Source of the DNA: Hysterangium stoloniferum
Lineage: Eukaryota > Basidiomycota > Agaricomycetes > Hysterangiales > Hysterangiaceae
Length of the DNA: 64,000 bases
Assembly (NCBI GenBank): GCA_015178975.1
Contig: WHVD01000008.1
Coordinates: 1,178,001 to 1,242,000, forward strand
Direction of reading: 5' to 3'
How positions within the stretch are numbered: position 1 is the first letter of the stretch; every line of letters begins with the position of its first letter. Shown here piece after piece: positions 1 through 64,000 of this stretch. A program made the translations under genes and the position numbers. A model generated the notes under the pieces. It was not told where the DNA came from. It did no database searches and saw only the letters and a program-made list of their open reading frames with translations.

Positions 1-948
1 GGGCCGACAAAGCCATCTACCCGGATCATAACGCTCCGCTGACAGAGGAACGACTTAATCCACCCCACAAGTTGGGGAGCGAATCCCATCAGAACTAAGG
101 TACGAATAAGGCGGGGGTGGTTTACGTAGTCAAAAAAGCCCTTGATGTCAAGGGAGACTGCTGTAGCAACCAGGCGTGAGCTCCATGCGGCCTGGATATC
201 ATGCGTGAGCGTGAGACAAGCATCAATAACTGATGATTTATCTCGCCCCCCGAATTGATTGGTCGGGACCAGGTTGAATTTTCCTACCTCAAAGGTGACC
301 CGTTGGGCCACAAGCTTTTCAAGAAGTTTACTTAGGCATTCGAGGAGGGAGATTGGACGGTAGGAACGTGGGTTAGACATATCTGCCTTCCTAGGTTTTG
401 GGACAACGGCAACAATGGCGGTTTTCAGGCGATGTGGGTGGTGTTGATGGACAATGCATCCATTCAGGAGGTTTGTCACCACTCCCAGGTTCACCTCAAA
501 AGCCCACTTGACAAGCCTCCAGTTAATCCCTGACCCGCCAGGGGCAGAGACAGTGGACGTGGAGGATAGAGCGCCCTTGATCTCACTCTGGGTGAAGGGG
601 GGGAAGTCACGAGGTAGGAAGGGGGCCGGATCATCAGGCAGGTCAACCTGGGTTGGTGGGGCGGTGGTGGGGAAAAAGGCACGGGCGAAGACCCGGGCCT
701 GCTTTTCAGGGTGGGTAGCGACTCCGGCATCGGAGCATATAGGGGGGTGCGGGTGTGGCGGCGTCCTGTGGCCCATTTAATGAGATTCCATATTTCTGTT
801 GGGGCCGTGTCTCTAATATATCGGAGGCCCACTCCCGCTTGGCGGTGCGGATTGTGCCTCTGAACCTACTCCTGGCAACACTTTTGTTCGCTCGAGCGGC
901 AGTTTGGATGTTGTGGGGAGCGCAGGGGAAGGGTGTCGACTGCCGCAA
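1..948 (-). pseudogene. Non-LTR (LINE, Tad1-like) reverse transcriptase, 5' and middle part, decayed and cut by window edge
   Basis: Reading the minus strand, one frame runs from about 745 to base 1 with no stop and gives a clear LINE-type RT. It has a P-K-P-x-K-x-D-x-x-N-x-R-S-Y-R-P-I-S-L-L block (around 395-345), then N-Q-F-G-G-R-D-K-S-S (around 255-230) and the motif A aspartates in S-L-D-I-K-G-F-F-D-Y-V (around 150-120). The YxDD motif would lie beyond the window start. Upstream, the same protein continues as REWASDILE and IWNLIKWATGRR in two other frames, so at least two frameshifts lie between about 735 and 850. The element is therefore dead. Tad1 clade is an inference from the host type and the W-A/K-W-x-x-G-R-R blocks; other LINE clades are possible. 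Confidence 0.8.
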
Positions 949-2646
949 GACAGGGAGAGACCCGTTCCTCCCATTGCTTCTTTCTACCTGACGTGAATGC
1001 GTGTGAACTGTTCACGATTTACATCAATCATGACGAAGCTGGCCCGACGTCATTGAAAAGGAATTTGGCGTCTGGCAAGTGCATATATACCGCCAACTTC
1101 AGGTGCCAACCTTCCACAACCAACAAAGGCTCAAGGTCGGAATCGACTAGTAGGACTGTAAGAGCCGAAAAGGATCGATGTACACTGCAGAGCTCGTTCG
1201 TAGGTAAAAATCGGGTGTGGCGTTTTCAGTACGAGTCGTTTGAGTAATAAAAAAAATGAGCTTAATGCCCTCGGGGCCCATAACCTGACAAAATCTATAG
1301 TAGGCACGAATCGCTTGAACTGTGTACAAGAGTTATTCGGCACAATAACATATACTAAAGAGACTCACCTGAGTCGCTGCCTGAGGTTGGCAATGTAACG
1401 ACTGAGGTATCGTGCCAAAAATTTCTGGCACAAGTAAACGTGGGTGGAGGCTGTGCTCGTAGCACAAGGTAGAGATTTAATACATGACTACTGACGCCAG
1501 GGATCTGTGGCACTATCGTTCGCTGCTTGATTTATCAATATTGTCCTACATTTGGCAGCGAAAATAATCACCTGCATGTCCGAACCTCGAAGACAATTAC
1601 CGAGATCCTGAACATATCAGGCAGGGGTGTATCTTTGAGCTCAGGTGAAAGATACAGGGCATTTCTCTTTACGACATCTGACACGACAGTGGCTTACACC
1701 CCGTTATCAGAATCCGTGATGGTGACATCATCATACCCATTGGTGCCCCTACATTGAAGCTTCTATTCCAAAACATTGATGTCAAATTTGCCATCGTTTA
1801 CTTCCATCTGAGCGACCTGGAGATGGTTCAGGCTAACACCAGCCAATTCAATCTGTTGTGGTTGTTAACGAACGCAATTAATTAACATTACCCCCTCCCA
1901 ACAATACTGTATTGTGATATTGATGGCGGATATGCGACCATAAATAGTAAGCGTGAATTCTTATTCAATTCACGGGGCTACCACGATGCAAAGGCAATGG
2001 AACGTATCCCTATTAGCGTGGCACTGGAATTCATTCAAATTTTTGCATCGTTGTTTCCATGAAACGGGAGATGCAGCATATTAAAATATTAGCTTTGATA
2101 CGTAATGGGATGAAAGTATCTTTACGCTGTTATAGAATATCTCAAGAATGGTTTCACGGCTTAAATCCTGTCAGCTCAGGATATCTTCGTATTATATATT
2201 TTTGCAGTCAACGAAGAGGTCTGGAAACTAGAAGGTAAGTATTCGCCAGAAACTCAGTGTATCCGTAGTGCCAATCATTGTGGAGCTCATCATCGAAAGA
2301 TCGGAATGGCGCTTATAGCTATTTCCACCTCCCAAACTTCAAGGGCTCTGCTAAGAATCCGTTAAGTTTTGATACGGCGCTTTTTCCGGTATATACTGCC
2401 ATTCTGGGCTCTTAGGGAGCCATTAACTCCTCAACTTGAAAGATCCGACATCGCTAGGGAGCCTGAAGAGTTTTTAGATTCAGGGCTTTTATGTGCTGCT
2501 GGCTCAATCCAATAATATTTCCACGTGGCCACTAGCTCTATCAATCACATTTTCCTGGCGCAGCTATCATATCCATACATGAGCCCAATAGCTGTGGCAA
2601 TTTACGACGTAGCGCGCCACCTTAAAAGTCGGACGAAGACAACGTG
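949..2646. other. Intergenic stretch, no gene recognised apart from a tail-exon relict
   Basis: No convincing coding region was found. Short ORFs here lack start context, introns and recognisable motifs. The only structured item is the relict at 1708-1822, described separately. The last few hundred bases (2400-2640) probably carry the promoter of the membrane-protein gene, but no clear TATA element was identified. Confidence 0.5.
1708..1822 (+). pseudogene. Relict of a membrane-protein tail exon
   Basis: Two short blocks match the third exon of the downstream gene in the same order and nearly the same spacing. CAGAATCCGTGATGGTGACA (1708) corresponds to the block at 3520, and CATCTGAGCGACCTGGAG (1805-1822) is identical to 3627-3644. 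The spacing is 97 versus 107 bases. Between them only weak similarity is visible, and the tail reading frame is not kept. This looks like an old tandem duplicate of the gene, reduced to part of one exon. Confidence 0.45.
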
Positions 2647-3751
2647 ATGTCAGTCATGATTATTTTCGCGTTTTTAGTCCTGTCTGCGGCACATGCATTC
2701 GCGCAAGATTTCGTGCTAGTCGACGATGCGGACCTTCGTATCCAATATAGCGACGGCGGGTGGCTCCGTGTACCAGGAGACGGTTCACCAGGAGACGGGG
2801 AGTTCAATGACGGAGTCACGTTATCAGGGCTAAAGGGTGCCACGGCAATTTTGCAGTTTAATGGTACAAGTTTGTCTACTAGGTGGTAAACAGAAGAATT
2901 TATCGATAATTTTGTAGGATCAGCGATCTCTGTCTACGGAACAATAGGGCATGGGGGGAACAACACCCTTACAGTATCGTCTTATCAAATCAACGATAGC
3001 GCGCCCGCAATGTATGCCGAACCAAACGTTCTAGCCCGCACGACGAAAGTATTGTTCTACTCATCCCCCGCTTTATCACCTGGGGAGCAAACATTAAAGA
3101 TCACGAATCTAGGCGATCAAGACTTTTACTGGCTTGATTACTTCAATATCACTACATTTCAATCCACCACTCTGACAACTTCAAGTGTTCAACCCTCCCT
3201 TGCGGCGGCTTCGAGTGTTCAGCCCTCAATCGTAACTGTTTCAAGTTCTCAACCCTCAACTGTCAATGCTACGGGTGCTCCGCCGTCCCCCAAAGCAGGT
3301 ATCACATCAGGTGCCGCTGCCGGAATTACGTTGGGGGCGGCATGTTTGTTTGCACTCGTGATATTGGGGTACATTTGGTTGCGAAAGTCTCGCCCTCATA
3401 CCAGAGGTGTTCCATCTCTCGAAGACACTTACCAAGACCCGGCCACGCATCGAACAAGTCCGTATCTCTGACTTTTTGCCTTCAAGGCATATCTGACTCA
3501 ACGGCTTAGGCCCCGCTGCCAGAATCCGTAATGGTGATATAGTTCAACCGTACCAGGTATCGGTTGGCACAGGGAGTACTGAATCTCGTCCAAAAACATC
3601 GACATATGGTTTGGGGTCGTCCTCAACATCTGAGCGACCTGGAGTCGAGACGATGATGTCCCAAGCTGGCACCAGTCACCTAGTTGGTCGCAACGACGTG
3701 AATGAACACAATGGATTGGGATCACCACCAGTCTATACTGCAGGATTCTGA
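2647..3751 (+). CDS. Single-pass surface protein: signal peptide, beta-sandwich-like ectodomain, Ser/Thr stalk, TM helix, cytoplasmic tail
   Basis: Three exons give one open frame of 332 residues: 2647-2863, 2918-3457 and 3510-3751. Both introns (54 and 52 nt) are GT-AG; the second has a good CTGAC branch site. Intron 1 removes an in-frame TAA, and splicing restores the family-like sequence LQFNGSAISVYGTI. Residues 1-20 form a signal peptide ending AHAFA/QDF. The ectodomain (about 20-165) ends with a W-L-D-Y motif. A Ser/Thr/Pro stalk containing three V-Q-P-S or S-Q-P-S repeats follows, then a Gly/Ala-rich TM helix (about 205-230) and a basic stop-transfer (LRKSRPHTRG). The tail is Ser/Thr-rich and ends PPVYTAGF. 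Proteins of this layout are common in Agaricomycetes; the ligand and function are unknown. GTG at 2644 precedes the ATG and is not a likely start. Confidence 0.82.
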
Positions 3752-4043
3752 TACATGGTTGGTTATTGTAATTACTGTGAGTTGTTCAATGTGGCATTGC
3801 CGGGACTTCTGCGGAATGATGTGGGATGTATTGATGATTTAGAATCGCTAGAAGGATTTCGAAAATTTCGAATGTATTCTTTCGCAAGATCTTTTGTATA
3901 TTTAAAAAAAAAAAACTTTTAATTACACTGTAAATAACAGAATGAGCTACTCCAGCTACTCTCTAATTAATGGTTCAGAGGCGACAAGCCTATATAAAAA
4001 ATTGAAAAAATAAAATTTCTTCTTCTTTATTACCCCCATCATC
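3752..4043. other. Spacer at left edge of the transposon island
   Basis: No gene. An A-run of 12-13 bases near 3903-3915 is followed by AT-rich DNA that leads into the accessory gene of element F. The true left end (3' LTR) of element F was not recognised here, so the edge of the transposon island lies somewhere in this spacer. Confidence 0.4.
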
Positions 4044-4696
4044 ATGGGTCCAAAACCAATGCCTTGTAGACCAACCACCACTGCTGGGCCCTCCATGGGC
4101 TCCCCATATTGGGCTCCACTCACTGCTGCCCAAATCCTGGCACAGTGGGAGGAGCAGCATCGACAAAGGGAGGAAATGGAGAAGATGGCCAAAGAGGCTG
4201 AGGAGGACTTGGAGAGGGAGTACCAGGTGGCACTGGTCACAGAGAAGGAGGCTGAGGAGCAGAGAAAGAGAGATGAGGAGGTGGCATGGGTTGCCACAGA
4301 ACATGCCAAAGCAGCCATGGAGAGGGCTCCAGTTGCTATGGGGAAGGTACAGTGACTCTCAAAACCTTTTCAATCTTTGACATTTGCATATTGGCAGGCT
4401 ACTACCAGGGGAGATAACATAGCAAGAAATCTCAAAGAAATACAATATATAGCTAAACATGTGTAGAATCAGGGTCTAAAATATTATTATGTAATATCCA
4501 TTTTTGGGTATGCTAAAAATAGTTTATTCAGGCCTGCTCATTGAAAAGGTTTATGCTGATGATTATGATGCAATATATGCTATATTAACTGGCCAAATCA
4601 CATAATTTTGTTGATTGTATTCAACATGGTCATATGACTTGTTGATCTATAGTCAATTCTGACATTCCTAGCTCTTTTCATTACCAGCAATCCATC

Positions 4697-5698
4697 ATGC
4701 ACTCCATCACACCTGATCAGCAACAATACATTATCTCCCAGCTTGAAGATGGCCACTCCACTCCATACATTGCCTCAATACTGGTATTAGCATTAGTACT
4801 ATCTCCAGACTTTGCTCTAAATACCTTCCTACCCTCCCAAAATCAACTGGAGGTCATCCCAAGAAGCTCTCTCCCACCAACATCTGTCATGCAGTCCACT
4901 TGATCACCTCTGGAAAGGCTGAAACTGCAGTTGACATAGCCAGAACACTTCAGACCATCACCAACAACCCTATCTCAGCTCATAGAGTTCAGAGGAGCTT
5001 GAAGAGTGCAGGGATGAAAGCAGTTGTGAAGAAGAAGAAGCCACTTTTGTCCAAGAGGCACATGAAGGAGAAACTTGACTTTGCTTTGGGCGACCAGTAT
5101 TGGACTTTAGATGACTGGAGGAGGGTTATATGGTCTGATGAGACTAAAATAAATTGCCTTGGATCAGATGGGAGGAAGTGGGCATGGAAAAAGACTGGGG
5201 AAGGCCTGAATGAGAGGCTAGTTCAAGGAACAGTGAAGTTTGGTGGAGGGTCTGTCATGGTTTGGGAGTGCTTCATGTGGGAGGGTGTGAGATATGCCAC
5301 AGGATTGAGGGTAGAATGGATGGGGAACTTTACAGGAGCATCTTGGATGAAGACCTCCAAAACAGCATCAGGTATTACCAGTTGGACCCTGCTAAAATCA
5401 TCTTTCAGCAGATAATGATCCAAAACATACCTGCAAAAAGGCAAAGGAATGGTTTGAAAATAATGGAATGACTGTCCTACCATGGCCTGCCCAATCGCCA
5501 GACCTCAATGCAATTGAGCATCTATGGGATTACTTGAAGGGAAAGCTGGGACAGTATGCCACTGCACCTAGTGGGATTCTGGAGTTGTGGGAGAGGATAG
5601 AGAAGGAGTGGGAAGATATACCAGCTTCTGAGTATCAGAAGTTAATTGAAAGCATGCCAAGAAGGATTGAGGCAGTCATAAAGGCCAAGGGAGGGTAA
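4697..5698 (+). pseudogene. Tc1-like DD34E transposase, frameshifted
   Basis: The reading continues over three frames. An N-terminal helix-turn-helix part starts at 4697. A catalytic part follows from about 4900 with V-I-W-S-D-E-T-K-I-N (first Asp). The block around the second Asp is damaged near 5420, and a C-terminal part from about 5465 has W-P-A-Q-S-P-D-L-N-A-I-E-H-L-W (the Glu). It ends at 5698 with E-A-V-I-K-A-K-G-G. At least three frameshifts are needed to read through, so the protein is not made and the copy could only move in trans. Confidence 0.82.
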
Positions 5699-5923
5699 AC
5701 CAAGTATTAAAAAATATTGCATATATTGCATCATAATCATCAGCATCAAAACCTTTTCAATGAGCAGGCCTGAATAAACTATTTTTAGCATACCCAAAAA
5801 TGGATATTATGTAATAATATTCTAGACACTGATTCTACATATGTTTAGCTACATATATACTGTATTGTTTTGAGATATTTTGCTATTTTTTCTCCCCTGG
5901 TAGTGGCCTTCCATATGCAAATG

Positions 5924-6665
5924 TGTTAAGAACTGAAAACTGACTAATGTCGGTAGGCCAATGGGGACTGATCGGAAGGACTTGGCTTCAGCTTATGTGC
6001 TGCACCCTTGCAATTATCCATCGGGTGTCCTTAAATTTCGGACGGGCAAAGACTAGTCCTAATGAATACCTCTCAGCAAAACTCCCAATCGGAACCGAAG
6101 GATAAGTTGAGTGTTGGGCCAAGGGGTTGGAGACCGAGAGTGGGTGAGCGCACATGAAGGTGGATAGTGGAGTACTTAGTATGAGACTTCTAGAGGTGTA
6201 AGAGGGTATTCTGAGTCGATATTCTGATTGCCTAGTAACTACAACTACAGTGGGTTCATATACAAATATTCGGTGTCTAGAAAATACTAACTAGGAGAAG
6301 AGTGGAAAGTGGTATTGACAAATAAGCTTGACTAGGAACAGGAAGGTTATGATTAGTTCAGAGGCCATGAAATAACCGAGGGCGGAATTACGAGAAAAGG
6401 AAATAGTCCGAGGGTTACAAGTATATATAGACATATGTGAAACATAGAGTAGAATGGATCATCATAATAAAAGGGACATATCAGAGTTTAACCAGATAGT
6501 ATAAGTATATTTTGATGTGGGTGTAAATGGAGTTTGATCACCATGAAAGCATACGTCAGCATCGGGAGACTGACAGTTTCTGATGTGCTGACTTGAATGA
6601 TGACTTGAATCGTCGATAGGTGGCAATAATCTTGGGGACCGTTGGGTTGCGACATGGTTGTAACA
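5924..6665 (-). repeat. Solo LTR of Gypsy family A, inverted
   Basis: It begins TGTTAAGAAC and ends GTTGTAACA, so it is an A-family LTR in reverse. It is flanked by the perfect target duplication AAATG (5919-5923 and 6666-6670). The sequence is clearly related to the LTRs at 9807 and 16797 but is older: many CpG sites of those copies read TpG or CpA here. The U5 motif GGACTTGGCTTCAGCTTATG is at 5978-5997. Confidence 0.88.
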
Positions 6666-7344
6666 AAATGTCAAACATTGAAAAGGTTTTGAGAGTCACT
6701 GTAAGTCCCAATGATTTGCATAATTGTCCTTACTGACTTTTGGTTTCTAGCACAAGGTAGTAGAAATGGAGTCCAAGTCTGAGGGGGAAGCCGGGAGCCC
6801 TCAAAAGGTAAGTGGCAGGTCTACAGGGATGTCCAGGTACTGACCACACTAACAGAAAACAAGGAAAACAGCTCCAGTCCACTTGGAGGCAAAGAATGAC
6901 CTGTGATGTTCCGGTTGTAATGACCAGAAGACTGACTGTTACTGGAAGTCTGGGCAGGCACTGGGCTGTTGGCCATGTGCACACCTCAAAGCAAAGTGCT
7001 CACTGGTTCATGAGCCCACAGGGTCCATGGTATGGGAAGCAGATGGCTCAGACAGGCCTGGGGGCTTGGAGGTGGTTTTGGGGCAAATAGCCACAGGCAT
7101 AGAGGTCCAGAACCAGTTGCTTGAAGAGAGGATGCAGGGGACCATGGTGGAGATGCTCCAAGAACTCTGTGGATAGTTCTGGGCATTCTTGGCAGAGTAT
7201 GACAGGTATGTGTATGCAGAACCCCAGATTGGGAGTTCTGAGGAGCCTGGTGAGGATGAGGATGGGGTGCCCAAGGAAGTGGCAGGACTCCAAACGGAGT
7301 ATAATGAAAGCAGGCAGAAGCATAGCCCCATAAATGTAGAATGA

Positions 7345-7541
7345 AAGAAAACAAATAATAAAGTTTAATTAATTTCTTTTTTTTTTTAAAATAAAAATAA
7401 AAGCATGAAATGTAAAAGTCCGTGGGAGGTCTGCTAAAACTTAAATAAAACAAGTCAGAAACCTGTAAACACAAAGAGAGACATAGGGCAACAGGGAAAA
7501 ATGAAGTGAATCCAATATATACACAGGGTCTGTGGATTGCA
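7345..7541. other. Spacer between convergent accessory gene and pol of element F
   Basis: AT-rich DNA with a T-run and A-runs (7376-7400). No gene. It lies between the two convergent stop codons of element F and may hold both polyadenylation regions. Confidence 0.4.
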
Positions 7542-8729
7542 GTTAGAGAGAGGATAGTGGTCTGGGTTTGAGTAGGTAAGCTGTGTGAAAGTCAGTGACA
7601 ATCTCCATGGCATTACCAAGTTCTGTGGCCAAAATCCATGATGTCTCTTCATCTGTGCCCTTGTAACCCACCCACTTGACCAAGTAAAGCAATTTATAAG
7701 TGCATCAATGCTTATCTATTTTTGAGTCTAAAATTTGTGAGATTTCAAACTCAGGTTCTCTGTCAATAATGACCGGAGGGGACAGAAATTGCACACAATC
7801 CAGGATAGTATTAGCAGTATACGGTTCTAGCATAGAAACATGAAATACCGGGTGTACTGTGTGCATGCTATCCAGAAGCCATAGGGTCCATGAAACTGAA
7901 CCTACTTGTGCTAGTATTGTTATGACCGTGTTGCAACCCAACAGTCCCTGAGGTTATTGCCACCTATTGACGTTTCAAGTTATTGATCAAGTCATCACAT
8001 TGGAAACCGTCAGTTGCCTGATGCTGATGTATGCTTTCACGGCGATCAAACCCCATTTACACCCCCATCAAATTATACTCGTACTATCTGGTTATACTCT
8101 GATACGTCCCTTTTTTATTATGATGATCCATTCCACACCATGTTTCACATATGCCCATATATACTTGTAACCCGTGGACTATTTCCTTTTCTCATAATCC
8201 CGCTCTCAGTTAAATCATGGCCTCTGAACTTATCGTAACCTTCCATTCCTAGTCAAGTTTATTTGTCAGTAATGTTTCCGCTCTTACCTTAGTATTTTCT
8301 AGATGCCAATAATTTGTATATGAATCTGCTGTAGTTGTAGATACTAGGCAATCAGAATATCAACTCAGAACACCCACATACATATCTAGAAGTCTTACTC
8401 TAAGTATCCTGCTCTCCGCCTTTGCGTGCGCTTGCCCACTCTCACCCCTTGGCCCAACACTTGACTTATTCTTTGGTCCCGATCAGCAACTCACTGTGAG
8501 GAACTCATCAGGACTAGTCTTTGCCTGCCTGAAATTTAAGGACACCCAATGGTTACTTGTGAGGGCGCAGCACATAAGCTGAAGCCAAGTCCTTCCAATC
8601 AGTCCCTGTCAGCCTACCGACATTAGTCAGTTTTCAGTTCTTAACAGTTATTTCAAATGGACCTAAATATTTTTCAGTTAGTTTCTTTGATGGACAGGTA
8701 GTCTGGAAAAATTGAGCTTTGACAAAAAT
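7542..8729 (-). pseudogene. Gypsy element F integrase C-terminus and chromodomain, split by an LTR
   Basis: Read on the minus strand, 8729-8647 gives F-V-K-A-Q-F-F-Q-T-T-C-P-S-K-K-L-T-E-K-Y and G-P-F-E, the GPF/Y block of a Gypsy integrase. The frame resumes after the LTR at 7917 with V-S-W-T-L, then V-H-P-V-F-H-V-S-M-L-E-P. A chromodomain follows near 7700-7600 (L-L-Y-L-V-K-W, E-T-S-W-I-L-A-T-E-L). The stop is TAA at 7544-7542. Element A has the same blocks at 15100-15550. The rest of F pol to the right has been replaced by LTRs D and C. Confidence 0.85.
7918..8646 (+). repeat. Solo LTR of Gypsy family A, inserted in element F integrase
   Basis: It runs from TGTTATGACC to GTTCTTAACA, 729 bases, and aligns along its whole length with the element A LTRs. 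It interrupts the F integrase frame just after G-P-F-E. The flanking pentamers (AGTAT and GTTAT) do not match exactly, so the duplication has decayed. CpG sites of the young copy are mostly TpG/CpA here. The U5 motif is at 8573-8592. Confidence 0.82.
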
Positions 8730-9380
8730 TGTTAACAGTTGTGCACAGAGCTTATTGGAGGATTTCCAGAGAAACCCGCAGGAAAGCTGGTAGGACTTGG
8801 CTTCAGCTTATAGGCTGCACCCTTGTGAGATCATCTTGTCCAATTTCAAATGAGCAGACGGGAATCCCGGGGAGTCTGGGAGGGGTTCGTGGGTTGAGAG
8901 GTCAGGGAGTTGAGAGATAAATAGGTTGGAGGTTGAGTGATAGATGGGTCGGAGCTGGCGGACTCCGATGAGGTCAAGCGGTGTGTTTCAAAGAGGAGAT
9001 TAGAGTGGAAAATGTACTTGAGATTACTGGGGGGAATATAAGCTGTTTTTCTGACTGGATTGTATGTACAACATCTGCCAGACTATATAGACTGTGGAAT
9101 GAATAACAAACCAAATCCAGTAATAATGAAAACTAAACTAGCAAACATGAAACAAGATAAATAAACACCAAACTTGGTGTTAGGAACAGAGTGGAGTCCA
9201 AATTGTGACAGGTTATAAACCCATAACGGGAATGGGGCGGGAGCAGAGTCCGAATTGTGACAGGTCATTTGACCATAACAGGAACAGGGCTCAGTTAGAG
9301 AGCTGTCGGGTTTTCTGAGTGGGGTCTGGTGACTGGTGTGCATGGGACAGGGTCAGAGATAGACAGGAGTGGAGTCTGGC
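8730..9380 (-). repeat. LTR family D, partial, inverted
   Basis: It starts TGTTAACAG and carries GGACTTGGCTTCAGCTTATA at 8793-8812. It then shows the sequence blocks seen in the fuller copy at 25467-26780, for example the GACAGGTCATTTGACCATAA region near 9260. It is cut at 9380 by an LTR of family C. No target duplication can be scored. Confidence 0.65.
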
Positions 9381-9806
9381 TGTGAGAGGTACTGTGAAAT
9401 ATACTCTGAAATATAGTCTGGATGAGTCCATACTATATTTCCATTATCATTTCTATTTTCTCTCTATTTTATTATACGCATATATTTCGTTCGATGACCT
9501 ATGCATTCGGTACATTGACTCTTGTGGGCACATATGTGCCAGACCTATGTATTCTAGCACTGGTAGTTAGAACTCAGACACTTTTTACCTCATAACCACG
9601 ACTTGCCCAGACACCCATTTAGTGTCCTGCAAGTTGTGATTGAGGTATCATCTCGACTATCACAGATGGGCTTTAACTACCAGTGCAATCATAGTTTCAA
9701 ACTACACTAGTTGAAACTCGAACCATTATCTCAATCCACGTGGACTATATCTGTGCTACTCTGTTTATTCAACTCTCTAGTTATTTCCTTAAACACTCGA
9801 GTAGTT
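9381..9806 (+). repeat. LTR family C, 5' part, truncated by element A
   Basis: It begins TGTGAGAGGTACTG and runs parallel to the LTR at 37069-37699. Shared landmarks are GAACTCAGACACTTTTTAC, the paired arms GAAATATAGT / ACTATATTTC, and CACTCGAG(T/C)AG. It stops where the 5' LTR of element A begins; the remainder was not found on the other side of element A. Confidence 0.78.
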
Positions 9807-10526
9807 TGTTACGACTGTGTCGCAACCCTATCGGCCCCGAGGTTATCGCCACTTGTCAACGTTTCAAGTCATCCTCTCGGAAACCATCGGCCCCGAAGCT
9901 GACGAATGTTTCACGAAGATCAAACTCCATTTACACCCACGTCAAATAACTCGTATTGTCTGGTCAAACTTTGATACGTCCCCTTTATTATGTTGATCCG
10001 TTCAATCTTATGTTTCGCATATGTCTATCTATATTTGTAGTCCTCGAACCATTTCCTTTTACCGTAATCCCGCTCTCGGTTATCATCGGCCTCCGAACTA
10101 ATCATAAACTTCCCGTTCCTAGTCAAGCTTATTGTTAATACCGTGTTCCGCCCTTCTCCCCATTAGTATTTTCCAGACGCCTGTTACTTGTATATGAACC
10201 CGCTGTAATTGTAGTTACTAGGCAATCAGAATATCGACTCAGAATACCCTCATACACCTGTATCAGTCTCATACTAAGAATCCCCCCATCCGCCTTCGCG
10301 TGCGCTCGCCCACTCCCGGCCCCGACCCCTTGGCCCGACGCTCGACTTGTCCTTCGATTCCGATCGGTATCACGCCGAAAGGTACTCACTAGGATTAGTC
10401 TTCGCCCGCCCGAAATTTAAGGACATCCTACGGATATTTGCGAGGGCGCAGCACATAAGCTGAAGCCAAGTCCTTCCGATCGGTCCCTGTCGGCCACCGA
10501 TATTAGTCAGTTTCTAGTTCTTAACA
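9807..10526 (+). repeat. Element A 5' LTR
   Basis: 720 bases, TGTTACGACTG to GTTCTTAACA. The U5 motif CATAAGCTGAAGCCAAGTCC is at 10454-10473, about 50 bases before the LTR end. The LTR is rich in intact CpG sites, unlike older family members in the window. Confidence 0.93.
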
Positions 10527-10564
10527 GTATATTCTGATTTCACACTCGCATTTTCCGTCTAAAC

Positions 10565-11863
10565 ATGCCTCCGAGGAAAAATGCCAAGCCTAGCGGCGAA
10601 GCAGAATCTTCCACTCTCAAGTCTCCTTTTCTGTATACAGCCCGAGCTACTCAGAAAACTCCGCTACCAGAAACCTCCGAAGAATCTCGCTTTGTGGAGA
10701 TTACCGGCGATGTTGAAGAAGTAACTGAAGCAACCGATCCCGAAGCAACTGAGGAGATTAACAATCAACCAGTTTCGGAACATGAACCCGAGGATGGCGA
10801 CCAACCTCAGGCTAGTGGCTCCAAGAAGTCTGCAAAGAAGAAACCGGCTCTCGACCCTGAAGAAACATGGGAATTGTTTTCAGGTACACTAGGATCCCTT
10901 AATGAATTCCTTAAAAGCAATATCAAGGAAAAGGAACCTGGGCAAACCCGAGTCAACAAACCCGAGCCATTTACTGGCTCAAACCCGAAGAAATTGCCGA
11001 CATTTCTTATGCAATGTCGATTCAACTTTCGGGACCGCCCGGCTGCATTCACAACGGATGACTGAAAGGTAAACTTCGCACTCTCATACCTTAAGGATTC
11101 CGCAGCAGCCTGGTTCGAACCCGCATTTTCTGGCCTCACCTCTGAAGACCCCGATTGGCTCCACGATTGGGATGCCTTTGTCGAGGAACTCGAAACCAAC
11201 TTCGGCCCCTACGACCAAACCGGCGATGCAGAAACCGCGCTTTCTAATCTCAAAATGAAAGACACTCAGCGCATCACCGATTATATTGTCCAGTTCAACA
11301 ACCTCGCCGCGCGTTGCGACTGGGGCGATTCGGCCCTCCGATACCAGTTTTACTCCGGCCTTCCGTCTCGCCTCAAAGACGAAGTTTCCAAAGGAGAGAT
11401 CGGCAAGCCGAAAACCCTCCCTCTCATGCACCTGAAAGCCCAAAACGCAGACGCTCGATACTGGGAACGACGTTCGGAAATCAGTCGCGAAAACCCGTCG
11501 GACAAAAAATCATCGGACAACAAAAATGCCAACAAGTCTGGTAATCAAAACACCAATAACACTGGCAACTCGACTTCCGATAAGAAGTCCGAAAACAAAG
11601 GGTCTAACGACAAAAAAGGCAAGGGCAAACAGTCGAATAAATCTCAAGACAAAGACAAACTTGACTTAACTGGCAAACTCGGCTCCGATGGCAAGCTCCT
11701 ACCACAGGAAAAGCAACGCCGAATGGACAACAACCTTTGTTTGTTGTGTGCAGATCCCGGACACCGAGTCGCTGCATGCCCAAAAGCCACAAAAGCCCAA
11801 TCGGCCAATACGGCCACGACCTCACAACCGGCCAAGCCGGCTGCCGAGTCGAAAAAAGATTAA
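10565..11863 (+). pseudogene. gag: Element A gag polyprotein with CCHC zinc knuckle, one nonsense codon
   Basis: The ATG at 10565 follows the 5' LTR by 38 bases. The N-terminus is acidic/Ser-rich; a capsid-like region follows (K-P-E-P-F-T-G-S to Y-W-E-R-R), then a long Lys/Asn/Ser-rich linker. The zinc knuckle C-L-L-C-A-D-P-G-H-R-V-A-A-C (C-x2-C-x4-H-x4-C) lies near 11740-11785. A TGA at about 11063-11065 interrupts the capsid region; sequence continues in the same frame, so this is a single point mutation. About 432 codons in all. Pol follows in the -1 frame, so a programmed frameshift or separate translation is likely in intact relatives. Confidence 0.9.
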
Positions 11864-14800
11864 GCAACTCTCTGGATTCCGTGCAGTTGGAGAGTTGCGT
11901 TGAATCTCCTCGCACACCGGAAAATTGTCATCTTAACGCATCCGCCTTGTATGATCCTAATTCTTTGTTCATAAATCTTACTTCAGAACCTCTCGGGAGT
12001 TTCACTTTTCGAGCTCTCATAGATTCAGGTTCAACCCATTGTTTTATAGATACAAGTTTTTCCCGAAAAAAACAGTTGAAAACTTATGCAATAGATCCGA
12101 TTCCGCTCCGACTTTTTGATGGTACCTCAAACTCCGTAATCTCGCAAGCCTGCGAACTCCGACTTCAGTTCCCGTGTGGAACCTTTCAGACAGTTACGTT
12201 TTTTGTAACACAGTTGGACTCGAGCTGCTCCGTGGTTCTAGGACATAACTGGCTCACCCGCTATAATCCGTTGATTGATTGGGTATTGGGCAGTATCCAT
12301 TTCCGAACCCCGTCGGCACCCGATATGACTGGTCCGTTTCCGCCTGTTTCGGCAAATATGGCTTCTACAGCACCTCCAGCCCCCGTGGCAAATCCGACCT
12401 CTCCGCTGCCCGTCTCTCTAATAAACGCCACAGCTTTTATGAGAGCCATCAAGTTGGACGGCTCCCGAGCATTTACAGTCAATCTTAAAGTTGACGAAGT
12501 CACCGGTCGCTTTGCATCCCCGGTGACCGAACCGATCGCAGATTTAGAAGGTGTTCCTAAAAAATACCATGAATTTGCAGATGTCTTCAGTAAACAAAAA
12601 GCCGATCGACTCGCCCCTCACAGGCCTTACGATTTGAAAATTGATATTGAAGATGGTTCACATCCGCCCCTAGGCCCAGTTTATCCTCTCTCACAGTCCG
12701 AATTATCGGCTATCCGAGATTTCTTGGATGAACATTTGGCTATAGGTTTTATCCGACCCTCAAAGTCTCCCTATGGAGCCCCTGTCCTATTCGTTCAGAA
12801 AAAAGACGGTTCCCTTCGACTTTGCGTTGACTTTCGAGGACTAAACGCGATTACTCGAAAAGACAAGTACCCATTACCATTAATCTCCGATTTACTCGAC
12901 GCCCCTCGGAAGGCCCGAATTTATACAAAGATAGATCTCAAACACGCCTATCATTTGGTTCGGATCGCCGAAGGCGACGAATGGAAAACAGCTTTTCGCA
13001 CTCGCTATGGTTCCTTTGAATGGTTAGTGATGCCTTTCGGCCTCACCAACACTCCGTCGGTCTTTCAACGTTTTATCAACAACGTCTTTTCCGACCTCCT
13101 TGACGTCTTTGTCATTGTGTACCTAGACGACATCCTCATCTTCTCTGAAGACCCTACACTTCATGATGAACACGTCCGTGAAGTCCTCTGAAGACTCCGA
13201 AAACATGGTCTTTTTGCGAATGGTAAAAAATGTTCTTTTGATGTCGACACGGTTGAATACTTAGGCTTCATGATGGGACCCGACGGTCTCCGCATGGACG
13301 ACGCTAAAATTCAAGTCATTCAAGATTGGCCGGAACCCCGAAAGGTTAAAGATATTCAGTCCTTTTTAGGCTTCGCCAATTTTTATCGCCGTTTCATTCA
13401 CAATTACTCAAAAATTACCATTCCGCTCACTCGTCTTACTCGCAAAGACACCCCGTGGAATTTCTCCGACGAATGCCGATCGGCATTCCAGGAATTGAAA
13501 AGTGCGTTTACATCCGCCCCTATTTTGTCGCACTGGAAACCCGACGTTCAACTCATCGTGGAAACTGATGCTTCGGACTATGCGCTTGCCGCGATATTGT
13601 CCATTCTGGACACTGATGGTGAAGTACACCCAGTAGCTTTTCTGTCTCGCACATTTTCGGCGCCCGAACTCAACTACGACGTTCACGATAAGGAATTACT
13701 CGCAATCTTTGAAGCTTTCAAGACATGGTGACATTATTTGGAGGGCTCGGCCCACCCTGGTAGATGTTATTACAGACCACAAAAATTTAGTTTACTTTTC
13801 AACCACAAAACTTCTCACCCGTCGACAAGCTCGATGGTCCGAATACCTCTCCGCTTTCAACATGGTAATTCGCTTCCGTCCCGGCCGCCTTGGTGGAAAA
13901 CCCGACGCTATGACTAGACGATGGGACGTCTATCCTAAAGAGGGGAGTAGCGACTACGCCACAGTTAATCCGCATAATTTCAAACCTATGTTTTCATCGG
14001 AACAACTGTCCGCATCTATCCGAGCCACTTACCTCATTCATCCAGTCTTGCGAAGTGTTATCCTTATGGATACCGAAAAGTTACATCAAGATATACTATC
14101 GGCAATTCCATTAGACCCAGTCACCAAAGCACACCTCGATAACCCGTCCGACCCCGATCAGCCCCGATGGTCATTAGACTCACAAGGTTTCATTCGACTT
14201 GACAATCGCATTTATGTACCGGATTCCGACACCCTTCGGCTGCGAATCCTACAACATAAGCACGACCACCCAATCTCAGGACATTTCGGCCTCAATAAGA
14301 CCCTCTCACTCATTAGAAGAGAATATACATGGCCCGGCATCCGAGATTTTGTTAAGCACTATTGTAAATCCTGTACTACGTGTTTACGCTCTAAATCACA
14401 GCGACACAAACCATATGGCCTACTCAAACAATTACCGATACCGGAAAAACCTTGGAACTCGATTTCTATGGATTTTATCGAGCACCTACCGGCATCCGAA
14501 GGTCACACAGCAATCCTAGTTGTTGTGGATCGGCTCTCAAAGCAAAGTATTTTCATTCCAACATATGACACGATAACATCTGTACAGTTAGCTGAATTAT
14601 TCGTTACCCATGTATTTTCCAAGCATGGCGTTCCGTCGCATGTCACATCCGATCGCGGATCCGAGTTTGTCTCTCACTTCTTTAGGTCACTCGGAAAAGC
14701 ACTAGACATGAAGTTACATTTCACTTCGGGCTATCACCCGGAAGGCGATGGACAAACCGAACGCATGAATCAAACCTTGGAGCAATACATCCGTGTCTAT

Positions 14801-15550
14801 TGCAACTATCAACAAGACAATTGGAAATCACTACTACCGCTGGCCGAATTCGCATACAACAACGCACCGAATGCCACTACTGGCATTTCGCCTTTCTTCG
14901 CAAATAAAGGCTACAACCCCAACATCGCAATCCACCCGGAACGCGATCTCGCATCCGCCCGTGCTCAAGACTTTGTTACAAACCTCGACGAGCTACATCA
15001 AGAACTTCGTAAAACTATCGCAATGGCTCAAGAACGATACCAACGGTCTGCGGATAAAAACCGACTTCCACCTCCTGATTTCAAGATCGGAGACCGAGTA
15101 TTCGTTAAAGCCGAGTTTTTCCGAACTACTAGACCTTCTAAGAAGCTCTCTGAAAAATATTTAGGTCCTTTTGAAGTTATAGCACAAGCCGGCACGCTTT
15201 CATGGACGCTTCGGCTCCCCGACAACATGCGTGCAGTGCACCCGGTATTTCATGTATCTATGTTAGAACCTTGTGTTCCTAACAATATACCGGATCGCAT
15301 ACAACCACCACCTCCACCCGTGATTATTGATGGGGAACCCGAATTCGAGATATCAGAAATCCTAGACTCAAAAATCGACAATCGCCGACGCTCATGCAAA
15401 TTACTTTATTTGGTCAAATGGGCTGGCTATGAAGGTACAGATGAAGAAACTTCATGGATCCTAGCTACAGAGCTCGGTAATGCCTCGGAAATCGTTTTAG
15501 GGTTTCACCAAGCTTATCCGAACAAACCCGGTCCTCTCAATTCCTTATAA
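11864..15550 (+). pseudogene. pol: Element A pol: protease, RT, RNase H, integrase, chromodomain
   Basis: The order is aspartic protease (L-I-D-S-G-S-T-H-C-F-I-D near 12020), then RT with V-Y-L-D-D-I-L-I-F (near 13120). RNase H has E-T-D-A-S-D-Y-A-L-A (13560) and D-K-E-L-L-A-I (13690). The integrase has its H/H/C/C zinc module (H-x3-H near 14270, C-K-S-C-T-T-C near 14375) and D, D, E core residues (S-M-D-F-I, T-S-D-R-G-S-E-F, H-P-E-G-D-G-Q-T-E-R). GPF/Y and a C-terminal chromodomain end at 15550. Defects are TGA at 13189-13191, TGA at 13729-13731 and a one-base insertion near 13760. The chromodomain marks a chromovirus, which targets modified histones. Confidence 0.93.
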
Positions 15551-15645
15551 GTCTATCACGTGGTACCCGACCTTTTTTCCGACTATGCCTTATGTTTTCA
15601 CGCTATGATTTGTTGTTTAAAGAAAAAACCGATATATTTCACTAT
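15551..15645. other. Gap between convergent pol and accessory gene of element A
   Basis: Ninety-five bases separate the two facing stop codons. Any polyadenylation signals for both transcripts must overlap here or reach into the opposite gene, so the two mRNAs are likely complementary over part of their 3' ends. That is an inference from spacing. Confidence 0.4.
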
Positions 15646-16569
15646 CTAAGTTTCTCCCTCTACAACTTCTCCCTCCTCTCCGACCTCCGAACCCTCCTCC
15701 GCACCGACAGCCACCGATACCACACCACCGACCTTCTCCGAAACCCCAATTTCATGCCCACCGCAACTCGAGACTTCCAAATACTGCTCAAGTTGACCAC
15801 CGAGAGACTTGATAACGCTGGTCTGTTTCTCCAGCCCGACGCCCAAGAGTCGCAATTGCTCAGTTATGAGCCCTTGTTGTCGCAACATCTCATATCGGTA
15901 CCGGCTCGTCTCCGAGAAGTAGGTCCGCATGAGGCGGTTTTGCTCTTCTAGAGCATCGGCCTGTCGCTCCTGGAATGAGCCATCGGCCCCCGGGAAAACA
16001 CACCCAAGCTTCTGATCAGCACACTCTTGACAAGTGCGGCCCCGACCATTGGTCCGGGGATGACAGGTTCGACCCCGTTTCGTGCACCGATTGCACTTGG
16101 GGTCATTTTCGGGCCCCGCCTTGGGGGCCTGCTTTTGTTTCTATAGAAAAAAATTATTTAGGAAGTTTTCTTTAGGAAACCGAACCCACCTTGGGGCTCG
16201 ACGGCCCCGGTGCATCCTCCTCGTCCTCCTCTCCCTCTTCGTCATCGGACTCCGAAGGCGTTGCAGCCTTGCGCTAACAGATATTGTCAGTAAGGTTCGC
16301 AAAAGACACCAGAGCCGACTCACTTTTCCCTCCCGCTTCTTTTTCGCCGCCTCCTCCTGTGCCCGATCGGCCTCCTGCTGCTTGTTCTTTGCAAGCACTG
16401 CTTCCCAGTGCTTGCGCGCGGCCTCTTCTGCCGCCTGTTTCTTTTCCTCGGCCTCGATGGCCGCCAACTCCTCCTTCTCTTTCTGCTCCTCCTCTTCACG
16501 CGCCTTTTTTTTCTGCTCGAGTATACGCCGACGCTCCTTCGCGTTCACCGTACCACTCGGCGCCGACAT
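15646..16569 (-). CDS. Antisense accessory protein of element A: coiled coil, acidic exon, Zn2Cys6-like cluster
   Basis: Three exons on the minus strand, 16569-16324, 16273-16190 and 16140-15646, give 274 residues without a stop. Both introns (50 and 49 nt) are GT-AG and phase 0; intron 1 has a TACTGAC branch site. Residues 1-82 are an Ala/Glu/Lys coiled coil. Exon 2 is an acidic, Ser-rich stretch (S-E-S-D-D-E-E-G-E-E-D-E-E-D). Exon 3 holds CNRCTKRGRTC, ten residues, CQECADQKLGC, then a helical region and a Gly/Val/Glu-rich end. The spacing C-x2-C-x6-C-x10-C-x2-C-x6-C matches the Zn2Cys6 consensus of fungal regulators. The protein is intact although gag and pol are broken. An upstream in-frame ATG at 16623 would add 18 residues. 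Function is unproved; DNA binding is an inference. Confidence 0.78.
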
Positions 16570-16782
16570 GGGCGCAACTGTTAACCTAACCGGGAAGGGC
16601 TTTGACCCCGAGCCTATGGTCATGGTGGTTAAAGGAAGGGAAGTGGAATTTCAAGCGCCAGGAACTCTCAAACTTTTATATGCAAACTTTTGCCGAGTCA
16701 CATGATGTTTGACACACCCAGCCGTACCCGACAAGTTTTTACGTACGGGATCTAGATTTTCGGCCTCCTTGGGATTTCGGCC

Positions 16783-16796
16783 AAAAGGGGAGATAC
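16783..16796 (+). promoter_or_regulatory. Element A polypurine tract
   Basis: AAAAGGGGAGATAC lies directly before the 3' LTR start (TGTTACG). This is where the plus-strand primer of Gypsy elements is cut. The position is diagnostic; the exact cleavage site is not. Confidence 0.75.
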
Positions 16797-17514
16797 TGTT
16801 ACGACCGTGTCGCAACCCTATCGGCCCCGAGGTTATCGCCACTTGTCAACGTTTCAAGTCATCCTCTCGGAAACCATCGGCCCCGAAGCTGACGAATGTT
16901 TCGCGAAGATCAAACTCCATTTACACCCACGTCAAATAACTTGTATTGTCTGGTCAAACTTTGATACGTCCCCTTTATTATGTTGATCCGTTCAATCTTA
17001 TGTTTCGCATATGTCTATCTATATTTGTAGTCCTTGAACCATTTCCTTTTATCGTAATCCCGCTCTCGGTTATCATCGGCCTCCGAACTAATCATAAACT
17101 TCCCGTTCCTAGTCAAGCTTATTGTTAATACCGTGTTCCGCCCTTCTCCCCATTAGTATTTTCCAGACGCCTGTTACTTGTATATGAACCCGCTGTAATT
17201 GTAGTTACTAGGCAATCAGAATATCGACTCAGAATACCCTCATACACCTGTATCAGTCTCATACTAAGACTTCCCCCATCCGCCTTCGCGTGCGCTCGCC
17301 CACACCCGGCCCCGACCCCTTGGCCCGACGCCCGACTTGTCCTTCGATTCCGATCGGTATCACGCCGAAAGGTACTCACTAGGACTAGTCTTCGCCCGCC
17401 CGAAATTTAAGGACACCCTACGGATATTTGCGAGGGCGCAGCCCATAAGCTGAAGCCAAGTCCTTCCGATCGGTCCCTGTCGGCCACCGACATTAGTCAG
17501 TTTCCAGTTCTTAA
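16797..17514 (+). repeat. Element A 3' LTR
   Basis: 718 bases, nearly identical to the 5' LTR, ending TTCTTAA where the 5' copy ends TTCTTAACA. The U5 motif is at 17454-17473. Directly after it comes the 3' part of element B, with no recognisable pol in between. Confidence 0.92.
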
Positions 17515-17539
17515 TACTTCCATCCCGACTTCCATCTCA

Positions 17540-18601
17540 TCAGCAATTTCTGCACTTTCCACCATATGTATCCTGCACCTCTTCATCCTCACTCTCTAAT
17601 ATTTTCGGCCCATTCCCTGACTCCCATCTTTTTTTGACACTTTCCACCAACGGATCATTAGGCTGTTCCCTTGCCTTATCGGAAAATCTTTCGGAAACTG
17701 CGATAATACCGATGCTAACCATTACCTTCTCCAGGAATTCGTTTTGCCTCCGGAAGTTTCGAATCAACAAACGGAAACCATTTTCCTGGATCTCATTATG
17801 GTGATCTAGTGTATCCCACATTTTCATAACTTCCATCCCGATAAAGACTAACACGTCGACTGTGTCCTTGAGGAGCTCCATGCCCGTACTATCCATTTTT
17901 GTTACCTCAGTTTCTGCAGTTTTGGCCACTCCCGAACCTTCCGCATCGTTAGTTTTCTGAGGCTTCTCACCTTTTGAACCCTTTTCGAGGTGAGAGTGCA
18001 CGGAAGTTTAAGGACCACACAGGGATAGCAAGTTCCACCCCATTTTACCTTCTGTTTCCAACACGTCATACTCCGTATGGAACATTGATAACACGGATTT
18101 TCATGGACCACTTCCATCCATTCCGGAGCCTTGACCTTTGGCTTCTGTTTCGGAAGTTAATCAAATATCGGCCTTTTGTATATGCACTTACTTTAGGACT
18201 CGAAGGTCCAGCCTCTCCCTCTACTTCCACCTCCACGGCTTTTCACTGTACCCAATAGTTATTGGTTGGAACAACGGAAATTTATGGATATCACTTACCT
18301 TTCCTTCCCTTATCTCCTCATGTTTCTTCGCCACCTCTGACTCCCACTGTAACCTTTCCGCCTCTTCCTTCCTTTTCTGAGCCTCCGCCTTCGCCCGCTC
18401 CAACGCCTGTTTTTTCGCCTCTTCCACATCTTTCAACTCCTGCATCAACGCCTTCTCCTCCTCCTCCTGTTGTCGCTTCAACTCCTCCATCTTTCGTTGT
18501 TTTTGTTGAAGTTCTGCGACCTTCGACATTTTTTGTAGAATGGCAATTTCAGTATCTGAATCTTCCAGGGTAGTGATGAACAGAGGCCAATGAATCGACA
18601 T
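17540..18601 (-). pseudogene. Antisense accessory gene of Gypsy element B: coiled coil plus Zn2Cys6-like motif, frameshifted
   Basis: Exon 1 (18601-18299, inner ATG at 18529) is a Glu/Lys/Gln coiled coil ending E-I-R-E-G-K with a GTAAGT donor. Exon 2 (about 18240-18190) reads V-E-V-E-V-E-G-E-A-G-P-S-S-P-K, again acidic/Ser-rich. Exon 3 holds CYQCSIRSMTC, ten residues, CYPCVVLKLPC, and then a long helical region to TAG/TAA at 17540. One base is out of frame at the exon 1/2 joint and another shift lies after the last Cys (about 18000), so this copy is probably dead. Sequence identity to the A and F proteins is low outside the cysteines, which argues that the motif itself is under selection. Confidence 0.65.
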
Positions 18602-18785
18602 ACAAGTTGTGGATGAAGAAACAAAAACATTAATTCGAATATTTGGAGGTTTTTATACTCAGAACATCAGCCGAAACTCTCACCTCCAGAATTGCGTAAA
18701 TTTTACGACACATAATAATCAGCCATCGCTTCAATCACTCAGTACCTAATCGCCTCTATGGGATTTCAGCCTAACAGGGGGGTAC

Positions 18786-19317
18786 TGTTACGACCTGTTC
18801 CCGGATGTTTCAATATCCGACTTCCAATCTCCGACTACGGAACATCATAGTTACCATATCATCTGCATTCATCCCTTATTCCACATTTGGTAATTTGTCC
18901 GTTGACAAGTATTCACTCGTTTGTTTGTTGTATTCCCGTTTCGGAATATTGTCTCCCTAATATGTCTTATTGTATTTCCGTTTTAAGAACACTTCCATTT
19001 CCATCTTATTATGGTCTTAGTTTGTAGTACAATAACGAGTAGACTTATATTAGTTTCCGCGAATTTGTACTTTACCTTAGATCTGATATTGACTTAGTTT
19101 CTTATTCCTCCTCCTGGCTTTCTGTACGCTCAATATTCGGAATTCTTCAGAACTCTGAATATCTGTATCTTCCATCGTAAGCCTTACTTCCGAAATTAAG
19201 GACTTTGAGCGTTTGCGTAGAGGTGCAGCACATAAGCTGAAGCCGACATCCTGACCCTATCCAATAGTTCCCGACTTCCCGGTGACTTTCTGATAGTTCC
19301 GGAATAAGTTCCCAACA
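18786..19317 (+). repeat. LTR of Gypsy element B (3' LTR)
   Basis: 532 bases, TGTTACGACCTGTT to AAGTTCCCAACA, preceded by a G-rich polypurine-like tract (ACAGGGGGGTAC). It carries CATAAGCTGAAGCC at 19231, the first 14 bases of the U5 motif. Only the 3' part of element B is present in the window; gag and pol are missing. Confidence 0.75.
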
Positions 19318-20078
19318 TGGCCCTTAACAAAGGGTCTCTGTGAAGACAAGAATATCATTTATGTAAACAATGTCAACCTGTCCATCAATCAGTTCTATGA
19401 ACAGATCATTCATCATAGTCCAGGACTGTTGGTGAGACCAAAGAACATGACTAGTGGCTCAAATAACCCTCTATTGGTCCTAAATGCTGCCTTCCACTCA
19501 TCTCCCTTCTTTATCCTAACATTGTTATAACCCCATCTGACATCCAGTTTGGTGAAGTATTTGGCTTTCTTCAACTTGCTGATAATGTCAGATATGAGTG
19601 GCAGGGATAGGAATTTTTGATTGTCATGTCATTCAGTTTCCTATAATCCTGAACCAGCCTCAAGGATCCATCCTTCTTTTTGACAAAAAACACTGGGGAT
19701 GCCATATGGGATTTGGAGAGTTGGATCCTACCACTTTTAAGGTTCTCCTCTAGAAATACATCTGACTCCTTCTGTTCATTTGGTGCTAAGGAGTAAAGCG
19801 TGCATCTGAAAGGTTCTGACCAAGGTTTTAATTCAATGGCATAATCCCAGGGCTTTCTATCAGGTAGCCTGTCAAAGGACTCTTTGGATAATACCCTCTT
19901 AAATTGGTGGTAATAACTTGGGGACTGAATCCTCAAAGGTTTTCTTCTGGTCCTGTTTATGAGACTCTTCTGCCAGCTTCTGAGATACAGTAGAAGTAGC
20001 ATTGACATTGGACTGAAGATAGACAGTTGTAGCCCAGATCCTGTCACTGTCTTCAACCTCTGACTGGTCATATGTATT
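19318..20078 (-). pseudogene. Gypsy element E reverse transcriptase, fragment
   Basis: Read on the minus strand from 20078 the protein shows [16 protein letters not shown], then [16 protein letters not shown] and [17 protein letters not shown] with the Q-D-Y-R-K-L-N motif. After a frameshift near 19610 it continues to an R-W-G-Y-N-N-V-R block and D-I-V-Y-I-N-D-I-L-V near 19365-19340, where YxDD reads YIND. It ends abruptly at the LTR of element B. Confidence 0.85.
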
Positions 20079-20722
20079 TGTTAAGAACAGAAAACTGACT
20101 GAAGTCAGTAGACCGATGGGGACCGAATGGAAGGACTTGGCTTCAGCTTATGTGCTGTGCCCTCACAAGTTACCATCAGATGTCCTTAAATTCAGGTGGG
20201 TGGAAAACTAATCCTGTCAAATAGTCCTCTTGGTAAGTCATTAATCAGAAGTTGAAGGACAGTAGGGGGTCACAAGGTTGGAGACTGAAAGTGAGCGAGT
20301 ACAAGCAAAGGTGGGAGCGGGATACTTCGAGTGGGACTATGAGAGAGGTATACAAGTGTTCTGAGTCAATATTCTGATTGTCCTAATACTACAATACATG
20401 AGCGGCATATATACGGAAACCTGGCACTTATCTGAATGAGAACAGAACAAAGGAAAGTACTAATGGAGAAGGCAGAACTACATATAGAGTGACATGAGGA
20501 TGGAGACCGATAGACAGAACATTACAAATCTGGATGTAGACTACTACGGAGGCGGAAAGAGGCATAAACTGGTTGTATAGAAAGGGCAGACAGAAAATAC
20601 CAATCAGGAATAATGGATGTGCTAAATGGGGTTAGTCGGGTTACCAATCGTTTGCAAGCGATTGGAGGTTTGTGTGAGGTGCGATTGGGGTTGACAGTGT
20701 GCCGAGCACATGGGTCATAACA
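20079..20722 (-). repeat. LTR family E, inverted, inserted between protease and RT of element E
   Basis: It runs from TGTTAAGAACAG to GGGTCATAACA, 644 bases. Its last 110 bases (in LTR orientation) resemble family A, including the U5 motif at 20133-20152 (reverse). The Gypsy frame before it (E-A-E-D-E-E-E-E-E-D) and after it (Y-D-Q-S-E-V-E-D) belongs to one pol gene, so this is an insertion. Flanking pentamers do not match. Confidence 0.78.
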
Positions 20723-21010
20723 ATCTTCCTCTTCTTCTTCATCTTCAGCTTCAATGAGACTAGGGAGTTTCATTTTTAAATTCTGCTGCCTTCCTCTGCC
20801 TCTTCCTCCTAATTGTCCTAACCTCTACAGGAAATTGAGATGGACACCTGATAAAGTGAACTTCTCTGGTCCTCCAATTTATTTCTGGGTTGTGTTGGTA
20901 TAACCAAGTGTGTCCAATGATAGCAGACTTATCCCCCTAGGTTACATACAGCAAGGGTAGCTTTTTCTGTATGGCTTTGGAATATCATTGTTAAATGTAC
21001 TTTGTGATGT
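20723..21010 (-). pseudogene. Gypsy element E protease end, fragment
   Basis: The minus strand reads K-S-A-I-I-G-H-T-W-L-Y-Q-H-N-P-E-I-N-W and R-C-P-S, the block that closes the Gypsy protease before RT, followed by an acidic linker. A run of five C/G near 20935 is the likely frameshift site. It is separated from the catalytic half of the protease by 1.6 kb of foreign DNA. Confidence 0.8.
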
Positions 21011-22625
21011 ATCCAGTATATTTTCACAAATTTTCCCTTAATTTTTGATTTTATTTATATTTTATTTATTTTATTTTATTTTATTTTATTTATTATTTCA
21101 AGAATTGAGCTATTTTCTTTTAACTTTGCATACTCAAGGCTTCAAATGATGTCACATTACATAATCAAAGTCTAGAGTGGTCGAGATATATTCTTAATAA
21201 GCCAGTTTATCTATTTTTGGGTGACCTGGTTTTTATTATATTACATTGTTAGATATACAGCTGGTGTGGGGTGTCTCAGCTTGCTGGGGCCACATTGCTA
21301 GGCTTGCGGGTGTCTGTATTAGGTATAACGAGTATTGCAGAAGTAAGCGCGCGTATGAAAATGGTGAGACAAAATGTCTCGAAAAGACACAATGCATCAT
21401 ATGTTCAATCTCCTCTCGAATGTACTATTATATATGCGTAGGGAATCTCTCAGTGAACATTTATTCACTGAGAGTAAGTGATATGTTTATTGCCTCATCA
21501 CGAAACAAAACTTATCTATGTATTTAGTACTTAAACATCTTTAGGTATTGTATAATATAGCGAACGTTTATTCACTGAGATACTTAAACGTCTTTAGTCT
21601 GCCGTGCATTCCGCCCCGTTCTGGAGCCCTGGGTTTGTAGCTGAACATCCAAGATAAAGTCAATTCACATTATTGTTGCTCAATCATGTGACATTACTGT
21701 ATGTGAACAACATGTATAGTTTTTGCAGCCACCCAGCTGCGTTTACTTCCATTTCAGCCACCTGGCCTGTTTTGCTTCCACTCTTGACCATCCTGGGCAT
21801 GTCTTCTGACTCGAATGGCTCAGATCTTCAAGTCAGGTGAGAACTATGATATCATAGTGGAATTATGGAAGCTTTTAGAAGCTTCTAATAATTTCCTATT
21901 TAGTTATTTACATATTATTAAGCAGAACTGTCTACATGTATAAAAGAAGGCCTAAATCTTGAATAAAGACAATCTACTTTACTACTATCAACAGCACAGC
22001 TCAGAAGCACTATCTTCTTCATACTAAAGGACAGAATAATAGCCTTAGTGTGAAATTATCTAACTGCAAGCACCTACACTTGCAGAGTCTTGAACTCTTT
22101 GTCAGCACTCTTGAACTTAGCTAATTCATCTAAGTTCCCTCAGCTTCCTGGAAACCTTTAGGCTTACTAATCACATAAGTAAATCTAAACTCTTATTACT
22201 GAAATCCCGGCCTGTTTAGGTTATTCAAGAGCCCACATTAACAGCACAGTTAATCGATCTTTAAACAAATACTTGGATATTCAACTCTCAGACAATCTCT
22301 CTATTTATAAATTATTTAACAGCTTGTTAAATCTTTATAAATAGTAAACTAAAATGCTACAAGAAAGTGAAGGCTTACAACAAGTTTCTGCTGACTTATT
22401 GTGCATATTGTACATTCAGCTCCTGAATCTTTATTCTCAAGAACTTAACTTTCAAAGGGCACATCATTACAGGTTCATCTGAATTGGTCAAGAGATCAAA
22501 CAAATATTGACTTTACTGTAGTTTTTTAAGCTTAATAGTGCAGCTAATTAATCTATCAGTATTTAAATTACTGGACCTTTATTTGTTTATTTCTTGAATC
22601 CCTTGCCATGTCAATGCTTGTTAAA
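21011..22625 (+). other. AT-rich insertion in element E, with a probable Copia-type LTR
   Basis: No coding region. From about 21835 the sequence looks like an LTR in plus orientation: a TATGATATCATA palindrome, a TATAAAAG promoter box (21941), and AATAAAG polyadenylation-like sequence (21961). A perfect hairpin CTCTCAGTGAA/TTCACTGAGAG sits at 21447-21474 with a half copy at 21563. The exact ends and the target duplication could not be set, so the element type is not certain. Confidence 0.45.
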
Positions 22626-22937
22626 CTATTTGAGAGAGTAAATAGCCAAATCCATTACATACTTCCTCTTGGATAGATCTCCATGATTCAGTGTTCCATC
22701 AACATTGTAGACTGGAACAGCTCTAGGAAGCTTAACAGTATTAAGGTTATGATACTCCACAAATTTCTTATCCAGAAAAAGACCTGTGGCTCCAGAATCA
22801 AGGAGGGCTGTAACAGAAATTCTGGCTCCTCTGTCAAGTGTTCTGAGGACAACTGGAAGGTGTGTAGATGTCTTGGGATGAGTGCTTCTGATAAAAATCT
22901 TTTGTGGGGTAATTTCTGAGTGAGATTTTGTTGACAT
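22626..22937 (-). pseudogene. Gypsy element E aspartic protease, catalytic half
   Basis: The minus-strand frame contains L-L-D-S-G-A-T-G-L-F-L-D-K-K-F, the D-S-G-A active site of a retroviral-type protease, followed by V-P-V-Y-N-V-D-G-T-L-N. It lies downstream of the E gag and upstream of the insertion at 21011-22625. Confidence 0.85.
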
Positions 22938-22992
22938 GAGTTTGGCTTCAGTGTTTAGAGAGTCTGATTGAGATAGGGTAGTATCTGGTAGA

Positions 22993-23820
22993 CTATGTAT
23001 CTAGAACACTAAATTTGTTATTCCATTGGGACATGTCCTTCACAATGGTGCTTTCAAAATTCCTCTTTTCCTCCTCAAACCCCTTCCCCTCCCTTTCCAT
23101 TTCCTTCTTAAGTTCCTCTTTCATATATGCCTTGATGGCATCATAGTCCATACTGTCCATATTGGACCTACACTGATTTGCTCCATGCCCTGGTTTCCTA
23201 CACTTGAAACAAACAATGGGTTTAACCAACTTCCAACCTGAGTCAACCTCCATAGGTACAACCTCAGATTACTTGACATTCTGGGGCTGCTTGACTGGAG
23301 GGATTAGGATGGTTATTCTGCTGAGGTGGGGCTGGTTTTTGGGGCTGAAGAGCAGGCCAGAATTTCTCTTGCTAGCTTCTCTTTGCCTCCATTGCCTATC
23401 CAACTTTGTGGCCCAGTCAAACCAGCCTTTCAAGGTAGTAGGCACTTCTGGAAGAGCATATATCCTGTCTACAAGGCAGAATTGAGCCCCTGCTCAAATT
23501 TTCAATGAGAGCAGCATCATTGTATAAAGTATCCTTCTTTAATTGCCTAAACTTGGCAATATAATCCTCAGCACTTTGTGAACCCTGTTTTAGTTGGTTC
23601 AACTTATGTCTGGCTATGCTGACAGGGATCTCCAAATGTCTGCTTGAACTCTTTTAGGAAATTATCCCAAGTAGAGTCATTAGTCCCTCTAGTGGAATAC
23701 TTCTTTACTTTGAGTTTGGCCCAAGGTTCAGCAGCTCCTCCTTTCATGTAAGATAGGGCAAAGGTTTTTATTCAGAATCTGAATTTTGTGGTTTTGGAAA
23801 TGATCATATTGAGGTTGATG
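22993..23820 (-). pseudogene. Gypsy element E gag, frameshifted
   Basis: From 23820 leftwards the minus strand encodes capsid-like segments in changing frames (for example R-H-K-L-N-Q-L-K-Q-G-S-Q-S-A-E-D-Y near 23600). A zinc knuckle C-F-K-C-R-K-P-G-H-G-A-N-Q-C (C-x2-C-x4-H-x4-C) lies near 23200, then a Glu/Lys helix. Several frameshifts are needed. The right end is interrupted by Tc1 element 2 at 23824. Confidence 0.8.
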
Positions 23821-23823
23821 ACA

Positions 23824-25448
23824 CTGGTATAGTAGGGTAGGGATAAAACTGTCCCAATGTTTTGATAATTCCCATTAAATGTTGTACAACTGATCACATA
23901 AATTTCCTAAAATGGAGAGAATATTCTAGCAGATGCCCTAGCATACTAACTTCCATATTCCCGAGTATTACATAATATTGATGTAAATTGGTGTTACAGT
24001 GAATATTTAAAAATAACCAATCATTGGGACAGTTTTGTCCCCTGCTCTTTTCACTGATTTCACTCTATCATATTATCCACTAGAGAAATGGAAAAATTCC
24101 AATGTAAATCATGTGACATGTTCAATGTTCTAATTGATATGTGACTGTGACAGTCACATTTTAACTATTACTCTCATCATGTGAAAGCTATTTCTCCTCT
24201 CAAAAGAGAACAAGCTACTGTATCTCTCTCCTCCAAAATGGACTCTCCAATAGGAATGTGGCTTCTATCACAGATTGTAGCAAGTCTACTATCAGTAGAA
24301 TTGCTCAGGAGATGGAAATAGACAAAGAAAACCTGAAAGGAAGATGTCCTTCCAAGCTTTCTCCTACTGACCAGAGGAGGATCATACATACATCAAATCA
24401 CCTCTGGCAAGCTAGATAATGCTGTCCAGGCCACAGACTTCATCAATTCCATCAATGAATCCCATGTCTCATCCAAAACAGTCAGGATGACCTTTGAAAC
24501 AGCATGGTTTAAAAGCTGTAGTCAAAGCAAAAAGGGCCTTGCTTAAGGCTCAACATAGAAAGGCCAGGTTAAGCTTTGCCTTCAAGTCCCAAAACTGGAC
24601 TGTGGATGATTGGAAAAGGGTCTTGTGGTCTGATAAGACCAAGATCAATACAATTGGGTCAGATGGACATCAATATGTGTGGAAGAAAGCTGGAGAACCA
24701 CTTTCTGATAGGACAACCCAACCTACAGTCAGGTATGGAGGTGGAAATATCATGGTGTGGGGCTGTATGGGTTGGAATGGAGTGGGGATGCTTGCAGAGA
24801 TTGAAGGAAGGATAGATTCTGCACAATATGTGGAAATCCTGGCTTAGCATTTGTCCCAGAGCATTGAAGATTTGGAGATTCCAGCAGGTAAGGCCATTTT
24901 CCATCAGGATAATGACCCTAAACACATATCCAAGATGGCACAAAAATGGTTTTCTGAAAATAATATTCAGGTGTTACACTGGCCAGCACAGTATCCTGAC
25001 CTGAATCTCATAGAACATCTTTGGTTCCACCTGAAGAAACAGCTCCAGAAATATCCTTCACCACCAAAGGGAGTTTGGAAGTTATGGGAGAGGGTGGAAG
25101 TGGAATAGGCAAAGGTCAAGCCTCAGGAGTGTCAGAAACTTATAGAAAGTATTCCAAGAAGCTTAGCTGCTGTAATAAAGGCCAAGGGAGGCCAGACAAA
25201 ATACTAGAATAACAAGATATCTGATTGAAAAAGAGCAGGGGACAAAACTGTCCCAATGATTGGTTATTTTTTAATATTCACTATGACACCAATTTCCATC
25301 AATATTATGTAATACTTGGGTATATGAAAGTTAGTATGCTAGGGCATCTGCCAGAATATTCTCACCATTTTAGGAAGTTTATGTGATCAGTTATACAACA
25401 TTTAATGGGAATTATCAAAACATTGGGACAGTTTTGTCCCCTACTATA
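23824..25448 (+). mobile_element. Tc1/mariner element 2
   Basis: About 1.62 kb with inverted repeats of roughly 200 bases. The shared blocks are ACAAAACTGTCCCAATG near each outer and each inner repeat edge, and GCATACTAACTT near 23940 and its complement near 25340. The right end is CAGTATAGTAGGGG (reverse) followed by TA at 25449. The left end has small changes and the TA is not clear. It entered the gag remnant of Gypsy element E. Confidence 0.8.
24238..25207 (+). pseudogene. Tc1-like transposase of element 2
   Basis: The N-terminal DNA-binding part (S-T-I-S-R-I near 24290) is separated by a frameshift from the catalytic part starting near 24494. That part has V-L-W-S-D-K-T-K-I-N (first Asp; the usual Glu after it is Lys), Q-D-N-D-P-K-H (second Asp) and P-D-L-N-L-I-E-H-L-W (Glu). 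Stops occur at 24845-24847 (TAG) and 25106-25108 (TAG), with homologous sequence continuing beyond both to about 25207 (A-A-V-I-K-A-K-G-G). Confidence 0.85.
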
Positions 25449-25466
25449 CTGTACATATCATGGTGT

Positions 25467-26780
25467 GGGTGTTAAGTTCTGAACAAAGGCCCACAGAAGT
25501 CCCATGGAGGTTTTCAGTAATTATTCCAAACACACTTCTTCTTCCAGGAATTGTCCCACGGAGTCCCTGGGTAATAAGTCTGGGGGAGTTTCTGGATATT
25601 AGTACAAGGGAGTGTGGTATCAGAATAATTACCAGAAAGGTGTGGTTCTGCTGAGATGGACTTGGCTTCAGCTTATAGGCTGCACCCTCATACACTCATT
25701 CAGGTGTCCATATTTCAAGCTGACAGAATGCATACAGGAAGATGTAGATTCCGGACTTCCCATGGGAGTTCTGGGAATTGAGCATGCAGACAGACAAGAG
25801 GACTAGAGACTGGATCAGGGGTGTAACTTGTTCAAGATTCAAACTGGATTGTAAGTACATGAATATAGCAGACTTATATAGACTTTGAAATGTAATAATA
25901 CCAAATCTGGTATTAATGAGGGGCAGAACTATTAAACATAAAATGAAACAAGTGAATACTAAACTGGGAATTAGGGATGGAACGGAATGGGAGTGGAGAA
26001 TGAATCATGACAGGTCATTAGACCATAATGGGAACAGGGCTCTGTTAGAGGGGTTCTGGGGAGTCTGGTCAGGGTCCAGTGACTGGTCCATGAGATATGG
26101 AGTGTTGGGTGTATATAGGGTGGAGTTTGGAGTCTGGTGGAGTTTGGAGTCCGGTGGAGTTTGGAGTCTGGTGGAGTTTGGAGTCCAGTGGAGTTTGGAG
26201 TCCAGTGGAGTTTGGAGTCCAGTGGATTTTGGAGTCCAGTGGAGTTTGGAGTCCAGTGGAGTTTGGAGTCCAGTGGAGTTTGGAGTCCAGTGGAGTTTGG
26301 AGTCCGGTGGAGTTTGGAGTCCGGTGGAGTCCGACAACTGGTACATGAGACACATGACAGACCATTTGACCATAATGGGAGTAGGGTTCTAAGATCTGTT
26401 AGAGAGTCCAAGGACTGGTGTATATGACACAGTGTTGGATATAGACAGGTTGAGGTGCAAGTCCAGTGGAGTCCGACAACTGGTGCATATAGGGTGACAT
26501 GCAGGTTCTGGGAGTCTGGCCGGAGTCCAGTTCAGGAGATGACCAAGAACATGTAACGAAGTTAAATGTCAAAGGGTGGAGTCCGTGGATTCCAGGTCAT
26601 AACAGAAGGTGTCTAGTTGGGGGTAGATAGGGTGGGGTGCATACAGAGAGTCAGGCATAAACAAGTTGATGTGTGGGCTCCAGTGGGAACTCTGGTTGTA
26701 ACTATACAATATAGAGGGTCAGGAGTATGTAGGATGGGGTCCGGAAGCCTGGAGGCTGGCAGGTTTTCCGGTTCCTGACA
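25467..26780 (-). repeat. LTR family D, inverted, with internal minisatellite
   Basis: It runs from TGTTAAGTTC to GGTTCCTGACA, 1.31 kb, inverted relative to the window. Inside are the U5-type motif at 25658-25677, a TATATA box, and a 17-base minisatellite at 26131-26335. Other copies are at 8730-9380 (partial) and 52543-53995 (plus strand). It interrupts the transposase of Tc1 element 3. No clean target duplication was seen. Confidence 0.72.
26131..26335. repeat. Minisatellite, about 12 units of 17 bases
   Basis: The unit is GGAGTTTGGAGTCCAGT, with C/T and A/G variants at the last positions and one G-to-T change. Because 17 is not a multiple of three, all frames on both strands stay open and give 17-residue peptide repeats; none is likely to be translated. 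The other LTR D copies carry shorter versions of the same array. Confidence 0.88.
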
Positions 26781-26784
26781 AAGG

Positions 26785-27225
26785 GTTGGAATGGAGTGGG
26801 AATGCTTGCAGAGATTGAAGGAAGGGTGAATTCTGCACAGTATGTGGAGATCCTGGCTCAGCATTTGTCCCAGAGCATTGAAGATTTGGAGATTCCAGCA
26901 GGTGAGGCCATTTTCCAGCAGGATAATGACTCTAAACACATATCCAAGATGGCACAAAAATGGTTTTCTGAAAATCATATTCAGATGTTAGACTGGTCAG
27001 TACAGTATCCTGACCTGAATTCCATAGAGCATCTTTGGTTCCAACTGAAAAAACAGCTCCAAAATATCCTTCACCACCAAAGGGAGTTTGGGAGTTACAT
27101 ATGGGAGAGGGTGGAAGTGGAATAGGCAAAGATCAAGCCTCAGGAGTGTCAGAAACTTATAGAAAGTATTCCAAGAAGACTAGCTGCTGTAATAAAGGCC
27201 AAGGAAGGCCATACAAAGTACTAGA
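26785..27225 (+). pseudogene. Tc1-like transposase of element 3, C-terminal part
   Basis: The frame G-W-N-G-V-G-M-L-A-E-I-E-G-R-V-N-S-A continues to Q-Q-D-N-D-S-K-H (second Asp; Pro to Ser) and P-D-L-N-S-I-E-H-L-W (Glu). It stops at TAG 27123-27125, with further homologous sequence to about 27225. The N-terminal half is missing. Confidence 0.82.
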
Positions 27226-27461
27226 ATAACAAGATATCTGATTTAAAAGAGCAGAGGACAAAACTGTTCCAATGATTGGTTATTTTTAACTATGACACCA
27301 ATTTATGTACATCAATATTATGTAATACTTGGGAATATGAAAGTTAGTATGCTAGGGCATCTGCTAGAATATTTTCACCATTTTAGGAAATTTATGTGAT
27401 CAGTTATACCACATTTAATAAGAATTATCAAAACATTGGGACAGTTTTGTCCCCTACTGTA

Positions 27462-29003
27462 GGTGCCATTTTTTGTTTGCTTGGAATTAGTGTTAATTAG
27501 TTATTTTTTAGAAGAAATTCCAAAAAACAGTTGATTGGTAGTAGGGAGCCATTTGACAAGGTGATGTGAAAAGGTCTTCAGATACAATGGGAATTTGAAA
27601 TCAAGTTGAAGGATTTGTAAGTTTTTTCTTTGTCAAATTTCAATTTTGATAATTTGTTGTTTAGTTGTACTATGTATTACAACATAGGCATGTTGTGCAA
27701 GAAAATGAATGTATTGGCAAATTGTGATCATTGCAGCAAACTTCATCATGCTTGTTATTGGACTGTTATTAGGCCAGCTGGAATACCTCATCAAAATCAA
27801 AAGAAAAGTTGAAAGGTGATCAAAGAATTGGATGGTGATGGGAATGAAGATAGTCTTGGATATCGCAAACTTGGGCAAAGGAAGAATTCTCATCACAAGT
27901 TGAAGCCAAGCTCCACTTGTTTTGTAGAACTGGATCTCCTAGTTAAGTACAAAATACTTTTCAGCCCCCTGGCATCACTTCCCCTTTGTCTTTAGATCCT
28001 TAGACCTTAACAAAGTGCAATTAACACAAATGGAATGATACAAGGAATAGCAGAGAGCTGTTGAAATTGGAATGGAAGAGCATGGCCCAAAAAGGAAATC
28101 ACTTGAGTATGAGTTGTCAAAACACTGTCATCAGGGATGTCAGTGTCAGAAGCAGTGAATGGTGGGCTACTGGACAGGTGAATACTGCAAGTGGGGTTCT
28201 GAAACAATGGTTCCTAACATTCAGGTTACAAATCACATTTTTCATTCAATTCTTTGAAAGAGAAAATTAAGTAGAAAAATATGGTTCCCACTTGGCTTGC
28301 TTAGACACACTATTATGGGTTTCATATGATTTTATTGGGTGCAAAAATCCTAACAAAATACAAGATTTGCCAGAGTTTTCCTATTCAGAGAATCCATCAA
28401 AAATAGTTTTTTCCAATGATGTTTCCCCAGAATTTCCTGCCATAGATTTTTTCATTTTTCAAATGAGATTTTGCCTTGTAAAAATATACTAAAACTTAAA
28501 ATTTTCAAACAATTTTTCACTTCAAACAATACTGAAAGGATTTGGCCAAATTAAAAATTTCCGAACATTTTCCAATTCCAAAAACCTTGAGGTGCCTCTA
28601 GTGTTGAGGATTTAATGAGTGATTGGCAGAGTGTATATAAAACAAACCTCTATTGGGGATCATCAATTTTTTTGGAGCTGGGGCTTTCCCAGTGTACAGT
28701 GTGAAACTACAATGTTGTTAGTAGCCCATGTCTATCTATTTGCAGGATCAAAGCCTGAATCTGCTCAGAAGAAATATCCCCCATGAAATGTATTATGAAG
28801 GATAAAATGTGAGCGACTTCCAGAATGGTATGGCTTAAACAAGCTACCAAGATCAGCATTCATGACAACTAGAGGATACAAACACTTACTGGATTTCAAG
28901 AGGATTTCAATCAACATACAACAATGTTGCAGAGGTGGTGAAGGTAAATATAGGTGGCACAATGCAGACAAGACTACCCGCAGCTTAATGTTGGTAAGGT
29001 AAC
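27462..29003. other. Low-information AT-rich region between Tc1 element 3 and the HEAT gene
   Basis: No gene could be supported. Small ORFs lack introns, starts or motifs. One short segment (about 27706-27745, plus strand) reads N-C-D-H-C-S-K-L-H-H-A-C-Y-W, a half cysteine motif discussed under findings. The remainder is AT-rich, and the segment just left of 29004 should include the 3' UTR of the HEAT gene. Confidence 0.4.
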
Positions 29004-32000
29004 CTACAAGAGATTAAAAGGAGTCAATGCTGCAGAGAATTGAAGATTACCATATTGAGCAAAAGCTACAAACAGTTTTCCACCAGCTGAAACAGATTTG
29101 TCATTGTCGGCATCAACGAGGGATATACAGTGATGTTGTAAGTTACAGGCAATAATAGCTTCGCGAAGACAATCTTTGAAAAGATGGGTGAGGGGAAGGG
29201 GTTAGCTTGGGTAACAAGGCACACACTATCAGCTGACAGCTTAACAAGCAGGTCAACAATTTGTGTTTGAGTTTGTAAGTAAGTGTCTTCCAACAGTGCA
29301 ACAATGTCGGGAATGACACCCGCAATGGCAACTCGAAATTCGGCTGTGGTCACATGTCAGTTGGGTGCCCATCCCATTATGACACACTGCACCTTGCTCT
29401 GAAACCTTCCCCAGGACGGATACTGCCCCTGATCGAACGCCAGAGTCACAGTCTTTCAACAGTGCCACAACATCAGGAATGACGCCCGCAATGGCGGCTC
29501 GAAATTCGGCTATGGTCAAATGTAAGCTGGGTGCTCATCCCATTATGACGCACCGCACCTCGCTCTGAAACCTTGCACAGGACGGATACTGCCATTGATT
29601 GAACGTCAGAGTCACAGTCGTTCAACAGTGCTGCAATATCGGGAATGAGCCCCGCAATGGCTCCTCGAAATTCGGCTGTGGTCAAATGTCAGCTGGATTC
29701 CCATCCCTTTATCACACCACACCTTGTTCTGAAACCTTCTCCAGGGCCGATACTGCGCTTAATCGAACGTGAGAGTCAGAGTTCTTCAACAGTCCAACAA
29801 TGTCGGGAATGACACCCGCAATGGCCGCTCGAAATTCGGCTGTGGTAAAATGTTAACTAGGTTCCCATCCCATGATCACACACCGCACCGTGCTCTGAAA
29901 CCTTCTCCAGGACCGATACTGCGCTTGATCGAACGTCAGAGTCAGAGTCCTTCAACAATCCAACAATGTTGGGAATGACACCCGCAATGGCCGCTCGAAA
30001 TTCGGCTGTGGTCAAATATCAGCCAGGTTCCCATCCAAATATCACACATTACACCCTGCTCTGAAACCTTTCCCAGAAGTGATAGTCCCTTTGATCGAAC
30101 ATCATGGTCAGAATGCTTCAAGAGTCCAAGAATGTCGTGAATGACACCCGCAATGGCCGCTCGAAATTCGGCTGTGGTCAAATGTCAGCTGGATTCTCAT
30201 CCCATTGTCACACCGCACCGTGCTCTGAAACCTTCTCCAGGACCGATATTGCCCTTGATTGAACGTCATAGTCATAGTCCTCCAACAGTCCAACAATGTC
30301 GGGAATGAGACCCGCAATGGCTGCTCGAAATTCGACTGTGGTCAAATCTTAGCTGGATTCCCATCCCACTATCACACAACGCACCTTGCTCTGAAACCTT
30401 CCCCAGGACCGATACTGCGCTTGATCGAACGTCAGAGTCAGAGTTCTTCAACAATCTAACAATGTCGGGAATGACACCCGCAATGGCGGCTCGGAATTCG
30501 GCTATGATCAAATCTCAGCTGGATTTCCATCACATTATCACACCGCACCTTGTTCTGAAAATTTCCCCAGAACTGATACTGCGCTTGATGGAACGCCCCA
30601 GTCAGAGTCCTTCAGCATTCCAACAATATCGAGAATGACACCCGCAATGGCGGCTCGAAATTCGGCTGTGGTCAAATCTCAGCCGAGGTCCCATCTCATT
30701 ATCACAGACCGCACCCTGCTCTGAAACCTTCCCCAGGACCGATGCTGCCCCTGACCGAACGTCACTGTCAGAATCCTTCAACAGTCCAACAATGTCGAGA
30801 ATGACACTCGGAATGGCGGTTCGAAATTCAACTGTGATGAAGTGTCAGCTGGATTCCCATCCCATTATCACACACCGCACCATGCTCTGAAACCTTCTCC
30901 ACGGCCAATACTGCGCTTGATCGAACGTCAGAGTTGGAGTCCTTCAACAGTCCAACAATATTGGGAATGACACCCGCAATGGCGGCCCGACATTCGGCTG
31001 TGGTCAAATCTCAGCTGGATTCCCATCCCATTATCACACAACGCACCTTGCTCTGAAACCTTCTCCAGGACCGATACTGCGCTTGATCGAACGTCAGAGT
31101 TGGAGTCCTTCAACAGTCCAACAATGTCGGGAATGACACCCGCAAGAGCGGCTTGAAATTGGGCTGTGGTCAAATGTCAGCTAGGCTCCCATCCCATTTT
31201 CACACCGCACCTTGCTCTGATACCTTCTCCAGGACCGATACTGCGCTTGATTGAACGCACCAGTCAAAGTCCTTCAACAGCTCAACAATGTCGAGAATGA
31301 TACCCGCAATGGCTGCTCGAAATTCGGCTGTGGTCAAATCTCAGCTGGATTCCCATCCCATTATCACACACTGCACCTTGCTCTGAAACCTTCTCCAGGA
31401 CTGATGCTGCCCTTGATCGAACGCGCCAGTCAGAGTCCCTCAAGAGTCCAGCAATGTCGGGAATGACACCCGCAATGGCCACTCGAAATTCGGCTGTGGT
31501 CAAATCTCAGCTGGGTTCCCATCCCATTATCACACACCGCACCGTGCTCTGAAACCTTCTCCAAGACCGATACTGCGCTTGATCGAACGTCAGAGTCAGA
31601 GTCCTTCAACAGTCTAACAATGTCGGGAATGACACCCGCAATGGCCGCTCGAAATTCGGCTGTGATCAAATGTCAACTGGGTTCCCATCCCATTATCACA
31701 CCGCACCTTGCTCTGAAACCTTCTCCAGGACCGATACTGCCCTTGATTTAACGTCAGAGTCAGAGTCCTTCAACAGTCCAACAATGTCGGGAATGACACC
31801 CATTGCGGCAGTGGCCGCTCGAAATTCGGCTGTGGTCAAATGTCAACTGGGCTCCCATCCCATTATCACACCGCACCTTGTTCTAAAACCTTCTCCAGGA
31901 CCGATACTGCCCTCGATCGAACGCGAGAGTCAGAGTCCTTCAAAAGTCCAACAATGTCGGGAATGACAACCGCAATGGCCGCTTCGAATTCGGCTGTGAT

Positions 32001-33007
32001 CAAATCTCAGTTGGATTCCCATCCCATTATCGCACAACGCACCTTGCTCTGAAAATTTCCCCAGGATCGATACTGCGCTTGATTGAACGCCCGAGTCAGA
32101 GTCCTTCAACAGTGGAACAATGTCGGGAATCGTAGGCTCCATGGCGGCTCGAAATTCGGCTGTGGCCAAATGTCAGCTAGAGTCCTATCCCATTATCACA
32201 CACCTCACCTTGCTCTGAAAGCTTCTCCAGGGTCGATACTGCCCTTGATCGAACATCAGGGAGAGGGTCCTTCAACAGTGCAACAATGTCGGGAATGGCG
32301 CGAGTAATGGCGGTTCCAAATGCCTCTGCAAGTCCATAAATCATGGCAGTTGACGAGAAATTGGTGCACGTACCAAACATATACAGAGCAGTGACCACCA
32401 TTAACAGAGCGAACTTTCCTTTTTGTCCTCTGAGGTCGAATCTGCATAAAGGAAGGTAAAAGTTCCACGCTGTAAAGTGGAATGGAAATTAGTCAATGAG
32501 TACGATAGGACCTCTTTGCACATACATGTGGTTGTTACGCATTGAATGATCCTGATGTGTTCGTGACGGGAAAAACAATCAGTGCTATGCAAGAGATCCA
32601 CAGTTGACGACAGACGGCGAGTGGGCAATCCGGAGAGGTCTCGCATATATGGCACACTTGCTAGATTACCGCGAAATCGATCAGAAGGAGATGGCAAAGA
32701 AGAGGGAACGGTAATGCTTTGAAGTGGGCCTGAAAGTGACTCGAGCAGGGATGGTTGCGTTTTGGCCGACAATCCGACCGCCGCACATATGACAGCCCTA
32801 ATAAGAGGGAGAAACTCCCCTATTGAGACTTGAGACAAGTTCTTCAACAAAATTTATTGGATCACCTTGGTCTGAGAATTTCGCCAGGGCCGATGCTCCG
32901 TTTGATCGAACTTCAGAGTTAGAGTCCTTCAACAGTCCAACAATGTCGGGTATGACACCTCGTTCTTGACCAAATGGCTCAGGATCCCACAAGCCAACAA
33001 GGACCAC
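29004..33007 (-). CDS. HEAT-repeat (armadillo-fold) protein, about 20 one-exon repeats
   Basis: Minus strand. The first exon (ATG at 33007) holds a HEAT unit with G-V-I-P-D-I-V-G-L-L-K-D-S-N. Two non-repeat exons follow, joined by GT-AG introns; the second ends in a hydrophobic stretch (F-A-L-L-M-V-V-T-A-L-Y-M-F). From about 32330 to 29270 there are 19 further units spaced 164-171 bases. Each is an exon of about 117 nt (39 residues, consensus A-E-F-R-A-A-I-A-G-V-I-P-D-I-V-G-L-L-K-D) plus a 48-50 nt intron. All splice in phase 1. The C-terminal exon ends with TAG at 29006-29004. Such solenoids bind proteins; the partner is unknown. An additional 5' exon is possible, and some units may carry defects that cannot be told without transcripts. 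Confidence 0.75.
29270..32340 (-). repeat. Tandem array of HEAT exon plus intron units, about 165 bp period
   Basis: Nineteen copies are visible by the recurring GAATGACACCCGCAATGG (plus strand) near 29308, 29475, 29641, 29805, 29970, 30136, 30300, 30467, 30631, 30796, 30961, 31129, 31293, 31458, 31623, 31787, 31958, 32124 and 32292. The introns are as similar between units as the exons, so whole exon-intron units were copied. Unit length varies only within introns or by whole codons. Confidence 0.9.
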
Positions 33008-33169
33008 GGGTAGTGAAGGAAGCCATTGCTGCAGGGACTGGGGTTAACTTAACACGGTATGTGTGTGCATTGCAGCGTACTGCATTTTTTAATAATTCTT
33101 TCTAGAAGTTTTATTACACAAACTATGCGGCTTCAAGACCCAACCAATTTCGCGATCAGACAATTAAGT

Positions 33170-33383
33170 GCAAGAAAGATAAATCGTTCACCCCTTCTGC
33201 TATTGGGCCCTCATCAAGAGTGGAGCGGGGATGGTCATGACAAGCCTGCAGCGATTGGTTTTCCACTGTGGGCCATACGAGATTTATGTTCAGGGGCATG
33301 GCCGGGGATCCAGGTGCTTCCAAACAATCGTCTAAAGGTGGCGATTGCGCATTTGTATTTGAGCTTGATCGAAAAGATGGGCG
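33170..33383 (+). pseudogene. Integrase-core-like protein, exon fragment
   Basis: The frame reads S-P-L-L-L-L-G-P-H-Q-E-W-S-G-D-G-H-D-K and then I-R-D-L-C-S-G-A-W-P-G and V-L-P-N-N-R-L, blocks of an integrase-core protein family frequent in mushroom genomes. The exon ends at a GTGAGT donor (33384), with a CAG acceptor near 33428. Nothing of the family is seen beyond that, so it is a captured or broken piece. Family assignment is from motif recognition only. Confidence 0.5.
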
Positions 33384-33514
33384 GTGAGTTCTCCACCTGA
33401 CAATTTATTGTACTGATGTGATCCACAGAACTACTGGCTCCCTAACTCATACTCCAACATCATGACACGTCCCAACATCTGGGCTGGTCCAATTGCAAAG
33501 GAGCTCACAGTGAT

Positions 33515-33804
33515 GAACGAATGCAATGTTTAGGACATTATTGATCCCCCCGCTGGTGCTCATTTAATCCAAACACGCTGGACTTTTGCCAACAAGTATA
33601 ATGGGGACGGTAATCTAGTCGCACAAAAAGCACGCCTGGTCGCAAGGAACTTCACGCAAATTCCCGGAGTTGATTTCTTCAAAACATGTGTCTGTAGTCA
33701 GGTATGTGTCACTACATATGAACCTCACCATAGTGGCTGCCATGGACATGGAGGCATGGCAGATCGACTATGTAGCGGCTTACCTGAATTCCCATCCACA
33801 GGCA
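33515..33804 (+). pseudogene. Copia reverse transcriptase fragment
   Basis: The frame reads [19 protein letters not shown] and [18 protein letters not shown]. After a one-base shift near 33685 it continues [18 protein letters not shown]. These are the first blocks of the Ty1/Copia RT including the motif A region. It ends at 33804, where casein-kinase-like sequence starts. Confidence 0.82.
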
Positions 33805-34150
33805 ATTACCTATATCGGAGCCTCGCTGGTACACCCGGAATCCCCCAGGTCCATCATTTTGGTCAGGAAGGCCTCCATAATGTCCTCGTCATCGACCTCT
33901 TCGGCCCAAATCTTGAAGATCTTTTCGACATGTGCGGGCGCAAGTTTAGCGTCAAGTGTGTTTGCATGTTAGCGCGGCAGATGGTGTGTATTTAACTGTG
34001 TATATTTTGAGGATATGTGCTCATATTATATGGTTAACAGCTAACGTGGGTACAAGCTATACGCGACAAGAGCCCTATATATCATGACATAAAACCCGAC
34101 AACTTTCTCATTGGTGCGCCGGGGACGAAGAATGCAATTATTATCCTAAG
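33805..34150 (+). pseudogene. Casein kinase I-like kinase fragment with one intron
   Basis: Exon 33805-33983 reads [14 protein letters not shown] and [11 protein letters not shown], both CK1 hallmarks. A 57 nt GT-AG intron (33984-34040) follows, then T-W-V-Q-A-I and H-D-I-K-P-D-N-F-L-I-G, the catalytic loop with the usual R of HRD/YRD changed to H. The N-lobe before the G-T-P-G-I-P block and everything after about 34150 are missing. The intron shows it came from genomic DNA rather than from an mRNA. It lies between retroelement pieces and is not expected to function. Confidence 0.82.
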
Positions 34151-34159
34151 GAATTCGGA

Positions 34160-34377
34160 TCCAGGGAGCTACTCGAGAACCCTCGAGAACTCAATCGTAA
34201 CGATGAGGAGTACGAAGTAGAAGCTATAGTAGGACACAAAAAGCATCGCAATCGACTCCTTTTCCAGGTTCGATGGAAAGGATATGGACCGGAGGAGGAC
34301 ACTTGGTTAAACGGCAATGACCTTCGTAACGCTCCCGCTCTTCTTAGAGCTTACAAGACTATTTATCGAATTTAATG
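34160..34377 (+). pseudogene. Chromodomain end of Gypsy element C integrase
   Basis: The frame reads E-V-E-A-I-V-G-H-K-K-H-R-N-R-L-L-F-Q-V-R and W-K-G-Y-G-P-E-E-D-T-W, a textbook chromodomain, then L-R-A-Y-K-T-I-Y-R-I and a stop. Only this last domain of pol is present. It marks element C as a chromovirus whose 3' LTR is at 37069. Confidence 0.85.
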
Positions 34378-34569
34378 ATCATTTCACATCCTTACGATGA
34401 TAACACTGTTTATCTACTTCTAGCTCTACCCCCCACTTTCTTCCCTCTCGGCCTTTCACTTCAATAACCAAGCGGAGCTTGAAATTAATATAAAATACGT
34501 AAATTCGCTAAAGAAAATTTTATTCCCCCTATCTCTTCCCTCCACGTCAACCTCTCTAATCAGTATACT

Positions 34570-36930
34570 ATGTCACAGGAGCAACAACCCAAACCCAAGT
34601 TCCCCAACTTCAAAAGAATACCGCGATCTCAACCTATTAATACCTCTACCACGCCGTCTCGCACTGAACAAGTCGAGCACCCCACGAGTAATTCTGGAAT
34701 GCCTTTGCCAATACCCTCCACTGCGCAGGGCGACATCACGGGAACGTCCACCAACTCAGGGAACGAACCGCCTTTACTCCATACGCTCCTCTTCCCAGAC
34801 CCCGATTTCCCGATTTTAAAAGAATACCTCGACCTCAAACTACAGTTCCTTCTGCCCCATCACCTCGAACAGAAACTGTCAAGCGTGTGGAGGAGACCTC
34901 ATCGTCCATGAATCCTACGCAGACGGACTCCATTTTAAAAGCTGCACCATGGTCCTCTAATACTTGGGGGGCTCCCTCGGGAACATGGAGCGAAACCCCA
35001 CCACCTTCTCGTAGTATTTTCCCTTCTACCGAAGAGGAGATCAGAAAGAAACAGCAGTCTGAGGCCTTCTCCGCACAGGTTCAGGAGGAATTGAAAACGC
35101 TTAAACGGAAGAGGAGAGAGGAGTACTTGGAAGGACAGTGGAGGATGGGGGCTAGGGATAATGTCCCTTCAAGGTGGACACGGTAGGAATGGAGGAAAAT
35201 GGAAGGGCACCATAATCCTTCAATCATCGCTCCCCCTTCAGGTCATAAATGGACAGATTTCGCTGAAACAGATTGCAGCGACGGGGGCATGCCATGTGTT
35301 TGAAGTGTAGGCCAAAAAAGTAGGAAAGGAAAAGATGGGGTCACCTTCTACGATTGGGACAAAGTACGAAGGATCAAATTACAAAGCATTGCATTGCGAC
35401 ATGGAGATGGAGTTGCATTACCTCCCAAACCCCCTTCACACCGTGGACCTCAGGAACGGACTTACCGGATGGGGCCCGGTGATCTTTCATCTGACTCGGA
35501 GGACGACCAATCTCGCTACCCCGCCTACGACAGCAAGTACCTCGGTGCTGACTGCCATGAAGGTTTCCTACTCCCTGACAATATTCACTTCTTCACGAGT
35601 GATCCTAACCAACGACGAAAGCTACCAACTTCCATCAGAGTTTGGAGAGGGTATCGTCCAGCAGACTCTGCAATTCCATCCACTTCCCCTCATCTCCCTC
35701 CACCTCCGCCGGTCTCTTCCATACCCACATTACAGTGCTTTACACCCTTTTCGGAGCTACCGGGAAGTCTTGTACCATCCTCCGAGCTGCCTTCTCTTCC
35801 CCCTATACCACTACCCCTCCCCTTCGCAGGACATTGTCTTATATCACCGTCCTCATCCATACCCAAGCCTCCTCCAGCACCGCAGCCAATCTCACCCCTC
35901 CACACGTCACCTGACCCTCTCGTCACCTCCCACTCTACTTCGACACCTTTGGTCCCTGCAGTGTCTAACATTCCCCTCACTTCCTTGACACCGCAGAGTC
36001 CACCGCCCACCTCTCCCTACTCCCCTTGCATTTCTCTGGGAAGTCCCATTCAGCATCCTAACAATACATTAATGGATGTTGATCACCCTATCCCGGAAGT
36101 TCTCGCAACACCTATGGAGGAAGTCCTCGAAGCGCCTCTCTCAGCCATAGACGTCTCCAAGGAACCCCCCCCGGCAATGGAAGCCTTCGAGGAGCCTCCC
36201 CCCTTAAGCGAAAAAGCAAAAGGGAAATGAAGAACTCAGGCCGACGAGCCCCTTGTCATGGACCCCCCCTCGACCCACCCCATTCGCAGCCCCCCACCGC
36301 AGCCGTCCTCTCCCCTCCACTCTGAGGATACAGCTGGCCCCTCCCGTCCCTTCCAGTCAAGTTGGATGCGCGTGTCTATTAATTACCCCTCTGACATCTT
36401 TACTGTGGGACACACATTAACGCGACTGGGACCAACCCTGCGGCACCCCCTTCTTAAAGGGCATATCCAGGGGTATAGCGGGTCTCTCACTTTGTCGGAC
36501 CGCATGAGCGCATTTTATTTATGCATCAACGACCCTAAGGAACAGCTGCGTTTAGTGGAGGATATAGAACGGGTGGAACTTTCCATGTTTCGGTCCTTAC
36601 TTGTCAACTCCTCTTGTGTTCTTCCTGACCACACACCAACCCACTCTGCAGTGGACCTCATTGACTTGTTGGAGCAACTGTTGCCGGATTTGGACACTTC
36701 GAGAGGAATCCCCTCTGGGGGTGACATGAGCTCCACACCGCTCATCACTCCTACCCCGTCATCACTACACCCTTGACCCCCTCTCCTTGCCCGTATAACT
36801 GATGCTTCCGCTGATCACGTTCGCGCCATAATTTGAACGCGCCAGAAGGCCTACGGTCGTTGGGTCTCGTCAATCCAAAAACTGGATGGGTTGACATCTG
36901 CCAATGATGCTTCGAGGCGGGAGGACATCG
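34570..36930 (+). pseudogene. Sense accessory region of Gypsy element C, Pro/Ser-rich, unrecognised
   Basis: Between the chromodomain and the 3' LTR lie plus-strand ORFs that seem to be one decayed protein: 34570 (M-S-Q-E-Q-Q-P-K-P-K-F-P-N-F-K-R-I-P-R), then a shifted frame with the related repeat R-P-R-F-P-D-F-K-R-I-P-R near 34805. After these come a Lys/Arg helix (about 35030-35150), a long Pro/Ser-rich part (35394-36230), a folded-looking part (36258-36776) and an end with R-Q-K-A-Y-G-R-W-V-S near 36850. No zinc or enzyme motif was found. It could be a sense-oriented third ORF, as seen in other chromoviruses, or a misplaced gag-like gene. Confidence 0.5.
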
Positions 36931-37068
36931 CTCTTTCCTTTCGTGCCAAGCGTCTCGCCTGGGGCAACGCTATCCTACACCTTGGGGGTTCATCGCAGGA
37001 CGCATGGGGAGGAGTTCCAAGCGTCCTTCGACATCTTCTTTGACATAGCTCTTCGACCTGGGGGGCAC

Positions 37069-37699
37069 TGTGAGAGGTATGGCGAAATACACTCAGGAAA
37101 TATAGTCGGATGTGCTCTTACTATATTTCCTTTATTATTTCTATTTTCTCTCTTTCATTATATCTAGAATTAGTTCGACAACCTATGTATGCGGTACATC
37201 AACTCTTGTGGGCGCACACATGCCAGACTTATGTATTCTAGCGCCTGTAGTTTAGAACTCAGACACTTTTTACACCGCAACCACGACTTACCCAGACACC
37301 CGTTAGTGTCCTGTAAGTTGTGATTGGTGTATCATCTCGACCGTCACAGATGGGCTTTAGCTACTCATTCAAACTGAGTTTCGAACTGTATCAGTCGAAA
37401 CTCAATCCCTATCTCAACTCGCGTGGACTACATCCACACTACTCTATTATTTGACTCTTTAACTACTCTACTTGCACTCGAGCAGTTGTCCAGAATCGCA
37501 CTTAACCAGTCGATTCTGCTTATTCGTTCTAGCTATCTACCTTACTTTAGATAGCTACTTCTCTCTACCGTATTGAACTAGGTAGTCAATACGCGTTCGG
37601 TCCGTATTAGACTTAGACAGTCAATACATCGTGGTATCGTACTTCAACGGTTGATATTCTTCATATATAGAACGGTTAGAACTTCTACCACTCTTCACA
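37069..37699 (+). repeat. 3' LTR of Gypsy element C
   Basis: It starts TGTGAGAGGTATGG directly after a polypurine-like tract (ACCTGGGGGGCAC, 37056-37068) and ends CTCTTCACA, 631 bases. Copies are at 9381-9806 (partial) and 52695-53168 (solo). A hairpin with 11-base arms (GGAAATATAGT / ACTATATTTCC) lies at 37096-37130. Confidence 0.8.
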
Positions 37700-38063
37700 C
37701 CAAGTCTTCAATGGAATCAGGCCTGATCCGTCAGTCGGCAAATCTGAGCGTCTGACTGACCTGCTCAGGCCTGCTTAGGTCTGAGCGGAGGTTTTCTATT
37801 TTTGTGACATATACGCCCGGGTTCTATGTGAATAGATAAATGATAGAATCAAATATTGGGTGGTAGGACAGTTCATTTCCGAAAAAGCGATCCCTATATT
37901 GAGATGAAGCCTCGTCTGAAAAAGGCAATGCCAGAAAAGGCATGATCACGATCACGATCACGTGTATCTCAAGTGGCGGAAGCCGTTGCTTACCAAGCTC
38001 GTTCAGCTTCCGTCACATCTCCCACGGCTGTTGACCGTGCTGTGCTTTTCCTCTCTCCCTGCA
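37700..38063. other. Spacer between LTR C and the kinase-like gene
   Basis: No gene. A GATCAC hexamer occurs three times in tandem at 37944-37961. This is probably the upstream region of the kinase-like gene; an extra 5' exon cannot be excluded. Confidence 0.4.
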
Positions 38064-39340
38064 ATGTCAATTCTATCTTCCCTTCCTAAAACACTCCGAG
38101 AATGGCGTGATCATCCGTGGGATCCTCACAAGAACATATATCCTCGTAACATCATTTGGCAACATCTTGAATCCTTCTTTAGAGAACTTGGTCTTATTTT
38201 GTGGATTCCTTCACGTGAATTCAGGCTCAAACCACCCAACAGTAACGAAAGATGTCCGGATCCCTTTGCATACCGCGTCCCTTTTACCGACAAATGCGCT
38301 TATTATGGGCCTGCCTTCGACCACATTGTATGGTCGGCTTTGCTTATCAGCAAGAAACATATCGCTAATGTTTACTAGAAAACTCTCATGTGTCCAGCTA
38401 GGACAATGGATGATCGTGACGTTCTCATTAGATTGGTTGCGAAAGGGGAAGATGGAATGAGTCATTTGGAAGCTTTACGTCGCCTGGCGGTAGGAAATGT
38501 GGGATCTCGCGGTGACAATCACACACTCCCCGTTTTGCGACTCATCAGCCTTGCAGACATGACTTTCGCAGTTTTCCCCTTGATGGGTGATAGATTCACT
38601 TGTCCCTGGTATCATCAGCTCCGCGAGACTATTGATACCGCGATACAATTGCTTGAGGTAGATTTCTTCGACTTGTTTTTATGGCACGATTAACGGACCT
38701 TGACAGGGTCTTGCGTTTGCGCATACTCGTTTAGTGGCCCATAGAGTACCTCCCTTTTTTACATTTCTTATCATGTCAACTGATCTTTTGATGTAGGACA
38801 TCGATGACGATAATATTTTAATCAATTTTTGCAACGGCGCCCGTGCGGAAGTGGCGCTTGGGGGGCCTTTTCGATCTCAATTCCCCATCCGATACTATTT
38901 CAGCGACTTCGAGCTCGCCGTCTGCTTCGACGAGGATTCGTCTCCATCAGAGCGTGTTGTCTCCGGTATTCCTATATCGCCACGCCTGATCGAACAGTAC
39001 GGACGAACCCCGGCTCCCGAGATGCTTTCAGGCCAACCTTACTGTCCCTTCAAGTGTGATGTGTGGCAGTTGGGATGGCTTTTTTGTCAAACATTCAATG
39101 TATGTGTTTTTGGATCACACCAGTTGCGAAGCCTCACGCCACAAAAAGCAAATCACGGCCTTGCCTTCTGAAATCAAGAATTTGTATCTAGAAATGTCGG
39201 CAGAGAATCCTCTGGATAGACCTACCGCGGTGATCGCGTTGGAACGCCTTCGTCTGTTACTTGACAAGACGCCTCATGAAGTGCTCCAATCCTTGTCACT
39301 GGAAGAGCCACCACCACCCTCTCCGATCCCTGGAATTTAG
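38064..39340 (+). CDS. Kinase-like protein with altered catalytic motifs (probable pseudokinase or atypical kinase)
   Basis: Five exons (38064-38327, 38379-38657, 38707-38745, 38797-39099, 39149-39340) join in phase 0 to 358 residues. Intron 1 has a GCTAAT branch and TAG acceptor. The N-terminal part has R-N-I-I-W-Q-H-L and L-I-L-W-I-P. The kinase-fold part has R-D-V-L-I-R-L-V-A (Arg at the usual Lys position), H-T-L-P-V-L and F-A-V-F-P-L-M. The catalytic loop A-H-R-D-I-D-D-D-N, where HRD and the loop Asn are kept but the Lys is Asp, is split by intron 3. Y-F-S-D-F-E stands in place of DFG, followed by P-A-P-E-M-L and D-V-W-Q-L-G. The family is expanded in Agaricomycetes. Activity is doubtful because the VAIK Lys and DFG Gly are absent. 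Confidence 0.82.
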
Positions 39341-42170
39341 ATTTTTCTGAACTCGATAGTCCTCTCTGCGTTTTCTTTTATTAATAGTGAGGTATACACC
39401 AATATACGCCACCCTCATTTTCTCTCAGCTGCCATCTTCTCATAGCCCTTTTTAATTTTGTCATAGTATGCTTTGTTTTTCATGCTACTCTATGACACTT
39501 CGGATCTGGCTGCTATTTGTGAGAGACCGCATCCCCGTGAAACAAAGGCTCTTCGGCCCCTCTCTCAAAACGTTTCTATCCGTCTACATCCTTCAGAGAG
39601 TCTCACTTGGACTTCAGTCAGGGAGAATATTTGCGGAGAAAATCCATTCCAGAAATCATGCTTCAAAACCCTCTAGAGTATAGCCTGTATATTTGATGCT
39701 GAAGAAAAACGATGCTGGAAAGCAGGGTCCAGTAGCGAGTCATCATGTAAAGCTCGAATACTCAAGCCATTTATCTCCAGAATCAAATTCATATGTACAG
39801 CGGCCACCGTTTCTAAACGGTTCTTGATTATATTCGATGCGTAAAAGGAATGGTATCAGTCATTGGAGCGGTGAATTAAACAGCTAACCAGACAGAAATT
39901 TGAGTGTGAGTTATCTTTGATATCATATATATGTATAGTCATTTAAAGGGGACAGCTTAGACTAGTATTTTTAACGCGCGCTTAAAGCCACAGTGCACTT
40001 TCGATAAAACTTACTTGCTGCCTGCAGCCTTGGGCCCATACTAGGTTATAGATGAACCGTCCCGGTATATTACCTGCTTCGGTGGTTTGAGCCCTGAAAA
40101 CTCTCGGTTAACTTAACCAGGCCTTGTATGTGACTTTGAGTTCAAATCATACTTCCTCTTATTACATACAGGTAATCTATTGACTTTTAAATTCCGTGCC
40201 TTCTAATTTCTTAAGTTCATGTGGCCATTGGACCATGTAGAGATGACGGCGGTTTCTCCTAAAGTCGACTATGATGTTGATGATAGGTATTCAATTCTGA
40301 TATTTATGTATTCAAAAGGAAGCGGTAAAACAGGCACCTCTTAGGCTCATGTTTTAGACACCATGGGCAGCATTTCAAATTGCATACTGCAATTTTATGA
40401 ATGTATCTATTGAAAATGCTTCGAAAGTATCTTTCGAAGCCATCCAATTTCTACTCGTTCCTGTGCCGGCATGACTAGTCGTCTTCCATCTAAGCCCTAT
40501 TTCTTCCATGACAGCAACAGTCAGATGAAACTACCACCAGACTCAGCTCAATTAATATTTGTAAGACAGCTTAAAAGAGCTGACTCCAATAATGATTAAA
40601 TTACTGTCGAAAAGGAAAGACAGAAAGAAAAATGAGGCGGAAGCAAAAATCTAAGGAATGTGAATGGTACAATGACACGGAGTTTCATTAAATACCGCCC
40701 ATGTCTCAATCTTTTTATATAAGAATGTTTTCGGCATGAATTTTCAACTTAAACTGGGCTCAATATTTATTTATTCGAGACAAAAGCAGCAACCCAGGCA
40801 AAAAAAAGGTCAAATCACACCATTTCTGTCCGGGTCAAATCTGTGATTTTGAGATCTGGTTTTTATAGACATTATCAGGGGTCCTGGTGACTAGGTTACA
40901 TATTCGGCCCCTCGGAGGTGACAAGTTCCTTGCGTAGGACAGTTAGTCATCCATGTGATAGCGATGTTGCATCTTGATATGTGGGGCGCAGGTAAAACCA
41001 AGTCGTTTGTCCGATTGTAGTAACATCGGTCCCGCCGAGGAATCTCGATATTAAAAGATAGCTAGAACGCCGTCTGCACTCTTCTTAGAAGACAATTGCG
41101 CAATATTTCAAGTACATTGAATTGTAGCACATTGTGAGAGCATGCGATTCGCGTCTTCGCCCGGCGAATACTGTCCCGAACGGTTGTATCATTTAAAGCC
41201 AAGGTCATGGACTTTTTTATAGCCCAATTTCTGCTCAACGTACACTGAATTGCACCACCTGCCCTACTGTACACAAAATGCCAGTGAGATATTCTTTTGT
41301 AATCGGAGGCGTCACATATGTGGGCGAGCTGCCCTCCAATAGGAATACAACGGTCGTACGCCCTTGATGTTACGCCTTCAGTACACTCGCTTTTCCGCTT
41401 GCTAATGTGCGCCCAACAGATTAATGGAACGAGTTATTATACGTTGGGCTTCGCTGAGGGAGGGTCTCTTCGAGTGGAACAAGCTTCCCTCACCCGAGTG
41501 TAAGACAAATCCCTTCCTTGAGTTATCCTCTTAACAACCTTTCTCCATCATCACAGGGATGATAACACCCCATTGACGAAGGCCCCATAGCCTTCCTTGG
41601 CCTCCGCTGCATTGTAGATTGTCAGTTAGGCACAGGATTCAGTGGCCTTGTAAATATGTGCTGTGAAATTGCTCTATCAATCAACTTCTCCCCTTGCAAC
41701 ACCGAGAATCTTTTTGCAGGCTATCGTTTCATTCACAATATATAATGTGGTTCGGGAAATGATATGCATATATTCCGGAAATAATGAATGCAATACGAGC
41801 CTAGTTGAGGCCAAGAGACACTTCCCATCATATTTTTTGCATTCCTTGAAGAGCCAACTGAAGCCGCAATATGTAAACAAGGAACCTGTGGCAGGAGACA
41901 CGGTCATAAAATTGCCGCTTTTTGGTCATATATTTACAGCAAACATATTATCTCCCATAATGGTATGTGAAGTAGGATAACGAAAGAAGAAGCGTTCGTG
42001 ACATACCTCAGTCGATACGAAGTGGGAAAGTCATCCGAGGGTTGTTTTAGCAAGTAATTATGGGGATTCGGAACAATGAAAAGGAAGACATGACCGCAAG
42101 ACATGATGAGACAAATAGTGATGAAACCTGATAAGATGGGACCTGGTTACAATCTCATGTAGCTGAGATA
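39341..42170. other. Intergenic region without a supported gene
   Basis: About 2.8 kb. Short ORFs (for example 39473-39676, 41318-41503, 41663-41980) have no recognisable domains. A GTAAGA...CAG intron-like stretch near 41500-41558 hints that an unrecognised spliced gene could lie at 41.3-42.0 kb, but no frame holds over the joint. A perfect hairpin lies at 40418-40440. Confidence 0.4.
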
Positions 42171-42806
42171 CTATCGATACACTCTGCCCGTGCCTCGAGC
42201 ATGCATTAGTCTTCGATCCATAGCACTCCACCTGGCTAAGTTTGTGTGTTGGAGGAGAGCGGTGCATTGTCTTACATGGGCAATATGAGTGAGCTGCTTG
42301 GTGAACATATTGGTACGAATATCAGTGGATGCAAAACAGTGTACTTCAACATCACAATCCGTGACATGTTCACAAATGTCATGATACCCAATGTCAATGT
42401 GTTGGACTTGGGAATTATGTTTGGTATTCTTGATCAATGTCACAGCCCCAGCAATATTGTTGGAAAGAATTGCAGGTTGTGGCTGCAGATAATTAACTTT
42501 GTCCATCACTGAGTACATCCACATTATCTGCTTCATTACCCTGATGTTGGAATATGATATTATAGTGTAATAATGTTCCCTGTATTTTTCTGATATTTTT
42601 AGCAATTTCTCCTGGCACTGTAAGTGCAGAGTTAATAAATTACTTAATTAGGTCACAGATGTATGTTCCCAGTATATGGGTGCTTATTCATCACATCTGT
42701 GGGTGTGGGGGAAAGAAACCTTAGAGCTTGCCTTCATCTCACTCTCTGCAGTGTCATATTCAACTGTCCTCATGTATGCCATGTATTCTGCTTCAGTGGG
42801 TTGATA
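42171..42806 (-). pseudogene. Old Copia RNase H, C-terminal part
   Basis: The minus strand shows T-E-A-E-Y-M-A-Y-M-R-T-V near 42790-42755. After a spacer of about 200 bases it continues W-M-Y-S-V-M-D-K-V-N-Y, then H-I-D-I-G-Y-H-D-I, and I-R-T-N-M-F-T-K-Q-L-T near 42300, the end of a Copia RNase H. It carries several frameshifts. The other half of the domain is at 52351-52510, beyond two later insertions. Confidence 0.78.
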
Positions 42807-42811
42807 GTGAG

Positions 42812-43131
42812 TGTTAGAAAGTAAAACCTAAATGTAACTCAGTCACGTTTATCGTATAACGGACTAGTATTTTATGTACCTAAATGTAACTAATAAACAT
42901 TTATTAGTTACATCGAGTATAGATCCATAACAACCTTTACTTACCTCAGTCACGTTTATCGTATAACGGACTGAGGTAGTACTACTGTAATTCCAGATTA
43001 TATACTTGACCACGTACATTGCTAGGCACCACTAATAACGTGTTGTGGATACCGGGTGCCTGTGTCCGATGTTACATGGTCTTGGGATCGGTCAACTTGG
43101 GCCGCATGTATTTCGATGGTGTTATCCAACA
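42812..43131 (-). repeat. Copia 3' LTR (left in the window)
   Basis: It runs TGTTAGAAAG to GTTATCCAACA on the plus strand. A perfect palindrome with 14-base arms (ATGTAACTAATAAA, CA, then its complement) is at 42884-42913. A segment with CAGTCACGTTTATCGTATAA occurs twice inside the LTR. On the minus strand the polypurine tract GGTGAGGAGGAG precedes it (43132-43143). Confidence 0.93.
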
Positions 43132-43148
43132 CTCCTCCTCACCATTGA

Positions 43149-43366
43149 TAGGTCTTCGATGAAACTTGCGAAGAATCGCAGTTTTTGGTCTTTGATGCAG
43201 GAAGCACCATGCGAGGAGGAGTTATAATGCCGCATGTATTTCGATGGTGTTATCCAACACTCCTCCTCACCATTGAAACTCCTCACCATTATAACTCCTC
43301 CTCGCATGGTGCTTCCTGCATCAAAGACCAAAAACTGCGATTCTTCGCAAGTTTCATCGAAGACCT
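43149..43366. repeat. 81-base inverted repeat at the 3' end of the Copia element
   Basis: Bases 43149-43229 and 43286-43366 are perfect inverted copies. The 56-base centre holds a second copy of the LTR terminus (CGCATGTATTTCGATGGTG, TATCCAACA) with its polypurine tract. The right arm contains the last codons and stop of gag-pol. This is a rearranged 3' untranslated region, not part of the normal element plan. Confidence 0.85.
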
Positions 43367-46300
43367 AGAAAACTGCGAATCTTGACAAATTTAGATGGTT
43401 CGAGTGGTTTGGTAAAAATATCGGCAAGATTATTAGAAGTATTGACATAATGTAGGAAAAAATCTTGTGAAAGGACGCGTTCCCGCAGGAAGTGGAATTT
43501 AATATCGATGTGTTTGACGCGGGAATGTAGGAGAGGATCTTCGGAAAGGTTAATAGCCGCATTGTTATCACAAAAGATGGTGGTGGAGGTAGAGCAAGGG
43601 AATGAGATCCCGGATAGTAATGATCGAAGCCAAGTGCCCTCTTTGACAGTTTCGAAGGCAGCGACATATTCAGCCTCACAGGAGGAGGCAGCAACGGTTT
43701 TTTGTTTCTTCGTGCTCCATGATATGACGCCAGATCCTAAAGTGAAGGTATATCCGCTAATGCTGCGACGGGTATCGAGGCAGTTGGCCCAGTCAGAATC
43801 AGTATAGCCGGTAAGCATGATATCATTAGAACCACCAAGGCAGAGTTTAAGGTTTCGTGTTCCTTTTAAATAGCGAACAACGCGGATGGCAGCATTCCAG
43901 TGTGATGTGGAGTAGCTGTCAAGGAATTGCGAGAGTTGTTGAACAGCAAAAGATATGTCGGGCCGCGTGGAGATTGCTAAATAAAGGAGACATCCAATGA
44001 GAGATCGATAAGGTATTTTGAGTAGGTTAGTTATTTCAATAGTCGATAGTGAGGTTCGGTCAAATTTACGAAGTTTGAGGCTGTGATCCATAGGTGTAGA
44101 AACAGTAGTAGAATCCGCCTGACCAAATTGACGTACGATTTTATCGATAAGTGCAGTTTGGGATAGGTGGACGGACTTCGTGGGTCGATCCCAGTCCACC
44201 GCGATGCCAACAACAAAACGGACAGAGCCAAGGTCTGAAATAGTCCATACACGACGCATTTCGTCCTTAAAGGCACTGTTTTCAGTGGCAGTGCTCGCTA
44301 TCGAGAGAAAATCATCGACATGTACCGCAGCGATGATGATACCATTGGGAGTTCGTCTATAATAAATACAAGATTCGCATGTAAGTCGAGTGAAACCCCA
44401 AGCGAGCATTTGCTCGTTCATGGTTTTGTTCCATATTCGACCACTTTGTTTCATACCGTATAGGCCCCGGACTATCATCCACACGTAGTCTTCTTTCCCA
44501 GATTCCTCAAAACCTTCAGGCTGTGCCATGTATTGTACTTCATCATCAGGTAGTAGACCATAGAGAAAAGCGGTTTTGATATCGATTTGTTGTGCATCCC
44601 AACCAAGAGTGGCGGCAATATGGAGCAAAATTCGCCAGGATTCCATGCGTGCAGTCGGTGAGGTAGTTTTATGGTAGTCTTTTCCGTACACTTGTTCAAA
44701 ACCTTTAAAGACTAACCTGACTTTCCAACGAATGGCTTTTCCAGATTCATCACGTTTGATGCGAAAAACTGGGCGCCCTTTTCGGATTTTGCATCCCTGA
44801 GGAACGTCGGAACGGGGAATTAGCTTGTACACCCCCATATTCTTGAGGGAGTCCAACTCTTCCTGGAATCCAGCCTGCCATCTTGAAGCGTCCCCCGAAC
44901 GAAGGGCTTCAGCCCAAGTAAGTGGCTCGTCGTTGCATGTTAATGGGTCGATTCCAAGTGTTTCAGGTAAACCAGGTAAGTCATTATCAGTATTCACTGA
45001 ATTGGAGAAAGATGACAGGATATGTTGGAGGTTATCGTCATTAAGAGTTGGTGTCAAGGCAGGGATTGCTGTGTGTAACTCATTGATGGTATGTAAACGT
45101 TCCTGTCGCTGTAATCTCAAATGCTCAGCACTATCCTTCGATTCCTGAATGGCACGATCAAGTCGAGCAGTTGACACAGGTTGCCCAGCAGTGGATCGAC
45201 TTGAACGCCGAAGGGAGGAATCTGGTGGATCATTGATCTCCTGCATGGGAGGTAAAGTCTGCTGTGGTATGATCACCGGAGAATCAGGCAGGACAGGGTT
45301 ATCAAGGGAGTGATAATCAGGAGATGAGGGTATTAACTCCGGCTCTGATTCAGTGTCTAGAGGCTCAGTAGACTTGTTGGTAGTAATACGAGGATGACCA
45401 TCGTGGCTTTCGAGAAATCGAACATGATAAGAGGTGTAGATGAGCCGTGTTTTTGGATCGAAACACCTGTATGTTTTAGATTTTTCATTATATCCAATTA
45501 GAACACATTCAATGGAGCGTTCGTAGATCTTCGGATTTACCCTATTTTGAATTAGGACAAAAGCGCGACAACCTATTTCTCTCATGTAAGAATAGTCTGG
45601 TTTTCGTCCATGCCATAGTTCCCATGGTGTTTTACCCAGTAAGGATTTTGTAGTTGTTTTGACATGTAAATGAGTCGCGGTGAGATAAAATTCATCCCAT
45701 AGATAAGGAGGTAGTCCTGCGTATATTCTCATTGTTCTGGCTTTGGCCATTAAAGTGCGATGCAGCCGTTCAACACGTCCAATGTGTGCAGACGTGTATG
45801 GAGCTGTGAATTGGTGATTGGTTCCCTGAGAGGCCAACCAGTGAGCCATTTCATGGCTTTTGAGTTCGCCATTGTCGGTCCGATAAGTTCCAACCTTTAA
45901 CCCAGTTTCGACTTCGCGTGCGCGTTCCCATGACTGAAGATAGGAGAATGCTTCACTTTTTAGTTTGAGTAAAATAGTCCAGGAGTAACTTGAATAATCA
46001 TCTACAATATTCATGACGTAGTTCTGTCCAGTACGTGAAGTGACTGAATTAGGACCAGATAAATCTATCCACACTTTCTCCAATTTTCTCGTCGCTCTGT
46101 GCCCTTCTCCTGTTTCACGTATTTTTGGGACAGGGGTTTTTGTCTGTTTGCCAAGAATACAGGCGTCGCATTTAGTAGGAGTGATGGAAGTGTTGGGGGG
46201 TATCACACCTTGGATGAGTCCTGTGTTAAGCATGTCGCGAATGGCTTGGTAATTCGCATGACCGAGCCGGCGATGCCAAGATTCAATGGTGGGTGCGTGA

Positions 46301-47901
46301 TGAGCGATGAGAATATGTTCGGTTTGGGCCGAATAGAGATTGAGGGAGTATAGATGTTTATGGGGGAGTAGAGTACCTTGGGCTATAGTAGCTCCAGATG
46401 ATTTTGAGGTAAGCCAACATGAGATGTCATCGAAGTGTGCTATGACGTTCGAATCTTTTGCCAAGCAGTGGATGGATATTAGTCGTACTGTAGCGTCCGG
46501 GATGTATAAGACATTTTTAAGCAGTATATGTGTACCGCGACCTATTCGTAACTTTATGTCTCCAATACCGATTGCCCAGACGGAAGAACCACCCAAACCC
46601 TTAACAGAGCGGGGAGTGACTGCTTTCAAGGTGAGAAAGTCAGTGCGGTTAGGAGAGATATGTATGGAGGCACCGCTATCCATCCAAAAAGGATGCGAGT
46701 CATTGGAGATAGGCATTCGAGTGGTTTGGGACACAGGGGTGATATCGGTAGTGTTGATAGCAGCCATTGTAGGTTTGCTGTGTTTGGACCAGTCGATATT
46801 TGTCTTCAACTCCTCCTCAATGACAAGCCAGCCATCATACTCAAGTTGATCATCTGGTGATAAGGGAAGGAAAGGAATGGAGGGTTGGATGGTAGAGGCC
46901 AGGTTGGCAGTGGGTGTGTTCGAAGAGGAAAGATCAGATGGGTCAATGTTGACGATGTAGATCACACCATCAGCGCCTTGCAGTCGAATGGGGATTTTCG
47001 GTTTGGGTGTAGGAGAAATTGAGCTGCTCAGTTTGGGTTCAGGGGCAAGTGTGTTGGGAGCCGGGCCAGTAGATTTAGGGCTACGGGTAGCACGGCGAGC
47101 CTGTTTGGATTCCTCAAGGGATTTTCCTGCCATTCCTCCACCAGGACGGATGCAGAATTCCACCTCATGGTAAGCACGTTTGCAGTTCGAACAGATGACA
47201 GATCCAGACTTTGATTGGGCCGAGAGGGCAATAGAGTCAGTGGTATGGGTCTTGTCGGAGTTAAGTAGATTTTGTTCATTATCTAGATAAAAACGTAGTT
47301 GGGTAGAGGTGAATGGAGTAGAGTCTGTGGATGCTGAGATATCCCGGGTGATGATTGATCGTACATTACTGAAGTCATTTCCAAGTGAGCCCAAAAGAGC
47401 AATGCATTTTAATAAATCCTTTGAGATGTCGCCCATTTCGTAGGCACGGTCAATGAGGGAGCAAATCTTTTCTGCAGTGACGGGTAAGGGAGTAGAGCGG
47501 GCACAGCGAGCAGTGAGAGCTTCCTGCAGCAATTGTACCTGGCGGATAGGCCCTTCACTTTGGTGGCGTTGCCGGATCGTCTCCCAACAAGCCTTCGCAC
47601 CCAATTTGCGATCCAGGTAATCCTGCTCAGATGTCTCGACGGTGGAAATAATGAGAGCAGCGGCTAGGGAATTATTGGCTACCCAGTTGGCCTTGGCGCG
47701 AGGTTCAGTGATATCGGGTTCAGGGATTGTGCCATCGATATAACCAGATAGGCCAGTGAGGGTAATGAAGAGGTCCGTGGCACGCAACCAAGGCCGGTAG
47801 TTCGATTTTAGTTTGTCGAGTTTAGGACCAGTATAGGTGATATTGGTACGGACAAGAGTGATAGAGGGTGCAAGTGCATCCGTGGATGTTGGGGATGTCA
47901 T
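43354..47901 (-). CDS. Copia Gag-Pol polyprotein, 1515 residues
   Basis: One frame from ATG 47901 to TGA 43354. Gag includes a zinc knuckle C-S-N-C-K-R-A-Y-H-E-V-E-F-C (about residue 238). The protease active site is W-M-D-S-G-A-S-I-H-I (about 408). Integrase follows with H-R-R-L-G-H and C-D-A-C (about 540-590), then D, D, E core residues (V-W-I-D-L-S-G, Y-R-T-D-N-G-E, R-V-E-R-L-H-R-T-L). RT has Q-I-D-I-K-T-A-F-L and H-V-D-D-F (about 1193), and RNase H has Y-T-D-S-D-W-A, E-A-E-Y-V-A and D-N-N-A-A. The order protease-integrase-RT defines Copia. No stop or frameshift interrupts it. Gag and Pol share a single frame, so Gag excess must come from processing or splicing. Confidence 0.96.
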   Translation of the reverse strand: MTSPTSTDALAPSITLVRTNITYTGPKLDKLKSNYRPWLRATDLFITLTGLSGYIDGTIPEPDITEPRAKANWVANNSLAAALIISTVETSEQDYLDRKLGAKACWETIRQRHQSEGPIRQVQLLQEALTARCARSTPLPVTAEKICSLIDRAYEMGDISKDLLKCIALLGSLGNDFSNVRSIITRDISASTDSTPFTSTQLRFYLDNEQNLLNSDKTHTTDSIALSAQSKSGSVICSNCKRAYHEVEFCIRPGGGMAGKSLEESKQARRATRSPKSTGPAPNTLAPEPKLSSSISPTPKPKIPIRLQGADGVIYIVNIDPSDLSSSNTPTANLASTIQPSIPFLPLSPDDQLEYDGWLVIEEELKTNIDWSKHSKPTMAAINTTDITPVSQTTRMPISNDSHPFWMDSGASIHISPNRTDFLTLKAVTPRSVKGLGGSSVWAIGIGDIKLRIGRGTHILLKNVLYIPDATVRLISIHCLAKDSNVIAHFDDISCWLTSKSSGATIAQGTLLPHKHLYSLNLYSAQTEHILIAHHAPTIESWHRRLGHANYQAIRDMLNTGLIQGVIPPNTSITPTKCDACILGKQTKTPVPKIRETGEGHRATRKLEKVWIDLSGPNSVTSRTGQNYVMNIVDDYSSYSWTILLKLKSEAFSYLQSWERAREVETGLKVGTYRTDNGELKSHEMAHWLASQGTNHQFTAPYTSAHIGRVERLHRTLMAKARTMRIYAGLPPYLWDEFYLTATHLHVKTTTKSLLGKTPWELWHGRKPDYSYMREIGCRAFVLIQNRVNPKIYERSIECVLIGYNEKSKTYRCFDPKTRLIYTSYHVRFLESHDGHPRITTNKSTEPLDTESEPELIPSSPDYHSLDNPVLPDSPVIIPQQTLPPMQEINDPPDSSLRRSSRSTAGQPVSTARLDRAIQESKDSAEHLRLQRQERLHTINELHTAIPALTPTLNDDNLQHILSSFSNSVNTDNDLPGLPETLGIDPLTCNDEPLTWAEALRSGDASRWQAGFQEELDSLKNMGVYKLIPRSDVPQGCKIRKGRPVFRIKRDESGKAIRWKVRLVFKGFEQVYGKDYHKTTSPTARMESWRILLHIAATLGWDAQQIDIKTAFLYGLLPDDEVQYMAQPEGFEESGKEDYVWMIVRGLYGMKQSGRIWNKTMNEQMLAWGFTRLTCESCIYYRRTPNGIIIAAVHVDDFLSIASTATENSAFKDEMRRVWTISDLGSVRFVVGIAVDWDRPTKSVHLSQTALIDKIVRQFGQADSTTVSTPMDHSLKLRKFDRTSLSTIEITNLLKIPYRSLIGCLLYLAISTRPDISFAVQQLSQFLDSYSTSHWNAAIRVVRYLKGTRNLKLCLGGSNDIMLTGYTDSDWANCLDTRRSISGYTFTLGSGVISWSTKKQKTVAASSCEAEYVAAFETVKEGTWLRSLLSGISFPCSTSTTIFCDNNAAINLSEDPLLHSRVKHIDIKFHFLRERVLSQDFFLHYVNTSNNLADIFTKPLEPSKFVKIRSFLGLR

Positions 47902-47912
47902 AATTTGGTTTT

Positions 47913-47936
47913 ACTCAAAGAAATAGGCCCATAACC
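47913..47936 (-). promoter_or_regulatory. Copia primer-binding site, half-tRNA type
   Basis: Immediately after the 5' LTR the minus strand reads GGTTATGGGCCTATTTC. The GGTTATGGGCC part is complementary to the anticodon stem-loop of initiator tRNA-Met, as known for Drosophila copia, which primes from a 5' half of that tRNA. No match to a tRNA 3' end was recognised. Confidence 0.65.
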
Positions 47937-48256
47937 TGTTAGAAAGTAAAACCTAAATGTAACTCAGTCACGTTTATCGTATAACGGACTAGTATTTTAT
48001 GTACCTAAATGTAACTAATAAACATTTATTAGTTACATCGAGTATAGATCCATAACAACCTTTACTTACCTCAGTCACGTTTATCGTATAACGGACTGAG
48101 GTAGTACTACTGTAATTCCAGATTATATACTTGACCACGTACATTGCTAGGCACCACTAATAACGTGTTGTGGATACCGGGTGCCTGTGTCCGATGTTAC
48201 ATGGTCTTGGGATCGGTCAACTTGGGCCGCATGTATTTCGATGGTGTTATCCAACA
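47937..48256 (-). repeat. Copia 5' LTR (right in the window)
   Basis: No difference from the left LTR was found by reading. Transcription of the element should start within this copy and proceed leftward. Confidence 0.93.
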
Positions 48257-48268
48257 GTGAGTACCCCA

Positions 48269-48474
48269 TGTTAACTTTTCTGGGATTTGGGTTAGCGAGG
48301 GATCATGAGCATTAGGGCTCGAATCACTGCGGTTGGGAATTCACTGTGTATTTTGGGTTATATAAGGTCTATTTGTATTTGTTTAGTCCTTATCCGTTTA
48401 CAATGAGTAATGTCACCTCACTCAGACAAACAGAAAGTTATATGGTCTAGGAACAGCACCACAAAAACTTAACA
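48269..48474 (+). repeat. LTR of the small element, left copy
   Basis: 206 bases with TTATATAAGG promoter-like sequence near 48358. It differs from the right copy at a modest number of sites (for example ATCATGAG versus ATCACGAG), so it is clearly older than the neighbouring Copia. Confidence 0.85.
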
Positions 48475-48883
48475 TAAACAGATCACAGCTAGCTACTGTT
48501 GTAAGTTTGTTACTAGGAATATACCTAATAACCTGCACGCAACGGTCAAGTCTTTATAACAGTCACTGACACAGTCATTCTTGAAACCAGTCTATAACCA
48601 AACACACTCAGAGCGAGAGGCTAGAGATCGGACCTTGGATGATGTAATCAAAGATGAATACAAAAGGCTGACATAAGTCCAATGTCGAGGAGTGTAGAAC
48701 TTCAACAATAAGAGACATTTTAGTATCCCTTACTGGCCATAGGAGTGAGACTGAGAGTAAGACTTAAGAGATTGACCTTAAGAATGAGCTTCGAAATGAG
48801 ATACAACGAAATTGCTTGTTCAATAATGGGCAAAAGAGAGGCCCTTATATACATGAGGAAGCACAGGTCAAATCAAACATCTA

Positions 48884-50482
48884 CAGTAGGCAACAAAACC
48901 CTTACAATGTTTTGTACTTTTTGAAAGACATGGCTATTCCTCCAGAAATAAATTCTGTAAAATGCCGAAAATATTATGTAATATACTTCAACATCATACC
49001 TTCCAGAAATGCCAGCCACAAGGCACCACATCCTTATTTGGTATGTCCACATCACACACAAACCAATAGCTCATTGTAAGGGTTTTGTTGCACACATTTT
49101 TAAAGTTTAAAATGGGTCCTAGTCACATGACTTTGTTTATAAAGTTCAACAAAGTCATGTGACCACTCTTCCTCAATGTATATAAGATGAAAGCAACCAG
49201 TTGGAATCCCACAATCACCCTACTCACAATGAAAAAGCTCTCCTCCAGCCAAATCCAACATGTTCTTACTCTACTTGACTCTGGCATTTCTGGAGCTCAA
49301 ATATGTTACCAAACTCATCTCAGCAGTGCCACCATCAGTCGTATTCGCTCTGAGCATCACCCTGACCTCCCCAAATGCTCTGGTGGCCATCCTACAAAGC
49401 TTACCACAGCCAATATTGCCTATGCTAGAAGAATAATTTGCATGGGGAAGGTTGATAATGCCACACAGGCAACCAAGAAACTTATAGACATCATCAACAC
49501 TCCTATTACTTCACAAACAGTGCATTGCCACCTCAAAACCATAGGCATGAGGGCTGTGGTAAAGAGAAAAAAGCTACTTCTCAAACCTCATCATCGGAAA
49601 TCTTGATTGGAGTTTGCAGAAAGGCATTTGGAATGGACCCTGGAGGACTGGAAGAGGGTCATATGGTCTGATGAGACTAATATTAATAAGTTGGGATCAG
49701 ATGGAAGGAAATATGTGTGGAAAAATGTGGGTGAGGGGTTAAATGATAGGTTAGTAGAGGGAACAGTCAAGTTTGGAGGAGGAAACCTGATGATGTGGGG
49801 ATGCATGGGCTGGGATGGGGTTGGGTTTGCAACCAAAATTGATGGGAGGATGAATGCTGAGCTTTATGTGGAGATCCTGGATGATGAACTCCAGCAAACC
49901 CTCAAATATTACAACAAAACAGTGGCTGACATTGTGTTTCAACAAGACAATGACCCCAAACACCAGCAAAAAGGCCCAGAAATGGTTCACTGACCATGAT
50001 GTTACAGTCCTCAAGTGGCCTGCACAATCTCCTGACATGAATCCTATTGAACATCTGTGGAATCATGTCAAAAAGAAGCTGGGGGAGTATGAACAGCCTG
50101 CAAATAGTGTTCATGAACTGTGGGAGAGGGTGCAGAAGGTGTGGGAAGAGATTCCAAAGGAGGAGTGTCAGAAGCTTATTGAGAGTATGCCTAGAAGACT
50201 TGCAGCAGTGATTAGAGCAAAGGGGGGCCATACTAAATACTAATTTCCTGTAATAATAGTCACAAAATAGTGTGCAACAAAACCCTTACAATGAGCTATT
50301 GGTTTGTGTGTGATGTGGACTTACCAAATAAGGACATGGTCCCTTGTGGCTGTGCTTTTCTGGAAGGTATGATGTTGAAGTATATTACATAATATTTTCA
50401 GCAATTTACAGAATTTATTTCTGGAGGAATAGCCATGTCTTTCAAAAAGTGCAAAACATTGTAAGGGTTTTGTTGCCTACTG
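48884..50482 (+). mobile_element. Tc1/mariner element 4
   Basis: It starts CAGTAGGCAACAAAACCCTT and ends with the complement, flanked by TA (48882-48883 and 50483-50484); 1599 bases. Inverted repeats are about 205 bases and carry a second internal AACAAAACCCTTACAATG at their inner edge, so each arm has the motif twice, inner and outer. It lies inside the small LTR element. Confidence 0.9.
49187..50243 (+). pseudogene. Tc1-like DD34E transposase of element 4, two defects
   Basis: The N-terminal helix-turn-helix (S-G-A-Q-I-C, S-S-A-T-I-S-R-I) and catalytic core are well kept. V-I-W-S-D-E-T-N-I-N holds the first Asp, F-Q-Q-D-N-D-P-K-H the second, and M-N-P-I-E-H-L-W the Glu, with 34 residues between the second Asp and Glu when read across the frame change. 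Defects are TGA at 49604-49606 and a two-base loss near 49964 in the K-H-T-S block. The C-terminus runs to TAA at 50241-50243 (G-G-H-T-K-Y). An ATG closer to the real start is probably at 49229. Confidence 0.87.
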
Positions 50483-50484
50483 TA

Positions 50485-52144
50485 CAAACAACAACACAAT
50501 AACGATGCAATATGGTGTGAGTCATCTCTGAGTCATCACAATAGGAGTGTTAGTAAAGCTGTGAACAATAATAGGGGGAGGCTGCACTGAACAATAAGAG
50601 AATGACAAACAAAAGATGAGATCAGACATGTGATATGGATAAATGGGGAAACACAATAGAACAATAGGGGAAGTGACTCAGACAATAGGGATGATGGAGT
50701 AATAGAAGTGATGGCTGATGAGACACCGATGATATGAGTCAGAAACACTCAAGAATCCCATTATAATTCGTCACCCTCAAATGCTATGCTTGATTTCGAA
50801 ACCTTGACAATACTACCAATTGATGAACCGAGATTGGACATGTTCTGTTCCTAGTTTTGCAGTATAAGGAGGGGAGACACAATCAATCACCATTTTAGAA
50901 CCAGGTGGTGAGTAGGCTCCACAACCATGCAAGGAACACAAATTGATGACGACCTCGACGAGGCTCTACTTGACTTCCCTCTGGAACCGGGGTCCTGAAT
51001 AACTTGGGTCCTCTGTGATCTCCTATTGGAGTGAACGTTGCCACGTAACAGATTCCCGATGACGGTGGGGAACAGTCCTGCTGGAACACCCGATCGAATC
51101 AATAGTGGAGGATTTCGGAGGAGCCATCATAGTGTTCTATACAAATGAAGACAGGATCATCTGGAGCATATGGGAGTCGAATACCTTGTCGACGGAGGAA
51201 ACGATGGTATTTCTTGGAGGAGCATGAGTGGGCTGGTAGGGGTTTGGGAATGATTTCTGAGGATGAGGAGAAGTGAGACGTTATTGGCTGGAGTTCTATT
51301 TGGGAGTGAAGAGTCGGTTTTGAGTAGGAACTGAGGGTTACTTTGGAGGACGATGCAGTGTTGAACATGATGGAGTTTTGGTCGTCTGTTTGATGAAACT
51401 GATTTGGCTGTGTAGAAGTCGTCTTGAGTGCCAAAGTATATATAAGAATTTGTGCTTGTGACATGACTTGAAACTATTGCCATATAGGTTATTTTCCGAT
51501 TGAACTCTCTACACCGTTAACCAAAGCTAGGTGCTGTGCAGACAACCTTTGATCTCGTCACTACAAATCGCCATTCTGTGCGCCATTGTTCGTTGCATGG
51601 ATTTCACTCTTCACATACCACCACTCACATTCCATTGTCATTCTCACACACCATGCGAGACTTATCACTCATAAACAATTGACATTCATTGCCACACATT
51701 TTCACTCCTTTGAGTAGTTACTCGTCATATTTTTTTTAGGCAGCCGTATAGAAGGGCATAGAAGCCGTGGTATCTGCATGGGAAGGGCTCCGGGGCAATA
51801 CAGTGAACTTGCAGGAGTAGGTGGCCGTATTAAAGGGCTTAGAAGCTGCAGTACTTGCACAGGAAGGGCTCTGGGGCAGTACATCAAACTCTGCAGTTCA
51901 TAGATTCTCGTGGGAAGAGCTCCACAGTATCTGTAAATTGGTGTCAACTACTTATCCACAATGGGAGTTGCAGTGAGGAAGCTTGGGCTGGGAGGCTTGC
52001 TATTCACGGTAGAGGCATTTTGGTTCAGATTGGGAGTTACTGAATTTCAGGGAGTGCTCAGGCTGTGGGGAGACTTAGACAGTATGGATATCTATTTGAG
52101 GGAGTGCAGATGGTCACTGCGAGCCCCTTATGCTCGAGGGAGTG
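50485..52144. other. Internal non-coding part of the small LTR element
   Basis: No retroelement domains were recognised on either strand. A minus-strand ORF at 51464-51099 (Ser/Gln-rich start, then Y-H-R-F-L-R-R-Q-G-I-R-L-P-Y) and another near 51089-50895 have no known motif. They could be passenger host sequence, but no intron structure supports a gene. Confidence 0.4.
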
Positions 52145-52350
52145 TGTTAACTTTTCTGGGATTTGGGTTAGCGAGGGATCACGAGCATTAGGGCTTGGGT
52201 CACTGCGGTTGGGAATTCACCATGTACTTTGGGTTATATAAGGTCTATTTGTATTTGTTTAGTCCTTATCCGTTTACAACGAGTACTGTCACCTCACTCA
52301 GAGAAACAGAAAGTTATACGGTCTAGGAACAGCACCATGAAAACTTAACA
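52145..52350 (+). repeat. LTR of the small element, right copy
   Basis: 206 bases, same ends as the left copy, followed by CCCCA. Its last base is next to the second half of the old Copia RNase H. Confidence 0.85.
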
Positions 52351-52510
52351 CCCCACACGGTCAACCACCAGCTTGAATAAAAATGTCTCTGGAGCATGAG
52401 TCTTGATCTCTGCTGTAATCAGCATCCACATAACTGACAGATCTCACATATTTTACTCTTCTCTATATGTTATTTTGTAGTTGAGCATACCTGTAAGGTA
52501 TCACAGCATT
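52351..52510 (-). pseudogene. Old Copia RNase H, N-terminal part
   Basis: The minus strand reads V-D-A-D-Y-S-R-D-Q-D-S-C-S, matching the D-A-D-W-A block that begins Copia RNase H, then I-F-I-Q-A-G-G. It joins in sense to the piece at 42806-42171, which shows that the small LTR element and the young Copia were inserted into this older Copia. Confidence 0.7.
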
Positions 52511-52542
52511 GGTTAGATGAAAATTTACCTAGTGTGAATATT

Positions 52543-53995
52543 TGTCAGGAACTGGAAAATCCACCAGCCTCCGGGGCTCCTGGGCCCCATCCTACATGCT
52601 CCCGACCCTCTATATTGTATAGTTACAACTGGAGTTCCTGCTGGAGCCCACACATCAACTTGTTTATGCCTGACTCTCTGTATATGCCCCACCCTGTGAG
52701 GAGTATGCTTTTACCACAGTATCATTGTGGTAAAACACTCCTTTTATTTCATTTATATTTTACATATTTTATTCATATTTTTCTATCTTTCATATTCTTC
52801 GAATATTGCATACTTCATTAGTTCGAAGCATTGTGTATACTTGTGGGTGCACTCAGCACCAATTAGAACTCAGACACACCTTAACCCAAGAACCACCACT
52901 CGTAAGACACAAACTAGGTCTACTACGAGCGGTGATCAGGGTAACGTGTCAGCTACTACATAAGTAGCAGTATCTGAACTACTGAGCACTTCTGGCCTCG
53001 AACTGTAATAGTCGAGGCCTCCACTCGAACCATCGCACTCGTTGACTCCTTCATCATCTCGTGCTCTTTCTCTCACTTTCTCTTATATTGCACTGAATAG
53101 GTCAATATCCTTCCTTTCTACTCATTTCTTTGTATATAGAATGGTCAGAACTTCCGCCACTCTTCACACACCCTATCTGCACCCAACTCTCTATCCCCAC
53201 TTCTGTTATGACCTGGAAACCCACCGGATCTGGACTCCACCCTATATACACCCAACACCCTGTATATCACGGACCAGTCACCAGACTCCGACTGGACTCC
53301 AGAACACCTTTAACAGAGCATAGAACCCTGCTCCCATTATGGTCCCATGACCTCTCATGATTTGTCTGTGTCTCATGCACCAGTCCTCGGACTCCGCCAG
53401 ACCTCCTGCACATCCAACCTGTCTATACCCGACATTGTCTCATACACCATCACCGGACTCTGACCGATCTCCCGGAACCCCTCTAACTGAGCCCCACTCC
53501 TGTTATGGTCAATGGTCTGTCATGTGTCTCATGTACCAGTCATTGGACTCCACCGGACTCCAAACTCCACCCTATATACACCTGACACTCTGTATCTCAC
53601 GGACCAGTCACTGGACTCAAACTGGACTTCTGGAACCCCTCTAACAGAGCCCCACTCTCATTATGGTCTAATGACCTGTCATGTTTTGGACCCCACTCCC
53701 ATTCCATTCCTTTCTGTTCCATTCCTAATACCTAGTTTGGTATTTACTTGTTTCATTTTATTTTAATAGTTCTGCCCCTTATTAATACCGGATTTGGTAT
53801 CATTACATTTCACAGTCTACATAAGTCTCCTATATTCATGTACTTAGAATCCAGTTTAAATCTCAAAAAAGTTACCCATGAACAAGTTACCCTCGAACAT
53901 GTTACCCTTGAACTAGTTACACCCTGAATACGTCCTGATCCAGTCTCTAGTCCTCTTGTCTGTCTGCACGCTCGATTCCCAGAACTCCCACAGGA
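52543..53995 (+). repeat. LTR family D, plus orientation, 3'-truncated, with nested LTR C
   Basis: It starts TGTCAGGAACTGG and matches the inverse of 25467-26780 block by block (for example CTCTCTGTATATGCCCCACC, GTTATGACCTGG, CCAGTCTCTAGTCCTCTTGT). It ends near 53995, where a DDE transposase begins, so its last part is missing. A solo LTR C (52695-53168) interrupts it. Confidence 0.75.
52695..53168 (+). repeat. Solo LTR of Gypsy family C inside LTR D
   Basis: It runs TGTGAGGAGTATGC to CTCTTCACA, 474 bases, with the perfect target duplication CACCC (52690-52694 and 53169-53173). Near its 5' end is a hairpin TTTTACCACA / TGTGGTAAAA (52709-52735) at the position where other family C copies carry a hairpin of different sequence. 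Confidence 0.85.
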
Positions 53996-53999
53996 ATTC

Positions 54000-54690
54000 T
54001 GGAATCTCTGCAAAATTCACAGTTGAGGTCAATGATGTAGGGGAAGATGGTAAGTTACAGTATGCAGAGGATGGGAAAATTTTGAAGAAAAAAATTCCCA
54101 TGGTGAACGGAACTTTTAATGGACAAGAGCAGCTGTTTTACTGGCCAGCAGATGCTGTGCACGAGTTTGCTGGCCAATTCAAGGGTATGGCTCAAATTTT
54201 GAAATAGAGAGGGGCTTCACAACACCTCGAAATTAAAAGCACAATGTGGGAAGAAGTTTTCTGACTGCTTACCTGGAAAAACAGACTGCTGTTATGGTTG
54301 TCTGCTCTTTAATCAGCCTGATTTTGCTGAGGTGGAATCTATTCTTGAAACAGAAGCAAAAGTACTTGGATTAAGGGTGATATTTTTGCCGAAATTTCAC
54401 TGTGAGCTCAATCCCATCGAGCAGTGTTGGGGATATGCCAAGAGACTATACTGACTTCTACCTCCATCATCTGACGAGGGTGACCTTGAGAAGAATACAG
54501 TCAAATGCTTAGATGAGATCCCACTGGTAACAATTCAATGGTGAGATTATGCCCACAATTCTAAAAAGAATTCAAAATTTGATTTTTCATCAAAGTAGAT
54601 TTGCAAACCCATCACTATGGTTTATGGATGCTTATAGACGGGGTCTCAATGGTAATCAGGCCGCATGGGCCTCCAAAAAGTATCAGTCAT
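54000..54690 (+). pseudogene. DDE-superfamily transposase (Tc1/IS630-like), decayed
   Basis: The frames read V-N-D-V-G-E-D-G-K-L-Q-Y-A and K-I-P-M-V-N-G-T-F-N-G-Q-E-Q near 54010-54130. After shifts they continue N-Q-P-D-F-A-E-V-E-S-I-L near 54320 and F-L-P-K-F-H-C-E-L-N-P-I-E-Q-C-W near 54390, the block with the last acidic residue. The end near 54620-54690 has R-G-L-N-G-N-Q-A-A-W-A. Stops and frameshifts are many. This is a different family from the four long-TIR Tc1 elements; no inverted repeats were found for it. Confidence 0.75.
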
Positions 54691-54785
54691 AGAACAATTC
54701 CTGATTCAATTCTTTCTGACCTCGATAAAGCTGGTATTCAATAATGTTAATACTCCTAATCTCAATTATTTATACAAGCGTACAG

Positions 54786-55216
54786 AAAAGATGGGCCGCC
54801 ATGGTCACAGCAGTAGTCACAACACGTGACTACATCTGACTCCGCACGCCGACTTTCACCGTCCCCACCCTGACTCGAGCCCTCTAAAATCCATCGTAGA
54901 CACGAAGCTCACTCGGAACTTCTTATCACCGTAGCATAGTTTCTCTGGGCCTTTCCACCCCCTAGCCGCAGTTAGCCATTGTTGCTTGAAGCGAAATACA
55001 AATATAACAAAAAAAAGAAAAAAGTCACAACACGTGACCCATCGTACCAACCACCACTCGCTGCGACGCATCCGGCCTGCTCCCTCTCGATTCTCTCGTA
55101 GATACTATAGCAGTTATGCTCGATACGACGCTACGGAACCGCTATGTATCTTAGTTATGCGATGCGGTATATAAATGTATTAAAAAAAATAAAAAATAAA
55201 GTCACAACACGTGATG
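54786..55216. repeat. Three dispersed copies of an E-box-centred motif
   Basis: GTCACAACACGTGA occurs at about 54810, 55023 and 55201, each with CACGTG in the centre; the last two follow A-rich tracts (AAAAAAG, AAAATAAA). Between copies only scattered similarity is visible (CCCTCT...CGTAGA). It may be a decayed short repeat family. No gene is supported here. Confidence 0.45.
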
Positions 55217-56024
55217 AAGACCAGATCGTGCCCTGCCTACCTTAGATCATTCGGAGCTTCTATATTTTATTCTAACATCTTCTTTGTGGCGGAACTCTAA
55301 TATGTTACCAGTGACTCCTAAACTATCTTACGAGATCGCTTCGCACTATCTTCGACTCAGCTTGCCGATCTATCAGCTGGACAACTTATAATGCAATTGT
55401 TTGGCGACACGTCAAAATGATACAAGCATAAACGCCTTCGAACGGAACCAAATCCTAATCCTTTGATTTGTTGATATAATATAAGTATACAGTCCATGCA
55501 ACATGCAGGCCATCCCTTAACGTTGCCCCGCCCCTTCCGCAATCAATCCACTTTGCGGGGTTCTCCAGTACGATTCACCTCGATCAACCAACACCCAATG
55601 TCTTCTCATAGTCGATATTCGTGAGCTCCATGTCAAATATTGTTACGGTGCATTATATCTGAGCAGTTCACGCAGTTCTATCGCTCATGCCCTCAATCCG
55701 ACATGCCGACTGGCTCCCAATGAACTGTAACTGCCATGTTGCCTTTTTTCCACATTTATGTGACTTATAGACACCCCGTAGATCTTTGTATGGCTCAAAC
55801 CATCCTTCAACACATTCTATGAACGCAGATGTGTTGCAAAATGAAGTAGTCCAAAATGCCTTGTAAGCTTCGTGTGTATCTTGCAACACCACCTAACTAA
55901 AATTCCATAGCCTTAGTTCAAATTATGGCGAGGTGCAAAATACACCAACTCGATTTTTGGAACAATCGGGTTCGTGTCTGGTCGACGGAATGTAAGGATT
56001 GATAATAAAATCTATAATAAATAA
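55217..56024. other. Intergenic, no gene recognised
   Basis: Only short ORFs without motifs are present, on both strands. AT-rich DNA at 55980-56024 precedes the ORF that ends at 56768. Confidence 0.4.
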
Positions 56025-56768
56025 CTATTAACCGAAAGACTGAAAAGATATCCATCCGCCGGCCAACACATTATCAATGAAGATCTCACCCTGTTGTGGG
56101 AAGGGGAACAATACCCCTTTCCGTACGACGAGAGGAATGACAATGATGGACCGAGCAGAGAATCATCCACAGGTCCCATTGTTACCTTTCCTCATCCAAC
56201 ATCATCCACACATCCTTCACCCTCATCCGCGTCAACCGCATCCGCACATCATAAGAATGCGCTCCCATGGCCACAAGCACCTCCCACTGACTGCCCCTGG
56301 GGTGATATCTATGACGTTAATGGAAATATGGGCAAGTGTGTCTGGAAGTCAGCCTTACTGACTCAAGCCAAGACCTTGCAACATTGGGCGTGGTACCACG
56401 TTACAAATGATGTGTTTGCTTTCCAGACTGGTATTCTCACTGACGTGCAGGAGGCGAAAATTGTAAACACTCCAGAGAAGCTGGAATGTGCTATCCTGCA
56501 CCTCGGGCTTTGTCCAAATCAGGCATGTCAAGAAACAGTACCACGTACCGTGAGGGCATACAGACGTTGTCTGATCAAAAAGCACCTAAAACGTAGCCCG
56601 GAGTGCAAGCCTTTCTTTGAACACTTGTCCGTCAAGGGGTATAGGGAACTGGGCAAACAGCTCGGCTACGTTTGGCCGGGCCCAAAGAGCCAGCCTCAAA
56701 GGTCTGAGCTGACGACTATGAGCTTACTGGCTGCAGAGTACATTTTAACGCTCACTGACGGCTTGTAG
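56025..56768 (+). CDS. Hypothetical protein, 5' end uncertain
   Basis: The frame is open from 56025 to TAG at 56768, about 247 codons. There is no ATG in the frame before about 56325 (M-G-K-C-V-W-K), so either a 5' exon is missing or the ORF is a fragment. It has a Pro/Ser/His-rich linker (S-S-T-H-P-S-P-S-S-A-S-T) and then a folded-looking part with paired Cys/Trp (C-V-W-K, W-A-W-Y-H-V-T-N-D-V-F-A-F). The C-terminus is basic and helical, ending I-L-T-L-T-D-G-L. I do not recognise the family. Codon use looks like that of the host genes, not the AT-rich transposons. Confidence 0.5.
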   Translation, partial: LLTERLKRYPSAGQHIINEDLTLLWEGEQYPFPYDERNDNDGPSRESSTGPIVTFPHPTSSTHPSPSSASTASAHHKNALPWPQAPPTDCPWGDIYDVNGNMGKCVWKSALLTQAKTLQHWAWYHVTNDVFAFQTGILTDVQEAKIVNTPEKLECAILHLGLCPNQACQETVPRTVRAYRRCLIKKHLKRSPECKPFFEHLSVKGYRELGKQLGYVWPGPKSQPQRSELTTMSLLAAEYILTLTDGL

Positions 56769-57122
56769 ATAAGTGCCCAATGTATTACAAGTAATATATA
56801 TGCGAAAAGATAATTACATGTATAAATTGAATAAACTAATTGGAGCTCAGTGTGCTAATCGATGGGAGAGAGCGATAGCAGTGAACATCAAAATTTACAA
56901 TTTTGGTGGCATGTGTCATGTGGTGTTCAGTCGGATCTAGGCGATCAAGGTTCATTGTCCTTACGTAGATCTCATACAAAGTTTCTGTGGTTATTCTTCC
57001 TATCGTACGAAGGCATGATAGAGAATAGTGATGTGAGAAGCTACAAGATATGCCTTGTTTCCGATGTTCCTCGATCGTAAGGTTGGCGTCGGTCTTGGCC
57101 TCGAACATCATGAGTGAGCATT
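56769..57122. other. Spacer between the two hypothetical genes
   Basis: No gene. Possible 5' UTR and promoter of the next gene lie here; no motif was found. Confidence 0.35.
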
Positions 57123-58177
57123 ATGCTATCAACTTCTACTATAATGTCATCATCTGTTATTATTGTCGGCACAGCTCGGCAGCTGAAGGTCATCCTATGG
57201 GCTTCAGTGGTGTCCCGGTGCGCGCTCAACACCAGTGTCCCTCCTCATGCCTCCCAAGTGACTATTGAGGATTACGATGAGCGTTTCGGAATTGTCCCAC
57301 CTAATTCTTCCACACATGGTAATCAGTTTCAGTGAGTTTATTCCTATGAAACACGCATTATCCTCCAAATAGGATACAATCTCCTTACAGGACAGCACAT
57401 CCGACCGGGATGCAGGAGGCCTATATTTCTTTACATTCGTCACTCACTGGATGGAGGGGTATGTAAAATATAAGCTGTCCAGAAGTGTCATTAATTTCAA
57501 TTCAATTGCACTCAAAACCCAGGGTTTCTAATTCTGCAGTGGCCGTCAGTGGTTCAATGGCTACTAACCTGGCATCTCTCGTAAATCCGGGTAGCAGTGA
57601 CCCTGCTCCCGCGTTTTCAACTCCAGGTCACTCTCTCAGGTACGGCTGCTGTTACTTGAGGCTCACATCTACCTACTGATTACTGTGCTCTGTGGTGTAG
57701 CTTGACGTCCAATCCGGCTTATGTGCACGAGTTTTTAACACAACAGAGGCCACACTGGCCAGCGGCCTTTCCTTGGGTTGACGGGGAGCAAAGGTAGACA
57801 TTATTTTATTATACGTAAATGAAACAGTGCTAATTAAACACATTAACAGGAGCTCCTCCGCCAGCCCAAACGATTACACGGTAGGTCCTGAACCGTTGGC
57901 AGGAGGCGATGTCCTTCCTATCCGCGGACACGGGACCCCCAGCAACCAGCGGATTAGCGGGAATTCACCCGCTCAGGTTGCTTTTGTCTTTCCCCATGGT
58001 CCACCACCAACATCATCCTCGTCCCTCCAAAGCTTTCCCACCCAGGGCCGCATATCCCCAAACCCGTTGGAAATGCCTTGCCCATTTGGGCCTAAATACA
58101 GCGCCGCGGTGCCGTGTAGCCATTCCATTTATTTGCGCCATCCATTTGAACACTGGCTCCTCGTTATGATCGATTGA
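57123..58177 (+). CDS. Hypothetical spliced protein, Pro/Ser-rich C-terminus
   Basis: Five exons fit in one frame: 57123-57331, 57373-57458, 57540-57639, 57701-57793 and 57850-58177, giving 271 residues. Introns are GT-AG, of 41, 81, 60 and 56 nt. Phases agree at each joint, which is the main argument for a real gene; intron 1 is unusually short. The N-terminus has V-T-I-E-D-Y-D-E-R-F-G. The middle has S-N-P-A-Y-V-H-E-F-L-T-Q-Q-R-P-H-W-P. The last exon is disordered and rich in Pro, Ser and Gly, ending H-W-L-L-V-M-I-D. An inner start at 57557 is possible. No family was recognised. Confidence 0.45.
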
Positions 58178-59037
58178 AAGGTTTGGCCTCAACCGGGCTG
58201 ACATTGACCTTCGCAGCTTTCAAGAACAGAAAGTTCATCACGTGTCAGCTTATTTCTGTGAAGCTTTCGAGGGCACCCGAAATTTTATTGGATCGGAATT
58301 ATTTGAATCATTCACATATAGGACAAGAGAGAGCGAATACATTCTGAATAGTACAACATCAGATATTGCTTACTGATGATTGTGGCATGTGATATAGCAT
58401 CCGTCCAATACATGGGAATTGTTGACACAACATAGATCAGGAGTCGGCGGGGCGACAAACTCGTCTTTTCATGGGTAGCGTTTCTTGGAAATATACATCA
58501 ATTTTTTGTGTGGGTGAAGGGGCGGGAGCCGACAAAGTCCTGTAGATCACACCTGATCAGCAAGCTACTGGAAAGTTTCATGTCCATCGACTACATCGAA
58601 TATACGACCTGTTAATATATTATAACCACAAGAAAACCCAGCAAATTGGAACCGTCCTCAATGGGCTTCCAACGGAAATATCAAGAGGTCTCGACAACCT
58701 TCACATACATACATATATGCCTTTTGTCACTCTGACCAATGGAGAAATTTGACACAGCCGGAGTTTATAATTTGACCCCAGATAATCGATCACGTGTCAA
58801 AAAACTTTCACCATTCTTAACGCGATATTTTGCCGGATCGAAGGTTGCATTTCAACATATAGAACAAAAGACAAATTTTAAAATATCAATATTTCCCCAT
58901 TGAATGACTTTGATGTTATCTAGCGATGTAGCAACCCAATTGTTAGCATCACTTACCCACGTCCGGCAATTGAAAGTTTTCTTAGTAGGAAAATGGTCCA
59001 GCGTCGACTATTATGGACTAGACAGTGAAGAGCTGAG
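58178..59037. other. Intergenic, no gene recognised
   Basis: AT-rich sequence between the last hypothetical gene and the YR retroelement. No ORF of interest, no repeat was identified. Confidence 0.4.
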
Positions 59038-59148
59038 TGGTTGGGTAGAGGAAGAGCGTTAGCTCTCCGCGTGTGCGTGGGAAGACTCGCCGCTCACCCG
59101 CAAAAGGCATGCCTACTACCGCGGCGAGACTACACCGCTCACCCAACC
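59038..59148. repeat. Nested inverted repeats at the 3' end of the YR element
   Basis: GGTTGGGT at 59039-59046 pairs with ACCCAACC at 59141-59148, and GACTCGCCGC at 59084-59093 pairs with GCGGCGAGAC at 59121-59130 (one mismatch). CCGCTCACCC occurs twice in direct orientation. The outer arms end exactly at the pol stop. Confidence 0.6.
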
Positions 59149-60400
59149 TAGGCAGCCGCATTTCTGGCAGACAGGTTCGATATGTGCCGTGATGCAATTT
59201 GCTCGAAGGCCCTTATGTATGTTTTGTATGCTAAGGATTTCCATCTGCCCGCTAGTCGTACTATATCGGCATCAACTCCTTGCGCTAAGAAGAAGGAGGT
59301 GCCGCCAATGCGGAAAGAGTGGCCAAAGGTTGTTCCCCATCCACAAGCCTGGAGGACTGAATTAATCCGGTGGAGTGCTGCCTTTTTAACTATTGGTCTG
59401 ACCTCTCCCTTGTTGTCTCGCCAGCAAAATAAAGGATCGTCCGGTCCTGCTGGGACAACCTTGGCTAAATTGATCAAGGCATCAATCGGGCAGACTCCCT
59501 TCCCTGTTGGTCCGTTATAAATACTGCCTGAATCTCTCCGACTTTGGCTGTCTTCGCGGATGGCAGGTCTAAACGTGTGTAGCGTTTTCCATCGTTGTCA
59601 CGACTAATTAGAACATCCTTTCGTTTTAGGTGTTTGGTGGTGTCAAAGTGCGGTCTGGATGTCACGGTAACCTCGCCAAAATGCATTAATCCCCAGAAGG
59701 CGCATGAAGCCACTGCCCAAATGCATGCGTCGAATGCATCGCTCAGGTCCAGGATTGACTTCAGTGTGAATAACATCCTCAATTGTACTGGGGGTCGTGG
59801 GGGTCGTTTTCGTGCCATGCCTTGTAAGTTCTCCAATCCTCGTAGTGACCATTCAATTTTTGTGTGTTCCTCATCGGACAGCGGTGGTGGCCAGCCTTGT
59901 GCTATATGCCATGCCCTGATTGATGAAAGGTATTTTCTTGTCACGCTGACGGAGATTGTCTCGAATCTGGTTCCCGCAGCCAGGCCATCTCCGAGAAAGG
60001 ACGGGTCTGCAGCTGCCCAGAGAGCAAAGGAATGGATCACTGGGAAGGACGCCGGTAGTCTGTCCACTTCTGCAATCGAGAAGATGTCACAGAAGATGTG
60101 AAATTTTCGTAGGCCAGCGCCGTAGGCTTTGGGTTCCTTTAAAGAGGCCTCTGACGCGATCGTTGCGATTAATTGGAGGACCGGGTGCTGTATAGTAGCG
60201 GGCGGGGGTGTGTTGACGCCTCTCCACTTGAACAGCCTCTCTGCTGCTTTGCATGGAGGTCTCAGTGGGGATGGGGCTAGGAGCCCATGATTAGATGATG
60301 ATATATTCACTGCTCGGGTAAATGGTGCTGGTAGCAATGCTGGTGCTACGATGATTGGATCTGATGACGCAAATGGATGGGAATATCCATCTCGGCGTGG
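59148..60400 (-). pseudogene. DIRS-like element tyrosine recombinase, catalytic Arg replaced, frameshifted
   Basis: The frame A-P-A-L-L-P-A-P-F-T-R-A runs through a helical N-terminal (SAM-like) domain to the first catalytic box F-W-G-L-M-H-F-G-E-V, where the expected Arg is His (codon at 59683-59681). After a shift near 59500 come G-H-S-F-R-I-G-G (H-x-x-R box), L-A-G-R-W-K-S (Trp at the second His position, as in many YRs) and the nucleophile in A-Y-K-T-Y-I-R. TAG is at 59150-59148. YRs insert DNA circles by strand exchange. The Arg loss and frameshift make this copy inactive. Confidence 0.82.
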
Positions 60401-62230
60401 GTGTTTGCCTTCGGGAAACCCCTGAGAAATTCGGTGATGTGACCTCGTGAGAGGGCGTCCGACACATTGTCTCTTGAGGGTATGTAAATGGCTTTCAAAT
60501 GTATTCGGTGGGTGGCTAGTAGGCGGTAAATCTCTTTTAGGACCTTGTTTGTCTCCTTGCTGTGGGAATGACCTTTGTTTATAATGGCGACTACCCCACT
60601 GTTGTCGGAGCACACCAAGAACGTTGAATGAGAAGGGAGTTGATGGTGCAACAAGCCATTCTGCAGTGCCAATCTCAGGCCCAGCTCTACTGCTACCGCT
60701 TCTGCCCACCCAATATCGCATTCGCAGCGAGGGCCGACTTTGAAATTGGGAGCCGATTTCCAGGCGGCCCAATGGCAGTCGACGATGACGCCTATCCCAT
60801 AGGATGAGCTGGCATCTCCCCACCAGCCGATGTCTACTACGTTGGGCGATGGAATTGGGAGTTCGTTTGGCAGATGCCGGAGTATGTACTGGATCCAGGA
60901 GAGATCCGCTCGCACTGACGGGGTTGGCAGTAGGTGTGCTCTGCGAGAATGAAAACCGCTTGCAAATGCCGCGATGGACCAGAGAAAGGGCCTGATCCAT
61001 GGGAAGATGGCCGACAAGTGCACCAGTTTCCCATGCAGCTTCTCCGCATCGTTTGCTGAGAACTGCGTGCCCTCTGCCATCCACTGCGCGATCAAGGTGA
61101 GGGTTGCGTGTAGTTTCTCTGGTGGCACAGCAACTGTCTTGGAGTTCAAGTCCCATAGGAAGCCGATGTACTTCTGCACTGTTGCAAATGGTCATGTTTT
61201 GCTTCTGCTCCATGGGACCCCAAATTGGGCGGACAAGGTGATGAAGTCCTCTTCTGTCCAACTCTGACCTGGAAGGTGAATGGCTAGGAAGTCGTCCACC
61301 CATTTGAGTAGCCTTCCGAAGCCTGCCTTCCGATACAGCGCTATTAGCATATCTGCAATGCTGCCAAAAACTCCAGCGCTGGAGGCCAGACCGAATGCTA
61401 CTGCTCGGTCGATGTATACCAAGCCGTCCTACGAAATGCAGCAAGCGTTCTGTTGATCTGGTCTTATGGAGGTCACTCTGTATGCGGCAGAGATGTCGAA
61501 TGTGGCTGCTACGCAGCCATCCGGTAAGGATAAGATTAGAGTTGCGGCATCCACAAAGGTGCCCCACTCTGTGGGGAAGTCGTCTGAATTTATTCCACTG
61601 TTTATGGAAGGGTATTCTGGGTCTCCCCAAGGAAAGGAAAGGTCTTGGATTAGGCGGTAAGTGTTGGAGTTTGGTTTTGGGATGAGGCCCAGTGGGGAGG
61701 TCTGAAATGGGCCGATGATCTGCTCTAGCTCTGCTGGGGTGAAGCCCCGAGAGTAGCGTCCAGCCCCTTGTTCGCTCGCTATGTACTTGTATATAAAGTC
61801 CGTGTCTAATGAAGAGGATTTGTGATTTTCGAAAAATGACAGTGCGCGGTATGCAGTCCTTTACCCCAATATCGAAGCCATTGATTAAACCTGAGATAAC
61901 ATATTCCCACCTGTCGAGTATACCATATTTACTTAATGTACGTGCCGCTTCAATTGGATCAAGTGGCGTCATGACCCTTCTTGGGTCAGAGGTGCTTGCA
62001 GGCTGCTGCTCCGTGGTCTGGCTCGAAGCAGATGCTGCACATGTGTGCATTGGTGCAGGTGTCACCCCACCGGCACTGTGTTCCTGTTGCCCACTTGAAA
62101 CAAAACTGCTTTCCATCGGGGGATGCCAAGGCGTGCTTGTTTCTGGCATCCCGGGTGATTGGGGCAGCGTTCTTCCCTGCTGATGTGAGTTTTGCTGTGC
62201 AGTCAGCTGGAAAGTGCCCCTGTGTCCCAC
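60346..62230 (-). pseudogene. DIRS-like element RT and RNase H
   Basis: The pol frame starts within gag (about 62230), shifts by one near 61830, and then reads F-T-P-A-E-L-E-Q-I-I-G-P-F and Y-R-L-I-Q-D-L-S-F-P. RT motif A is A-T-F-D-I-S-A-A-Y-R (near 61520) and motif C is L-K-W-V-D-D-F (near 61300). After Y-I-G-F-L-W-D-L comes RNase H, with D in W-W-G-D-A-S-S-S, E in A-E-A-V-A-V-E-L, D in C-S-D-N-S-G and D in S-R-D-N-V-S-D-A-L-S. Nonsense codons are at 61431-61429 (TAG, Trp in relatives is likely) and 61194-61192 (TGA). Confidence 0.82.
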
Positions 62231-63658
62231 ACCGAAAGCAATGTGAACGTTCCCCGTCTGTGCGAGGCCTCTTTCGAGGAGGCGTGGAGAGGGGTGGTGG
62301 CCCAGCTGGCGTGAGGCGTTTCGCTGGGGAGACTGAGGTGGTGCCGGATCTTGATGCCTGCAGTGCTGCCCGTGTCGAGATGATTGTCAGGGCATTGGTG
62401 TCCAGGCAGCTCAAGTCGTGGGTCGGGTTGCGGGCAGCTGCTTCATGCTGTTGCACATCGTATTCCATGGCCACTTCCCAGCTATGGGATTTCGCAATGG
62501 TTGTCACCACTGCATGGTGGGCCGAAAGCGCATCAGCTCTGGTGTCACCCCCGTGAATCCTAGTATGGTCGACCGCTGCTGCTGCTGCTGAGAGCCAGTC
62601 AATAATGGAGATGCTCCTCTCATTATCGCGGTCCAGCCCTTTGGCCACAATGTTGCCTGAAGGCGAGAAGGTGAATTCTTCCAAGCCTCTCTCAGCCTTC
62701 CGCCGCGCCTCCGTAGTGAGGGCTGTATAAGGGACATAATGTAGGTTCCTAAAGGCTTCCTCTACCTTCCGAGGAATGGCTGTGAATGGATACAATAAAA
62801 ATGAGCTGGTTGGCCCTTGACGCAAGGTATAATAATGAATAGAAGGTGCAGCAAGCAACAGAAAAAGGGGGGGGGGGGGTTGCGCTGTATGACTGGCCCA
62901 GAGCCTGGCATCCATTAGACTGCCATGGGACTCTGCAGGCCAGCCGCATGACGGCTTAACTCATGCTCCTCCCAGGTGCCAGCAGCTCCCTGTGGTGGAC
63001 TGTCTGTAATGGGGTGCCGGCCTACAGGCCGGCCCCTGAGCTGTCTGAATGATGCTGCACATTGAGAGTGCTGCGGCTGTGTCCGATTGGGCCAAAGAGA
63101 GAGATAGATGGACTCACGGATCTCTAAGGCTTGGCCTTGAATCCTGGAATTATATCAGGGACCGCTGCCTTCTTGGTGGTCCTAGTGTCGCCAGCCATGG
63201 AGGCCCGCATGTTGGCCAGCTGGATCGTATCCGGGTCAGTGAATAATCTCATCACACCTGTTGCCATGGACATCTGGTCTGCCTTGAGCCAACAATAGGT
63301 CTCGTCGTGCAGCCAATTGCGCAATCTGGGCCTCTAGTTGATCAATCTCGTGAGGGGGGGAGGACTGGCGATCTCCCTGATCGTTGCTGGTGGACTCGAG
63401 ATGTGTGATGACTGGGGAACGTGGGATACCAGCTGTCGCCGAAAGAGGAGGTTCCGGTCCTGCTTTGGGGTGGGGCGGGTGGACTTCAGGGTTCAGGTTG
63501 ATACCCAAGTGGGCGAACACGCCTTGAGGTAGGGACCCAGATGTCATCGAGTGAGCCCTAAAAATTAAATGTGTAGATATGTAGGAATAAGGATCAGAAG
63601 TCAGTGATGAGAAAAACAGGAAGGACTGAGGGTCGACAGCGACGTCGTACGAGAACAC
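61986..63658 (-). pseudogene. DIRS-like element gag with CCHC and CCCH-type zinc fingers
   Basis: The N-terminal part (63658-63124) is in two frames and has a short coiled coil (E-I-D-Q-L-E-A-Q-I-A-Q-L-A-A-R). A poorly coding gap with a 13-base G run (62867-62879) follows. The main ORF (to 61986) contains A-K-G-L-D-R-D, I-I-D-W-L-S-A-A, and a zinc knuckle C-F-R-C-G-T-Q-G-H-F-P-A-D-C. It ends with a Cys/His finger C-F-K-W-A-T-G-T-Q-C-R-W-G-D-T-C-T-N-A-H and a further C-S-I-C...H...C knuckle. Such gags bind the RNA genome. The gap and frame change suggest this gag is dead. Confidence 0.75.
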
Positions 63659-63660
63659 AA

Positions 63661-64000
63661 GGTGTGCGAATCCTACATATGCTCAGTTGGACGTTGAGTG
63701 CCGAACTACTCCCGGCACGCCAGGGATCGTGCGGCACTCGACACTAAAACCGGCAGATTTTCTAGTGGGATGTTTGGTATAAATAAGTTTGGACCACATA
63801 GCATAGCCGATATTCAAGACCCCGTTATTAACTGCCTCGTACTAGTACAGAACCACAAAGAGGAAATACGTTTATGTACACACGGCTGGAGAGCTGGCAT
63901 ATTTTTGCCCCCCCCCACGCACACCGGCCCACATGGGGTGCCCGCTTGTCAAAGAGCATCCTAACTGCACCCTTTACCCCTGAAGAACGCACCGAATTCA
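63661..64000. other. Right edge, upstream of the YR element
   Basis: No gene. TATAAATA lies at 63778. A small inverted repeat GAGTGCCG / CGGCACTC is at about 63693 and 63731. A C-run of 10 precedes CACGCACACC near 63920. Part of this stretch may be the 5' end of the YR element. Confidence 0.4.

Follow-up and report, generated by a model that had tools for sequence, protein, structure and literature searches.

The locus considered here raises the question of whether a frame running against pol, between pol and the 3' LTR of a Gypsy retrotransposon, is a gene of that element, and what its protein might do. It lies in a window (the whole stretch of 64,000 nucleotides analysed) from the 111-Mb assembly of Hysterangium stoloniferum, an ectomycorrhizal basidiomycete. 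It is a real gene of the element, beyond chance: 52 copies could be modelled, purifying selection is specific to its frame, and splice sites and TATA box are largely conserved. We give a probability of about 0.5 to the reading that its product is a nuclear, self-associating, DNA-binding accessory regulator of its own element family, acting on transcription or integration.

Element A and its antisense gene

The carrier, element A, revealed the following features.

9807..10526, plus strand: 5' LTR (paired direct repeat; TG..CA ends read off the sequence)
10565..11863, plus strand: gag (ORFs 10565-11065 and 11255-11863 in the same frame; one in-frame stop)
11737..15550, plus strand: pol, interrupted, with protease, RT, RNase H, integrase and chromodomain (Pfam and ORFs)
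15551..15645, no strand: spacer of 95 bp separating the stop of pol from that of the convergent antisense gene (pol stop ends at 15550)
15646..16140, minus strand: antisense exon 3, with the six-cysteine cluster at residues 126-157, a conserved helical region after it, an acidic tail and the stop (spliced model)
16141..16189, minus strand: intron 2, GTGGG..ATAG, 49 nt, phase 0 (spliced model)
16190..16273, minus strand: exon 2, acidic segment with SPK at its end (spliced model)
16274..16323, minus strand: intron 1, GTGAG..TTAG, 50 nt, phase 0 (spliced model)
16324..16569, minus strand: exon 1, with ATG and a putative helix rich in E, K, A and R (spliced model)
16673..16680, minus strand: TATA box TATAAAAG, 111 nt upstream of the antisense ATG, between the gene and the 3' LTR (from the sequence)
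16783..16793, plus strand: polypurine tract adjoining the 3' LTR (read off the sequence)
16797..17516, plus strand: 3' LTR (direct-repeat comparison with the 5' LTR)

Based on its LTRs, a gag gene, the order protease, RT, RNase H and integrase, and a chromodomain, element A is a chromodomain LTR retrotransposon of the Ty3/Gypsy type. Its pol is divided into three ORFs (11737-13191, 13270-13731, and 13709-15550), in which RVP_2, RVT_1, RT_RNaseH, rve, and SH3_Tf2-1 were detected over the Pfam cut-off and Chromo just under it (24.5 bits vs. 25.1). The gag product revealed a weak similarity to Retrotrans_gag (E 0.0071, under the cut-off) and carries its own CCHC knuckle, CLLCADPGHRVAAC, as read off the sequence, so that the antisense cluster was rejected as a stand-in for the Gag zinc knuckle. 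By count, the alignment of the two LTRs contains 15 differing positions among 720, and the insertion is thus not brand-new. No target-site duplication was seen in their flanks. The 3' LTR abuts and cuts a C-type antisense gene (window 17516-17540), which is not continued to the left of the 5' LTR (9795-9806); non-continuing flanks together with the missing duplication suggest a rearrangement during or after the insertion of element A.

The antisense gene itself (16569-15646, minus strand) comprises three exons with an uninterrupted spliced frame of 274 aa. An earlier note, made from the sequence of the window, had described a three-exon gene between pol and the 3' LTR at 95 bases from the pol stop, which is correct to the base, and had assigned to it a coiled coil, an acidic exon, and the cysteine spacing C-x2-C-x6-C-x10-C-x2-C-x6-C. 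The spacing is present, and exon 2 is acidic. As to the coiled coil, exon 1 past residue 10 consists of 26% E, 21% K, 19% A, and 10% R, which by composition, with no dedicated predictor behind the call, suggests a charged helix or a coiled coil. The note had also made a point of the gene lacking stops while gag and pol are interrupted. The frame is indeed uninterrupted, but the argument has no weight, since about three stops in some 1,750 gag-pol codons predict, as an estimate, only about 0.5 stops in 275 codons. We rejected intactness beside a broken pol as an argument, the gene being short and decaying about like pol. RNA structure in the spacer between pol and the antisense gene was no better than in shuffles, and a search of positions 9000-20500 for tandem repeats near the gene, as known from plant Retand elements, revealed only a 34-bp array within gag.

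Copies in the genome and selection on the protein

A nucleotide search of the genome yielded 297 candidates, of which the best 40 were scored, all at 95-100%, while a protein search with exon 3 reached down to 66% identity among the best 150 of 508 candidates. Corresponding protein searches covered the best 150 of 400 candidates for family C and the best 150 of 880 for family B; in the former, 132 of the best 150 (of 400) stretches had no stop. Altogether, 52 distinct A-type copies were modelled, all of them from this one genome and located via the antisense gene. As 18 of these (L069-L086) were chosen mostly for a stop-free exon 3, the 33 of 52 with an intact frame represent no rate. Among the 33 closest copies, which were little filtered, the antisense frame was intact in 23, and a 1,320-nt integrase-chromodomain part of pol was free of stops and indels in nine of 20 copies.

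The gene plan is kept throughout. Exon 1 has a length divisible by three in 51 of the 52 modelled copies and ranges from 162 to 303 nt in 51 copies, the remaining one measuring 583 nt. Intron 1 starts with GT in 52/52 and ends with AG in 51/52 modelled copies; for intron 2 the respective numbers are 51/52 and 50/52, with a length that varies freely between 40 and 60 nt (one of the 52 copies could not be aligned). A TATAWA motif was found 108-113 nt upstream of the ATG in 47/52. A database gene model from Hysterangium stoloniferum (P0001), an independent prediction and not a transcript, represents another copy and has the same exons with both junctions the same. It was the sole match among predicted proteins, which revealed no homologue beyond this genome; such sets omit many transposon genes. 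A scan of viral contigs resulted in 42 pattern matches and no confirmed relative.

Linkage to the element is regular as well. The chromodomain end of pol lies convergent to the antisense gene at 20 of 20 A-type loci, eight of nine C-type loci (L040-L048), and five of six B-type loci, counts which element copies lacking the gene would escape, since the loci were found through it. At 19 of the 20 A-type loci, an A-type LTR follows on the far side in the expected orientation, one of these LTRs being partial. The earlier note would have dropped a conserved function had there been no homologues near other Gypsy elements; they were found at A-, B-, and C-type loci. The steady neighbourhood of the chromodomain end of pol, together with a DNA-binding-like motif and a charged helix that would suit a tether, could also point to a protein serving integration or nuclear import, which, alongside the chromodomain, would anchor integrase or the pre-integration complex at chromatin or particular DNA and not control transcription. 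Nuclear import of that complex is discussed in a review of plant antisense ORFs (PMC7264820). The separate antisense promoter would uncouple such a protein from the gag-pol RNA and from particles, and we regard this explanation as unlikely.

There is strong evidence, drawn from codon comparisons, that selection acts on the encoded protein. In 528 pairs from 33 intact copies, which are not independent, dN/dS fell from 0.66 at dS below 0.02 to 0.23 at dS 0.2-0.4, a pattern of constraint during spread of the element and decay after insertion. Across subfamilies, the spliced antisense frame revealed a dN/dS of 0.24 (122 pairs, again not independent), compared with 1.18 and 0.94 in the other forward frames and 1.14 and 1.11 in two reverse frames; the third reverse frame gave 0.35, as expected, since it shares its third positions with the antisense gene. 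Sequence differences amounted to 17.4% at third, 6.6% at first, and 8.3% at second codon positions, and to 10-12% in the introns. The 95% bootstrap upper limits of six representative pairs were 0.31-0.81 and thus all below 1, and twelve diverged copies (L075-L086) compared with ten near ones gave 0.12-0.34, with dS above 1 in four. A ratio near 1, named in the earlier note as grounds for giving up a conserved function, is therefore far from what was obtained. Constraint is strongest in the helix that follows the cluster (dN/dS 0.12); the cluster itself showed 0.50, although its 32 codons offer few synonymous sites. At similar pS, pN/pS was 0.15 for the integrase-chromodomain part and 0.32 for the antisense gene in the same 13 copies, which were kept out of 21 after those with pol indels or a non-intact antisense gene were dropped. 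Among the matches listed from decayed exon-3 copies genome-wide, TGA was the commonest stop, which would follow from C-to-T mutation of CGA codons at CpG and may reflect methylation of the DNA or a comparable process.

These data also bear on the idea that the antisense RNA itself is the product, controlling the element as dsRNA or lncRNA, with the open frame secondary. Along the whole gene, such a transcript would form the complement of the genomic RNA; one report describes antisense RNAs of transposons in a fungus (PMC10648671), and another suggests them for plants (PMC7264820). A function of the RNA alone is insufficient to explain selection that is frame-specific at the codon level, as seen in the twelve diverged copies, and the length of intron 2 is unconstrained. 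While protein and RNA roles could coexist, we consider this alternative very unlikely and reject RNA as the sole product.

The six-cysteine cluster and the genes of families B and C

The note's statement that the same gene plan occurs in two other Gypsy elements of the window proved right for elements B and C, although both window copies are damaged.

17517..18601, minus strand: element C antisense gene (exon 1 18601-18299, exon 2 18245-18192, exon 3 from 18144)
4044..7345, plus strand: element B antisense gene (exon 1 4044-4346, exon 2 6751-6807, exon 3 from 6856; edges read off the sequence)
7556..7913, minus strand: pol end (chromodomain) of element B, convergent to its antisense gene (71% to the pol end of element A, inverted repeat)

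The window copy of element C has a stop at the start of exon 2 and a frame change in exon 3; its far end was cut off by the 3' LTR of element A, which left this copy (L039) with no adjacent chromodomain, and its own 3' LTR starts near 18786. A TATA box was found at -56. In the window copy of element B, intron 1 is split by a Tc1-like transposon, a stop directly precedes the cysteines, and a TATA box lies 51-53 nt upstream, as read off the sequence. The transposon (HTH_Tnp_Tc3_2; window about 4356-6697) has the inverted ends CTCTCAAAACCTTTTCAAT and itself contains a solo LTR (about 5931-6664), so that insertions are nested here. For the pol end of element B, the chromodomain revealed 71% aa identity in L087.

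All three families have the three-exon plan with phase-0 introns in common. In B and C relatives, exon 1 again appears as a charged helix, with GK at its end, and exon 3 starts near QK and continues into the cluster; exon 2 of undamaged copies starts with (R/H/C)K(A/V) and ends with SPK or SPQK. Two of the nine C-type loci (L046, L048) were dropped for want of a findable six-cysteine cluster; counting the window copy, eight were modelled, of which seven have a TATA box 56 nt upstream. With regard to divergence, families A and C share 80-82% protein identity in the integrase-chromodomain part of pol (dN 0.10-0.12; three loci, excluding L042, where the pol frame is by chance only), compared with 41-47% in exon 3 (dN 0.52-0.60; four loci), where no more than 32-45 residues could be aligned. 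Thus, the gene is old in the lineage; between families it diverges much faster than pol does, yet within a family it is conserved. The same contrast could indicate an arms race, in which the protein would be a counter-defence factor shielding the element from silencing by the host. Selection within family A is purifying, not positive, however, and fast divergence equally fits co-evolution with a fast-changing LTR; we therefore hold this explanation to be quite improbable.

Among eight aligned A, B, and C sequences, of which one from C shares 21-24% identity with those of A and B, the six cysteines, K50, G40, E94, and L131 are invariant, and the six cysteines are kept in 52/52 modelled A-type copies. 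Zn2Cys6 domains follow the pattern C-x2-C-x6-C-x(5-12)-C-x2-C-x(6-8)-C, and their basic, DNA-contacting half comes first (PROSITE half pattern PS00463). The spacing agrees with this pattern in all 52 A-type copies and in 8/8 aligned members, with x9 instead of x10 in B. Similarity to the Pfam family Zn_clus (PF00172) stayed below the cut-off (best 19.5 bits vs. 21, E 0.001), with a match in three of eight exon-3 sequences, and the Pfam scan gave no Zn_clus match for the spliced protein of element A or its exon 3. A profile match to the PPR1 chain 1pyi was likewise weak (E 0.82, fifth of 13 weak matches). The order of the halves also differs, as the PROSITE first-half pattern was fitted by the second, lysine-containing C-x2-C-x6-C in 52/52 A-type copies and by the first in 0/52. 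When halves were compared separately with Zn_clus, both second halves of B-type sequences matched profile positions 2-17/18 and one of the two first halves matched positions 16-31 (E 0.015-0.066 for first and second halves together). None of the six A- and C-type half pieces matched, so that only three of ten pieces did, all of B type; the A-type copy L076 gave a crossed order, too (E 1.8). Though each single match is weak, we think that this is probably a Zn2Cys6-like cluster with its halves swapped. Of the Zn2Cys6 consensus claimed in the note, spacing and a weak Zn_clus similarity hold, but plain membership of the family is not fully supported, given sub-cut-off scores and halves that look swapped. 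Similar crossed cysteine layouts occur in predicted proteins of other Agaricomycetes. In comparison with Zn2Cys6 factors such as PPR1 and GAL4, the protein has in common the spacing 2-6-10-2-6 (9 in B) and the invariant lysine in the C-x2-C-x3-K-x2-C half; it differs in its sub-cut-off Pfam score, in having the lysine half second, in being encoded by a retroelement, and in helix-like stretches on both sides of the cluster.

As zinc-cluster-like motifs are typical of fungal transcription factors, the motif and its weak Zn_clus similarity might suggest a host transcription-factor gene captured recently, or copies selected for host benefit. Against this, three diverged element families carry the gene in the same position, dN/dS is highest in the youngest pairs (0.66) with copies decaying after insertion, and none of the 42 Zn_clus matches listed coincides with a copy of the antisense gene (among the best 150 per family search). 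Host co-option was rejected as the main reading based on this decay pattern and the linkage to the element, and we rate it as highly improbable.

Proposed role and relation to known antisense genes

The antisense gene is best explained as an accessory gene of a chromodomain Ty3/Gypsy lineage. Transcription from a TATA promoter inside the element, located between gene and 3' LTR, would yield an antisense pre-mRNA, from which two short introns would be spliced out to give a protein of about 275 aa. This protein would have a charged helix at its N terminus, an acidic linker whose ends are basic, a probably binuclear zinc cluster with swapped halves, and a conserved helix at its C terminus. It may enter the nucleus, self-associate, and bind DNA of its own family, in the LTR or the promoter region, thereby adjusting transcription or integration, much as HBZ acts on HTLV-1 transcription and as has been put forward for plant antisense ORFs. 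Of the possible roles, this one fits the anatomy most simply, and it has precedents. Gene structure, conservation, selection on the protein, and linkage to pol and LTR are observed; we infer expression, zinc, nuclear location, DNA binding, the target, and the sign of regulation, and LTR regulation by an antisense protein is put forward by analogy. Antisense placement lets the introns survive, because reverse-transcribed sense genomic RNA contains them only as their complement and hence unspliced. Their retention at the same positions in three families points to integrated DNA as the template from which the gene is read. It also shows a route by which a retroelement can retain introns, namely in a gene carried antisense.

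With respect to a possible target, inverted CGG sites numbered nine in the LTR compared with 3.6 by shuffle, and 38 compared with 21 in gag-pol. CGG/CCG inverted pairs as a Zn2Cys6 target were therefore dropped, being enriched in gag-pol as in the LTR. The word CCGATCGG occurs twice per LTR, compared with about zero in shuffles, and one of the two is altered in the LTR of B. A 17-base core, GCACATAAGCTGAAGCC, is common to A-, B-, and C-type LTR stretches and has 3,721 exact matches genome-wide vs. 0 for the reversed word; that it may be a target of the antisense protein is a guess. Its window sites are 8575, 10455, 17445 (one change), about 5985 and about 20140 (both minus strand), and about 19240. 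LTR stretches with this core (A, B, the solo LTR, a fragment, and C) otherwise barely align, revealing a deep conservation of the LTR core.

Antisense genes between pol and the 3' LTR are already known from plants, where those termed aORF-3R include gene23 of maize Grande, rice RIRE2, Silene Retand (TRP28/PF04195), and PvRetro13, with no role assigned in the accounts given there (PMC7264820, PMC11963269). Gene23 has its promoter upstream of the gene and encodes a nuclear protein (PMC7264820), and for the TRP28 genes of Retand DNA binding was predicted (PMC11963269). The Hysterangium gene agrees with the definition of aORF-3R, an antisense ORF between pol and the 3' LTR in many copies, and resembles the plant genes in position, orientation, and, for some of them, the proposed DNA binding. 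Unlike them, it resides in a fungal chromodomain element, whereas Retand belongs to a non-chromovirus plant lineage (PMC11963269), and it encodes a six-cysteine cluster in place of TRP28, SMC, or other domains. It also keeps two introns in three families, while the word 'intron' is absent from the main texts of both reports (PMC7264820, PMC11963269). Pfam scans of the Hysterangium proteins gave no match to the plant aORF proteins (TRP28, SMC).

A viral parallel is HBZ of HTLV-1, a nuclear bZIP protein encoded by a spliced antisense transcript, which reduces 5' LTR-driven expression (PMC10186651). Like HBZ and APH of other HTLVs, the gene described here is antisense and, by prediction, spliced; it differs from HBZ in its putative zinc cluster instead of a bZIP, and in a TATA box inside the element and outside the LTR instead of a start in the 3' LTR, and no homology is claimed. 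Additional ORFs, as extra genes in LTR elements, have likewise been described for LTR retrotransposons of bdelloid rotifers (PMC5408684) and for fungal Gypsy elements, with a dUTPase and with an 'add. ORF' of unassigned function that is displayed in a survey figure (PMC2864245); the main text of the latter survey does not contain the words 'antisense' or 'zinc'. The earlier note knew of no description of such a gene, and in the open-licence literature we found no account for fungi of an antisense gene, or a zinc cluster, between pol and the 3' LTR. What would be new here is the fungal, intron-bearing case in a chromodomain element, with a zinc-cluster-like motif.

Should the protein bind its own LTR, the question of what such genes do would come down to an ordinary binding assay, and because one genome contains at least three diverged families, whether protein and LTR have diverged together can be tested directly. 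In a far wider version, which we consider doubtful, fungal chromodomain elements that have radiated and left LTR traces by the thousand in one genome would all control themselves through an antisense, intron-bearing, half-swapped Zn2Cys6 factor that reads the LTR core, as an independently evolved fungal counterpart of HBZ and the plant aORFs. Regulation of the transcription-factor type would, in that version, be a repeated solution of retroelements.

Elsewhere in the window, a 918-aa open frame (59474-62230, minus strand) had no Pfam match at E 0.01, and two tandem arrays were found, one satellite-like with a period near 166 bp (29217-32394) and one with a 17-bp unit (26069-26391). Finally, a Copia element on the minus strand (42812-48236) harbors an unbroken gag-pol frame of 1515 aa, and its direct repeats are identical over the 300 bases compared.
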